This document shows positions 1 through 64,000 of a DNA stretch of 64,000 bases, piece after piece. The notes below the pieces were generated by a model. That model was given only the letters and a program-made list of their open reading frames with translations. It did not search any database and had not been told where the DNA came from. A program made the translations under genes and the position numbers. Origin of the DNA: Clytia hemisphaerica. Lineage: Eukaryota; Cnidaria; Hydrozoa; Leptothecata; Clytiidae. Where the stretch lies: the NCBI GenBank assembly GCA_902728285.1, contig CACVBU010000824.1:203307-267306 (forward strand), in the 5' to 3' direction. The first letter of the stretch is position 1. The number at the start of each line of letters is the position of its first letter.

Positions 1-79
1 TTTCTAGTGTATATTACGCAATGATCAAGTCAAAACTATTTTTGAAGATATTTTAGGCGAGATAGGCAGTGAAAATTGC

Positions 80-1320
80 TCAAATTATGTAAAAATTCAA
101 TAAAATGGGCATTTTTACCCCCCATTTTTTCCTGGATTCTTCTTTTCTCAATCTTTGTTTTTGGACAACCAATTTGCAGTATTTGTTATGCTTTTTTAAG
201 AGCGGAAATAGATATTCCTTGTATTTATTTGCAAATCTCCGATTAGTATTATTTTCATTACGTACGATAGCAAGTTTGGTCCAATCTTGCGAAAGGTTCT
301 CACAAAATGTTGTGTTTTTGAACCGATATTTAAAGATTCCATTTCGGGGGATTCGAGATGATGTCAAGAGGTTCGCAGTTATTGAATTCAGCTCTTGTAA
401 GAAGAAGTCTTCTTCACGTTAATTATCAGATACTGATAAACTGCTCATTGATGCATTAGCTCGTAGGTCACAACCAACTTCAGGCGTTGTCAGCTCAACT
501 TCAGGTTTTGTCAGCTCAACTTCAGGTTTTGTCAGCTCAACTTCAGACGTTGTCAGCTCAACTTCAGGTTTTGTTAGTCCGTGAAATGTGTTATCAACAA
601 AACTTTGATTTACTTTGGAATTAGAGATTCTATCAATTGCAAATCTTGTCAGATCGACAGCTGTTTTCGAAAATATGCTTGCAGCTAAACTTTCAATTCT
701 TTCTAATGTTACGGTATCGTGATTCTTATCCAAATTTTTAGATGGTTTGGTGATCATTGGACTGTTGTTATGATTGTGATTTGGTTTGTATGATTCATTA
801 GTATCCATCTCGTCGTTGATATTCCATAAATCCACTTCATCATTGATGTTTTGTACCTCATTATCAGATGCCAATACAGCATCGTAGTTATTATCCATCT
901 TTTTGCACGAGTTGTCGATTCTTGGAATGTTGCTGTTTGAGATATTCGTTAAAGCCACATCGTCGCTGATATTTGTTGAATTAATTTCATTGTTGATGTT
1001 TTTTACCTCATATTCAGATTTTCTCATGGGTGAACAAGATTTTTCAACTCCCTCCTCTTCGCGATAGACATTTTCCCAGTCGTCAGTTGATTTCCCAATG
1101 TCGTCTACGACCTCAGTAAATGAAATTGGTTTTTTTAAGACGAGACCTTCTCCACTGCTTTATAGTATTCCCTAAAAAGGTGCTTCACCTTTGCTTCCGG
1201 AGGTGGTTTACGGAGATTGAAATATTTCAGGGCTATTTCTCTCCATAATCTTTTATTGAAGTTCTTCTTTGTGCAGTTCTTTAAGGGGACAAGCTCTGAC
1301 AAGCGATCAAAGTCTTCCAT
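80..1320 (-). pseudogene. Broken SANT/Myb-like DNA-binding ORF, probably transposon-derived
   Basis: An ATG at 1320 (in-frame TGA just upstream) opens 61 residues with a helical Trp/Leu pattern (LWREIALKYF, then KHLFREYYKAVEKV) like a SANT/Myb or trihelix DNA-binding domain. The frame stops at 1135-1137 beside a run of seven T (seven A on the coding strand). Shifting one base there reads on as LKKPISFTEVVDD into an acidic, Asn-rich stretch and on to a TAA at 419-421. Just before that stop are about five copies of a seven-residue repeat, VELTKPE. The same frame continues past the TAA through a basic, aromatic segment (FKYRFKNTTFCENL, then KKHNKYCKLVVQKQRL) to 80. One frameshift plus one stop in an otherwise continuous frame suggests a decayed gene. 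An intact gene with a sequencing error at the A-run is possible for the frameshift only. Specific family not recognised. Confidence 0.5.
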
Positions 1321-1576
1321 GATTAGTCAAATGCTTTTCTCATTATTTACTTTATTTCGCTGTATTGAGTGAATTAAAGTAACTTTAAGACGTTTTAAAC
1401 TTTAGAACCTCCTTAATTAAAATTTAGTTAGTAAAATCTTTTGTTATCTACCACCTAACATCGTACGAAATTGATTTTCAATTTACGTGCAATCACTTTG
1501 CCATTCGAATAAAATCTCAATTCTGCAAAATTTGTTAAAATTGAGGTGATAAAGATAGTCCAGTCTCACCATCTAA

Positions 1577-2420
1577 GTGCGTGATAAATCAAAATATAAC
1601 CGATATGAATTCAAAAACGAACTAGAACAAAGAGACTCAATTAATAATAAAATTAATTGGGCGAAAGCTAACCACACCGTTTTCAGAGGTTCTCGAAACC
1701 AACCAAGGAACTTGAATAAATCATTCCTTGAACCAACTGAAAGACTTTTGGAAACAAATCCTAAAATATTATACCACAAAAGACACTGAAATTACAGTAA
1801 AATCATTCAAAATCAATAATAAACTCACACCTGACACAAAAATAATAGCTAATACAATTTGTTCATTTTGTGCAAAAGTATGGTCAAGCATCACGACCAC
1901 TCCAATTATCGATTTTACTTGGAAAACTTTTAACTATTTCAAATACTCTAATTCGGTGTTCACCCCCAGCCCAGTCTACACACCGCGTACACTCAAAACA
2001 CTTCTTGCAACAAAATCAACGAAACTTCCTACCTAATTCCGCCAAAATCATTAAAGATATTGGTCATGAAATTACAGCATCACTAATAAAAAGGAGTATT
2101 CCCTACAGCTGAGAAAGACAACAAAGATCAATCCAGTTTATAAAAGTGGTGCCATGCTGATATCTATTTTAATGGAACAATTATCTCAACGATAATCAAT
2201 TTGCTTTCCGCCGTAAACGCTCTAACAGGAATGCTGACATAAATTTAATGATTACATCCGAAAAAACATAACAAACTAAAGGTTACTGGTGCCCGATTTA
2301 TGGACCTCCGAAAGGCATTTGATAAAGGAAACAATGACTGTATATTCAGTAGACTTCCGTAAAATGGCATCACCGGTGAGGAAATCAACTGATGTAGCAG
2401 CTACCTTTTCCACCGATCGA
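1577..2420 (+). pseudogene. LINE (non-LTR) reverse transcriptase remnant
   Basis: Reading across frames between 2190 and 2410 gives NQFAFRRKRS, then TGARFMDLRKAFD, then an NGITGEEIN stretch. These correspond to reverse transcriptase blocks of CR1/Jockey-like LINEs: the QFGFR.KRST block and the F.DL.KAFD block that precedes the catalytic centre. Upstream, 1577-2110 has open but shifted frames consistent with the region before the RT fingers. Several stops and frameshifts make it non-functional. The better-preserved LINE piece at 42.2 kb carries the same blocks. Confidence 0.5.
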
Positions 2421-2435
2421 TCGATCCATACATTA

Positions 2436-2530
2436 TTCCATGATGTCATTCTTCCATGATGTCATTGTTCCATGGTGTCATTTTTCCATGATGTCATTTT
2501 TCCATGGTTTCATTGTTCCATGACGCGTCA
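2436..2530. repeat. 16-bp tandem repeat, six units
   Basis: Units begin with TTCCATG at 2436, 2452, 2468, 2484, 2500 and 2516, exactly 16 bp apart. The consensus is TTCCATGATGTCATTG with scattered substitutions. It follows the degraded LINE directly. No coding potential is evident. Confidence 0.85.
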
Positions 2531-2821
2531 GTCAGTGAAATATTCCATAATTTGAAAATGAATATCGATTTGCCACAGTTATATCCCTAGTAAAAACCAA
2601 TATAAAAGATATTACGTATGTATGAAAAAGCTGTAATGTTTTCATGATAAGATCATCACATTCTTAAAATCTTTTTAGAACATGGTGTAAAAGTCTAAGT
2701 CTCCATGCTAATTATAACTAAAAGACTTGATAACACCAACTTTTGTCATATGTCTAAATAATCCAAAAATCGACATGGAACTTATTCTTTTGACAATAAT
2801 CTTTTATATCTTTTGCAGAGT

Positions 2822-4805
2822 TTGTCATAGCTTGGATATCCAAGCTTCAAATTTCAGAGAAAAAAAATTTTACGTCAATACAAAGTTCTGAAATTAGAGC
2901 GTGGTCTCCCTAGGGAATGAAACTGCAAACCCATGTTCCAAAAACTTTCGCAGCCAACCCAGATCAGCCCAGAAATTAATAAAAAGCAAGCTACAAGATT
3001 CAAAACCATTTAAAAAATTACACCAAAGTCAATTAGACATCTATGGAAAAATGAACTCCTCTCTATTTCTTCTTTTCTATGTTTTCACATAACAGGAAGT
3101 TGTAGAGCGTGTCATGTAGATCACGTCTAACAGTTTTAGCGAAGTAAGAACAAGCAAGAGAACTGCAATCTGATTTTAAATACAAAGACCAGGCGGTAAT
3201 ACACCAAAACATAAGATATCAAAAACTTGAACTGTGAATTACTTTACCGCCTGGATAATAATTTTAACCCGTGAAATATCATGTTTCTCAATTGTTATAT
3301 AATTTAATGTTCTTTACTCTTTGATTTATTCTAGTTAAACAGAATATTTGAAGTGCTAGAAATGGTCACCTGGTTTTTTGACGATTTAAACTTAGAAAAA
3401 TACCTTTCGATTTGTCGAATACAAGGATGGTGTAATTGAGTCAAGCACACTTTCTCCAGCCATCGAAAAAGATTCTAATCTAAACTAGGAATAACAGTGG
3501 CTATAATTAATCAGCAGTTGTTTTCGACTTGAGCATGAAATTATATTTAACTTGAACTTTCCTTTGAAATGGAACAATCATTTATCATTGATTATTTGAA
3601 ATTGTTGAGAGCTCAGAATCCTGTCAATCTGTCGAATTGACTAATAATCAGAGTGAGGTTAAGACAATGGAAGACAAACCTTTTGTATGCATTAGCCACA
3701 ATAAAGTTAAATTGGCCCAAAGGATATTTCAAATTTAGTCATGGGTTGATTTTGGCTGTACCACTCATGAATAGAAGCAGCTGTTGCAAGGATCCATGTG
3801 TACGTATGTAATGACGCGAGCAGTTTTCCTGGTAAATAATTGCAGTTGATATCAAGCAAATTTCATTATTTGACAAAATTTTACAGCACAGTAGGGAGTT
3901 GCCTTGGTTTATTGTTGTTAACTCGAAGGTTTCTAAGTACCAAAAAAATGTAAATGAGATTTTAATTCATAGTAGATGCATGATGATCAAATGAAAAATG
4001 ATCAAATGATAAAATAACTAAGTAGATACCTGCTCAGCTGCACGTGGTTTCCAAATGTCACGTACAGCCAAAATCTCTCAATTATTTTATGATCATAATG
4101 TATGCTTCAACAGAAATTTGCTTTTTCGTTACACTATTGAATTGTCTTGGGAGGGATCTGTCAATTTCATAGGGAGGTGAAATGTCAAACAAATGATTCT
4201 AATGGGCCTTCATATCGATTCTAATGAGAGTTCATATCGATTTTCCCCACACTTAGCCTGGATATCCAGGCTGTAAACTATTTCACAGCCTAGTTTTTGA
4301 TATTTTATGTTCTGGTTTACAGCCTGGTCTCCCTAGAGTGATTTGCATTCTCCATATGAGGATGCAGTCCGCTTGCTTGCGCTCACTTCGCTAAAGCCGT
4401 AAGGAAAAATTTACACGGTGTGGAGCAATTCTGAAGCAAAAATAGGATAGTTCTCCACTTGCTAGTGAAGATAGAGCTTCCTGTTACATGAAAACGTGAA
4501 AAAGATAAAAACAGAGGCAAGTTCATTTTCCAAGAAAACATGGTATGATGGTTGGTCATGATAATGCATCCGAACTTGTTGATGGACTCTGGTGTAATCT
4601 TTGGATGTTTTAAATGGTTTAAGATCTTGTAGGCTGCTCTTATTAAGTTCTGTTTTGCTGCCCTGGGTTGGCTGGAAAAGTTTTGGAAACATGGGTTTGC
4701 ACTTTCATTATCTAGGGAGACCAAGCTCTATAATTTTAGAAATTTGTATGTTGAGGTAAATTTTGTTTTTTCTAAAATTTTGAGCATGGATATCCAGGCT
4801 ACCCC
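2822..4805. repeat. Widely spaced inverted repeat with palindromic GGATATCC ends
   Basis: The segment 2822-3110 is repeated in opposite orientation at about 4385-4800. Both copies share the string around GGTCTCCCTAG and similar peptides if translated (MVSL.NE.ANPC). A further inverted match links about 3200-3240 to 4275-4310 (AGTTTTTGATAT and its complement). Copies begin near an 18-bp palindrome centred on GGATATCC at 2829-2846 and 4255-4272, with a decayed one near 4790. This looks like a foldback element or two head-to-head copies of one repeat. The middle (3111-4234) holds no recognisable gene. Confidence 0.6.
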
Positions 4806-4982
4806 ACACTCAGCGTTATTCAGACACAATTAAAAAACCCATTAACCCCCTACCCTTTGTGTCATATTATGAAATACCAAAATTACATGGAAAGCTTTTC
4901 TCCATTCTCACTTCAGGTGTTTCACTGCCAGAAAAGTTGATTTCCTCGTCTCCTTTGTACGTTTTACTTAATTATTCAAGTA

Positions 4983-5289
4983 CTCTTAGGTTCCAAATAA
5001 ACGGGGGGGTCGAATAAACGGGGGGGGTTGGAAAATTTTCTAGATTTCAATAAATGGGGGGGGGGACCTAATTGCCGGTGGGGTTGGAAATTGTACTTCT
5101 GAAACCCAAAAATAAGGTAAAAATAGGCTAAAATCAGGCTATTCAGAGCAAAATAAGTGGTCTTCTCTTTGACAGCTGAAAATATTCTTAGAGATTAATA
5201 AACGGGAGGGTCCTAATAAGGTCCGGGGGGGGTTGGAAAATTTTCGAAAAATTAACAAGCGGGGGGCCCGTTTATTTGGAACCTAAGAG
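4983..5289. mobile_element. G-rich MITE with perfect terminal inverted repeats and TA flanks
   Basis: The ends are perfect inverted repeats of at least 23 bp beginning CTCTTAGGTTCCAAATAAAC, flanked on both sides by TA. The interior carries repeated AATAAACGG-type units with G runs of 7 to 10 at about 5003-5070 and 5226-5270. TA flanks and short TIRs fit a Tc1/mariner-type non-autonomous element. A related but decayed C-rich copy lies at 58497-58740. Confidence 0.75.
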
Positions 5290-5291
5290 TA

Positions 5292-7345
5292 TATGAAGTG
5301 TTGGTTTCTGTAGATGACTTTATACAGATTGGTTCCCAGACATACATAAGATATGACATGGGAAAAAACAGTTTGAAATATTTTTAACATAATGAGCATT
5401 TGATAGGAAGGTTATTTCACTATACCAGTTTATTCCGGATGCCTTGAAAAAGAGATTCCCAAATTTGAAGTGACAATGTTTTGTTGATACTTGAAAAAAC
5501 AACAAGTATGAAAATCTATAGTTTTTGCTGGACAATTGAACATCTCTTGGGTGGGCCTTGAAAATCAATATTTCTTAGTAGATTTTCTTGCCTAGTCTGA
5601 TCCAACCCACCCGACCAATAATTGCTTGGGAAAATGTGATGGTCTATATAATAACTAATTACTCCAGCAAAAAAATCTTCAATTATAAGGTCATCTTATT
5701 GATTTGTGATTCGTCTCAAACAACACAGCAGTTACTTAGGGACGAGATAATTTATCCCATTTGTATTGGTTTAGGGAAAGTCAGTCAGGAATTTCCATCA
5801 ACTGCAGTATACTGCAATTGCGGTAGTTTTCATTTGTGGCTAGCCTACAAAGGGTTGTAACGAATACATATAGTGCTGGTCGATAGAGATAAGCAAACAT
5901 CAACTGTAAAAATTGCATGAGATGACTAGTTTTTTTCAAAAGCAGCTGATCTACAGAAAAAAATATTTTGTCTGTACAAGAAAAAAAGATATGACCAATT
6001 ATGTACAAAAATTGCCAGTTTTCTCCTTGAATCTTGAATTCTGTTTCCTGAAGTTACTGCAGTTGAGGGATTTCCTTGACTGAAAGTAATTTATATGGAG
6101 TAATTTGTTATCATTATAGCGTGAAATGACACTAGGCATGGGAAAAATTGATATGTGAGTGGCCCTTTGAGGCATCTATTGCCCTCCTACTATCCTAGAA
6201 AAAAAATAATGCCAAGAATTTTGGTCTCCAGAACTAATGTTACTTCAAACCTTCATGTTAGTCTTGGATATTTACCTAGAATTGTCAAGGAAGACTTTAA
6301 TGAAGTATTGTGTCATCCGATAAATGATGCATCAACTAACCAGCGAACTGGATCTCTTCAGATTTTGTTTACATTCAATTTCCATGATCATGATCATCAT
6401 CATCATCACTTATAATTGTTCATCATAATTTTGTTCTATCAATTTCAATTAAACTTAATTCATTATTTGATAGCCTATTGACAGAAACAAGAGAACCAAC
6501 CACAGTCAGGGATATCCTTGCAACTGCATGAAGTTATTTGTAGCTGCAATTGATTGCAAATTGCAAATGTAGAAGATGAAAGTTACTAATACCCTGTGTA
6601 ATTGCAATTAAAATTTTACTTTCAGGAAATTGTATAGATGAATTTTTTTTCCTATGGGTCATTTTTGTCTTCCATATTTGAAGATTATTTTACAGGGTAA
6701 TCATTTAAGAGAAGAAATGAAGTTGCCGTTGCAATTTGTCTTATGCAATTTTTAATTCAATAGTCAAATTAGCATAGCTGTCATCTTAGCTCAAAGTTGG
6801 AAAACTTTCCCCGATAAATTCATTTTTTCAAAATCAGAAAGTCAGTAAATTGGGGAAATTTTTCTGTGAAATCCCATAAGGAAATCGAAGACATTGGGGA
6901 ATTTTTTTAAAATCAAATCGGGGAATTTTTCATCCAAATTTTCAAAAATCAAGAAGTATTGATGTTCTGTTCTGATGTTCAAAACCTGAATATTTTTTGG
7001 GGGAAATGCAAATTATTTTGGAAATGCAGAAGATGCAGGATATACTGGGAGAAAGTTTGTTGGCAAGCGAGAGTCTCCCGCTTAATGCGGGAGAGTTGAC
7101 AGCTTTGAATTACTATGTTTTGCCCAAGACATTCTTTGCATTTACACTGTGTATGGGAAACTGGCTGCAAATGCACACCACATGTAATTGCAAAGATATG
7201 TCAGACTAAACCACTAGCCAGAGTGTCTGACTTGATAACCTCCGTTCAACAAGTCTTCACTGCACGTTTATACAAACGCCTGATGATTGCAACCAAATCT
7301 TCTTGCAGCACGTTTTATCCCATCCAATCAGATTCTATCATTTTT
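5292..7345. other. Non-coding stretch with a short inverted repeat
   Basis: No gene is supported here. At 5778-5815 and 6052-6085 are inverted copies of a segment containing TCAACTGCAGTA, suggesting a MITE-like remnant of about 310 bp. A stretch at 6780-6940 repeats GGGGAATTTTT-like strings four times. The pattern ATTGCAAATTGCA recurs between 6500 and 7600. An ORF at 6155-6415 ends in a short His-rich run that is only a CAT/GAT simple repeat. Confidence 0.4.
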
Positions 7346-7645
7346 CAAGACAATCACAACAACAGTTTGAGAAAAAGAAAGATACATTTTGTCCTTTCTA
7401 ATTGCAAATTGCACTCTTTGGAAAAACGCAAATGTTATCATTTTTGTTTTTCATCACATAAATATATTTATTTTTTGCATTGGTAATATAGATTTTGCAA
7501 GACAATCACAACAACAGTTTGAGAAAAAGAAAGATACATTTTGTCCTTTCTAATTGCAAATTGCACTCATTGGAAAAACGCAAATGTTATCATTTTTGTT
7601 TTACATCACATAAATATATTTATTTTATTGCATTGGTAATATAGA
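7346..7645. repeat. Tandem duplication, about 152-bp period
   Basis: The segment beginning CAAGACAATCACAACAACAG at 7346 recurs at 7498 with only a few differences, giving two adjacent copies (7346-7497 and 7498-7645). Near-identity indicates a recent duplication. Confidence 0.9.
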
Positions 7646-8459
7646 AATTCTTCGACAAAGGCGAGCAAGTTTTTTACCGAGTTTGTTTACAACTAAGCAA
7701 ATAGTATGCATCTTCAAATACTTTTAGCTTACAACATTGGATATACACCACATTGTACACCACCACCACACTATCCAACCACCAGATTGTACGACTTTGG
7801 AAAAAACTCTTGTATACTGCTCGTTCCGACATTCGAGTTTTGGCGAGTTAACCAAAACTGGAAAGTAAAATCTTAGAATTATCAGGTTTATCGGAATATA
7901 CCAAAAGGAAAAACAGAAATTTAGGCGGGAAAAAATACAGCGGCGATGTGCGGAAAAGTTAGGCGTTGATTTGGGCTCAGAGCTTTTTAGCATATACCAA
8001 ATATGGACACCCGTTCCCTGCTACACCCGTTCCGTTTTTGTAACACGGTTAGTATAAATAAGAAAGCCACGTCTTTTCAATCATTGAAAAATCCGTAAAA
8101 CGTTATAGACAAGCAAAATCGCTTTGAAATTCGTTCCCCAATGACTTAAAACAGATTTCGGGCATAAAGTATCATAAAGGAGGGGGTTGTGAATTTGTTT
8201 ATGGCGGAGAGAAATCTAAATTTACTTAATAAATCTGTTCTTAATAACACATAATCTTGTAAAAAAATAGAAAAATTACAAACAATTACAGTATGTACAG
8301 TAAATAAAAATCCGTGTAAAAACACATTTTAGACCATAGATTTCTACCTTTAAGGTAAGAGGCGAGAAGTAAAAAACCTATGGTCAGAATGTAACTATAA
8401 AATTCGAAAAAAATACGCCGGAATGAACTAAAAATCTATGTTAAAATGAACAAAAACCA

Positions 8460-8790
8460 ATAACTTTAGTCGGTATGATCAGTAGGTATGAAAAAATGAT
8501 AAAACCTGTCAGAATGAGCAATAAATTAAAAAAACCTTTATCGGTATGGACTATATACTATAAAATCTGTGTTAAAATGAGCTGCAAATTAAAAAAACCT
8601 TTGTCGGGATAAACTCTGGTGTAGCAAAAGTTTAACAAAAATGATAAAACCTATGTCAGAATGAGCATTAAATTCAAAAAACCTTTGTCGGTATGGACTA
8701 TATACTATAAAATCTGTGTTAAAATGAGCTACAAATTAAAAAAACCTTTGTCAGAATAAACTCTGGTGTAGCGCCAGAATGAGCTATAAA
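8460..8790. repeat. Tandem repeat, 147-bp period with shorter sub-repeats
   Basis: TAAAATCTGTGTTAAAATGA starts at 8561 and again at 8708. The intervening text repeats with small changes, including CTCTGGTGTAGC blocks. Within each unit the phrase AAAAAACCTTT.TCGG..T recurs, so the array is a nested repeat. It lies inside the MULE-like element, 3' of the transposase remnant. Confidence 0.8.
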
Positions 8791-8954
8791 CTGGGATCTA
8801 ATAAAAAATAATGTCTCGTCTGTCAGCATACGTCCAGATAAAATTTCAGATTTTAGTTAATCAGTAAGCCGTAGGCTTCGTGATTTTTTCGGTTGGCCAG
8901 ATGGGGGAACATCCTTGAAAGCAATACAGTCAGGGATATCCAAGTGGGGATCAG

Positions 8955-9083
8955 ATATTGTGGTTTGACGAACAGGATCAGATGTGGTGGTTTGGCGAAC
9001 AGGATCAGATGTGAAGGTGAGATGATCAGGATCAGATGTGGTGGTTTGGCGAACTGGATCAGATGTGGTGGTTTGTTGATCGG
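8955..9083 (-). repeat. 27-bp minisatellite encoding QTTTSDPVR repeats
   Basis: On the minus strand five 27-bp units read QTTTSDPVR, QTTTSDPDH, LTFTSDPVR, QTTTSDPVR and QTTISDPHL. The frame is open from a TAA at about 9144 (DPQCVIEEEFVTENG upstream of the repeats) to a TAA at 8857-8859, ending SLRLTD. It is offset by one base from the end of the MULE-like exon. It may be the original C-terminal tail cut off by a frameshift just before 9129. Confidence 0.6.
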
Positions 9084-9128
9084 GTAATGAGAATTCAATT
9101 CCGTTTTCTGTTACGAATTCTTCTTCGA

Positions 9129-10937
9129 TTACACATTGAGGGTCTTAGAATTCACATCCAAACTTTTTGATTTTTTCCTCTCTTCCGCCCCAACACCGAT
9201 ACGTTCATCCGTTGTGTTTTTTTTCTTTTTAGGTATAGGAAGACTCGGAAATTTAAACGCAAAATTATTATTTATTCTTTTCTTAGATTTTTTCTCGACA
9301 ATGAGACAGTAGTCTTGAGGAGATGCTTTTTCCATCTGCACGACAAACGTCTGAAGCCTGTCCACAACTTCTCTCAAAACCTCCACATTGTCGACGGTAC
9401 CACAAATTGATTTAATCTGGGTCGTCAGCTCTCTACATCTAGCGACTAGAGATTGGCTCGGATATTCCTGAGAGATAGAATAGAAATATGTCTTTCAAAA
9501 TGGTATCTCGTTCAAAATAATCGTCCATTCGTCAAGAAACTAAAAACTTCATCAAAAAAATTTCGTGTATGAGAAATAGAATTAAAATCTATCAATAGGA
9601 TCTGAAATATCTAATATGTATCTTTACGTCTTGTGTACGCACCGGTTTGGGAATCTCGAAAAAGGTTTGTGGAATATCTTCCTCCTGAGCAACTTCCGTC
9701 CCAAGCTCAGCGTGTGGTTCTTCCTCGACAAAGCTTCTGTTGGTACTATCGATGACATCGTAATCCAAGTTTAAATATGGCGAGTTCTTGTAGCTTGAAA
9801 TAAAAAAGAAGATATAAATCCAGTATTAAATATTAGTTTTAAAAGATGTCTCCAGAGGTTTGAGCTTTCCCGAACTTGCAACTCTGAAGTCTCACAAAAG
9901 TAATAGTCTTTTTTTGTTGAAAATTATCATTTAGATAAGTAATACCTTTCAGGAAAAGAATGCCATCCTATGCTTTCAGCAGAATAGAAAATCGCAATCA
10001 TGTGTTTACATGGCATGAAGTTTCTGATCCAATCTTAACATTCGCCCGGTACTAAGAGGTGTTGGTACCAATTTTTTTTCAAAACCTGAAAAACGGACTT
10101 AGTACTCTATGGGTTAGTACCCTGCGGATGTACCCACCTGCTTTTTGTTGGCGATTTGAAATGACCAGACTTTGAAGTATGTATGAATTGTTATGAGAAA
10201 TTACCTTTGGTATGTGTCTGGTATAAATTGTGTCACAAGCACGTGGATCATCCCCCTTAACGTCTGATCTCTGTTTTGCTTTAAATACGAATATTTAAAG
10301 TCGCGGTTTTTCCGCTCAACACCATTGTTGGTATTTACAACAACTTCAAGTTTGCCCATGCGATAAGCTTTCACCCAACGCTGGAAAAAAGTGCAGCAAA
10401 CAATTAGTTCATCTGCAATTCGTAAATAATTGTAGGCTCAATTTTTGAAAATAGATTTTAAGGGGGAAGGGAAACTATTTCCAAAAACTGCGCTTTACAA
10501 GAAAAAAATATTAAAACTATTCTCATGCGACTATCTTTGCAAATTACCAGTAGGTGTTTTACAAAGGATTGATGAAACCTGTAATAAAATTATGAATAGC
10601 TCTTTTCATCTATAAATTATATGAATAGTTAGTTTAGGCTACTTATCATTTTATTACAAGTTTTATTATATCCGGTTAGCTTAAGTCGTCAGTGAAAAAC
10701 ACCCAGGAAATACCTCTTTAATTGACAGCCATGTAGATTTAAAATATATTCTAAACTTTTCACTCTCTTCTCTTTCACAAACAAAACTTTCTTTGAGGGA
10801 TTTGACATTCTCGTCGAGAGCTTTCACGGACTCAGACTATCTTCCTGATTTTAGGTAAAACCATATCCTTGATGTCACTCATGCCGTTGTCTTTCTTTCT
10901 CGACCATCTGTTCCAGGTCTGCTCACGGCGAAAACAT
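9129..10937 (-). pseudogene. MULE-type transposase gene, C-terminal exons, decayed
   Basis: Four exons splice with GT-AG sites. About 10937-10715 reads REQTWNRW, then, after a one-base frameshift near 10838, ESFVCEREESEKFR. 10380-10205 contains NTNNGVERKNRDFKYSYL. Then come 9793-9643 and 9467-9129. The phases of the last three exons agree. The REQ.W and NTNNG.ER...FKY.YL blocks match, from memory, the region after the catalytic domain in MULE transposases with SWIM zinc fingers common in cnidarians. The last exon is basic (PIPKKKKN) and stops at 9129-9131. No catalytic D-D-E region or SWIM finger was found upstream, so the piece is truncated as well as frameshifted. A continuation into another frame is described under the 27-bp repeat. 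Confidence 0.65.
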
Positions 10938-11341
10938 GAAGTAGATACATATTTTTAATCACTAGTAAAGCATCTTTCTTTGTGTTCATTCAAAAACTTC
11001 TTGACTTCGTTGTTCTTTCTTTTTCTTTTTCTTAGGAAAGGCATCACAGAGCAGGAAATCAGCAACGTCAAATGTCAAGCCAATGTGGATGTAACATCCA
11101 GATCAGTTTTACTTTATACTGAACTTGAAAGGGGCTTAGATGGGATTCCAGAGAGATCCAGACACAATTCAGCTTTTATTCAGCCATTCTTCCCAGAAAA
11201 AAAGAAAATTCCACTCTTATAATTTTCGCGCCATGATGTTTTGGACGATGACTTTCAGTCAACTCGCCGAAATATCTAATGTCGGAACGAGCAATATACA
11301 AGAGTTTTTTCCAACCACCATGCTTCTGCGCCATTTTGATT

Positions 11342-12120
11342 AAAAAAAATTCTCGAATGTTCTGGTACCGCGATTGAGTAGTTCAATAGTGTTTCGTCGC
11401 GTAACACCCTCGGCTCTTTGTGGGGGAGGCTCCTTCTTTCTAGCTTATCTGATAAGTGACAAGTTTCTGGCTACAGCTAGAATTCTGCTCATACTCTCTA
11501 TAGCCAAAAAAGTTTTTTTATAGAGGAGGTATATCTGCGACTCATACTAGTTTCTGACAGGTGAGAATTTACACGCAAGTCAATTGAACACACGATACAC
11601 ATTCGGCTTATCTGATAATTCTATGATGGCGTATTGGGCGGTCATCCGAGCTAAAGCCCTAAAAACGCGGGCGGAGATGGAAATCCAAGTAGTGCCTGGT
11701 TCGAACTTCATTTTCAAATTTTTCTTCTAAGGTAAAGTTCACCGTTGGTCCAACCCCAAGTTGGCCAGAACCACTTTAAATTAAAAAAAAATCAACAAAT
11801 TCGGTGCTCAATCGATATTTCTCTTCAAACTGGCGCTCTTTCTTTGCCGGTTCGAATCTCAGGATTGGGAATAGCTACAAACTTAATTTTTTCTTTTAGA
11901 GTTCACTATTATGCATGAGTACACCTTAGGTATCATCATTACCTTGATCTCATCTTGCATAAATTCCATGCCGGTGACAAACTTCATGAACATTGAAGCA
12001 GATTATTGATCAAGTTCTTCCACAAAATTCTGACAGAAGACATAGCAACGTTGTTCAGCTTCCTTGTAAACAGGCTGGGAGTCAAAAGTTGGGCGAAGTT
12101 GTCATTAAGGAAGAATAGTG
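11342..12120. other. Intergenic stretch, nothing recognised
   Basis: No gene, tandem repeat or terminal inverted repeat was recognised. Base composition is slightly less AT-rich around 11630-11760 than in the flanks. Confidence 0.4.
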
Positions 12121-12139
12121 TTGACCAGAAGAAGCTGAG

Positions 12140-12775
12140 GTAGACGATGATACAGTCAAGAAACGTTGATTGGATGAAGTAATGATAGAGGATGAGTATC
12201 CTTGACGAGTTTTAGTTGATGTTGATGCAGTCGAGAAATGTTGATTGGATGAAGTAATGATAGAGGATAGGTATCCTTGAAGAGTTGTAGTTAACGTTGA
12301 TGCAGTCGAGAAACGTTGATGCAGTCGAGAAACGTTGATTGGATGAAGTAATGATAGAGGATAGGTATCCTTGACGAGTTTTAGTTGATGTTGATGCAGT
12401 CGAGAAATGTTGATTGGATGAAGTAATGATAGAGGATAGGTATCCTTGAAGAGTTGTAGTTAACGTTGATGCAGTCGAGAAACGTTGATTGGATGAAGTA
12501 ATGGTAGAGGATGAGTATCCTTGACGAGTTGATGTTGACGTTGATGCAGTCGAGAAACGTTGATTGGATGAAGTAATGGTAGAGGATGAGTATCCTTGAC
12601 GAGTTTTAGTTGATGTTGATGCAGTCAAGAAACGTTGATTGGATGAAGTAATGGTAGAGGATGAGTATCCTTGACGAGTTGATGTTGACGTTGATGCAGT
12701 CGAGAAACGTTGATTGGATGAAGTAATGGTAGAGGATGAGTATCCTTGACGAGTTGATGTTGATGATGTAGATGT
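12140..12775. repeat. 75-bp minisatellite, about eight units
   Basis: The string AACGTTGATTGGATGAAGTA recurs at exact 75-bp steps (12481, 12556, 12631, 12706) and irregularly to the left. 75 is divisible by three, so the array keeps one reading frame on the minus strand and expands the Ser/Thr-rich tail of the broken gene there. Confidence 0.9.
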
Positions 12776-13629
12776 GAGATGTTGATTAAATGAGATAGAA
12801 GATAACGAGTTTTGGTTGAATTTTGGAAAATGCTGACAGGATGAAGCAGTAAATATTTCTAAATGTAAAGTTGATGATGTTGTGGCAAAGGTTGATGATA
12901 CTGATGACAAACGATGATATAATGGCGTAGATGGAATTGGATATGTTGAAATGAACATTGATAATGATAGATTTGTTGTGGTTGACAATACTGATCCTGG
13001 CAAAGTTTCACGAGATCTATCGGTAATGTTTTGGATGTAGCGATTTTGATTTTGCAGACGGTCAAAACTTGCATCAGCACCATTTGATAACACAATTCAC
13101 CTTGGTATTTTAACATTCACTCGCTGAAGGTCAGAGCCTTGAGTTACTTTGTAGTAGTAAACTGGTGAGGCAAGTTTTTTGAATATTTCTTGCATGTGAA
13201 GTCGAAGCTAATCCTCTGTGTATTTGATTGGAATTGAACGTTTCTTGATATATTGGTTGATGGTATCATAGCATCCAGGGGCAAAGCCTAAAAAGTAAGA
13301 TACTGTAGTAAAAAGAAGGAAACAAAAGCACGAGTAAGTTAAATTAGGTGACATGAATTGTACAATGTATTTTATTACAACATAATAATCATAAAAATTT
13401 GTTCTCCAAAAAGTACTTTTTGCAGAAAAAATAAATACAAATCAAGTTCCAATTTTAGAATAAAAATATGAAGAAACAAAGGTATGTGAGATAAAGCCTT
13501 ACCATAACCATTATTGAAATGACGTACAACAACCGGATTGTTGAATTTTGTGAATATTGGCTTTTCAGAACCTCCTGGTAAATGATACAGATTTACTGCA
13601 ATTCTTGACCTTGCTTGCCCTCTTCTTTG
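12212..13629 (-). pseudogene. Unrecognised two-exon gene with Ser/Thr-rich 25-residue repeats, broken by stops
   Basis: Exon 13629-13503 (acceptor after CATACTCCAG, donor GTAAGG) reads HLPGGSEKPIFTKFNNPVVV and joins in phase to exon 13287 onward, reading NGYG-FAPGCYDTINQYIKK. The frame then stays open to 12212 except for two stops (after IKYTED and after VNVKIPR) that break an otherwise coherent sequence. The distal part is Ser/Thr-rich and made of about eight 25-residue repeats of the form TRQGYSSSTITSSNQRFSTA. Near the 3' end an irregular duplication (12300-12340) shifts the frame of the repeats. Family unknown. Two in-frame stops point to a pseudogene. Confidence 0.45.
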
Positions 13630-13739
13630 CTGGAGTATGTATGATTAAAAAATCAAAGATTGGTGAAAAGCATTTTTGTCTTTATTTGGATTATTCTTAC
13701 ATTCCTAGCTTTTTTGAGAGTCAATTGAATCGCCTTTGA

Positions 13740-15519
13740 TAAGAGTGCTAAAAATATTTTTAAATTTTTGAACTTTCGAGTAAGTCAAACATCGCGCGAA
13801 ATTGGTGTTGCGATTTTTGTCATGTCAGAGAAGAAGTCATTGCATTGTTTTTTCGCGCGCGTTCTATTTTGTGCCAATCAAATTGCATCATGCATTTGAA
13901 AGATTCGAAAATGTTGCAATCAAAATCAAAACAAAAAAAATGCATTTGTGACTTTGGCTTTTGAAAAGAACATTGAGCTTTTCAAAAAATAAAACCTTAT
14001 CGTGCTTTAATTATTATACTCTCATTCTTAAAAATAAAACTTGAGAATGAAGGAAGGTTGTAAAATTAATTAAATTGAGATTCGATTGGAAAGAGGTATG
14101 TATGTAGAGAAATGGAATGCTTTGTTTGCTTCAGTTTTCACAGTAGACTTTCCTGCCTTCGAAATTCAGTTTTCGAAGGCATCCTTTATTTATCTAAAAT
14201 TTATTCTTATCAAATAATGATTCAATTTTGGATATCAAAAACCCCCAAGGATGACCAGTAAGTTTTTATTTAATTAGGAGATGAAAGATCAACAACAATA
14301 ATTGAAAGTCTTTTTCAGTTTCATGAGACTTTTGTATGTTGAACATTTGAAAAACTGCTATGTCATTTCTAGTAATCGTGGCAATAGAAAGTACAAAATA
14401 AGGTTCGCACTTTTTTTCGAACACCATTCGATGTCTTCATGACCTTTTTGAGGCTTGCACTAAACAAAGAGAACTTACATTTTCACCATGAGAACTTATT
14501 TTCATTTTCATTAATTCTGCAAGATAATCTCCTAATGTTAAAATCAGAATAACTCGTCCATTATAATTAAGAAAAAAGCCTTGAGTCCCTGATAAAAAAA
14601 AGATTAACTGAAAATTTCATTTCATTTTGTGCACTAAAAAATTCATTATCGTTCGAAGTTAACTTTGACTGATTTAAACTTTTTAACTGAAGAATTTCCC
14701 AATTCAAAAAAAAAAAAAAATAAGAATCTTGTATCCATCTATTTATTTGCAATACAAAAACCTTTTTAAACAATTCATTTAAACTGAATGAAAAAGAAAA
14801 TGTATACAAAACAAAGAAATACACATTATTTTCTTTTTATTAATGACTACGTAGACTGAGAATGCTGCCCATAAGAGATTCAAAAGAAAGTGTTCATTTT
14901 TTGGAGTTGGCAGAAACGAAACGACAAACCATGAATCGATGAGTAAGACCACATCGTCCGAATCACGACCAGCTCCAACCGTCGTTATGAGTTCGCACTA
15001 GAGTAACAGAGACATTTCCTCCTGACGATCATTATGATAGGATCCGTCCGTTTATGGAGCATGCGATTGGTCAGCAGGTAAAACTGTTCGATTTCTTCAT
15101 GCGGCTATCACTTAGAAAAAAATAAAATAAAAAAACAATTTGCGTCCAAAAATCCGTTATTAAAACACGTTTTGATTTATGACTTCCCCCTTTCCCTCTG
15201 ATACCTGTATAATAGGGAAATAAATTCTCAATTTTTTAGGTTGAACAAAAATAAATAGATCTTAAAATAAGTTTCAAGTTTTATGGTTCAAATAAATAAT
15301 TCAATGTTTACTTATCGGTTGAAAGTTTGGTCTTTTACTTGCAACTAAAAATGAAATATAAACCCCAATATCAATTTGTTCTAATCTGTACAAATTCACT
15401 AACCCCTTTAATATACAACAGTGCTTGATTTCTCCTGTTCGATTTATTTAGTAAAACTGTAAAGATCATTACAGTAACATGACAAGTATGTTTCGTTTGT
15501 TTTTGCTAAAAATTGTTAC
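13740..15519. other. Mostly non-coding; a perfect hairpin and one possible exon
   Basis: At 14154-14181 an 11-bp perfect stem (TGCCTTCGAAA and its complement) surrounds a six-base loop. At about 15003-15079 the plus strand reads RVTETFPPDDHYDRIRPFMEHA with a possible acceptor and a donor GTAAAA after CAGCAG. This may be an isolated exon but has no recognised partner. The rest is AT-rich with no gene seen. Confidence 0.3.
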
Positions 15520-15574
15520 CTGTTGATCCTCCTTGGAGGGGGAGCAGCAGTATTAACAACAGTAGCACTTGAAG
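15520..15574 (-). CDS. Possible small internal exon, gene unknown
   Basis: Acceptor TTTATTTAG and donor GTAACA bound 55 bases reading SSATVVNTAAPPPRRINR. The splice sites are good, but the exon is short and no adjoining exon was identified. It lies on the same strand as, and 1 kb downstream of, the KDZ-like exons; membership in that gene is unproven. Confidence 0.25.
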
Positions 15575-16635
15575 CTAAATAAAGACAAGATTTAAAAAAA
15601 AATCTAAGAATTTTAGTCGGTCAGTCATTTTGTCGTCTTGTCACTTGCGTCTTGCGTCTAGGTTGAAGATTATCGTAATGTGTACGAAGCAGTTTTGCTA
15701 TTGTATATATATACCTTTAAATCCCACCTGGGGAGCGAAAATGAAGAATTACTAAATATATCCAATCTTTCAAACCCAGAAATAATCGAGAAAGCCTTCC
15801 GCCCTTCCTTAGATCAGATCAAACCTAGAATCGCGGTGGAGAGACCTGGAGTTACGGGATGGTTAAATTCGTTTTTTTTTCAAAAAGTGTCGCCTCGTGC
15901 GTTTAGATATACCAATTCTTAAAAGCTACGGTGATAATACACGCGGTCACCGGTACTAGATAAGCCTTATTTCAAAAATCTTCTTCTTGCAAATTAACTG
16001 TTCACCCTGTTTCATGTTTAAGCCTTTTTGTCCCAATCTATGGCGACATGTTCCCACCTATAAACGGTACAAATGATTTTGATCATTATCTCAAAAAGTA
16101 AATATTAAAGGGATAGTTCTTTTAAACGCGAACAAAATTCGCTCAAACGAAGGAAGCGTCTCCATTATTATAATATTTTATTTTTTGATATCGACCGAAA
16201 GACCCATCTTTTTTAGCTCACTTTATGTATGTGACGTTGTGGTTGAATAAAAGAGAACCTAGCCCAAAGATTTAGGGTTACTTTCCCTGTTTTTAATCTA
16301 CAACTGTCTTGGCTATTTGTGTTTCTTTTTGCCGCTCTTACGACTTTTCATAAAATTTTCATATAAGTATGAGTATAGTCTGCTTGAGTAAACACATTAT
16401 AATCTAATTTTCATTGCAACTGTGACGTGTAAAGGATATGTTTAAAAATTACAAAAGAAAAGGGGTTTTTTAAAGACAAGGACATTTTTTAACAACAATA
16501 TATCTTTGTTTGTATATATTTTTGTGTCTCTTTTGGAAAAGAGAAGAAAAAAAGGTTTTTTGACCAAACTACCCCTTTTATAGAATTTAATTTGAGGTCA
16601 TTTTCTGATAAATATTTTTATACAGGTAGTTTTAC

Positions 16636-19600
16636 CTCTAGCCCAGTTTCATCAAGCTTTCCTTTTCTCCGACCAATATTCTTTGCAGCGGTCCATTTTC
16701 CTCCACATACGTAATCAGAATCTTTCTAAAATACCAAAAAGATTGCATCTACGTTCAAACATGTTCAAAATAATTGGTACATGAGCCTTTATATCTTATG
16801 AATGCTGGATTACTTTAGGTAATGTATATAACAGTTTGGTCAGATACTTACCAAATCTTGTTTCTTTTTGGTTGGATACACAAGTTTCAAATAATCTTAG
16901 ACACGGTCGTAATTTACAATGAATTTCTTATTGTAATATGAATTACGCCTACGACTGAAATGAATAAATATGTATTTTTTCAATATGTTCGCAAAACCAA
17001 AGATGACATGTGGCTTTCTAGTACATTATGAATAAAATTCTGCCAGAAGCCGAAAGGCTCGCCAAACGAACTGTGTTCGCTTAAAAAGCGGAAAAATTAA
17101 AATTGTAATATATAGGCAGTGTAGACTTTATTTACGTAAAACCTAAAACCTATTGAATTGAGTTGAATTTTTCAAAAAAAGGGAATCGCTTTTATTACAT
17201 ACATTTCCCCGGACTTGAAGCGATACAAATTTTAAAGGATACATACTCTTCCCTTTCTAATAGAGAGATCGTTCATTGTATCAACAAAAGCTTTCGCTGA
17301 AGATCCTGGCATCCGTTTCCGAAAGGAACCCCAGAAGATGAACAAGTCTTCTTGCACAATGGTGTTGAAATTTTTCGGCGATGTAGGCCAATATCCAGAA
17401 CTCAATATGTTATTCAGATCCAGGGCGGATTGTTGGTAAGAGCAGCTGGAGTAAATAAAATCCCACTTGTTGAAGCAAAACCTGCCTTTGAGACCAACTA
17501 CCATCACCATATCGTTCAATGGGATTTTTTCACACCGACCTTGCATTACAAAACAATTACAGCAAAGCACATTTTTTAATTCGATAAGTCGTGCTGAAAT
17601 TAAAAGGAAAAAAGGAATAACATCCTATAACAGGTAAGTTCGTGTCATAAAGGTCAAAAGTTTGTATTTCATACATATTGGGAACCTTAAAACATTATAA
17701 CTGATTTGCTGAATAGTTAATTTTGTGTTTGAAATCATTACTTGTAGCGCATATCTCACCATCTATTACTACTTCATTGGTTGACAATGCCAATAATTGT
17801 TCTCCAACAAACCCAAGGCGGTCATGGAAAGGATGATCATAATGCACTTGTTCGTCGTAGCCAAAACACAAATATCCACAAGTTCCACAAAGGATAGTTG
17901 CCGAGATTTCTGTGCATCTACCACACTTCTCAGTTGGGCAAAACTTTTTTATCGAGGAACAAAGCAAGTCTGCCACTGATCCTCTGTGTCCATCATCTTC
18001 TGAGTCCAGTTCTTTTTCTTTCGTTCCTTCCCTTTTTTAAAAATAATTTTGATATTGATATTCAAACTGTATTAAAATTAACCTTAAAGGAAAAAGTTAG
18101 AGAAAGATCCCAGAAAGATAAAGGTTATGATATTGAAAGTCAAACAATTTGAATCTCAAAGCAACATATCTACAAAGCATAAATGATTCGGTAAGAACAT
18201 TGTGGCACAACAATTATTGAGCAGAAAAAATAACCAAGTAACCAAATAACAAAGCATACCTGTAGTTTCAAAAATGTTTGCAAGGCTTCAGTGCATGCTT
18301 CAAGTTCATTATCAAATTCTAGTGAAATAGACATTATATCGATATTGAGAGTCTGAATAAAAAATTACTTTAAACCTTTTCTATGTCTTTAGGAAAACTT
18401 TCAGAGAACTATTTATAAATTGAACATCCAAAATAGTTCATAAAATATTCTAAGATAACTTGTTGATAATATTACGTGTTGGATAGGAATTTAGATTTTT
18501 AATTGCCATATTTCAATTCCTGGTACTATATAATATGTATTACACACGTATCAAGCTGTACAGAGTTGTAGAAAATATTCATTTCTTTTTAAGGTTCATT
18601 TGATATGTTAAGTTTTTTAATTTTAAAAATTACCATGAATCGGATTGTTGTCTTCAGGGGTTCCAACTTCAATTTCAGCAACCAGTTCCATTTTGCTTCT
18701 AAGTTCTGTTTCAGCTGAAACTTTGTCAACCATAAAATCTGTTACTTCTAAAAATGTACAAAAAACAGTATTTTCTCAATGTGGAAAATTTAATAGTTTT
18801 AATAATATGAATATTATAATAAACAGCACTGAAGAAAACTGAAGCTAAAGTACATTTTTGTATAAATACGTTCCTGTATGGGTGCCTTTCTTCAGCACGA
18901 TTAGCTCAACAATTGAATAAAACTCCCTGAAACATTGATTTTTCTGGACACAAAAAAGCCTCTCATAAATTTCATTACATAAAAGTGTATACTTAAAATA
19001 AAATGATGACCCTCTGTCTTTCTTCGGGCTTGGGACCGGCAGGTGTAAAAAATACACGATTAGCTCAACAATTGAATAAAACTCCCTGAAACATTGATTT
19101 TTCTGGACACAAAAAAGCCTCTCATAAATTTCATTACATAAAAGTGTATACTTAAAATAAAATGATGACCCTCTGTCTTTCTTCGGGCTTGGGACCGGCA
19201 GGTGTAAAAAATACAACCTGGCGACATTAACCAACATTAAAATTAAAAATCATTAATTAACTCAGATAACCCATTGCATTGAAAACTATTAAAATATAAT
19301 TTCAACATAAGAAGGTCCAAACTTTTGGGATTATTATTTGGTTAGTTATTATTTTATTCTCTTTGCATTTTTAATTAACCTTGGTCGAATAGTAAAGGAA
19401 GAATACGTTAACTTCATCAGTAGTTTTCTTCTTTCTTTTTCTGACACGATTTGTTTTCACCTTATAAATTCTTTTACCACAGGAATCATATTGGTAAGTG
19501 ATTTCTTGTGGTTTCCTCTTCGTTTTAACACGAGGAGGCAGAGCCAAATACTTGCCCAGTTCATACTCTGTAACCTCTAAGATATCATTTTCTTTAACTT

Positions 19601-19659
19601 CTTTTGATGAGTCACTATTGATGTAGTCTTTAAGATTTTTTTCAACATCGTCAGAATCA
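16636..19659 (-). pseudogene. KDZ-type (Kyakuja-Dileera-Zisupton) transposase gene, 5' part, multi-exon
   Basis: Likely exons: about 19659-19385 (acidic then very basic, KVKTNRVRKRKKK), 18747-18634, 18318-18260, about 18033-17760, 17592-17247, 16954-16852 and 16725-16636. Most have canonical splice sites, and several junctions keep phase (18634 to 18318, 17760 to 17592, 16852 to 16725). The 17.76-18.03 exon has a B-box-like cluster: CGRC, CGTCGYLC, then HYDHPFHDR. Exon 17592 carries SGYWPTSPKN and RMPGSSAKAF. The last exon carries DSDYVCGGKW and LDETGLE. These match, from memory, the cysteine cluster, linker and CGG.W...LDETGL motifs of KDZ transposase proteins. The frame fits poorly before the cysteine-cluster exon and after 17247, exon 16954 has an in-frame TAA, and the catalytic C-terminal exons were not found. 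The gene is therefore probably truncated and decayed. Confidence 0.65.
18897..19214. repeat. Perfect 159-bp tandem duplication
   Basis: 18897-19055 and 19056-19214 appear identical base for base. The unit is 53 codons long, so a minus-strand ORF runs through both copies, but the peptide shows no recognisable domain. It lies within an intron of the KDZ-like gene. Identity implies a very recent duplication or an assembly artefact. Confidence 0.9.
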
Positions 19660-19661
19660 CT

Positions 19662-21064
19662 TTATTTTTTGAAAAATGAGCAAAAAATGTGGCTACATGG
19701 CCTTCTTTTTTTCCTTGTTTTGAAAGTCAGCCAAAAACTTGTACAACCAAGTAAATATAATAAAGATTACTTCCAAGCTGTAGCAGAATAGTTGTTACAT
19801 CCATTTTTACAGAAGTTTAAAAATGTGCAAGATTAGAAGTATATATATTATGGAATCTGGGGGAGGCTGATTGTTGGACGTCCTTAAAACATGTTTAAAG
19901 CCGCTGCGCCTGTCGCAAGTCAGGGACTCCAGATTGCATTGGTTGGGTTTTTGAGTGGTTTTTGGTGTTTGTGTTTTTCTGCTTGGCTTTTTAAACTTTA
20001 TGTCTATTGGTTTGTTGGTTCTTTTTCGCATAAAATTCTCATTTCTTGACAGGATGTTTGATTGGTTTGATTTATATATTTAGAAAAATTCAAAAACAAA
20101 AAAATGGAAAAAAACGTATAATTATAAAAATATTAGTGCCTTTTTATGTTTCATCTTTATTTTATTTAGTATTTTCAACACTCTCTCTCCTTGAGGTCAG
20201 ATCTCTGATCTTCACCATAAAAATACTAGAAAACTTCGATTTTAGTTAGCCACTTTGTTGCCCTCTTTAAATGTAAGCAACAAGTAGGTACCTAGATTGA
20301 AAGTTCAATCTTTTTATGTTGAAAAATGATTCAACATTTTAATAACAAATTGGAAAAATAGATTTTTTGCCATACAGTAGCTCAGCTTATATAATAGCAA
20401 TCAGCTTGAAAATACACAGCATCAGACAGCATAAGTGATAATGCCATGCAGATGTTGAACAAACCAAAAATATTCAAACATCTTGTTGGCAGAGAAAGAT
20501 GGAAAAGTAACACTTAGTTACCTTTCCATCCTTTAGTTTTTAAATTTAAGTATAATATTCTTTGTATGAGAAATAGGCACAGTACAGTCAGTAGATTGAC
20601 AGATTGACTAAGGTCTACCCTTGAATGAAACCACCAAACTGTATTTTACAGAGTGAGTAGAGTGCTGTGGTGGTACAGTTGATGGGGTTTATAGGTTAAA
20701 GAAAACCACTGTATATATATACATCATTGGAGGGCACGAGGGCATATTTCGGCCACTACAGTTGTGCTCACGAGTGAAACTCGAGTCAATTTTTAAAAGT
20801 ACCCTAGATGGCACCTTCTTTAATTTTGTCACATTGTTTGGTAGAAAATATATACTGAACCTCTTTGAACCAAAACTTTCCACCTATACCGTAGATCTGG
20901 TCATCCTGGTCCTAATCCCGTTGCCCCTATTGTTTTTAAGGTTTATCTTTGTTGCGAGCTTTTAATTGCAGTCTGGTTTAACAGAAGAATACTGCAAGAT
21001 TTGTAAATTGTATTATATATCATCTAATATATTATCAGCGCTAAGAAAACTCAGGCAAAAGGTA
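19662..21064. other. Intergenic, nothing recognised
   Basis: AT-rich DNA with no supported gene. ORFs present are short and lack recognisable motifs or splice partners. Confidence 0.4.
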
Positions 21065-21078
21065 AGAATTTGACACAG

Positions 21079-21337
21079 TAAGTAAGTCTGCGACCGCAGT
21101 CGGAGGCGACCCGAAGGCTCCTCTTTCGATAGCTATCTACCCGAAGGTAGGGGAGGGCGCCACTCTTTCTCCCTGGAGTTCTCCACTTACCCTTGATCCT
21201 TCTCTTAGTTGCTGAGCATCAAGCAGAGAGGCATCAAGTACCATTTCGGGAATCTTTGGTATGACCCGGCTGGGGGTTGAACCCACAACCTAGCGAACCG
21301 TAGCCGGATGCTCTACCACTGCACTACGGTCGACACA
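21079..21337 (-). mobile_element. tRNA-derived SINE
   Basis: Read on the minus strand from about 21333, the sequence begins CGTAGTGCAGTGGTAGAGC, a good A box. About 40 bases further is GGTTCAACCCCCAG, a good B box, so the first 75 bases resemble a tRNA. A GC-richer body of about 170 bases follows. Copies of ATTTGACACAG stand on both sides (about 21067-21078 and 21339 onward), as expected for target-site duplications. This is not a functional tRNA gene: the anticodon region is irregular and transcription would run into the SINE body. Confidence 0.8.
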
Positions 21338-21360
21338 GATTTGACACAGATTTGACACAG

Positions 21361-22860
21361 AAATTGAGCACAACAATGAAAAATGTGTGAAATTGAGAAA
21401 TAAATTTCAAACATTTTTCATTGTTGTGTTCAATTTCAGCTAGAGCTTCTACTAGCATCTTGGAACCTTCGTTTACAACTGCTTTTTCAAATAAGACACA
21501 CTGAAATGATGTTTAATTTTAGGAACATATAAACAAGCTAGATTTAAGCTAATTTGGTACGCTCGCGGCTAAATTTATCAGACTTTATTTACCTCCGCAT
21601 TTCCGCAATTCAGTGAAATCATATTAGCGCTATTGTGTTTGCGGGCTTTTTGGTAATTTCTGATAAGGTGATATTTTCTTTAAATTAGAGGGATCAGGAT
21701 TTGAAAATAAGGCGGCAATCGAAAAATAGTTGTGTCGCGTCACAGAAGGTCTCAAAAATTGATGCGGGCGTGAAAATTTCTGGGTTTTTTAAATATCATC
21801 GATCGCCTGAAGTTTGTCACATCCTGGGGGGCGCGGTCGGGTGACAGGTGAGTAGTTTGTATGTCTAATCTAATGTAATAAAAAACACACAGTGTGCAGT
21901 GTGACAGTACAGTTCGAATAACCAGGGATATGTTATAGCGGAGCTGGATGAAGGACAAGAATTCCTTAGCGGATTGCTCCTTTGTCTTTTCTATTGTAAA
22001 CTGTTCATAATAGAAATCCATCTCTGTCCCCTAGAGTGTTCTATTTTTATAAGAAAAATGAAGCAGACAAAGTATTCATGCAGTACGTTTGCATATATTT
22101 TGCTATGATGTTCCCACTTTTCATCAAAATAATATTTGCAAAAGATACCCCAAAAGCTTCCTTGTAAATGAAATCTAATTTTATCAGCGTGTGTTATGAA
22201 TTTGAGAAGCTTTCATGATTTCTCTTTAAGAAATTTCAGATGTAAATATTTTGACAAATATTGTTTCAATTGACTTGAAATCTTTTCCATAATCAGACAT
22301 ACCGACTTGCTATCTGAAAATATCAGTTAGAAAGTGAGGCACCCCGCGGTGTAGCGCGGTATTTCAAATGAAAAAGAGCTATTTATAATCTTACAGAAGA
22401 AATTTCTTATAACTTTACTAATGAAAACAATGTTTTTCATTTTTTTAAATTGTCATTCACCACTGTTTTACAGACCCTCTTGATAATTAATAGTTTTTAA
22501 TCGTGAACAATAAAAGCAGCAGCAGAATCATTGGCTAAAGAGAAATCCAAATTTCACGAATTTGTTTAGTAAAACATACTGCTGTCCCCCAACTTGGTTG
22601 CGAATTTCTCTGGTTAATGTCCTCACATTCAATTGATCGAGTTGTGAAATATTAATGGAACAAGTTCTTTCTCTTTGTTTTCCTTGAGTTCGCAAATCTC
22701 AACTAACCGTGGTGGTACTGATGTGCTTGTAGTTTTCTTTGTAGGTGGACAATTTAGAAATGTATCTTTCTTACGCTTAAAACCTGGTACAGCCCGTGAA
22801 CAAAGGTTATTGATATTGGCAGAATCGCCTCCCCTCCCACTTTCTAAGATTTGGTCTTGA
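21361..22860. other. Intergenic, no clear gene
   Basis: No supported gene. A minus-strand ORF at 22629-22943 lacks recognisable motifs and overlaps the LINE fragment on the other strand. A GC-rich short hairpin lies at about 22344-22361. Confidence 0.3.
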
Positions 22861-22867
22861 AATACAT

Positions 22868-23056
22868 GTGGGTACACCCGAAAAAGCATCGAAGTCGGAA
22901 ATTTTGTTTGTATCTGCCCCAAATCGTACCTACAACAATGCAATCACGTATGATGGATGTAATCTTGAAAATATCGGTCTCGGAAATGGAGTATTCTTGC
23001 CAATTGTTCAGCGTTTTGTATATCTTGGTTCAGTTTTAACAACTCGGGTAACTTAA
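22868..23056 (+). pseudogene. LINE reverse transcriptase fragment, thumb region
   Basis: The 62-codon frame contains SKSEILFVSAPNRTY, then LPIVQRFVYLGSVLTT. The K.E.L...A...Y and F.YLGS.L blocks lie downstream of the catalytic FADD motif in many LINE reverse transcriptases. No upstream RT domain is present, so this is an isolated fragment. Confidence 0.6.
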
Positions 23057-23190
23057 TGCATGCCCCAGAATTGCATTAATCCCCCCCCCAGTTCCAGTCC
23101 CTAAACAATAACAAACTATACATTTTTGAAAGCGTAGATGTAAAATACTGTATTCTGTGTGACTTAATTTTTTTCTCAACACAATTTGAG

Positions 23191-23549
23191 TTTTTTTAAG
23201 AAAACGTGATTATGACGTCATAATTTAAAAAAATTGAATATCTCAAGAACTAATACTCGAAACTTTATGAGATTTGGACCAATGATAGAACTCATCAAGA
23301 GGAAAAGGATTTTTTTCAAAAAATTTGAAAATTTGCTGATGTCAGCATTTTATCGCAAATATTCGAATTTATGCAATTTCTGCTGACGTCATTAATTTTG
23401 GGAAATACTGTCAAAAAAAATTGAAACATCTCAATATACTTGATCACTGGTCCAAATTTGATAAAGTTTTGATTAATATTTCTCGAGATATTCAACTTTT
23501 TGTATTCATGACGTCATCAATCACGACGTCATAATCAGGTTTTTTAAAG
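23191..23549. mobile_element. Foldback/MITE-like element with TGACGTCA-containing arms
   Basis: About 95 bp at 23201-23290 (TGACGTCATAATT, then TTGAATATCTCAAGAACTAA, then ATTTGGACCA) recur inverted at 23445-23549. The arms are about 75-80 per cent similar by eye and enclose 150 bp. Each arm carries a TGACGTCA-type octamer. Flanks show no clear target-site duplication. Confidence 0.6.
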
Positions 23550-23819
23550 ATATCTCTAATTATAATGATATTAATAATAATTAAATATTAAATTAAAGCG
23601 TTACAATATATAAATATTATAAATTGTTTAAAATACGTAGAGCTAGAAAATAGAATTCAAAGTTAAATAAAAGATTGAAATCACGACACAAACAAAACTG
23701 AAAACTGAATCGCAATACTGTCGAAATAGCACAACCTAGCGGGTCATGCCAAACTCAAAAGCATAAGCAAAAGCAATGTAAAATACGGTGAAAAATTAGG
23801 TACTAAAATCTATGAAAAG

Positions 23820-24170
23820 CTAAGATTTCAAAATATTGTTATTTAACAAGTCAATTTCATCAAACCTAAGGTTTGGTTTTAGTGTTCGTGTACCGCCAAT
23901 ACATGTTACGACTGATCTCGTTAAAGCAAACGAAATTTTTGTTCTAATCCAATTTTTGGTTTGAGACGCGTGAGAATCAGTCTTATCCGCTGGTAGATTA
24001 GCTAACGCTTCTAAGAAGTGCTCAGCCTCTACACCCATTCCACCATTCATGGAAAATATTAACGGAGTGAATGACCCATGATCAACTTTGATAATTCGTT
24101 CGTTGTAGTTTCTCTTTTTTTTCCCGTTCGTTTGACGCAAAAGCGCTTTTGAGACTTTGGGCTGTGTATC
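23820..24170 (-). pseudogene. Retrotransposon protein remnant, C-terminal region
   Basis: The minus-strand frame reads KKKRNYNERIIKVDHGSFTP, then FSMNGGMGVEAEHF, then WIRTKISFALTRS. This order (K..YN.R...V..GSFTPL.F...GGMG.E followed by W.R.K.SFAL.RS) is one I recall at the C-terminus of many animal retrotransposon proteins carrying reverse transcriptase. Upstream sequence is closed by stops, so only the tail is left. Confidence 0.5.
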
Positions 24171-24205
24171 TTAGAGCATAGGCGTTGATAGCCAGGAAGC
24201 CCTCA

Positions 24206-24236
24206 GCCCTCGCGAGCCAGCGAAGCTGGCGAGGGC
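24206..24236. other. GC-rich perfect-arm hairpin
   Basis: GCCCTC and GCCAGC on the left are matched by GCTGGC and GAGGGC on the right, around a GAA loop with a four-base bulge (GCGA). It is strikingly GC-rich against the AT-rich surroundings. Function unknown; the AGCGAAGC core resembles strings common inside Helitrons. Confidence 0.6.
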
Positions 24237-24239
24237 CGG

Positions 24240-26200
24240 GTATCACCCAAATGGACCGAGAATCGTCGAGAGTCTTGAAACGTTTTTTTTAACTTCTCGT
24301 GTTTTGAAAATTCGCGGTTGGTTGCATAATTTAACATATTTAGTTGAATAATTAATGTAAATAAAAATGGTAGGCATAGCTATAGAACTAAATGGGCTCA
24401 ATCATATACAAACTTTTTACAACAGTTCACAAAACATAAATTGAGTTTTTAAATATCAATATATAGCATAAAAATGAACACATTGTATTCCATTCAAAGA
24501 TATAACTTTCACCTATAAGCAGTGTTGAACTAAATTTTATCTAAATCGAAAATTTCACATGTAAAGCACCAATAAATAACCGAAAAGTAATCTTCATAAC
24601 AAAATGTTCGTGCTCCCTCTAACAGAAAAGTTCTCTCTATCCCCGCTGCAAGCTCTACCATCTTTCTTGTCTGTGTTTACAACTGCTTGTTCATATCAAC
24701 GAAGGCAGACTTAAAGACACTCATTGGTTTATTACCCTTTCTTAAACAAAAATCTCTTGCTTAAGTTTGACCATTGATAGAAATAAGGCTTGCTTTTCAC
24801 ATAGCGAAATATCTGAACTAAACATCCTGCCTTTCTTGAAGAAATCACCAGACATATCTAATATGGCCGTGTGTTTGGGACATAAAAAGAGAGAGTTCTA
24901 AAAAGGAATGAAGATAAGTTATTCAAGCATGAAAAAATAACGAAGAGCTAACTCTTTTTATAAGCATTAATGGGTGTTGGCTTTTACCTACTAAACCTTT
25001 AAGTGGCTTTGTAAGCAGTTGTCTCATTAGCCACATTCCGCGGACGCGGTCAAATTGGCGTGTAGGGATAAATTTTTCAAAATGGTAGATTTCACTTTCG
25101 TTTTCAGTTAGGCGGCTTATGGATCTGAGCAAATCTGAGCACTATAAGAAAAATAAACAGATTTAGCAAAGAAGAAGCTGAGGAATCAGGGGCGGATCTA
25201 GAATTTTGAGGGTACCATGCAAAAACTAAACCTTTTTATCAGGTTTACATTAAAATTTTAGTCGGAATTAGTATGAAAAGTGTGTCCTTTGCTTTCTCTC
25301 ATAAAAACCATTAATTTTCAGTACAGTAATTTAAACAAAACCGTTCTTTTCTCTGTCAGTCTGTATGATAATAACAAGACCAAATAAAAGAGAAACCGTA
25401 TAAATATTTAATGAAAAGCAAACAGCAAAAGAGCAAAAAAAAATGAGAGTTTTATCTATTACTGTACTTTGTATAACAAGAAAAGTGTGTAAAGAGGGCA
25501 GTATAGAGTGAGAAAGATCTTCTTTCAAATTTGTTTTTTTAAATATTTGAAGTCATAAAATATTTTCCATGAATTACATTTTAAAGATATTACATATATA
25601 CCTACAAATATATTACAAACAATCCCACCAAATAGAAATTCTTGTTGATACAAAAAAATATTTTGTCTGTTTTGAAATTTATTTTGCAATCTTGAATCCC
25701 AAGTGTTCCATACAAAAAAATGTCATTTAACTGTAAATCCCATGTTATAATTTGATCAGTGTCCATAGGCTCAATCTCGCTGTCTCAGTCAGTCCACAGT
25801 GGGATTGAATTATATGCAAAGTTTTATGACTACGCAAATGAAAATAATATAATACACATCCTGAATTCAAAACTAGGGGTGGAGAATTCATACCGTGATT
25901 GACTGATTGACTGCAATAATCTTGAGGACCCTCATATTGTTTGTATATGTAATTTTTTTTTAAACTTCAGAATTCAGTTCTATAAAAACATCCATTATTG
26001 GCATTAATTTTCAAGCCAGCGCATAAATAATGTCTGCAACCTCATCCTTGAAGCATGACCTTTGATGTGTTTGTACCCTGCCCTTCGTGTATCCTATTCC
26101 TATTTGCTATTAAACATCGAGCTGTCAGTAAAGTGTTCAACAAAGCCAAGACCAAAACCAAAACAAAGCCAGAACACAAAGCTAAGTGAGCAACTATTAA
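24240..26200. other. Intergenic; possible hAT-type terminus
   Basis: No gene is supported. At 25186-25203 the string CAGGGGCGGATCTAG resembles a terminus common in animal hAT elements (CAGGGGCGGATC), but no matching inverted end was found in this window, so the element is partial or the match is chance. Confidence 0.3.
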
Positions 26201-26234
26201 AAGAAATCTCCTGATGGTCAACCTCCTGGTTGTT

Positions 26235-26590
26235 GTTGGGGTTTCGATTATGTACTGCTTGCTCATTTTCTCCATAGCATTGTTCTTGAAACTGATAGAA
26301 TTCCAGATAAAAAACCCAACGCTTCTTTACTCGTTCATACTTAATTTTCTTGATCAGTTTGTATTGGGATTCAGGAACTATAAAATCTGGTAAATCATTA
26401 GAAGATGATCTGAAACAAACTCCAATGGTCAGAACATATGACACCAAATTTCCAAATCCTTCTGTTTTGAATAGTTTTTTGTACTGTTTTCACAATTCAG
26501 GATCCTTTGGCAACGATGGAATTTAACAGGGTTACCATTAGAGTCTTTCACAAAAACACAAGCTGGAACTGCAGTTACTTTTCATTGTGG
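26235..26590 (-). CDS. Possible exons of an unrecognised minus-strand gene
   Basis: Two stretches look protein-like. 26585-26450 reads PACVFVKDSNGNPVKFHRCQ, then ILNCENSTKNY. 26424-26250, after a good acceptor (TTTGTTTCAG), reads NDLPDFIVPESQYKLIKKIK, then KRWVFYLEFYQFQEQC. They are in different frames only about 35 bases apart, too short for a usual animal intron, so a frameshift is more likely. Cysteine spacing suggests a secreted protein; no family is recognised. Confidence 0.25.
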
Positions 26591-26912
26591 ATTGTGAAAA
26601 CAACTGTTTTGGTTAGGAATTTTCGCAAGATGGCGCATATCATCGAAAAAGTCCCTACAGCTAGTTACCAGGCCCTTTTACGGAATGTGGCTAATTCTAG
26701 ACCAAAAAAATGGTGTTGATGATACCCTTTTGATTCCTGATAAATGCAGGCTGATTTTTCTTCTGAAGTTCTGAAGAAAAAAAGTCGAAACAAAATAAAA
26801 CAAAATGGCGACGGATGCCTCAGAATGTTCTTAAATATAAAATGATGTTTAAAGAGAAGGCGTCTATTTAAGCTATTTAAGACAAATATTGGCTAATTAG
26901 ATAAAAAACAAA

Positions 26913-28651
26913 ATGATATATGGCACGCGTACGAAGATTCTAAATTCTTCTTTTGAGATGGCCTGTCGTTTGTGCAAGGAGCCATACAAGGCTCGATCCG
27001 ACAATCGATGTAATTTGTTTAGCTACCAGAAAAAGCTAGACGGGATTCCTCAACTGTTGCTAAAAGACATCGGTGTTGAAATCACAAAAGAAGGCGGTAA
27101 ATCAGACAGTATCTGCAGGAACTGTGGTTCTGGGATAAAAAGAATTAAAGCCGCTTTTGAAATTTTGGACAAATGGGACCTGAGTGTTGAGTTGATAAAT
27201 AAAACTGTACAGCGAAAGCGACAATTAGAAAACGACACTGCCCGAGGAAGTAATAAAAGAGGTGAAGAAATAGAGGAAAAAAGAAAAAGAGTGGAAGAGT
27301 CCAGTGAAGACACTAACAGTATGATACCAAATAAACATGTTGATCCTGATAATACAGTATGTATTTTTACAATTTTTTGTAATACTCGAATTAGTTTGAA
27401 TCAAAGGTAAGAGCTGAAAAAAAAATTACTTCGAAGTTCAGCAAAAATATCCTTTTTATTCTGCAAAAAAGGTGTATCACACCCCTGTCTCTCAGACCCA
27501 ATGAAAATTAAATTTACGTAGCAGTAAAATTTTCTTTTTACACAGAGTGCAAAGAGTGCAGGAGACTACAAATACATATCAGATTTTTGCGAAGCAGAAG
27601 TCGGATCATTGGAATCAAAATCAAGTATCAATAATACATATGTGAAATCATTGATTAATTTAGATGACAAGAAGCTATTTCGTGAAATCGAGAAGTGCTG
27701 TCCTGTTCTGGTTGCGGCTTTAAAGGGAGCAGTTGGAGAAAAAAAAGCACATTTAATTGGACCTCTCTTAATAGTAGTTGGAATTTTATACAAGTCAAGA
27801 TATTCTGGGAGTCGTGCTTGCGTTATAACTCATAGAATGGACCAGCTCCTAGTCGCTGCAGGTATTTCAGTTTTAAAGGTGATAGTAGGAACTAAAGGAA
27901 TTTTTTGTTGGCACCCTGCTGAGTATACTTTAAACTTTAATACCCTATATCAATGCTACTCATGCCTAAAATTTTACTTAAGAATAAAGTCGGATGGCTA
28001 CCTTTTCAAATTGCTTTTATTTTATGGTGTTCTCGAGGCTCACTCATCATACAAAATTGTTCGAATAAAAATTCATATGCAGTGCAGGACGATTTTTCGG
28101 AAACTTTAGTAATATAGGGACCGTTTGTTTGTTCATTCGCAGGTGCAAAAAAGAAAGTTTTCAAATGGCTTAACTGTTTCGCAGTGACAAATTCGTACTC
28201 AACAGCAAATCGAAAGCACAAACAAATGGCTAAAATTCATGACGAAAAGGTTTTAAAATGGAAAAAGGAGATCGAAGACGCATGTAAGCAAATAATACAA
28301 GAGAAACCTGGCATTACCAAAGAAGAGCTTATAGCAGAACTTAAGACTCGGAAGGTGCTAGAATTTCAGGTTCGAAATATTTTTTAACGTGTATAAAGAT
28401 TAGTTGATTTAATGGAAATATTTGAATCCTTTAAAATGTTTATTTATGACTGTGAGTTATTTCGATTATTAAAAATGTTTTCTCTGAATTTAAAAAGGAT
28501 TATCTTTTTGCAGCTCGTTGGGGACAACTTGGACATTTCACAACATTCAAGACACCAAGACAAGGAAAACAAAAATGACAGTAAACATTGGTTTCATACA
28601 AAAGAAGCATTCGGCGAGCCATTTGTACGAAATATGTGCTGTTCTTTGCCA
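26913..28651 (+). CDS. ZAD-like zinc-finger protein with DUF6589-like region, spliced
   Basis: Exons: 26913-27356 (ATG at 26913 or, more likely, 26958), 27546-27861, 28143-28369 and 28514 to about 28651. All junctions are GT-AG and the first four exons join in phase. Exon 1 starts MACRLCKEPYK and has CRNC about 50 residues later, a C..C/C..C pair as in ZAD zinc fingers, then a basic, charged linker. Exon 2 carries CCPVLVAALKGAVGEKK, then CVITHRMDQLLVAAG. Exon 3 reads FKWLNCFAVTNSYSTANRK. Exon 4 begins LVGDNLDIS and contains KHWFH. From memory this order (genomic arrays of CP.L...L.GA, THRMDQLL.AAG, VGDN.D) matches cnidarian proteins annotated with DUF6589. The frame becomes doubtful after HWFH, and no C-terminal half was found, so the gene may be truncated by the repeat array starting at 28.68 kb. 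Likely a domesticated or decaying transposon gene. Confidence 0.6.
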
Positions 28652-28679
28652 GGTGAAGGGTTTTTCTTTGAAAGTGACC

Positions 28680-28990
28680 AGCACATCCCATTTTCTAGGA
28701 TAGATTGTTTTCTTCAAATTATCTGCTGTTCTTATTCAGGAGAAGATATTATTCATGAACAGCAGATAGTATTTTCTAGATGGGGACATCACCAATGAAC
28801 AGCAGATAATTATTTCTAGATGATGACGTAATACGTTGAACAACAGATCGTATTTTCTAGGTCGGGCAAAACCCACCAATGAACAGCAGATAATAATTTT
28901 TAGATGATGACGTAATCAGTGAACAGCAGATCGTATTTTCTAGGTCGGGCAAAACAGATAGATTTTCAGCTAAGCGAGCCAGCAAGCGGT
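28680..28990. repeat. Array A of a bipartite motif: GAACAGCAGAT with TTTCTAG
   Basis: About six units of 40-50 bp each begin GAACAGCAGAT (or GAACAACAGAT) and, after about five bases, TTTCTAG, for example at 28758, 28796, 28839, 28883 and 28921. An inverted ATCTGCTGTTC lies at 28721-28731. Spacers alternate between a GATGATGACGTAAT type and a GTCGGGCAAAAC type. The array starts in or just after the last recognised exon of the ZAD gene. The same motif forms array B at 34.94-35.35 kb. Confidence 0.8.
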
Positions 28991-29710
28991 ACAGCAGATT
29001 TAAGATTTTGTTTGTAATTTACTAGGCATACCCGATGTTGCCAGAGGACAGAAAGGCGAAAAATCACCTTAAATAATTGTCTAAAAGCACCAAAATCTTA
29101 ACTTTGATTGAAAACCATTAGTTTTCACGATATATCGACACATATTACAACAGGGAGGGGGGTTCGGTACGAAAATCTTCGACATAATGAGTACTAGAAA
29201 GGTTTACGAGAATTTCTTGCATTTGTATTTTAGTCTATAATTTATGGGGCCATTTAGACATAGAGACCACCCAATTTTGGTCTTCTCAGGACCATTTTTT
29301 TCAATGGTTTTTTCGCAACCTATCATTAAGAGAAATGTGTATGTTTGATAAAATCATGGTAGGATATAAGAATCGGTTTATTTCAGTCTTGTTTAATATT
29401 TCATAAAATTAGTCATTGATTTAGTACAAAATAGATTACAAATTTCCTTAACTATAATTTGTAAGGTGAGGAAATTATATTAAATAACATTTAAGCATTC
29501 TAAACTTTTCAGAGTTTTCAGGGATTCATTACCTTAGGGAACTGTTCTCGCTATGCGAGGCTGTACAATAAACGATTTTTGTCGATTTTATTTTCGCGGT
29601 TGACACCCAATTTTTGCCGAAATTCTCTTGTTTTCCTAGCAGTTCTGAAGATCTTTAGTGAAAATCGTATTTTGCGGAGCTAATGTCTGCGAAAATTAGC
29701 TCCCATAAGG

Positions 29711-29829
29711 TACTTTAATCGTAGAAATTTTAGCGAGACTAATTTTAGCGTATATTAGCGAGCCAGGAAAATCTTGATTTTTTCGGATTTATTTTATTAG
29801 CGAATCACGATTTTGCTACGATTAAAGTA
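29711..29829. mobile_element. Short palindromic MITE-like element
   Basis: The ends are a perfect 14-bp inverted repeat, TACTTTAATCGTAG and its complement, and the arms remain partly complementary toward the middle (AGCGA and TCGCT blocks). Length is 119 bp. Nothing coding. Confidence 0.6.
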
Positions 29830-29869
29830 GTCCACGTTCAACCCACTGTCGATAAGGAGGACCTCCATT

Positions 29870-29960
29870 TAAGAAAATTTGAAAAAATGCTATGGACTCT
29901 TCCCGAAAAACCTGTTCATGGGGGATGTAGGATATTTTATGCAAGGGCTTTCGATAACCC
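29870..29960. mobile_element. Diverged end of the GGGCTCTTCC MITE family
   Basis: ACTCTTCCCGAAAAACC, then GTTCATGGGGGATG, resembles the terminus of the complete MITE at 47609-47829. The second terminus was not found, so this is a fragment. Confidence 0.45.
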
Positions 29961-32155
29961 TGAAAAAATCTTGAAAAATGGCCATGTCCAATGGCTAAAT
30001 TTAATGAAATATCCAGGGATAAATGATTGAAAAAATAAAATATTTGCTAATGATAAAATTCTCACGAAGACTTTTAAATGTTCTGACGAGTGAATCTGTT
30101 GACAGTTTGATAATAAAAAATCACAATCTTCACGATCCCAATAAACAACTTCTCTTTTGACCAAAGACTGATCTTTCCAAACCTAAGAGGTAGAAAATGG
30201 AAAATCATAGCCATGAAATTAGGAGTATCTTAAAAAAAGAAATTTTTGCAAAGATTTCATTTAGAGAATGGTAAAACAACAGAGGGAATTTCATTTTGCA
30301 AATGGCTTAAAAAATAAAAAATTTATGAAAGGAAGTTTTCTGTTAAGTGTTAGAGTAGTCTGAGTCAAAAAGAAGAAAGTGAAGTTTATTATTCCGTTTC
30401 TTTCTCTCTAAGATATTTATATTTCACCATTATATTTGTTAGCTATTTTGTCCAAAATCCTTGGGGATAGGCATTTTTAAAGGTTAGGGAATGCTAAGAT
30501 GGGGGGGATCAGACCCCTTTCCGCACTATGGCCATAAGAAAAAAATCACTCCAGTAGCTTTCAATGTGACTGAATCGAATCTTATGGTGGTGAATATTGC
30601 TTCATAAAATTGGTGAATAAGGATCTCGTAATTCCTTCTTTTACTTGGACGAGTTTTCCTCAACTTTTCTTGGCCAAAATACCTTAAAAATATAAAGGAT
30701 GATTGTTTGAACGATAAAAGCACACATTGAAACGCCTCTTCGATTTATTTGTGCTAAAGGCATGTCCTCCTTTTCATGTCTACCCTGGCAGAAAAGAACA
30801 TATATCACAGAAAGTCCTTTTATAAGGATCCAACCAGAGATTCCACATTGTTCTGAATAAGTCTTCATGGTGTTGCAGGAAATGGTACCCTGTTGATATC
30901 GTAGGCCAATGGAAGTAATAAGAAAAGATGTCTTACCTGTGACATTTGTTTGCACAGGCATCCATATTGACAGGCATGATTTGAAAGACTTTGATGTTTA
31001 CTAAGCCAAATTTCTTCATCAAAGTGGTTCATTTTTAATCTGTTGTCAATTTTATAAAAGTTTTGATACATAGATTCTTAAAATAATTTTTCTAATCATA
31101 AAAAAAATTGTACATGACAAAGAACTGCAAAGAACTTGAACACACGTTTTTTTATAACAGCGTTTAATTTTTTGACACCTTTGAATGCTCTTAACACATG
31201 TTCTTATTTTCACCATCTTTTGTGAGTAATTTTATCCATTTTCCTCAGAAACCAGGTGATTTCAAGTCTACAAAAGTTAGCAAAGCCTTAAAATGTTCTT
31301 AGCTAAAGAATCAAACTAATTTGAGGATACAAAATATATGAAGCTTTAGCTCTAATCTGTAGGAATTATGATAAGAGGAAAGTTCAAACTCTTCAAAAAT
31401 ATGGCAATCCAGCATGGTAATTTGTGTAATATATTTCTGGAAAAAGAAAATCTTCTGACGACTAGCTTCCAAAAATTTTTTGTAAAATTAAGTACTTGAA
31501 GGAGCCCATCCTTTTTACTGACAGATTCAAATAGCAGATATTATTGAACCATGCCTATTCCTGGACTGTGGACCAGGCATCACCCTAGACTTGATTCAGT
31601 TATACAGTGGTAGGGGAAGTTGATATTTGAAAATATTTTGTAAAACACTGGTTTTGTTACATATTTTAATGAGAAGACTTTGAATTGGAATACTTTTTCA
31701 AGTGTGTTCTAGGGCGATGGCAAGTTACCTCCTTCAAACACTATACATACAAAAACACAACAATGGAGGTACGCAAAGGTAGTTCTGAGGAACCAGGCCA
31801 TTCTCTTTAGAAAGGCAGGGCAACATTTATTGGTGGCAAAAAAATGCACTTTTTCTAGTTTTTTTTTTCCAGTGAAAAGGCTGTAATAATTTCAGGAGGG
31901 GTAGCATTAGATAACCAGTTGCTAAAAGAGCATGAAAAATGGCCTGGGAACACCTGTTAAACTACACAATGCGTTTAGCAACAAACAAATCCAAGTCAAA
32001 CCCAAGTCAAATCCAACAGAATCCAAAACAACCAATCCAAGCTAATGCAACCTTAATAGACACAAAATCAACTGAAATGAGTCAACAAATAAGATCAACA
32101 CAATGTCGAAACAAACTTTCTATACAGACAAATAAAAAGACATTGAAATAACAAC
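29961..32155. other. Intergenic; one possible minus-strand exon
   Basis: No clear gene. On the minus strand, 31038-30940 reads DEEIWLSKHQSLSNHACQYG, then CLCKQMSQ with a good donor (GTAAGACA) after CAG; support is the splice site only. Other ORFs lack motifs. Confidence 0.25.
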
Positions 32156-32159
32156 AATA

Positions 32160-32434
32160 CACTTTTTTTTTATAAGAACAATTTTATAAGAACAATGAGG
32201 CTCAAAAATGCCAAAAAATAAGAACAATTTAAGAACAATCCTGAGCCTGGAGTTGCTGAGTTTTAGGTAAAATAAGGGCCAAATTAATGAAATTAGGGTT
32301 CAAACCCAAAAATATCCCCAAATTTGCCCTAAAAATAAGAACAGGATAAGAACAATTTGAGGCTCGAAGTGCCAAAAAAATAAGAACAGCCGAGCCTCAA
32401 CAAAAATTTACTGGTTCTTATAAAAAAAAAAAGT
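32160..32434. mobile_element. MITE, CACTTTTTTTTATAAGAAC family, copy 1
   Basis: The left end is a CACT plus T-run followed by ATAAGAACA; the right end is the complement, GGTTCTTATAAAAA then AGT. The interior repeats AAGAACAAT and GAGGCTC blocks. A second, diverged copy with clearer TA flanks is at 57879-58101. Confidence 0.7.
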
Positions 32435-32649
32435 AATGACAAAAAAGCAATAGTGAGAAAAATGAAAACTGAAAACAAAATTCCATAGAAACATTTCAAC
32501 ATCCTTTCCCTTCTTGCATTCTTTTTAATTAAATAAATCTTTTTAAGGTGGCATAAAACAGAACCTGCAAAAGTACTCTGACTCTGATGATAGAGAATAT
32601 TTCATTTTTTGTGAACAATCTTTCTGAAGCCAATGTTTTCATAAAACAT

Positions 32650-34250
32650 AAAAATAGATGCTGCAAACGTACTTAAACACTGCCTCGACAGAGACGATTT
32701 AATTTTTGTAAGCAGATCTTTTAGAAAACATTTTTGATAGAAAAATAGAAGCTGCAAACGTACTTAAACACTGCCTCCGATAACAGAGACGATTTAATTT
32801 TTGTAAGCAGATCTTTCCCAACCCCCTGTTTTAGGTACAATTATCAAGAAAGATTCTCAAAACAAACTCTACATCTGATGACAGAGTTGATTGAATTTTT
32901 GTAAACTCAAGGAACAATTATTTTTACCACTGACGACAGAGACCAAATTTTTGGTAAGAACCTTTTTGCACCACCTCTTGCTAAGAAAACATGAAAAAAA
33001 TTATGCAAAGGTTCCACTTAGACCCTGCCTCTAATAAAAGAGACCATATATCCAATATTTTGTCTACAGATCTTTCCACTGCTATTTTAATTTGAAGAAA
33101 TGAAATATAGATGCTGCAAACGTACTTAAACACTGCCTCTAAAAAAAGAGACGATTTAATTTTTGTAAGCAGACCTTGTTAAAACTCTTTTTTGAAGGAA
33201 AAATAGATACTACAAACGTACTTAAACACTGCCTCTGTTAACAGAAACGATTTAATTTTTGTAAGTAAATCTTTCCCACCTCCCATTTTTTAGGAAAGAT
33301 TTAAAAAATGAACCTTTCAAATTGAATTTTTATTAATTGTCATTCTAAGAGTCACTCTTTTAGAAGCAAAATTTAAATAGATGCTGCAAACGTACTTAAA
33401 CACTGCCTCCGATAACAGAGACGATTTAATTTTTGTAAGCAGATCTCTCAGAAAACACTCTTTTGATAGAAAAATAGAAACTGCAAACGTACTTAAACAC
33501 TGCCTCCGATAACAGAGACGATTTAATTTTTGTAAGCAGATCTTTCCCACCCCTTAATTGTTTTTGGGAAACACAATTAGAATGACATTTTGCAAAACTA
33601 CTGAAAATTAACAATTATTTTTTACAAATGACAACAGAGACCAAATTTTTGGGTAAAAAAAACACCCACTCTTGGTAGGAAACATGAAAGAATTTATGCA
33701 AAGGCTCCACTTTTAATAAAAGAGACCATACATTTCATACTTGTCTACAGATCTTTCCACTGCTATTTCAATTTGAAGAAATGAAAAATAGATGCTGCAA
33801 ACGTACTTAAACACTGCCTCTAAAAACAGAGACGATTTAATTTTTGTAAGCAGATCGTGTAAAAACACTTTTTTGGAAGGAAAAATAGATACTACAAACG
33901 TACTTAAACACTGCCTCTGATAACAGAAACGATTTAATTTTTGTAAGTAGATCTTTCCCACCACCCTTTTTTAGGAAATATTTAAAAAATGAACCTTGCA
34001 AATATATACATGAAAATTGGCTGAATTTTTATTAATTGTCATTCTAAGAGTCGCTTTTTAAAGCAAAAATTAAATAGATGCTGCAAACGTACTTAAACAC
34101 TGTCTCCGATAACAGAGACGATTTAATTTTTGTAAGCAGATCTCTCATAAAACACTCTTTTGATAGAAAAATAGAAGCTGCAAACGTACTTAAACACTGC
34201 CTCAGATATTTTGAGACGATTTAATTTTTGTAAGCAGATCTTTCCCACCC
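32650..34250. repeat. Array of about ten hairpin-forming units with an Sm-like AATTTTTG block
   Basis: Ten closely related units start with CTGCAAACGTAC or CTACAAACGTAC at 32661, 32752, 33114, 33210, 33384, 33481, 33794, 33892, 34081 and 34178. Each runs about 62 bases to GCAG or GTAG then ATCT. The two halves are complementary in blocks: AGAT with ATCT, CTGC with GCAG, TTAAA with TTTAA, and CTC with GAG around a variable loop. AATTTTTG lies just inside the 3' outer arm in all ten. More diverged units occur between them (near 32865, 32920, 33010 and 33690). A higher-order repeat of about 685 bp is visible: units 3 to 6 with the diverged unit before them repeat as units 7 to 10. No ORF is conserved across units in a way the hairpin does not explain. 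Confidence 0.85.
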
Positions 34251-34939
34251 CCTTGTTTTAGGAAACACAATTAGAATGACATTTTGCAAAACTACTGAAA
34301 ATAGTCTACCTCTGAATATAGGTCTCTGTTGTGTAAATTGGTGTTAAATCTGACCTCTTTGAGAAAAAAGATTCAAAAAAAAAATGTTTACCTCGAAAAA
34401 AAATCAACACACAAAATAAAGTTTTTAAACAAGAAGCTGGCTTCTATTTATAATAAGCCCTCGACGCGTACAAAAAAGCAATAAAAAAGTACCATAATGT
34501 ACCATCAAATTGATTGAAGACAAAATACTTTCCCAATAAATAAATATTTAAATTTTGAAGTGACCATCGACCAGATAGGAGCTCCCATTGACCATATAGA
34601 TTCTTACTCCTCGTGGTTTTAGGCGCGCAAATATTTTTATCTTGTTTGTAATGAATACAGGGGGTTTAGGATAAAACAAAAGCGGTCAAGAAATTTTTTA
34701 TAACTTAAAAAACAAATAATAGGCATCAAAAGGCTACCAACAACTAATATTGCTATCATTATCAACCAAAAATAAGTGATCGAAGGACAAAATAATGGTT
34801 ATTTTCTACTAAAATCTTTCATGAAAGATTCAACTTTACCCCCGGAAATATTTTTTCATTGTGCGCGGGTCAAATAGCTTAGATGTATTCGTTCTATTCT
34901 TCTCGCTGGCTGGGCGGTAGGCGGGACAGATATGGATAA

Positions 34940-35345
34940 AAGTAGAAGGATATGGTAGAACAGCGGATGAGACGGGCGGGGATAAAGTGGAACAGCAGAT
35001 AAGAAGGGCGGATAAAAGTGGAACAGCAGATGAGAAGGGCGGATAAAAGTGGAACAGCAGATGAGAAGGGCGGATAAAAATGTAGAACAGCAGATGAGAA
35101 GGGCGGATAAAAATGTGGAACAGCAGATGAGAAGCGCGGAGGAGAAGGGAGAACTGCAGATCGAAAACATTTTCTAGGAAGAGAGAAGAAGTAGATTTTA
35201 GCCGAACAACAGATCCAAATTTCTAGGAGAAGGGTTTTCTAATGTAACAGCACATAGATATTTCTAGGAGTAGAGATTTCAAAAAATTTGAACAACAGAT
35301 CCAAAAAACTAGGTTAACTATGGTCGAACAGCAGATATTCAAAAA
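34940..35345. repeat. Array B of the GAACAGCAGAT bipartite motif
   Basis: The left half (34957-35140) is a regular minisatellite of about 32 bp with the phrase GAACAGCAGATGAGAAGGG then CGGATAAAA. The right half holds looser units in which GAACAACAGAT or AACAGCACAT is followed by TTTCTAG or ACTAG (35150, 35204, 35247, 35291). It shares its key words with array A, 6 kb to the left, and lies just upstream of the P-element-type gene. Confidence 0.8.
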
Positions 35346-35560
35346 AAGGTCGTCGCCGGATGCTTCTGTAATATACATTTTTTTTGTAAGGCTAAAAAAA
35401 TTCATAACAATTATGACAACTTAATTTTGGTCAACATATAAAGATTCTCTAATAAACAATTCAAGGTAAATTGTAATGTGTTGGGTCATCCTATGAATGG
35501 AAATTCAAATTAGTGAAAATCAGAATTTTGGGGATTATTGATAATCTTTTCTCATTTTAC

Positions 35561-38535
35561 AGATGGTGTCTCAGCATATGCAAAGCGTCACCTGCTGCAT
35601 ACCGTCAAATGCCCGACAAAAATTTAAATTTTTTACAGCTGCCTTGTGAAAAAATAAATCAATTTTACGGATACCACAGGAGGTTTTAACCCTGATATTC
35701 TCAAGAAACTTGCAATCGAGGCTGATATCAAGAATATGTCAGAAAAAGATAAGTACGTTATCATTGCTTTTGATGAGATGAAAATCAAAAGTGGGTTGGT
35801 TTACCACAAAGGTTCTGGTAAGCTCATTGGCTTTACTGAAACGGGAGACTTGAACCAGGAGTTTGCTCATCTCGAGAGATCCAACAATACTAAATCAGGT
35901 CACCAAGAGTCATTTGACCTCAATCGAGACATTGCAACACATGTCAATCGGTATATGGTGGGAGGAATTTGCTCAAGCTGCTCTTCCCATTTGGCTATTT
36001 CGCTACAGCTGGTATGACAGCTTCATAATTGTATTTAACAACAAACGAAGCCATCTGTGTGCTGACAGCAATGGATTTCAAGGTAAACATAGCAAAAAGC
36101 TCATAATATAATGTTTTTTCTACATGGTGCAATCTATGGTGCAAATATTTTCTTGCTCACAAGTTCCAAGATAAAACTACTAATGTTTTAACTGTGTGAG
36201 AGTACTAAAAAGAGTTTACATTATTGTGCATCTATATATTATTAGTATAACGCGTATGTCATTTTGTTTTGTGTTTTCTGCTTTCTGTCTGTGTGTCACT
36301 TTCAATTTCACAAGCAATGTTTTGTTCTCTATTTGTTTTGATTGACAGATCGGATAGAGCCTGGTTTAGACTTTATTCAGCCTTTGTTTTGAAATTTAAG
36401 GCCCATCTACATTTAGTAATTTTAATTTCTGCCCAGCTTTGCCTGATCCTGTTTTTCTCTTTTCTTTTGTTTGAAATGTTTTCGAATGTATTTAACGATC
36501 GTATTTATTAATGACATTCGAATTCTTTTCAAAACAAAACAAGTTTTTTTTATTATAGAAAAGAACATTTCAAATGTAAATCAAAACATAAAAATTAAAA
36601 AGTTTGTCCGTTCGAACAATAACAGCATTCAAAGGGCGATAAAAAGCAAGAGAAGAAATAAGTCCATCTCTTTCTTCATATAAAAAGATTCAAGTGGTTG
36701 ATACTGTTAAAAACTGTGTACGTCATTTTATTACATGTTTAAATTCGAAAAGTTATGACAAGGGTTTAAAAAAAGTAATTTAGAATTGACTTATTTATCT
36801 TTTCAAATCTGATAAAAACGGGGATAAAAACAAAGTTGCACTATTCTTTGTGGCTTCCCCGCTTTTTCCTAAAGAATCGTCATTTTTACATTTCACTCCT
36901 CTTTACCATGACATGTTCTCAAATTGTCGAAAACTGCACGGCGTATTTAATGCGAGCGAAGCGAGAAAAAGATCTCCTGGGGAGGGTTAGAGTCAAACTT
37001 TGAAGATATCTTTTTGTTCATTTGATCGTTTTTTTAAGCCAGCTTCAACATCCAAAGGACTTTTAGTGCGTTCAGCTACAGCTTAACCGGCGTGCGACGC
37101 CGGGTACCGGCTAGTATTTTTATAAAGATCTTTTTACTTTCATTAAAGGTTCGGGCCTTAGTCTCCGATGGTGCTGCAACAAATCGTAAGATGTATCGAA
37201 TCATGGCAAAGGGTTTGAAAATTTTCATTGGGGATTAAATCAACATGGTACCCTTCTGTTAATGCCGTTTGGGCATTGATTTTATGTTTGTTCCTTTGTG
37301 TAACTGATTAATCTTCTTAAAATTATTGCTTTGTATTTATATTGTCTTTTGTTGGTAGATTTCTTATAACTGTTCCCCCTTTATGTCATTTATTTCGTCT
37401 CGTGTGTATTAGGTTTAGTTTTTATTACCTTGAGAATGTGTAATGGTTATATATTTTTGTATTGTATTATGATCGCCATGGGAATTTCTATGTTATATGT
37501 GTAAGTTATAAATGTTCAGTCTTGTGGTGTTGTCTAAATGTTGTGTATTGTAAGTCAGTTATGTGCTGTTCCAACGCAGTGTTCTTTAGTGAGTATTTTC
37601 TGTATATGTTATATTTTTCTTTCACTTCGTTATAAGTTTACAGTTCTCTATTTCATTTATTGTTCTATTTTGTATCTTTCTAAGCTGCTTTGTATAATAT
37701 TTGCTCGATTTCTGAATTATTTTGAATTGTTTTTTTAGCCGTCAATCTATGTTGATGACGGGTAAAGAAGACTTATAAATATTAATTTGTTAAAATGTTT
37801 GACTGGCATTTACACTTCTAATATATTTCTTTTCTGATGCTCCTCATTTATTGAAGACAACAAGGAACTGTTTTTAAAATTCACTTGCTAATAAGAATAC
37901 CAGAAATCTTCATGTAAGAATTTGTAAATTTAAATTTGATTAAAAGAATTATTATTTTATACTGTCAGTTTTTTTGAGAATGCTATTTTAGTTCGAAAAC
38001 ATTTTTACCATTGAAATTCATTCAAAGCATTAACACATTTAACATTTTGAAAGTATTTATGTACAGATTTGTGTCCAACCTTGCTGTAAAATTTTCACTA
38101 TTCTTTTATCTTCAGCTTAAAGGTCAAGATATCTCTTGGCAGCACATTGTTCGAGTTGTGGAAGAAGACATGGGTACAAACTCTGAAGGACTCTTCAAAA
38201 CAGATATTGATGGTCTCAGAAAACTCAAACTTACTGATGAACACATACATTTAACACCCAGATCAAGAATGAAGTGAAATTAGCTGCTCAGGTAATACCT
38301 GTGTTTTAATATGATTTGTTTGTCCTTCTACGTTCTTACAAATTAAAGAAACCTGAAGAAACCGCTCTTAAAAGTTCAGTCATCAGCAATACAGTGTTGA
38401 TCTATTTTTATCAGAAGGGTGCTACATCAACTGACATCAAAACTCTATTTTTTATTTAGCTATTGAGCCAAACAACTGCAAATGCCTTAGAAATCCAAGG
38501 ACAGCACGTTACAAAATCAACAAGATTCTGAACCA
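35561..38535 (+). pseudogene. P-element / THAP9-type transposase gene remnant
   Basis: After an acceptor (CTCATTTTACAG, exon from about 35562) the plus strand reads WCLSICKASPAAYRQMP, then, across a shift near 35675, GGFNPDILKKLAIEADIKN, YVIIAFDEMKIKSGLVYHKG and GETG-like DLNQEF. A second shift near 35985 gives FGYFATAGMTA, then a TAA, then LYLTTNEAICVLTAMDFK to a donor at 36080. Exon 37149 onward reads VRALVSDGAATNRKMYRI. Exons at 38119-38298 (LKGQDISWQHIVRVVEED) and 38461-38535 (SQTTANALEIQGQHV) follow. The FDEM...GLVY and VSDGA..NR.M blocks carry the first two catalytic aspartates of P-element transposases. At least three frameshifts and an in-frame stop make it inactive. No THAP domain was found upstream. 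Confidence 0.7.
36231..37114 (+). mobile_element. Candidate non-autonomous Helitron inside the P-type gene's intron
   Basis: The right end has a perfect 7-bp hairpin at 37087-37103 (CCGGCGT, loop GCG, ACGCCGG), seven bases, then CTAG followed by T: the classic Helitron 3' signature (hairpin, then CTRR, inserted at A/T). The proposed left end is TC at 36231 preceded by A, followed by TATATATTATTAG and ACGCGTATGTC, the type of 5' end I recall from invertebrate Helitrons. The interior has GCGAGCGAAGCGAG. The 5' end is less certain than the 3' end. Confidence 0.55.
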
Positions 38536-38959
38536 AAATTAGGTTCTTCCAGTAAAATATAAGGTCATAAAAAACTAAAATAAAATCTATATACACACTT
38601 TGATACATTTTGATAAAAAGGTTGTTATGTGTTGGGATGTGTTATTTGTAATAAGGGTTATGTTGAGAGATATTTGCGGAAATAAACCTCAACTTTGTTA
38701 GCAAAGTTTTGATTCTTTGGTTTTCCTTTTGGTTTACTCACTTTCCTCGTCAATTTTTTTGCGAGATTTCTTTTTCCTTGCAACTTGTTTCATAAGTTCG
38801 ATGAAACCTTTGACAAACGATCATGCTCTAATGTCTATCCATTTTGAAATTATTTGTCTCCTTAGACTATCTTTTAAACTCTTTCCACCCTCAAAATCCT
38901 TTGTTAAAATCTCCCATCAATTATTAACACCATCACTTTTCTGATACGTTCCATCAATA

Positions 38960-39760
38960 TATCCCTCAGATCTTCAGATCGATATCTTCGAAGGAATTCT
39001 ACGGTCAAAATACCCTTTACCAATCCTTCCACTCTACATATGAAGAGATAAAAACTGTCATTCAGTTGAACAAGTCCGCCTCAATGATGCTTTCAATAAA
39101 TTTCATGGCAACATTTGCTGTTAACTTTGTTAGTTCAACATTTGACTTTAAGAGTTTAAAGTATTTTCTCATCATTGAAAAAATTATGTAGCCAGCTGAA
39201 TAACGTAACTTGTTGTTCTTCAGTTGTAAGCTTGACAGATTCATCTTTCTCTTTGTAATTTTCCAATTTTAGTATTTCAGTCATGATGTTAAGGATCAAT
39301 GAGTTTAAACAATAATTTAAATTCTTCTGTTGTTGTTTTTGAGCAGATCACGTCAAAGGTTTTTGGGTTTCTTTCTTAGATTGTTAAACATTCAATTCTC
39401 TCAAGAATTCTTGTTTATCATTCTCTTGGGTCAAATTTCTTTTACTCATCGATCAATAAATCTTGTCAACAATGTTTTACTTATCGTTTTGTATTCATTT
39501 GTGTCTTTCGTTGATAGTAAATCAATAGCCATATCTTGTACACGATTACCAAATATTTCAAAATTTCCAAGATCTATACAGTTGATCTTATCAGTTGTAA
39601 TTGCTGTTATTCATTACATGTTTTATGTTTTTCTAGGTTTAGTGTCAAGAGAGAGTGAGAGACTAAATTCAAGTACCATTTTCAAATATACATACCTTTT
39701 GTTGTACTTGGCTCATTTGTTTTTGTCTTCCTCTTAGGTTGTTTTCCCGTCAATGTATTA
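38960..39760 (-). pseudogene. Transposon-derived gene remnant, family not assigned
   Basis: Three minus-strand pieces: about 39755-39690 (KRKTKTNEPSTTK with donor GTATGT), 39612-39448 (DKINCIDLGNFEIFGNRVQD), and 39290-39062. The last piece reads DESVKLTTEEQ in one frame and NKLRYSAGYIIFSMMRKYFK in the next. L...E...LRY.AGYI..... is a motif I recall near the C-terminus of several cnidarian transposon-derived proteins. Frameshifts and stops separate the pieces. It faces the P-type gene tail-to-tail and could be related to it or to the ZAD gene family. Confidence 0.4.
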
Positions 39761-39879
39761 CCCGAATTAGATCAAAAGTTAACCATTATACTGTGTTATA
39801 AGTACAACACTGATTTTTGGATCATTCTCTGATATTGAAATACTAAAAATAGCTTTGAAGCTAGTAGCATGAAATAGAG

Positions 39880-41165
39880 TCATCAACAAAACAATCTACT
39901 CAGAGCTTTGCATCATTGACGGGCTGATCTACCGCGGAGACAAGATTGTGCTATCCAATAAACAGGAAACAAATGATCATCCAAACGTTCGAACGAAGAT
40001 ACTAACTAGACATTGCACACGAGGGAAACCCGGGAGCAACAATGATGAAGAGGTTTATACGAACAAGAACAAATCGAAGAAGTTGTGAGGGGTTGTCTTT
40101 CATGCCAGGCCGCAACAGACCCAAAACACAGGAACCCAAACATAGCATCTACACCACCGGAAGAACTATAGCAGAAACTCTCGGCAGATCACTGGGGACC
40201 AACTCCTGACGGATTCCAACTGCTAGTGATCATCAATGAGCTATTCCGATATCGTCGAGGGAAAAGGCGCAGAACAGAACATTAAAGCATTCGATGCAAT
40301 CTTTGCAAGACACCGATACTGAAAACGCCTAAAGACTGACAATGGACCACCATTCAATATATCAATGAAAACCACCTTCTGCAAGAGTACTTCAGATGGG
40401 CAGGTATCGATCACCAACCAACCAACAGTGCAGAAGACCCCGAAGCCATTTTCCATGAAAATTTGTCTCAAGGTTTGGCACACACACACAGTACTCATTG
40501 AGAATGACAACCCAAGGGCGGAGATACACAAGATACTTCAACTTAATCGCGAAACACCACAACCAACGACCGGCAAGGCACCTGCAGAGCTGCTCTTTGG
40601 ACGCAAATTTCAAAGCCGACTACCGCGAGACCGAAGACATGCCCAAGGAGGGACATAGAAGACGCAAAGCAACACGACCAGGAGACACAAAGAAAACAAA
40701 CTGAAGCAAAGGACAACAAGAAGTACGTCAAGCCACGCAACATCAAAATCGACGATCAAGTCCTCCTGAAGCAACTCAGCACAAAGACCGAGCCTCCGTA
40801 TGACCCGGAACCTGACACAGTCACATGCATCACATGACACTAGATCACAGCAACCAGAGCACGCCAGATGTTCACCAGAGATGCCCCGAAATAAAAACAA
40901 TTCACACAATGAGAGAAACCAAACTACAAGAACCTGCGACTCGCTGACAAAGATTCCAACACTTGGGACTGAGACGACGAAACAGCAGAACAACAAGCAG
41001 CAGAAGTTCAGCAACACATCAAACAATCACATGTTGAAGAAGACCAACAAGTCGACATTCAAGCCATTCAACTTCCAATCGGTCGAACGAACAGAGCACG
41101 TCGACCACCAGCTCGATTCAACAACTACGAAATGAACATTTGAAGGGGCAACGAACGAATAAAAC
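39880..41165 (+). pseudogene. Ty3/gypsy-like retrotransposon pol remnant (integrase region)
   Basis: Reading across several frames, 39895-40340 resembles the zinc-binding N-terminus and core of a Ty3/gypsy integrase: an IDGLIYRGDKIVLSN start, a C..C pair in CLSCQA, a DHWGPTPDG block, and KTDNGPPF at about 40336-40360. The rest to 41165 is richer in GC and AC than its surroundings and continues in broken frames. No LTRs or primer-binding site were recognised. At least five frameshifts and stops are present. The element is inactive. Confidence 0.6.
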
Positions 41166-42189
41166 GCAGAGACACAGGGAGATGTATACACTCCTCGAAA
41201 CAATAACACTCATTTAGATCACACGATGCAGCCTAATGGGGATTTAAAGTATAGTTTTAAATCAGAGTTTAAATTTATTTCGGCACTATACGCCCTCCGC
41301 CCTTTAGCCTTGGATGTCTGGTTCACATTCATTCTGCAAATTAGCCACCCTGTCCTATCGGGAAACCGTAACCTTTGATGCTTCTTTCGCAAAGCTGCTG
41401 AGTTCAGACTGGTGTAAAAATTTTTTACCGCCCTCCCGCCCTACAGTTACAAAGGAAATGGTTGCAGGCAACTCTTTTTTATATACTGTTTGTAAAGGGA
41501 CGATTTTACCCAAAACATATATTATGAGTAGTTAGCCAATAATTCCGCCAAACAATTAATACATACTTGTTTCGTATAATTCCCATCCTCCGAAAGTACA
41601 AGTTAAACTGCACGTATTTCTAGTTTTTCTTTTCTCGCTTTTTTTGCTTCTTTTAGTTTTTTTGATTTTTCTAGAATATTTATACGATGTAGGTTCTAGC
41701 ACGTATACATTTTCAACTGTTCAGGTACTCCAGCGCAAGCAGTGTGCATGTGTAAAATCTAACTTTGTCATCTTTATATTTTAGACTAAATCTCAAATAT
41801 AATAGAAGCGTAAAGCCAGATTGACGCTTTTTAGCGAGGTATGAGTCAGACCAAAAAAGATTTGGACACCCTCCCCTTTTATTCAGACTTCCCGCCACCG
41901 TTTATTATGTTTTAAAAAAAATTCGGAGCCCCCTTTTATTTGAACCTCCCTACTATTCGGGATCTTAGAGTAGCATCTTCTTTGCGAAAATAGTAATAAC
42001 CCTGTAAAATTCTGGCAGTGTATCAAAGACATGTATCCTTCAAATAAGTCAAAAAGTACGTCTCCATCAGTCAACAATTGTGTGAATTTTTTACCAATGT
42101 TGCTGTCTCGTTAAAAAATCGAGCTTTTAAATTACGAGACTTTGTACACTAAAAGCTGAAAATATCACAACAAACCAAATTTTCAGCTT

Positions 42190-42770
42190 CAAATATGTCA
42201 GTCGAATTTTTTTAGAGAAGGAATTAAAATGTCTTAAACGAAAATCAGCCGCTGGATGGGATCACTTACCTCCATGCATGCTAGAAGACTGCGTAAGAGT
42301 CATATCAGGTCCATTTACACACCTGATAAATTTGTTATTAACATCAGGAACCGTCCCAAACGACTAGAAAATCGCGAAAGTCACACCAATACACAAAAGC
42401 GGTTCCATTGACGATTACAAAAATTTTCGCCCAATTTTAGTTCTACCTGTACTTTCAAAAATACTAGCTGTGCAAACCCAGTTCATCCAATACATTGAGA
42501 ACAACAACATCCTCTCTAAACACCAATTTGGCTACAGGAAGAAGAGATCAACCGAGCTCACCACTATACTTCTAGCAGACAACATAAAAAAAGAAATTGA
42601 CAGTGGGAAACTTGTCGGTGCAGTATTCGTTGAGCTTTCAAAAGCCTTCGATACAGTTATTCAGTTCTGTTCGAGAAATTGAAATCCAACTGTGTCGACA
42701 AAAGTTCCCAAAACTGGTTTAGTGATAACTTCTTCGCTTCTTCAACCGTAATCAATTTGTTGTATTAAAT
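42190..42770 (+). pseudogene. CR1/Jockey-like LINE reverse transcriptase fragment
   Basis: The frame includes AAGWDHLPPCMLEDC, then VTPIHKSGSIDDYKNFRPIL, HQFGYRKKRSTEL, and VFVELSKAFDTV at 42615-42655. These are consecutive reverse transcriptase blocks in the correct order and spacing. An in-frame stop lies near 42366 and a frameshift follows the SKAFDTV block, after which LFEKLKSN continues in another frame. The catalytic FADD block and endonuclease are absent, so this is a 5'-truncated or internally decayed copy. Confidence 0.75.
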
Positions 42771-43517
42771 TGATGTAAATCACGAATGGAAAGTGTTATA
42801 TGCGTGGTTCTGCAGGGGTAGATTTTAGGAAAAGTATTTTAAATTTCCTAACAAATAAATTATTTTTTACACTATAATGGATCTATTTGTTTCCGCCGTC
42901 CGTTCAGTTATCTACATTGTTTATATACTTTTAGATGACATACTTTTGGATGAGTAATACCTTATGGATGGCCGAAGAAAATACCTACTAAATTTTAATC
43001 TTTTTAACAGTACTTATTTGCTGACTTACAATGATGAATTTCAGGATACAATACTGTGTTACAGCATTTATATGTCTTTTATTTTATAATCCCTTTTGGC
43101 TGGATCTGGGACCATAAAAAATAAAATTTTCAGGATGAGATATCTTGCCCTTGGCACTTAAGGGGTTAAATGAAACTAATTTTCATTTGCCATTTGGAAT
43201 TGAAAAACAAAATGTAAAATAAAATTGTTTTCGGAAAAGTTTTTTAGTTCAATTAAGATACTTGTTTACAATAGATAACAAAAAAAGAATTAAAGGATGA
43301 ATGGAATATGTTTTTGAACCTTTTAAGATATTTTTTTAAGATTCAATTGCTTGATTCGTTAAATTCAAACGCTTTATGCCTGGATTTTTTTTTCTCCAGA
43401 GGTCCTGTACATAGAGGGATAAAATATTTTACAATTCCTTTTAACTTCCACTAAAATAGAGAGAGGAAAAATTTGAGAAATTTGAGAGGCTATCTCAAAA
43501 TACAATGGAATGCAATA

Positions 43518-43881
43518 CAGTACGTCTTAAAAAAAGAGGGCCGCCGACTTTAAAGAGAAATTATTTTTAAGTTTTTCATAGCTCGATAATAATAATTTTT
43601 GCAGTATTCTAAAGATCGAGCTTACTAAAAATATAATTTTTATTTAAAATTGTTATCAAGATAACGAGTATCAATTGAATTTAAATCCGATCTTTTGATA
43701 TATCCAGTTAACTGCTCGTTAAAACATTAAGAACATATCAATAGCTGAAAATCTTGAATTTTAAGCGTAATTTTTTTCGGAAAGAAAAATTAAAATCCTA
43801 TCTTATTGTAAATAATACAAAACTTAAAAAATTATGGCACTTTGAAGTCGGCGGCCCTCTTTTTTTGTTTAGGTCGCACTG
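43518..43881. mobile_element. Tc1/mariner-type MITE, 364 bp
   Basis: The ends begin CAGTACGTCTTAAAA and, inverted, CAGTGCGACCTAAA. A shared AGAGGGCCGCCGACTT block lies about 20 bases in on both sides. Exact TA dinucleotides flank the element at 43516-43517 and 43882-43883. There is no coding capacity. Confidence 0.85.
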
Positions 43882-44497
43882 TAGTTATATAATTACAATA
43901 TCACAATAATAATATTACAATACAATACTTTAAATTAAATAGAAAAAAATAAATTTTAATCATCAATGAAAATCCCAAAGTATTATCGAATTCATGGCTT
44001 TAAAATACTATTATTAGTCAACATAATACAACAATTTACAATGCAATTGATACAAAAGTAACTGCACAAAAAAACATGATTTTAAAGTCAAATTGCTTGA
44101 CTATCAGATGCATGCATTGCTTTGAAAAAAAATAGAATACCTTAGATGTCTAAATACAACATTTTACAATATTATTACATACATAAGGCTCTTTGTTTAT
44201 TTTGCAAAAACAAAATATTACTTGCGCTACTGCATTAAAAACACAGAAAATTCATTCCAATTCTTATTCATCTCTTAAAAGTCAAAACATTGCAAACTTT
44301 CGGGTCGTTAAAATGTAATTTTAGAAAGAGGACATTCTATTGTTTAATTGGACAATTAAATGACGTTGCGTGCGCTCTTTTGTTTTAATGATTGGTTTAG
44401 AAAAGTGCAAAATTTTTACTTTATCAGTATTTTTTAAACAGCAATTCAGACCTCGCTAAAAAGCGTCAATCTGGGTTTATATAAAAGAAGAACAATA

Positions 44498-47400
44498 TTA
44501 CATTTTCATCATAAATGAAAATCCCACAGCCAGTGCCATTACCATATTGAAGAAACTTGCGATCGAGGAAACGCTTCCAGATGATGATTCGTTCAAGTCG
44601 AAGTTACTTTGAACGGTACGACCGTTGATAGGCTGTGGCGGTCGGTAGTTGTCGGACATTGAAGTTTTTTCGTCAGCACTTGCCAACAATTTTCTGAATT
44701 CCTCGAGCTGTTGATGACAAAGTAAATAAGTATTCTGAGGTCCCAAATAATAGAGGGTCCTACGACAAACACTGGTGGATCTAAAACAATAGAGCAACCA
44801 CGTCGAGAAATATAATGGAGTGCAATCCTCGTAAAAAGATACTGTAAGTCAATTAAAAGTCACTCCATCGTATTTCTTCGACGTAGTCTTAAAGCACCTA
44901 TGAAAAAGGGGGCAAACTTTTTGGAAAAAAATATGGGGGATAGGGTTGACAGGATTAAATTGAATAATAAGAATAAAACCATGGGGTATTGAGCAACTCT
45001 TTCTATGAATAGTAGTAGCTTAGTTACACTTTTAAACTCCCACATCAGTAATGGTTGCCTTGAATCTATTTTTTTCTATAGTTTTCAAAGATGCGTATTA
45101 TGCGCAGGCAAAAAAGTGCAGTCGTGCGAGAACAAGTATTTCACGGGGAAGAAAAACTGTATTCCTTTCTGCTACAGTTGGTCACGACAGCAGGTCAAAT
45201 TTTTACTTTCGCTATAGAATAGCCTTCCTTAAATATCAATACGCTAGGGGAAAATTTGCTTTTTAGAAAGGAAAAATCCATATTTCATCCCTTTTGATGT
45301 AAAATGTTATTGTTTTGACGTCTGTTAGACGTTGTTTTGTTGTCTTTCCGACGTTGTGAACGTCTGATTGACGTCGAAACAACATCGCGTGGTTTGACGT
45401 ATTTTCAAAATATTTTTGGCATCTGATAGACATCGAAATAACGTTATATGCTTTTTAAAAGGACTCTTACCTGAACTTCATTGACGTGACTTATCTTGCT
45501 GCTGACAAGATACTTGACAATCTCAGAGCAAGGCGGAGTCGTAAAAGATCCATAGTACATGTAATATTTTTCAGCTGCTTGATCTATCAATAAATCTTCC
45601 AGGAGGAAGGCAGGTATGTTATCTGTTTGACCGACTTTCTTGGCTTTCAGCAAATTATTGACGATGGAATCTAGTTTGGCATTTCTGGTGTCCTTAACCT
45701 AGGGAGATATGAATTGGTTGATTTCTGCTTTTGTTTACATGGAGACCAAAAATTAAGATTCAGACGATCAATGGTAAACTATTTTATCAGGGCGTCCTTT
45801 ATGGCAATTTCATTAATTCTCCTCTATCTTGTTCTAGATTAATAATAATGCTAGATGAAATATCATACCTCAAACAATTGAGCCCAAATCAACATACGAT
45901 CAGTTGTTGCAGATTCATCAACGTTGAGAAGGACAAGATGGAGCTAAACAAATAAATATTCTTCATATTAAAAATAAATCATGACAAAGAAGAATAAAAA
46001 ATAATAAAAATAATAATAATAATGTAAAATTGGCATTATTTCATCATGCCATTATGGTAACTAAATAAATTACCAAAAATAAAATACAAAATTTGGCTTT
46101 ATTTTTTATTTGTCATCAACCTTAGCATTTGAATCTAAAGGGAAAGCTGCGAAATTTTATCATTTTGGAAAGTTAGGAGCAAAGGCCGGTAAATATATGG
46201 TACCTCTAATGGATATTCTTTGCCATCAATTGTATGCTCTGATCCTTTTTTACTGTCGCTTCCCCAATGAAAATGTAGCGATGAGAATCTGTACGCAGAG
46301 TCTAAGTTTGGGGAAGGAAGGAAAATAGAAAACAAATAAATGAATTTAGGAGACTGTTTCAATCATTATAATGAAACCACAAAAGGGAAGTTATCGTTAC
46401 CAGGAAGATACCATAGTCAGTGGCTACCTGGCAAGGGGTGCAGGGGGTGCAGTGCATCCCCTAAAAATATCTGAGAGGGGTGCCAAAAGAGTTTTTCAAG
46501 GGGGCACCAAAATTTCGTTGATGTTTAATTGGGCGATTTGGCGTGCCCTTCCACACGTTAATAGCGCCTTTTATAAAGTGTAACGTTAATCTTTTTCACC
46601 TGCGGCGCTTTTTTTATTCTGTGCTCTTGCATCCTTTTTCTTGAGTTTTTCCGAAACTGCTACCAACATTGAATCGCGAAAAGCCGAAGAAAGAGAAGTG
46701 TTGTGTGTATCCACCAGGAGTTGAAGAGGATGCTCGCCCCAAAAGAGAGAGAACCAAAAAAGATCGAAACTTGTTAGTACACGCTGTAGTTTTTGTGGTC
46801 TTATGCTGACTAACTTTCTCCTTTTTGGGTGCTCTTTTAAGGGGGTTCGTCCCGATCGGAAATGCTGATTTCAAAGTTGACGTTGAACGACTACCCATAG
46901 GTTGACTTTTACTTTTGGGGAATCTTTTTTGTCATTAGGGGATTTCCCTATCCGCCACAAGCAGTTATTTGCCGCACCCAAATTAAAGGAAATTTAACAA
47001 AGCTCGCCGTAAGCGCTCGCCGTTTGTGATCAAAGTGACTTTTAAGACTGAAGATATGTTGACCTTTTGGAACAAGGCAAAAAATTGAAATCTTGAGCAT
47101 AATTTGTACTTTTGTCAGCCAAAATGCAAACAAAAACTTTAAACGTGATTTTCTCGATTTTTTTTAGAAACTCTGCAGAAGACAGGCCCTCAAGCATTCA
47201 ACCTTTTGACTTGAAATTGAGATATTCTTTATATCCATAAAACGGAGGTTCCCTATAATTTTCTATTAGAGATAACAAAAATGACGTCACTGTGAGCATT
47301 TGATTTTTTTATTAATTTTGACGAATCAGTAATTGTGCACTAAAAATGGCATAGCTCAGCGAAAAACGACTCAATGTCTTAGAAGTTTGTAATGAACATC

Positions 47401-50400
47401 GAGCATTTGATCTACAACACTCATGCAAAATTTGAAATCGATCAGATAAAAATTGCGGCCTATATTTTCTGCAGAGTGCAGCCCTGTAAATGGCTTATAA
47501 ATCATGCTCAAAGTAAATTTGAGAAATTGGAAAATTTTTTGGAAAATTTTTTATTTTTACTTTGAGAAGTTTCATTTGACCAAAAATTAAGTTATTAGGA
47601 CCAATAATGGGCTCTTCCAGAAAAAATCCGTTCATGGGGGGGGGGTGGAGGATATATTATTTTTTTCATGAATTACCCCTGGACACGGGTTATACCCTGG
47701 ACAAACATCAAATCAACCCCGTGGAAACAAAAAATTACCCCTGGACATTGCAATCTTTTGGTATTTTTTCAATACCCCTGGACAATTCATCCTCCACCCC
47801 CCATGAACGGATTTTTTCTGGAAGAGCCCAATGACCGTTTTAGCGTTTTTGGTGGGGAACCACCTTAGGCTTTTTTGACCTTTCTCACACCACAAGTTTT
47901 TGTCTGCGGCGCCAAAATTACAAAGAACCCCGTTTTTTATTCTCGTGCCCCTTATTCCTGCCTCTTTTAGCCATTGATCTTTAATGGACAGTAAAGTAAG
48001 ACCAGCGGTGCAAAAGCTTAACTCTTTCAGTACCGCCCAGCCAAATTTGATCATTTTTGAACGATACTTTCGTCTGCCGGTAATTTTTATTGAGGATTTA
48101 ATTCGAAAGGTGGCGCGCTGAAAATATAGCCCTTGAAAAGAGCCTTCCAAGGAACCCAAACACGATCTATTTTGCTTCAGCCAAAGCCAAGAAAATCGCA
48201 TTTGAAGTTTGCGCATCGCCACTTTAAAAAAACCTGAAAGTTACGTTTCCCACGGTACTGAAGGAGTTAAACATTATCAGGTAATTTTTCTGAGAAAATT
48301 TAAGAAAACAAAAATGAGGACCAAATCGCCTTATTACCCATAAATTAAAATCCCTAGGAAAATAAAAGAAATTTGTCCAAAAAAAGGCTAAACTGCGAAA
48401 ATTAAAACCCGCGAAAATTCCAGAATGGAAAAAACCTGCGAAATGCAATTTTTCGGATATTTTTTTCGACCGCGAAAATTAGTTCCAATAAGGTAGGTAC
48501 AAAATTTCAATTTCAAGTATCAACAGCTCATGTATTTTATTTGAGGGGCTTTACATTTGGTGCTAAATCAATATAATATGGGGGTTTTTAGATGGATTAA
48601 AAGTTGAAAGTTGAAAATTTTTCCGTCGGTGCAAACCATGGTTGCGTCTTCCTGTCCAGAAAACTTACAAATTACAAGGAAATATAAATCAAGTTATCAT
48701 TACTACAATCTTCGTATAAATAAAAATTCCAAGTTTCTTAACTCAAAGATTCCGGGTGTTAATTTCAACCAATCACTGCTCTTACAGTTTTAATATTTTC
48801 ACTTAATGATGCAGGGTGCAAATAAGGACAAAAAATACCAGGGGCGCCAATTTCATAGTTTGCACCCCCCCCCCCCCGAGAAAATTAACCCAGGTCGCTA
48901 CTTTTCTTCGCAAAACACCTCCAAAGATGCCTATGGAAAAGCAGCGATTAGCAATTTTTAACATCGAAAGCCTCAAGGAGGGATTGAACTATCGAACTCG
49001 TAAACCTCCTATCCTAGGCTCAACGCTTTTACCACTCGGCCACGGATCCATTAGATACTTCTCTAACGTAACCATCGTAACCATCATTGTTAAACGGTTA
49101 TCTTGTACACAAAACGCTCAAAAAATATCCAGTGAATACAAGCCGTGTTTTAAACGTCTTAAAGGTGTCTTTTGTATGTTGGTGAATGGAAACGATGGTT
49201 AGAGGATCCAAACTACATTTTTGGTTTCTTGCTATGTATATTGAACACAAGCCTTATTTGAAACGTTTTAAAGTAGTCTTCTCCAAGACTACTTTAACAC
49301 TAGACGTCTTTGAAATGTCTTAAGGACTTAAGTTCTTTTGTACTTTATCAATGTCTCTGAGACCTCTTAAAGACGTCTTTTGTATGTTATGGATATTTCT
49401 AAGACGTGTTAAAGACGTGCTGTGTTTACTGGAATGATACTCACCGCCATGCACAATGTAAATTGGGATTTTGGAAGTATCTTGGCCAGTGAGGGTTACA
49501 TAGAATGCTGCACCGTAGTTACTGATCGTGTAGTTGAATTGATTGGCTTTTTTTAAGAAGCTTGCTCCCCGGATATCCTTCAGTTTTGGGTTGTACACGA
49601 CGTCTGCAGTTTTGATGTCAATCGGTGCTTGGCTTGATCCTCCACATTTCGGATATGTTTTAGCCCAATGTTGAGGTCCTTGAAAATATCATTTTGAGCG
49701 TCGATTAAAAATTGGACAATGAACTAGATTTTTAGTTCATAAGGTGTTCAAAAAAGTCTTTTGGATACTTAATGGATTTTTAAAACTCCTCATGCTAACT
49801 GAAATAAATATTGGTGAGCGTAAGAACTAAAATTTTCGTGGAAAACAAAGAATCCAAATTGATAAAAAAAAGAGTTTTTGTCTTTTGTATGTAGCTAAAA
49901 CATTCAAATTTTCAGTGAAACAGTAATTTCTTTAATTGCAAATATTTTGCTACACAACCAAAGTTTTAAGAGTGTTTGGTTTTTTATTGTTAATAAAACT
50001 ATTTAAGAAATGACGGGGTAATATATTAGCACGATTCGAGCTGAAGAAGTAGATTTGTGTAAAATGGGTTATTTTAAAAAGCATGGTACCCCAATTGGTG
50101 CACCAATTGGGGTACTTGTTGGGTATCACTTTCTGTCCTTAATTTTGTTAAATGACACTTAATTTCCTTATAATATGGTGCTACAATCTTTCATTGCTGA
50201 TTTGATAAAGTTAGATTTAAGATTGTCACAAAACTTTTGTCACAATTGCCGTTTTCCGACACAAAGTGAAAATCTACTGCTTTTTTATTAAATTAGCTGC
50301 CATCTTGCTTTTTTCCTTTCCTACTACAAAAATTTACAGACCAGAATAAGTAAGACCAGAATAAATTCAGTAACCAAACCAAACAGTATTGCAATCCAGT

Positions 50401-52226
50401 AACCAACATCATATTATAGCTTCAAATCAGGAGAATTGTAAGGTACTGGCTAGTAACATCTTGTTGATATCTTTTCTTTTTACATGTCAGAATGCTGACA
50501 AAAAATGACACTTTCTTGCAAAAATATTTAAAAAATATTGAAATATAATAATCGTAAGTCAAATTCCTCCAAAAAGATTTATTATACTGAAAGTGATGCT
50601 CATTGTACAAAAGGATACAAATTGACAGTCATTTTAGCCTTGGAAAATCTGTAGAGATGCTTTTAGAGCAAGAAAAGCAGTGACATTTTCTTTTGTCATT
50701 TTTATCACTAAATTAGCAATTTCTACCAAAAATTTTGCTGACATCATAAAATACAATAGTTCTAAGGTTACCTTGATTAAGAATTACATATATACTCAAT
50801 ATGATGCAGGAAATATAATTGGATATGAATTGACAGTAGGAAGTAGTCTTTGATTCTCTAAAACACGTGTTTTAAAGCAAACGAGCATAAACACATATTA
50901 TATTATTTGTATTACATGTTATTATTACATGTATTAATTATATCTCTCTACATTTAGTTTTAAAAGTGTATGTTATTCTTTTTCTCACGATTTAATTCTG
51001 GTCAGTAAATTAAATGGGTACCCCAATGAGTACCCCAATTGGTGCACCAATAGGGGTACCATGCTTTTTAAAATAACCCAGTAGATTTTAATGATCATGG
51101 CTTTTGCACACTTACTTAACCTTTTCAACTATTTTTCTGGAAAAAGTATTCAAACTAAATACGACGATGACGTAAATAACAAAATTTTGAAACAATATTT
51201 TTTTTGATCAGCGGTATTTAAAAGCGAAACGTATCATTATCAAAAATCTTAAAATCTTAATTTTTTAAAAAGATGAATCACAAAATACGGAAAGCTTCAC
51301 CCTCTGCTAAAATCCTTGTCCGTTTTAAAGATATACTTGTGTAGAAATTCAAGGGGTTACGCACGAAACGAGTCTCGTGTTCGCACTATCAGGAGAATTA
51401 TATAAAGTATACATTTATCATTATGTCAGACTTCATCTCTCAGTTTTTTAAAGATATTTACAATACTTTAAACAAAATACCAACTTACCAATTGGTGAAT
51501 TGGGGTCAAAGCTCCATTTATTCAGATAATCTAAAGATAATAGCACGTAAGTATGTAGCAATTAGTAGTACAAATAGAAATGCATTTCCATTGTATTGTG
51601 ATTGGGCTGGTATTTTAAGGTGTAATTCCTGCCATTAAATCTCAATGTTTTCAGCATACATTAGTTTACAAAATCTAAAGTAAAGCAACCACGATGATCT
51701 AACGCCCGTCTTACGTATCTATCCAAGTAAACATAAGACGTCTTACTTACTCGTGGAACAATGCTTGACAAAAGGTTGTAGACAATTGAAATTTAAGTGA
51801 AAAATGATGAGAAATAGAGCAAAATGACTCTTCAATATGTGTCTGAAAGGGAATGGAAATTAAGAGAAACACTTTTGAAGTCGTTGCATTGCTTTTGAAT
51901 TGCTTTTGAGGGAACCACAAGCAAAAAATCAGCGTTTTGATACTGGTGTAAGCCAGTTAATCAAGCCCTTGTGGTTTGCCCTTGCGGTTAGACTGCAGTG
52001 GGTGACTTTTAAAGACTTTGGAAAGGTTTGGAAAGCACCCAGAACTTGTTTTTGATCGATATTGAAGTATTTTGCAAATATTGCAGAAGTCTACAAAATT
52101 TTTGTCCAGCATTGAATAACATTTAAAAGACGTCGAATCTCGAATGGATTACATAAAGTAAATTGTACCTTGAGCAGCAACATTATTGCAAATAACCATC
52201 AAGACAAAGAAAATGATTGTTTCCAT
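44498..52226 (-). CDS. Alpha-carbonic anhydrase, secreted and probably GPI-anchored
   Basis: Six exons with GT-AG sites and matching phases: 52226-52169, 49678-49445, 46301-46204, 45943-45869, 45698-45471 and 44707-44498, giving 300 residues. The family converts carbon dioxide and water to bicarbonate. Exon 1 is a signal peptide (METIIFFVLMVICNNVAAQ). Family motifs follow in order: GPQHW, PKCGGSSQAPID, LHFHWGS (first two zinc histidines), GSEHTIDG (Glu106 equivalent), ELHLV (third zinc histidine, across an exon junction) and GSFTTPPCSE. The Cys of PKC and of PPC form the expected extracellular disulfide. The C-terminus after SSSGSVSS is hydrophobic and reads as a GPI-attachment signal, so the enzyme likely faces outward on the cell surface. 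Oddities: SNYGAAF has Ala where the His64 proton shuttle normally sits, and Gln92 is replaced by Ser. No frameshift or stop was seen. Introns carry several transposons. Confidence 0.92.
45300..45440. repeat. GACGT-rich short repeats in a carbonic anhydrase intron
   Basis: GACGTC, GACGTT or close variants occur at least seven times in 140 bp in both orientations, just downstream of exon 5. A similar patch of AAGACGT strings lies at 49140-49430, in the intron next to exon 2. The patches probably derive from one short repeat family. Confidence 0.5.
46837..47868. mobile_element. TTAA-flanked non-autonomous element, copy 1 (about 1.03 kb)
   Basis: Left end TTAAGGGGGTTCGTCCC; right end, inverted, CTAAGGTGGTTCCCCACC. 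TTAA-like borders suggest a piggyBac-type target, although the right border reads TTAG. Internal sequence (CGGAAATGCTGA, AAGTTGACGTTGAACGAC, CGCCACAAGCAGTTATTTGC) recurs in the copy at 58822-59576, where both halves are present as inverted arms. A smaller MITE (47609-47829) is nested in it. It lies in the intron between carbonic anhydrase exons 2 and 3. Confidence 0.6.
47609..47829. mobile_element. 221-bp MITE nested in the TTAA element
   Basis: Near-perfect inverted ends of over 40 bp begin GGGCTCTTCCAGAAAAAATC, then CGTTCATGGGGGG. The flanking triplet AAT occurs on both sides and may be the target-site duplication. The interior contains CCCCTGGACA repeated about four times. A diverged fragment of the family lies near 29.9 kb. 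Confidence 0.8.
48825..49052 (-). mobile_element. tRNA-derived SINE, second family
   Basis: Read on the minus strand from 49052: GTGGCCGAGTGGTAAAAGCG (A box of Ser/Leu-tRNA type), then GTTCGATAGTTCAATCCC (irregular B box), then an unrelated body ending in a run of G (C on the plus strand, 48848-48860). It is not a functional tRNA because the B box is disrupted and no variable arm or acceptor pairing is convincing. It lies within a carbonic anhydrase intron. Confidence 0.6.
49268..49297. other. Perfect 13-bp stem hairpin
   Basis: TTAAAGTAGTCTT, loop CTCC, then the exact complement. It lies in the carbonic anhydrase intron 150 bases downstream of exon 2, among AAGACGTCTT-like repeats. No run of T follows that would suggest a Pol III terminator. 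Confidence 0.75.
50065..51080. mobile_element. 1.0-kb element with 60-bp inverted ends
   Basis: Both ends read TGGGTTATTTTAAAAAGCAT, then GGTACCCC.ATTGGTGCACC, in opposite orientations, nearly identical for about 60 bp. GTAGATTT occurs just outside on each side (50048-50056 and 51081-51088) and may mark an 8-bp target duplication (hAT-like), though eight extra bases at the left edge weaken this. The interior is AT-rich and not coding. It lies in the intron between carbonic anhydrase exons 1 and 2. Confidence 0.7.
50086..50115. other. Perfect 30-bp palindrome
   Basis: GTACCCCAATTGGTG is followed immediately by its exact reverse complement, with no spacer. The right end of the same element has a version of it with one mismatch (51033-51062). 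Confidence 0.9.
51081..52160. other. Carbonic anhydrase intron 1, unique part
   Basis: No repeat or gene was recognised between the 1.0-kb element and exon 1. A weak ORF at 51423-51638 has no motif. Confidence 0.4.
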
Positions 52227-52319
52227 TTTGATGCTCGTTATATTCCTTATGAGATGTAGATTTTAAACAACGCAAGGTGTCTGTTTTCTTTTTATGAAAA
52301 ATAATTAAATACAATTCAT

Positions 52320-52441
52320 AATTAAAGTACTTTTCAAATTAGCCGTCAGTAAATTTTCAATTGCGTATTGCTATCCAATTCCAAATCTATCAAAAGTAAT
52401 ACACAATTGAAAATGTCAGCTAATTTGAAAAGCACTTTATT
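52320..52441. mobile_element. Palindromic MITE-like element upstream of the carbonic anhydrase
   Basis: TAAAGTACTTTTCAAATTAG, then the complement at 52405-52439, with the arms continuing through AATTTTCAATTG. It is about 120 bp and lies about 100 bp upstream of the start codon, in the presumed promoter region. Transcription start and TATA box were not identified. Confidence 0.65.
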
Positions 52442-53561
52442 ACAGTATTGAAAAAGTACTAGCTGTTTGCACAGCGTCACACGCTGCAAGTTCCGATCCA
52501 GAAGATCGCTTTATTCAAAATTTAACTTGATTTACCAACGCCTTTTTTTATATTCATTGTTTCAAATTTTCAAAATATGCTGAATGTGTACTACATTCAA
52601 AGTTCTCAGGAATTAAAGATGAAGTTGCAATGCATTTGTCTACCTCAATGAAAATTATACTGCAAAGAAACCATATATCAAAATTTCCTAGCTACCGTGG
52701 CTAAACATTCGAAGGTGACTTTGAAAAACCTTGAATAGGTTCGAAAATGTTTGAAATGCTCAAATCTTCAAAATTTGCTTTCGAAAAATTTGAATGAAAA
52801 TGAAGAAAGATTGACAAATTTTCCAAAAGATCTTCAGTGACTGAAAAATCTTCTTTGTTAACAAAACGAAGGAGCACTGAAATTTTGAAAGCACAGACAA
52901 AATACGGGTATTAATATATAGATGTTCTTATTTGAGACCCTGTGGATCACTGGTAACCCGGACATTTAATAGATGATTTGAACCGCTCGAATTAACTTCA
53001 TGTCGTTATATATTAAGAATATTTTTTTATTTAGAAAAAATTTTTTTTCAGTGACGTTACAATTTATTCACGTAACTATTGAAAAGTAACTCAAACTTTT
53101 GCTGGTTTACCAGTTCCCAAACTTCTTTTTAACGTTGAAATGGTCATAAGAATTATAAATATTCAAAACGACCAATCTTTCAGCTTTCTTTTGAGTAAAA
53201 TATCAGACCTATAGGTCAACTAAGTGCCATTTTTTCAAAATGGGTCATCACTCATCAGTGACCCTATTGGTCAAGGTTAAAACATGCCATATTCTGCTTT
53301 CTGCAAAACGTCAATTAGTGACGAGATTGGATTTTTATATTGATATGTTGTAATATTAATCATCACAGCTACTTGCCCTATTGCATAAAAGTTTTGACAA
53401 AACCTCTAATGGGTCTCTCGTGACCCTAATTTCGACAAAATTTAAAATTTTTAAAGTTTTTCAGTAATTTTTAACCAAAATGAATTTAAATCTCAGTTCA
53501 AAATGCATGGTCTAATAATTATATCATAATGGAACCTAAAAATATGTTTTAAGTCTAAAAA

Positions 53562-54026
53562 CTCAACGGTCGTAAGGGGCTCATTTTCGGTTTTTTTCAA
53601 AACTGCATGTACTTCCACCTCATAAACAGACCTATTTTTGGGCTTTTTTGGAGAAGCTTAATTCAGCCGTCATGAATGTGTCCTGTCAGATGTCCCATAC
53701 TGCACTAAACTCGAAAAAATTGGGAAAATCCCTGAAAAATCCGCCATTTTGATGACGTCATTGACAGAAAAACTTGAATAAGTTCAGGTAGAAAAAAGAT
53801 TTCGAACTCAAATTTCGACCAGAGACGTATAGAAACAAATTAGAAAATTGGAAAACAAAATCGAAAAAATGCTTACGTCAGCAAAAGTTGCTGAAAAACC
53901 ATTTTTGCGAAAAAATGCTGATGTCATCAAAAAATCAAAACAATTTCGATTTAAAATGCTTTCAATTTTTAATTTGAATCTCTGGTTTTGAAAGAAAACG
54001 AAAATGAACCCCTTACGACCGTTGAG
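53562..54026. mobile_element. 465-bp MITE with 28-bp terminal inverted repeats
   Basis: Ends read CTCAACGGTCGTAAGGGG.TCATTTTCG in opposite orientations with one mismatch. Subterminal regions are also inverted, including TGATGACGTCA on the left and GATGTCATCA on the right. No coding region. Confidence 0.85.
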
Positions 54027-54624
54027 AATATGCTTATTGCCTTTCAGAATCAAGTCAAGCAGTGGTATAATTGGCCAAATTTGAGAAGAATTGCCTAATT
54101 TGTGCAATATTTTCAATTAGGGCGTTGGTGACCTGAACTTTTATGTTTTCTGTAAAGTAGACAAGATACAAATAAATCAATATACAGATTGCAATCAAAA
54201 TGGTTTATTCCAAGGCAGCGAGCCCTAAAACCTTGAAAAATCTAAAAATCTAAAAATTGCTAAAATTATGGTCACGAATGACCCTTTAAATAGTTACCAA
54301 AATTTGATAAATGGGTAAAACCTTGTCAGATGAATGTAAATCACATAATAATTGCAAAAAAAACCCGGTAAACAGCTTTTTTGAAAATAAATTGAGAAAC
54401 CTAAAATTACCCTATGACTGGTGACCCAAAAATTGTCTCAAGAACGGTGATACTTATGCAGATTCTGTAAAAGGGACAATGTTTTGTATACAAAAAGTAG
54501 CTCACACACCAAAAATCAAATCTGTAGCACAACCACAAACCTTATAGGTCTCAAAGGGATACAGTACTATTTATCAGGAAAATATAAAATTATTTAAATC
54601 GGCTAGTTTTAAAGTAAAAGACGG

Positions 54625-57529
54625 GAGAAGACATAACTTGGACCCCCCTATATGGACCCCATTATGGACCCCAATATGGACCACATTATGGACCTCCTCA
54701 AAAATGGCGGGAAAGCTTTTTGGTTGATTAAAGAAGCTTTATATTTGACCATCTGATCATTATTTTGTAAAAATAAGTCATTTTGTCAACATAAGGACAA
54801 TAGAATAATTGATAAGAATTGTATCTCTAAAACTGCGCTTCCCAGTGTTTGCCTCTTGACAATATTTATCTGTTTATATCAAAGGCATCTCATTCGGTAC
54901 AATTAAAATATTTGGTGTAAATAAAGCTTGCAGCTATCCCACTTAAGTGCCCTGTCAATATTTTTGTCGAAAAGTGTCACTTTGTCAGGAAAATGACAGG
55001 TAACGTCTTTCTCGTGGAAGAAACACGTCCTTTCAAAACTTGAAGTTATGTAATTAGCCTCCGTCTCGAAACGCGGTCAGCGAATTTTGCGGATAATTTC
55101 ACAGCGAAAAATGCATCCAGTGAAATATAAGTAATGTATCATGATTCAAATCGACTGATAAACTATATACATAATATATGTTACAAGTTCCTTACGGATT
55201 CTCAAGCTCGGTTATAATAAAATTATTAAATGTTAGTAGCAGACCCGACTGACAATTGTTATGTAGCAGGTTGAAACATGAGTTTCTGGTGGAAAGATGC
55301 AGTTTGTTTTCAAGTTAAATCTTTAAAATAAATCAAACTGTGTGGGTTTCTTTACTTCCAAACAACCTACCAATAGTTTTGGAACACTCCATAATAAAGG
55401 AAGATGGCTGTTCTGGTGGATTGACTTTCTGGTTACCCCATATAAACGCGATGTGACATGAAAGTGAAGAGACATGATTTGTTGGTTTTTGTTTGATTTC
55501 TTGACTCATATATCTCATGGCAAATGGGATAGCAAATGACTTTTCATGTATTGCTTGGCTCTACACATGATACCTCTAACTTTGAACACCTCCAGAATGT
55601 TGAAAAAAGCATTTTATGAGATAAGTTTCGATTGTAATTTTCATGGAAATTTTTAATCGACAGATTTGACTTGGCGTCAGTTTTGTTTGGTTGATAAATC
55701 TTTAGCTTAACCATGACCGTGGGATGATTTTCAATAAACTTTTGTTGTTATACACAGTCACTCTGCACATGATGACTCTAGCCATGATTGGTATCAGAAT
55801 GTTGGAAAGAAAACATTTTACGAGAAATTGTTGATAGAAATTATATTGACTTATTTTTACAATTTTGGTGGTGTGGGTTTTGTTGGTTGATAACGTTTAC
55901 ACCGTGGGATCCTAGGATGGTTTTCAAAAAACTGTTATATTGATTGTTGTTTGTTGGAATTGATTACCAAAAAAAAGACTTTCTTTGATAAATACTTTAT
56001 TTTTTTCATGAGTCGAAAAAACCGTGTGGATGGTTGACATCTTTCTTTAGTCTTGTAAACCAATGCAGTGTCTGTTTTCAAATCTTGAATTCTCTATACC
56101 TACTGAACTGAATTGAAGCTCTGACTAGCTCTGTTTTTAAAACTTTGAGCCATATTTTTTTCTTTGTTGCTATTTTAAGATAGATTTTTACTTTGTCGTA
56201 ATGTAAATTTATTGTAAAGTTTTAGTTTTTGAGTTTAGTTCATCTACAGTAGTATTTTTTCAGTAATCCTTTCTTGTGAATAAAGTAACATTTAACCAGA
56301 CTTATTGCCATCATTATTATATTCAAATTTGTATTTTTGTACATATTTTTAAAAACCAAAACAAAGCAAACAACATACCAGTTCTTTCTGGACAAATATA
56401 TATGTATACTTTATTATGTGTGCTTTGATTTCTATTTAAATCAACCCTCTCAACTGCTGATCTTTCAACTATCATTTAGGAGTATAGAATGGGCTTTCAT
56501 AGTACCATTTTCTCTAAGTATTTTGTGCAAATTTTCAACAAAGTAGACTTCTTAACTGTCCTTGTCCCTTATGTTAAAGTTGTTCTGATGGAGGACATTG
56601 CCATTTTTGGTAGCCTTCACATACCAACAAGGAGCTTTGGTGTAAATGTTTTTTCTGATGAAATTATACTAATCTGGAACTATTGGCCTTTATGAACTTT
56701 CTAGAACAATAATCTCTTGCTCCAATCTTGAGAAACACTGGAAAAATAGGATAGCATTATCTGCCATAATTTCACAGATTTCCTCTGCTTTCTGCCTAAA
56801 AACGATGCCGTATAGCCGAAAACGAAAGTGAAACTGTGAAAACGTCCGCAAATTCGGGCCCAGTCCTCTTCCGAGACGGAGGCTAATGCTCTGTTCATAC
56901 GAAAATGAAAATAAAAATAATAATAAAAGTACTATTTTCATATCTCTAAAACAGCTCTCTTGGAGCATTTAATGTTTTCATTGCATCACAATCTATATCC
57001 ATTTGCACCGCCAGCATCCTATTGAGCATGAAAAAAACACTTGTTGTAAATTGGTGTATACACCTCATACTTTTTGATAATGTCCTTATTTACATAACTT
57101 AAGTGTAATTTTTGTCAATATTTGGGATTGATGATTTGTCATTGAAATCTTCTAAATAGCATATTTTGTATACATCATTTCCATTGCATATATTATTTTC
57201 ATGTTATAAATTATATGATACGAGCGTGTTACAATTTTTCTGGTCTGTAATTTGTATAACCTGTGCCCTGTGTCTAAGACACGTGTGACCTTATGTTCTA
57301 AAACATAATTTCAAAGTTATTTTTGATAATGAAATGATTTTATTTCAAGAAATACAAATAAATAGCCGGTCTATGAAATTAAACATGTGGTAACCATGAT
57401 ACAATTCGACCGCGTGGTGTCGTGATGCAATTTGCAATTTTTGAGGGGGTCCATATTGGGGTCCATAATGGGGTCCATAATGGGCTCCATATTGGGCTCC
57501 ATATTGGGGGGTGCAAGTTATGTCTTCTC
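54625..57529. mobile_element. 2.9-kb foldback-type transposon with repeat-rich ends
   Basis: Both ends begin GAGAAGACATAACTTG, followed by five or six copies of an 11-12-bp phrase TATGGACCCCA. The inverted similarity resumes about 430 bp inside on the left and 650 bp on the right (TTAGCCTCCGTCTCG, then TTTGCGGA). The interior has a tandem duplication of about 200 bp (55558-55965; TGGTTGATAA and CCGTGGGAT repeat). No transposase was recognised. Confidence 0.7.
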
Positions 57530-57878
57530 AACTCAACTATACACGATAAAAATATGGTCTCATTATATTACTCCCAAGTTTCTACTTGGGGTAACACCCT
57601 AAGGACACCCCTAGTATTCCAAAGATTATCCTTTGCATGAAAGTATCTCCAAATACCGTATTACTTCGAACTAGCCATAACTTTTATTAAAACACTACCG
57701 CAGCAGAACGAGCACATAGAGTTGAATTTGCTTTCAAAAGGAACGTTATTAGCCCTACAGTAATTTTTGTTAAGAGTGACCTCTCATCTGAGATAAAATT
57801 CAGTCTTCAAAGGCTAACAAATGTGTCAAGGGAGTGATTTACAGTCTACTTAGAGTGACATCCGTGCCTTGTCTTATA

Positions 57879-58101
57879 CGCTTTTTTTATAAGAACAATT
57901 TCATAAGAATACGAGGCTGAAATTTGACCAAAACCTGAGAACAAATTAAGAAGAATCTGAGACTCAGATTTCAGAAGCTACTGAGAAGTACAGATTTCCA
58001 TTTTCGTTAATATTATGACAAGAACATTTAAGCCTGAAAAACTATAAAATTAAGAACAGCCCAGCCAGAGCCAAAACTTACTGGTTTTTCTATAAAAAGT
58101 G
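57879..58101. mobile_element. MITE, CACTTTTTTTTATAAGAAC family, copy 2
   Basis: Begins CGCTTTTTTTATAAGAACA and ends TTTTTCTATAAAAAGTG, with TA on both sides (57877-57878 and 58102-58103). Shares AAGAACA and GAGGCT blocks with copy 1 at 32160-32434. Confidence 0.75.
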
Positions 58102-58496
58102 TATATCTGAAGATACTGCTCTCATATGTTATTTTACTAATATACACGTTTAGTAACACAACTGTTCGAATACTTTGTGTTGAGTGATTTTTTTAACCTA
58201 TGAAGAGCGCTTATTAACTACTTGTGGTATAAAAAAGGGAATTTCCTTAGATTCATTAACTCTCTAGGGATAAGAAAAAGACAAACTGAGATTTCAAAAT
58301 GGGTAATCAGATCAAAAGAACTTCAGAAAAGTCTTTTTGATGATGATAAAATAATAGAGAGACCGTCAAGATAATAAAGCTACCGGGACACCATTTAAGC
58401 GGAACTAAAATACTGAAAAACATACGCGCGCAAAATTATAATATGTTTGCCCAACTTCCTTATGCGTGAAGCTATGACTGCCATCCTCGGTCACTT

Positions 58497-58740
58497 TAGG
58501 CTCCCTGCGGTGTCAATAAACGCCCCCTTCTTTTGAAAACCCCCCTCGAATAAATGCCCCCCTAAAAGGAAAATTATTTAATAAACGCCACCCTCAAATA
58601 AAAACCCCCTTCGAATGAACACCCCCTCTAGGGGAGAGGCGTTTGTTAGAAACTTGTGACTTTGATAATTTAATACAAGTCGAAATAATAAAAATAAAAT
58701 CGAAAAAATTAAGTAAACGCCCCACGCGTTTATTCAAAGT
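58497..58740. repeat. C-rich AATAAACGCCCCC repeat
   Basis: At least six copies of a AATAAACGCCCCC-like phrase with C runs of 4 to 6. This is the complement of the motif in the G-rich MITE at 4983-5289 and probably a decayed copy of that family. The ends are not clear. Confidence 0.5.
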
Positions 58741-58821
58741 AATATGGTAATAATCCAGTACAAGAAAGTACTAGAAACAACCAAACAGCATTTTGTTTAA
58801 AAAGCGACATAATTATTCGAT

Positions 58822-59576
58822 TTAGGTGGATCCCTACCAAAAATGCTGTATAATTGTTGACTTCTACTTTTGGGGAATTTTTCGGTCATTAGGGGATTTC
58901 ACTGCTCGCCACAAGCAGTTGTTTACCGCATAGAAATTAAAGGAAAATTTGACAAGGCTCGCCGATAGTGATCCTCGTTAGTGTTCGCTATATGTGATCA
59001 AAGTGACTTTGAAAACTTTGAATGATTTTGGAGAAGACAAAAAAATTGAAATCTTGAGCATATTTTGTCCTTTCGTCAATAGGCAAGCGAAAAGCTTAAT
59101 GTGATTTTCTCCAATTTTTTTATTTCCAATAGAAAACTATAGGGAACCTCCGTTTTATGGATATAAAGAATCCCTCAAAATTTCAAGTCAAAAGCTTGAA
59201 TGCTTCAGGACCTATCTTCTGCAGAGTTTCTGAAAAAGAATTAAGAAAATCACGTTTAAAGTCATTCAAAAGCATCCAGAGTCATTCAAAGTCATTCAAA
59301 GTCATCCAAAGTCATCCAAAGTCATCCAAAGTCACTCAAAGTCGTTCACTCAAAGTCGTTCACTCAAAGTCATTCAAAGTCACTCAAAGTCACAAACGGC
59401 GAGCACTAACGGCGACCTTTGTTAAATTTCCTTTACTTTCGATGCGTCAAATAACTGCTTGTGGCGAACAGGGAAATCCCCTAATGACCAAAAAAATCCC
59501 CCAAAAGTAAAGTTCAACCTATGGGTAGTTCAACGTCAACTTTGAATTCAGCATTTCCGGTGGGGAACCCCCTTAA
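58822..59576. mobile_element. TTAA-flanked non-autonomous element, copy 2 (755 bp)
   Basis: Starts TTAGGTGGATCCCTACC and ends, inverted, TTAAGGGGGTTCCCCACC. Both arms (58855-59000 and 59390-59560) contain the AAGTTGAC, CATTAGGGGATTT and GCCACAAGCAGTT blocks in opposite orientations. It contains an expanded decamer repeat. Confidence 0.7.
59258..59392. repeat. 10-bp tandem repeat AAAGTCATTC
   Basis: About thirteen units of AAAGTCATTC, AAAGTCATCC or AAAGTCACTC, with two longer TCGTTCACTC units. It is an expansion inside the TTAA element; the sister copy at 46.8 kb has only a single CAAAGTGACTTTT here. Confidence 0.85.
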
Positions 59577-60453
59577 AATATATTTTTTCCAACATTTTCT
59601 CAATGATAGCTTACTCCAATATCTTCATAGAAAGCTGAAATATTTATTTAGTTGTGGACTGATAAAATCATTGAAATTAAAAGTTTGAATTTAAATGTTC
59701 TGATCAAAAGCTTTTTAAATAGAGCACTTTAGACTGTAGACAAGATTTCTGTTCTTCTAAATTTTGGACAAAGATTACGTCAAAAATCGGGTAAAAGAGA
59801 GGAAATTGTAAAGCACAAAAATTTGGATATCTCAGTCAAAAATAAAGATTTTGAGGTTCGTTTCTGCAAATTTTTTTTTGCTGATTTAGTTATCTGGTAT
59901 AGAATTATGACTGAAATGACTTACCAAAGCAGACGTCCCCTTTTAAAACTAAATACCTTTACTACTTACCTTCCTGACTTTTTCAAAAAAAAGTAATTTC
60001 GTTTTAAGGGCTGTAAATTTTTTTTCATCGTTTTATAAGCAAGATGGATGATCAAACAATGACCGAGGGCTGTGTCACTGGAAGAAATGATTTCATTGGT
60101 TGTAAACTTTTATAGTTTTTTTTGATTGGCTAACAATTTTGAGTGTCTATTACCTGATTGATTAATAAAAGATATGTTATGAAGTATTGTTTTTTAACAG
60201 TGGTCTCTAAGACGTAGATCAGCCTCCAAAACACTGTTCAAAGGTGATGTATAATTATGTCTTTCCAAAAGCTTCTTTCACTCTAATTTATCGGCTTTAA
60301 TTATTGACATGCCAGATTGTTTATTACTCACCACTAATAGCGTGACCTATTGTCTTGAATAATAATTGTTTAATCAAACGTCTGTTAATTAGAAAGGATA
60401 AATTCTCCAAAGACAGCTTATATATTTTCCTGCATTCTTGTTTTTTTTTCTTA

Positions 60454-61259
60454 GACCATGTTCACACTATACCAGATAGCTTTTCGAAACGGTTCGATAG
60501 CTCATCCGACATAATGTGAACACCTTTCGTCATGAAACGATACGAAGGACTATCTTTGTTTACTGTGTTCACATTTGAGACGATGTAACGATAAAAAAAG
60601 AGTAATATTTTCTCTCAGTTCGCTGAAGTGTAGAGTAAGCAGAGAGAAGTCCTGTGCATGTTTCGTTTGTTCGAAGTCATGGGAAAGAGAAAGACATCAA
60701 CACCAGATGCTGCAGCATTAAAAGAGAAAACCAAGGGAAAATCAAACAAAAACAAGAAAGTTCAAGTCGAAGATGAGTTTTGCTGGACTGATGACAAAAT
60801 CTTTACACATCTCAAATCATATTCATAAACATTATAAACAACCTAATTTTATGGAAATCATTCGTTAAAGAAGGAATATAATTTTTTTTCAAAGAGCCGA
60901 GAAAATTATTTTGTAGTAAACAAAAAATAAACATAAATTAAGAGTATATTATTTCGCTATAAACAAAAAATAAACAACTTTTGAGGTCGAGTGAGAAAAA
61001 AATATCTAAAAATAGTAAAAAATAATTATCGTCTCGAAAATCATATCGGATAGGGTGTTCACACTCAAAGGGTGCACCGGTCCAGAATGTGAGGGAACGC
61101 GACGTAGCACTTAGGACATCGTATCGTCTAAACACCTATCCGCTACAAAAATCGGTTAGATAGGTTTTCTATCGTCTCGAAAACCATATAGGATAGAGTG
61201 TTCACATTAACCACTTTCTATCGTCACGAAAAGCTATCCGGTATAGTGTGAACATGGTC
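60454..61259. mobile_element. PIF/Harbinger-type element with TTA duplications
   Basis: Terminal inverted repeats begin GACCATGTTCACACTATACC (one mismatch between ends) and continue as GATAGCTTTTCG. TTA flanks both sides (60451-60453 and 61260-61262), the target duplication typical of Harbinger. Subterminal GTGTTCACA and TATCGTCTCGAAAA phrases repeat. It carries a short Myb-like ORF but no transposase, so it is an internally deleted copy. Confidence 0.8.
60679..60828 (+). CDS. Short Myb/SANT-like ORF of the Harbinger element
   Basis: 49 residues: MGKRKTSTPDAAALK, then a basic linker, then DEFCWTDDKIFTHLKSY. The W(T/S)DD.....L pattern is how the Myb/SANT-like second protein of Harbinger elements begins; that protein normally brings the transposase to the terminal repeats. 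Here it stops after about 15 residues of the domain, so it is truncated. The start ATG is the first in the frame, preceded by GAAGTC. Confidence 0.5.
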   Translation: MGKRKTSTPDAAALKEKTKGKSNKNKKVQVEDEFCWTDDKIFTHLKSYS

Positions 61260-63140
61260 TTAATAATGCGATAATTTGACGTCGAAATCTTTTTGAAAAA
61301 CTAAAATTGGAATTTTTTCAAATACCCTTCTTTTTACCACATACAGTGTCTGTTGGATGAAAACCGCTATTATTAACGCCATCAACGAATCGATCAAATA
61401 GTCTGATCAACATTTTTTGCACACCTACCCTCGATTTTTTCTTTACTCCATACACCTCATTATTCCTTGAATAGAAACAAGGATTAGAAATATTAATTAG
61501 TGTAGAGTATTATTATTCACCAGTGAACATCATAATACGTTTCTGAGACGTTTATGAGACATTCATAACGTTCAAACGACATGTTTAAAATGCCTTTTTT
61601 TTTACTACATAGCTGTCAAATGAAGACATTGTGAAAACCAACGTCATAAGATGTTTGCTAGGACAGACAACAGGTTATTCTCTAATAATTGGTTTTAGAT
61701 TTCTTTTAGCGTCCAATACATTTAAATGGAGCAAAATGGTCAACACCAGAATCTGTAAAAAAGTATTCAATATTTAAATTGCTGACAAAACTCAAGACAT
61801 TTTCTTATCATTTTTAAAATTAGTAAGATTATACCTATTGTATTGATTCGAGTATTTATACATAAATGTGAATAAAAAGTGAAAAAATTCCTAACCCTAT
61901 TAGGACCAAGCTTTTTTGAGTGTAGTAGAACCAAGGAATTTGAGGCCGTCGAAGTACATATGCGTGCTTATAGAATTAATTTATGCAATAAATTTTCGGG
62001 AAAAAAAACAGCAAAGATGGTAGCAAAAACATAAACAGATAATAAAATCTAAAAAACTCGATACAAAAAAAAGACTTTTAATTTGTTCCTCTTCTAAAAA
62101 CTTGTTACATTCATAATACTTATTATCCCTGTACAGGGAAGTTAGTCATTATACAAAAATTTTCACATTAAAATTGTCGTGATTTTAAGGGGGCAGAAAA
62201 CCCTGGGATATGAAGATTTGGTCCAAAACTGTGAGCCTCACAAGAAGTTTAGATTTAATTAGATAAGAAAAATGAACAAGAGATTACTTGTAAAGATTTT
62301 GTGAGCTGATTCCTAATTTTTTACGTCTTTAAATATGGAAGATTTTTATTTTCAAAAACTGATAGTTTGATATAATACAGTAATCCATTCTTGGTTTTTT
62401 TCTTGCAACGAAGTTGCTTGACCAAATCTACGTGTATTTCTTCTGAAATGAAGAAAAAGAGTTTTTTTGGCAACTGTTTGCTTCAATTTATCTAAAAATT
62501 ATCAAGACAATGAAGCGTGATGCTTACAGATCAAATCTGTGTTTAGACTGGACTCACCAACCTATATGATAGACGTAAGGTGATCAGGATGGTCCATTGA
62601 ATAACTAATCACTCCAGCATAAATTACAGCTTTTTCTTCTATCAAGTAAAAAAAACCTCAGAGAAGAATATATTTCTCTTCCGCGGAGCAAGAAAAATAT
62701 CATTGATCAAGAAAAACAATCTTAAGAAAAAACTCTTAAATCATAAGAAAAATAAACTCAAAGTAAGAATCATTTTCTTCACTGGTGAAAATAATTTTCT
62801 TCTAAGAAGAATTGTATGCTGCTCTCAAGAGAATTTTTCTCTCCTGCGGAGCAAGAATATAAGAAGGCTTTTCTTCAAGCGAGTAATTTTTTTCTTGAAT
62901 ATTTAGTGCATTTTTCTTTTCGAAATTTTCTTCGGTAAAAAATTGTTTTCTACAATGCTTATTTGTCTTATTGTTGTCGAAACAACAGTAGCTGCTCATT
63001 TTAGTTCCAGGTCAATTCAATTAATATTATGAATTTCTGTTGTATTATGTATTTGTATCTTTCACTTTAATTTTAATGTAACTGAAATACTACATGATTT
63101 TAGTATAAATTGATTAATATTTGGCAACTCTACTCCACGT
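61260..63140. other. Intergenic, no gene seen
   Basis: AT-rich sequence. At 62640-62900 short AAGAAAA and TTTTCTTC strings occur in both orientations with a repeated TCTC.TGCGGAGCAAGAA phrase, suggesting a decayed foldback repeat. No supported ORF. Confidence 0.4.
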
Positions 63141-63142
63141 CA

Positions 63143-63208
63143 TCAACAGCAATTTTTAAAATCGGTCAATTGATAGTTGCAAAAAGCTTTCATCTCTTTA
63201 GCCTCGTC
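63143..63208 (-). CDS. Possible terminal exon of a gene extending right
   Basis: After a very good acceptor (TTGTTTTTCAG) the frame reads IDEAKEMKAFCNYQLTDFKN, then CC and a stop. Only the splice site and open frame support it; preceding exons were not identified. Confidence 0.25.
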   Translation of the reverse strand, partial: DEAKEMKAFCNYQLTDFKNCC

Positions 63209-63636
63209 AATCTGAAAAACAATCAAAATGACCTTATTACAATTTACTTGTTTTGGAACCTGGATTGACCTATGAGTAGAAACGAGAGCCATTAAAGCTA
63301 ATACGATAGAGATAAGCGGGAATTCTATAAACAAAGTAAAATTAATCAGATAAAAATACACCAAAGATTCGAAAGTACACGGCAAAAGTAGTTTTTACCT
63401 GCTTTGAATGTGGTAACTTATGGTAGCTTGGATGCTTTTTTGGCGTTATCTGTTCTATGATCGTTCTATTTCTGTCAGCTACGCCCAGTTACCATCGGTT
63501 GTCCTGAAAAAAGGAAAAGAGAGAACGACAAAAAAACTTCGGTTTTTGTAACCTTGATCTTAATTGAAGCAAGGACGAAAAATATACAAATATGTCTTAC
63601 GTATTTTACAAACAACAAACAAATCTGATGAAACAT

Positions 63637-63960
63637 GTTTTAAGTCATTCGAGTAAAAGGTTAACCCGCCAGAAGGCTGACAAGCACAACAAAATTAGCA
63701 CCCGCCATAAGGCTAGCAAGCACCGAATTACATTTACTCAAATGGAAAAAAATTGATGATGATTTTATTCGTATAAGTTTTAGGTCATTCGAGTAAAAGG
63801 TTAACCCGCCAGAAGGCTGACAAGCACAACAAAATTAGCACCCGCCATAAGGCTAGCAAGCACCGAATTACATTTACTCAAATGGAAAAAAGTTGATGAT
63901 GATTTTATTTGTATAAATTTTAGGTCATTCGAGTAAAAGGTTAAGGTATGTGTTCACCTT
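63637..63960. repeat. 140-bp tandem repeat at the right edge
   Basis: GTCATTCGAGTAAAAGGTTA occurs at 63644, 63784 and 63924. The two full units differ by a handful of bases; the third is cut off. Inside each unit a 36-bp sub-repeat ACCCGCCA.AAGGCT.ACAAG occurs twice. Confidence 0.9.
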
Positions 63961-64000
63961 GCTTGACACATTCTCTTTAATTGATCATATCTTTAGAACA

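Follow-up and report, generated by a model that had tools for sequence, protein, structure and literature searches.

A tandem array of conserved hairpins in Clytia hemisphaerica, possibly a minus-strand cluster of small-RNA precursors

The array and its surroundings

The window analysed here, a 64-kb stretch of Clytia hemisphaerica DNA, is AT-rich (31–43% GC per 2 kb) and contains a tandem array of ten hairpin units with near-identical arms. The ten units alone occupy positions 32650–34243; when diverged relatives are included, the array spans 32554–34360. The units are grouped as five pairs with a spacing of 91–97 bp, their left arms lying at 32660, 32751, 33113, 33209, 33383, 33480, 33794, 33891, 34080 and 34177 in plus-strand coordinates. 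Each hairpin is about 72 nt long, with a stem of 29–33 nt per arm and a terminal loop of 4–7 nt in the predicted folds, and the linker between the hairpins of a pair measures 19–21 bases. At a larger scale, the block 32652–33608 resembles the block 33375–34302 with 84% identity. All ten units proposed in an earlier note on this DNA are present in the sequence, as are the variants that it described: CTAC at 33209 and 33891, with the partner GTAG at 33891 and GTAA at 33209, CTCA...TGAG at 34177, and GTCTC/GAGAC at 34080.

On the minus strand, unit 1 (32650–32721), which has a short loop, displays a minimum free energy (MFE) of −18.2 kcal/mol and a z-score of −3.25, and scores 98.4 bits with model R1, for which it was a training sequence. 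Unit 2 (32741–32816, minus) reaches −20.0 kcal/mol (z −3.47). Unit 3 (33103–33178, minus; −19.4, z −4.04), in which an A-U pair of the basal stem has become G.U, has its block copy in unit 7 (33784–33859, minus; −19.7, z −3.79). Unit 4 (33199–33274, minus) is of the CTAC type, its plus-strand GTAA giving G.U on the minus strand; it has the weakest fold (−15.0, z −2.68), and its basal CTAC helix stays unformed in the 1.8 kb context fold described below. Its block copy, unit 8 (33881–33956, minus; −18.1, z −4.29), carries CTAC/GTAG and attains a basal helix probability of 0.08 in that context fold. Unit 5 (33373–33448, minus; −22.0, z −4.02) and unit 6 (33470–33545, minus; −20.0, z −3.55) have their block copies in unit 9 (34070–34145, minus; −22.6, z −3.82) and unit 10 (34167–34243, minus; −17.1, z −3.24), respectively. 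The loop-closing pair of unit 10 is A-U, where the others have U-A or U-G.

Local alignment adds a further six or seven relatives that have diverged, all on the minus strand; they lie between the pairs, in front of them and perhaps also beyond them. A covariance model of 76 positions, built from the ten units and run over the whole window, recovers three of them, with E-values of 7.5e-5, 0.001 and 0.058 over the window. The first of these, unit D (32992–33075; 28.2 bits), has kept its hairpin (own fold −19.6); A-U pairs of its central helix have been replaced by G-C and by G.U, and its pairs comprise 14 Watson–Crick, five G.U and two others. Decayed unit A (32554–32623; 24.1 bits, E 0.001) has lost half of the central helix by deletion, and decayed unit B (32845–32909) scores 18.0 bits, with an E of 0.058 over the window and 0.0019 over the region. 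The model misses decayed unit F (33687–33756), which is the block copy of D and has lost 11 bp within the hairpin. Truncated unit C (32925–32967) is seen by local alignment only, and decayed unit E (33579–33656), also found by local alignment, scores a non-significant 10.9 bits (E 5.8); a weak local alignment, and nothing else, points to a possible decayed unit H (34273–34360). Among the 47 matches of the model in total, the remaining 34 include unit E and a plus-strand self-match at 34074–34149, and none is convincing (best E 0.02). No convincing copy of the array was found elsewhere in the 64 kb, the best outside match covering 46 bases of the 76-position model at an E of 0.02.

About 115 bp from the first diverged unit of the array lies an element of ~285 bp with terminal inverted repeats (32155–32438; arms 88% complementary), probably a short DNA transposon; similar stretches occur at 57882–58098 and 28008–28071 (76–82% identity). 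On the plus strand, 1.4 kb from the array, an open frame (35658–36014) encodes a TNP-like RNase H domain of a transposase (PF21787), which we take to be of the THAP9/P-element type. A CxC3 cysteine cluster of the KDZ-transposase associated kind (PF18804) lies at 17232–17624 on the minus strand, and a reverse transcriptase fragment (PF00078) at 42368–42679 on the plus strand. A carbonic anhydrase gene (PF00194) occupies 44600–49688 on the minus strand, with exons at 49320–49688, ~46200–46300, 45447–45698 and ~44650, some of them placed by motif. A position of the array inside this gene was rejected, the last recognisable exon (~44.65 kb) being some 10 kb off. An open reading frame at 26901 has no Pfam match. 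Farther out, a 75-bp tandem repeat (12144–12763; 88–93% matches) sits inside a long Ser/Thr-rich open frame on the minus strand, the GC skew reaches 0.34 in 12001–14000, and two-copy tandem duplications are found at 18896–19215 (159 bp, 100%), 63637–63944 (140 bp, 97%) and 7340–7645 (152 bp, 97%).

Folding of the hairpins on the two strands

The predicted fold of the array fits the minus strand better than the plus strand. MFE values range from −15.0 to −22.6 kcal/mol on the minus strand and from −6.7 to −16.2 kcal/mol on the plus strand, with the minus strand better in 10/10 units; the corresponding z-scores against shuffles are −2.68 to −4.29 and −0.15 to −2.99. In every unit (10/10), 0 or 1 of 200 dinucleotide shuffles folds as well as the real minus strand. 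Compared with 4000 stretches of 76 nt drawn at random from the window, the raw energies rank in the best 1–12%, indicating that one hairpin alone is no more than moderately unusual and that the weight rests on repetition and arm conservation.

The kinds of base pairs offer a further level of detail. Of the 210 pair cells on the minus strand (21 pairs in ten units), 183 are Watson–Crick, 23 G.U, none A.C and four other; with the three diverged units added (13 units), the counts become 216, 31, 0 and 12. Since the pairs were taken from minus-strand folds, this tally is to some extent circular. The C.A mismatches of the plus strand, present in nine of ten GCCTC stems, in GTAA of 33209 and in the CTCC loop stems, are G.U pairs on the minus strand. 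When the fixed G.U pair (alignment columns 25/49) is excluded, eight pair positions show G.U and none shows A.C (two-sided sign test, 0.008), one of the eight being the loop-closing pair, read off the loop sequences. Energies, z-scores and the presence of G.U without A.C all point to the minus strand, and the plus strand implied by the earlier note is wrong.

The same asymmetry bears on a role of the palindromes in the DNA itself, an option raised in that note. The units could then form cruciforms or serve a DNA-binding dimer as paired half-sites. The units are imperfect palindromes, and the CTAC/GTAG change is symmetrical, as would suit such a role. However, a cruciform or duplex site would not distinguish the strands, yet wobble-type pairs take the form of G.U on one of them and in no case that of A.C, and we regard a DNA-level function as extremely improbable.

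When the 1.8 kb context is folded with a span of 400 bases, the central helix on the minus strand exceeds a probability of 0.7 in 7/10 units and the basal helix exceeds 0.9 in 4/10. Units 3, 5 and 6 (left arms at 33113, 33383 and 33480) are unformed in this fold. The mean central-helix probability amounts to 0.66 on the minus strand and 0.43 on the plus strand.

Conservation of the arms and covariation

Both arms contain a stretch that is invariant in 10/10 units, UUACAAAAAUUAAAUCGU (18 nt) in the 5p arm and CAGUGUUUAAGUACGUUUG (19 nt) in the 3p arm, whereas the apical loop, the basal stem and the linkers vary. Counted by alignment column among the ten units, variation affects 0/16 internal-loop, 5/34 paired and 8/9 apical columns. 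The internal loops make up 17 columns (UU, AAAAA, C, AGU, GUAC, UU), and the 17th, outside the 0/16 count, is invariant as well; a single-base bulge of the basal stem varies.

A younger block duplication of ~0.6 kb, with 32995–33610 aligned to 33675–34305, displays uneven divergence. Differing sites number 1/160 in the arms, 6/48 in the loops, 2/36 in the basal stems and 29/353 outside the hairpins, the latter with 52 gapped columns in addition (p = 1.8e-4 for arm versus outside and 6.8e-4 for arm versus loop). The sole arm difference is held by unit 9. Four other copy-pair comparisons, which share copies and are not independent, give 0, 1, 1 and 1 arm differences of 80, along with 23/99, 23/101, 21/78 and 35/101 differences outside the hairpins. 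The arms look constrained in these comparisons of copies within one genome. Units D and F, which are copies of each other in this block duplication, differ at 9/77 sites plus indels, among them the 11-bp deletion, so that arm conservation is not common to every unit.

These patterns can be weighed against a repeat without function. A palindromic seed would have expanded into a local satellite or into part of a mobile element, and the similarity of the units would reflect recent duplication or gene conversion. Block duplications are evident in the array, the ten-unit covariation is weak, and a transposase exon (PF21787) lies 1.4 kb away on the opposite strand. However, the arms are much more conserved than the loops between them; a conversion tract would take the loop along with the arms and homogenise both, so that gene conversion explains the pattern poorly. 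Moreover, near-identical arms persist in copies whose flanks have diverged, D and F have decayed inside the same block, and no convincing copy exists beyond the array within the 64 kb. We count a repeat without function as one of the two main alternatives to the reading proposed below and regard it as somewhat doubtful. Membership of the array in the neighbouring transposon finds no convincing support: a terminal-repeat check of 28500–43000 returned 21 inverted pairs, of which several weak ones enclose the array and the transposase and none is convincing.

Covariation between the arms is real but thin, and R-scape-type significance is not claimed. Among the ten units, one pair is altered on both sides (G-C to A-U), and its two carriers are block copies, which reduces them to one inherited event. 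The count of two-sided pairs is matched by 193/500 shuffles, and the covariation score and the percentage paired by 18/500. Addition of D, A and B raises the number of pairs altered on both sides to three, in a 13-row alignment that is fitted to the structure and omits the plus-strand self-match 34074–34149, which inflates a 14-row count. Above the four basal-most pairs, all changes at pairs among the ten units still give a standard minus-strand pair. The proposal that paired substitutions reflect selection on the fold thus holds as a direction, given conserved arms and kept pairs, but its two-sided covariation shrinks to one event in ten units.

Possible nature of the transcript

Our best reading of these sequence features, which we put forward tentatively, is a polycistronic cluster of small-RNA (microRNA-like) precursors on the minus strand. 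One primary transcript of the minus strand would extend across all hairpins, an RNase III pathway would cut it at each hairpin, and one or both arms would then guide an Argonaute protein. Copy number would raise the dose, as in the multi-copy microRNA cluster mir-430. The 5p arm would be the likelier guide, since its variation starts only at the 3′ end, whereas the 3p arm of one unit is altered in its 5′ portion. The linkers of 19–21 bases would leave no space for a promoter per unit. MicroRNA clusters have conserved arms along with variable loops and flanks, and by analogy a single strand for all units, arms without variation, a loop and linkers that vary, close pairs and member decay together make the pattern of a microRNA-like cluster.

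According to PMC10582106 and PMC13137736, a canonical animal microRNA by MirGeneDB criteria has at least 16 of about 22 nt paired between the arms. Further marks of this class are 20–26 nt reads that come from both arms, with a 2-nt offset and a uniform 5′ end. The best 22-nt window examined pairs 14–15 nt in each arm of 10/10 units, so that the array may work like a microRNA cluster, yet is not classed as canonical microRNA. As for the other hallmarks, the arms are more conserved than loop and flanks (1/160 versus 6/48 and 29/353, among copies of one genome), and where a canonical microRNA has 8 nt or more in its loop, the folds here predict a terminal loop of 4–7 nt, although the distance left between the arms after processing would depend on the cut sites. 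The stem of 29–33 nt per arm is also shorter than the Drosha optimum of ~35. Further points against a small-RNA cluster are the full conservation of the internal loops of both arms, which exceeds what one guide strand needs, the loss of the central helix in 3/10 units in the context fold, and the weak covariation in ten units. The earlier suggestion of tandem non-coding RNAs or microRNA-like precursors is supported as a direction, through arm conservation and kept pairs, but the pairing stays below the 16 in 22 that define a microRNA.

Like the array, the mir-430 and mir-427 clusters consist of tandem hairpins on one strand, with invariant arms and with loops and linkers that vary; birth and decay of units are seen in the array. 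It differs from mir-430-type clusters in pairing only 14–15/22, in its short stem, and in the invariance of both arms and all internal loops. PMC10368294, which deals with Hydractinia embryonic microRNA candidates, lists mir-430 and mir-427 as highly multi-copy clusters.

Pairing that is too sparse for a microRNA favours a stem-loop domain, and the invariant internal loops of both arms (0/16 columns vary) suit recognition by a protein. Both observations could be explained by a minus-strand lncRNA or UTR with tandem protein-binding stem-loops, which would stay uncut and whose structured cores and variable linkers would form a multivalent platform resembling the Xist A-repeat. As described in PMC5742192, the Xist A-repeat comprises a 26-mer present 7.5 times in mouse and 8.5 times in human, with U-rich linkers between the copies, and silencing efficiency is linked to repeat number. 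The likeness lies in a structured core that is repeated and joined by variable linkers. In contrast to the 26-nt core and U-rich linkers described there, the array, from a different taxon, has far longer units (hairpins of ~72 nt) and AT-rich rather than U-rich linkers (37% T versus 34% T across the window). In addition, the decay of several units indicates that copy number is not strictly maintained. Such a platform, the other main alternative, strikes us as unlikely. We give still less credence to an undescribed class of tandem structured RNA, in which at least ten hairpins would be recognised via three invariant internal loops (two asymmetric), without cutting, and copy number would set the dose; this we judge distinctly unlikely.

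It is highly improbable that the units are individual small RNA genes, each with ends of its own, whether Pol III transcripts, Sm-class snRNAs or spliced-leader RNAs. TTTTT directly 3′ of 7/10 units on the minus strand is a possible Pol III stop, and AATTTTTG, which the earlier note likened to an Sm site, is present on the plus strand and is indeed kept by all ten units. The Sm site has the consensus RAU4-6GR on the transcribed strand. In 10/10 units the base after AATTTTTG is T and not the purine of this consensus; likewise, AATTTTTGT lies on the plus strand in 10/10 units with the final purine absent, and the fold favours the minus strand. The 8-mer is also common in the window (24 copies on the plus strand, 11 of them outside the array, and 14 on the minus strand), and diverged units of the array hold three further copies, two of which are followed by G. 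The resemblance to an Sm site is unsupported, and identity as an Sm-site snRNA or spliced-leader RNA was rejected on account of strand, missing purine and frequency of the 8-mer. Independent Pol III genes were rejected for want of promoter space, linkers of 19–21 bases being too short for the external promoters of separate genes, and no internal A/B box was seen by eye.

Rfam 15 gives zero matches in the window at the gathering score, which speaks against the small-RNA cluster and separate genes alike; the seven sub-threshold matches in 32400–34500 have a best E of 0.56, and none is coherent. A tRNA scan of the window returned none. H/ACA snoRNA, iron-responsive element, SECIS, hammerhead and stem-bulge RNA were each considered by eye on the basis of their motifs, and none fitted. 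An exact search of viral contigs with one 23-mer, an exact search of prokaryotic contigs with one 19-mer and a distant blastn search of phages found nothing, in collections that say little about animals. A full-text literature search with six arm sequences gave no match, and a literature search by topic led to no described array that we recognised as being of this kind. Nematode stem-bulge RNAs and Y RNAs resemble the array in their single hairpin with conserved internal loops; the array has TTTTT after 7/10 units and UUAUC, a loop motif with a role in stem-bulge RNAs, in the loop of 5/10. It differs from them in its varying loop (8/9 columns), its lack of an Rfam match and the missing promoter space per unit.

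If transcribed, the array would constitute a high-copy RNA locus with signs of purifying selection and without an Rfam match. PMC9923473 reports that cnidarian microRNAs turn over fast and likens them to those of plants, most of which are lineage-specific; this would fit the lack of matches for the array. With hairpins just below the usual pairing rule, the locus would offer a test of whether this rule misses real small-RNA genes or, alternatively, of whether cnidarians have tandem stem-loop RNAs of a different kind. The 3p arm of the array (32660–34243, minus) contains GGCAGUG, which matches the miR-34/449 family seed of bilaterians; this resemblance is probably a coincidence, as the motif lies on the other arm and is altered in the unit at 34080.
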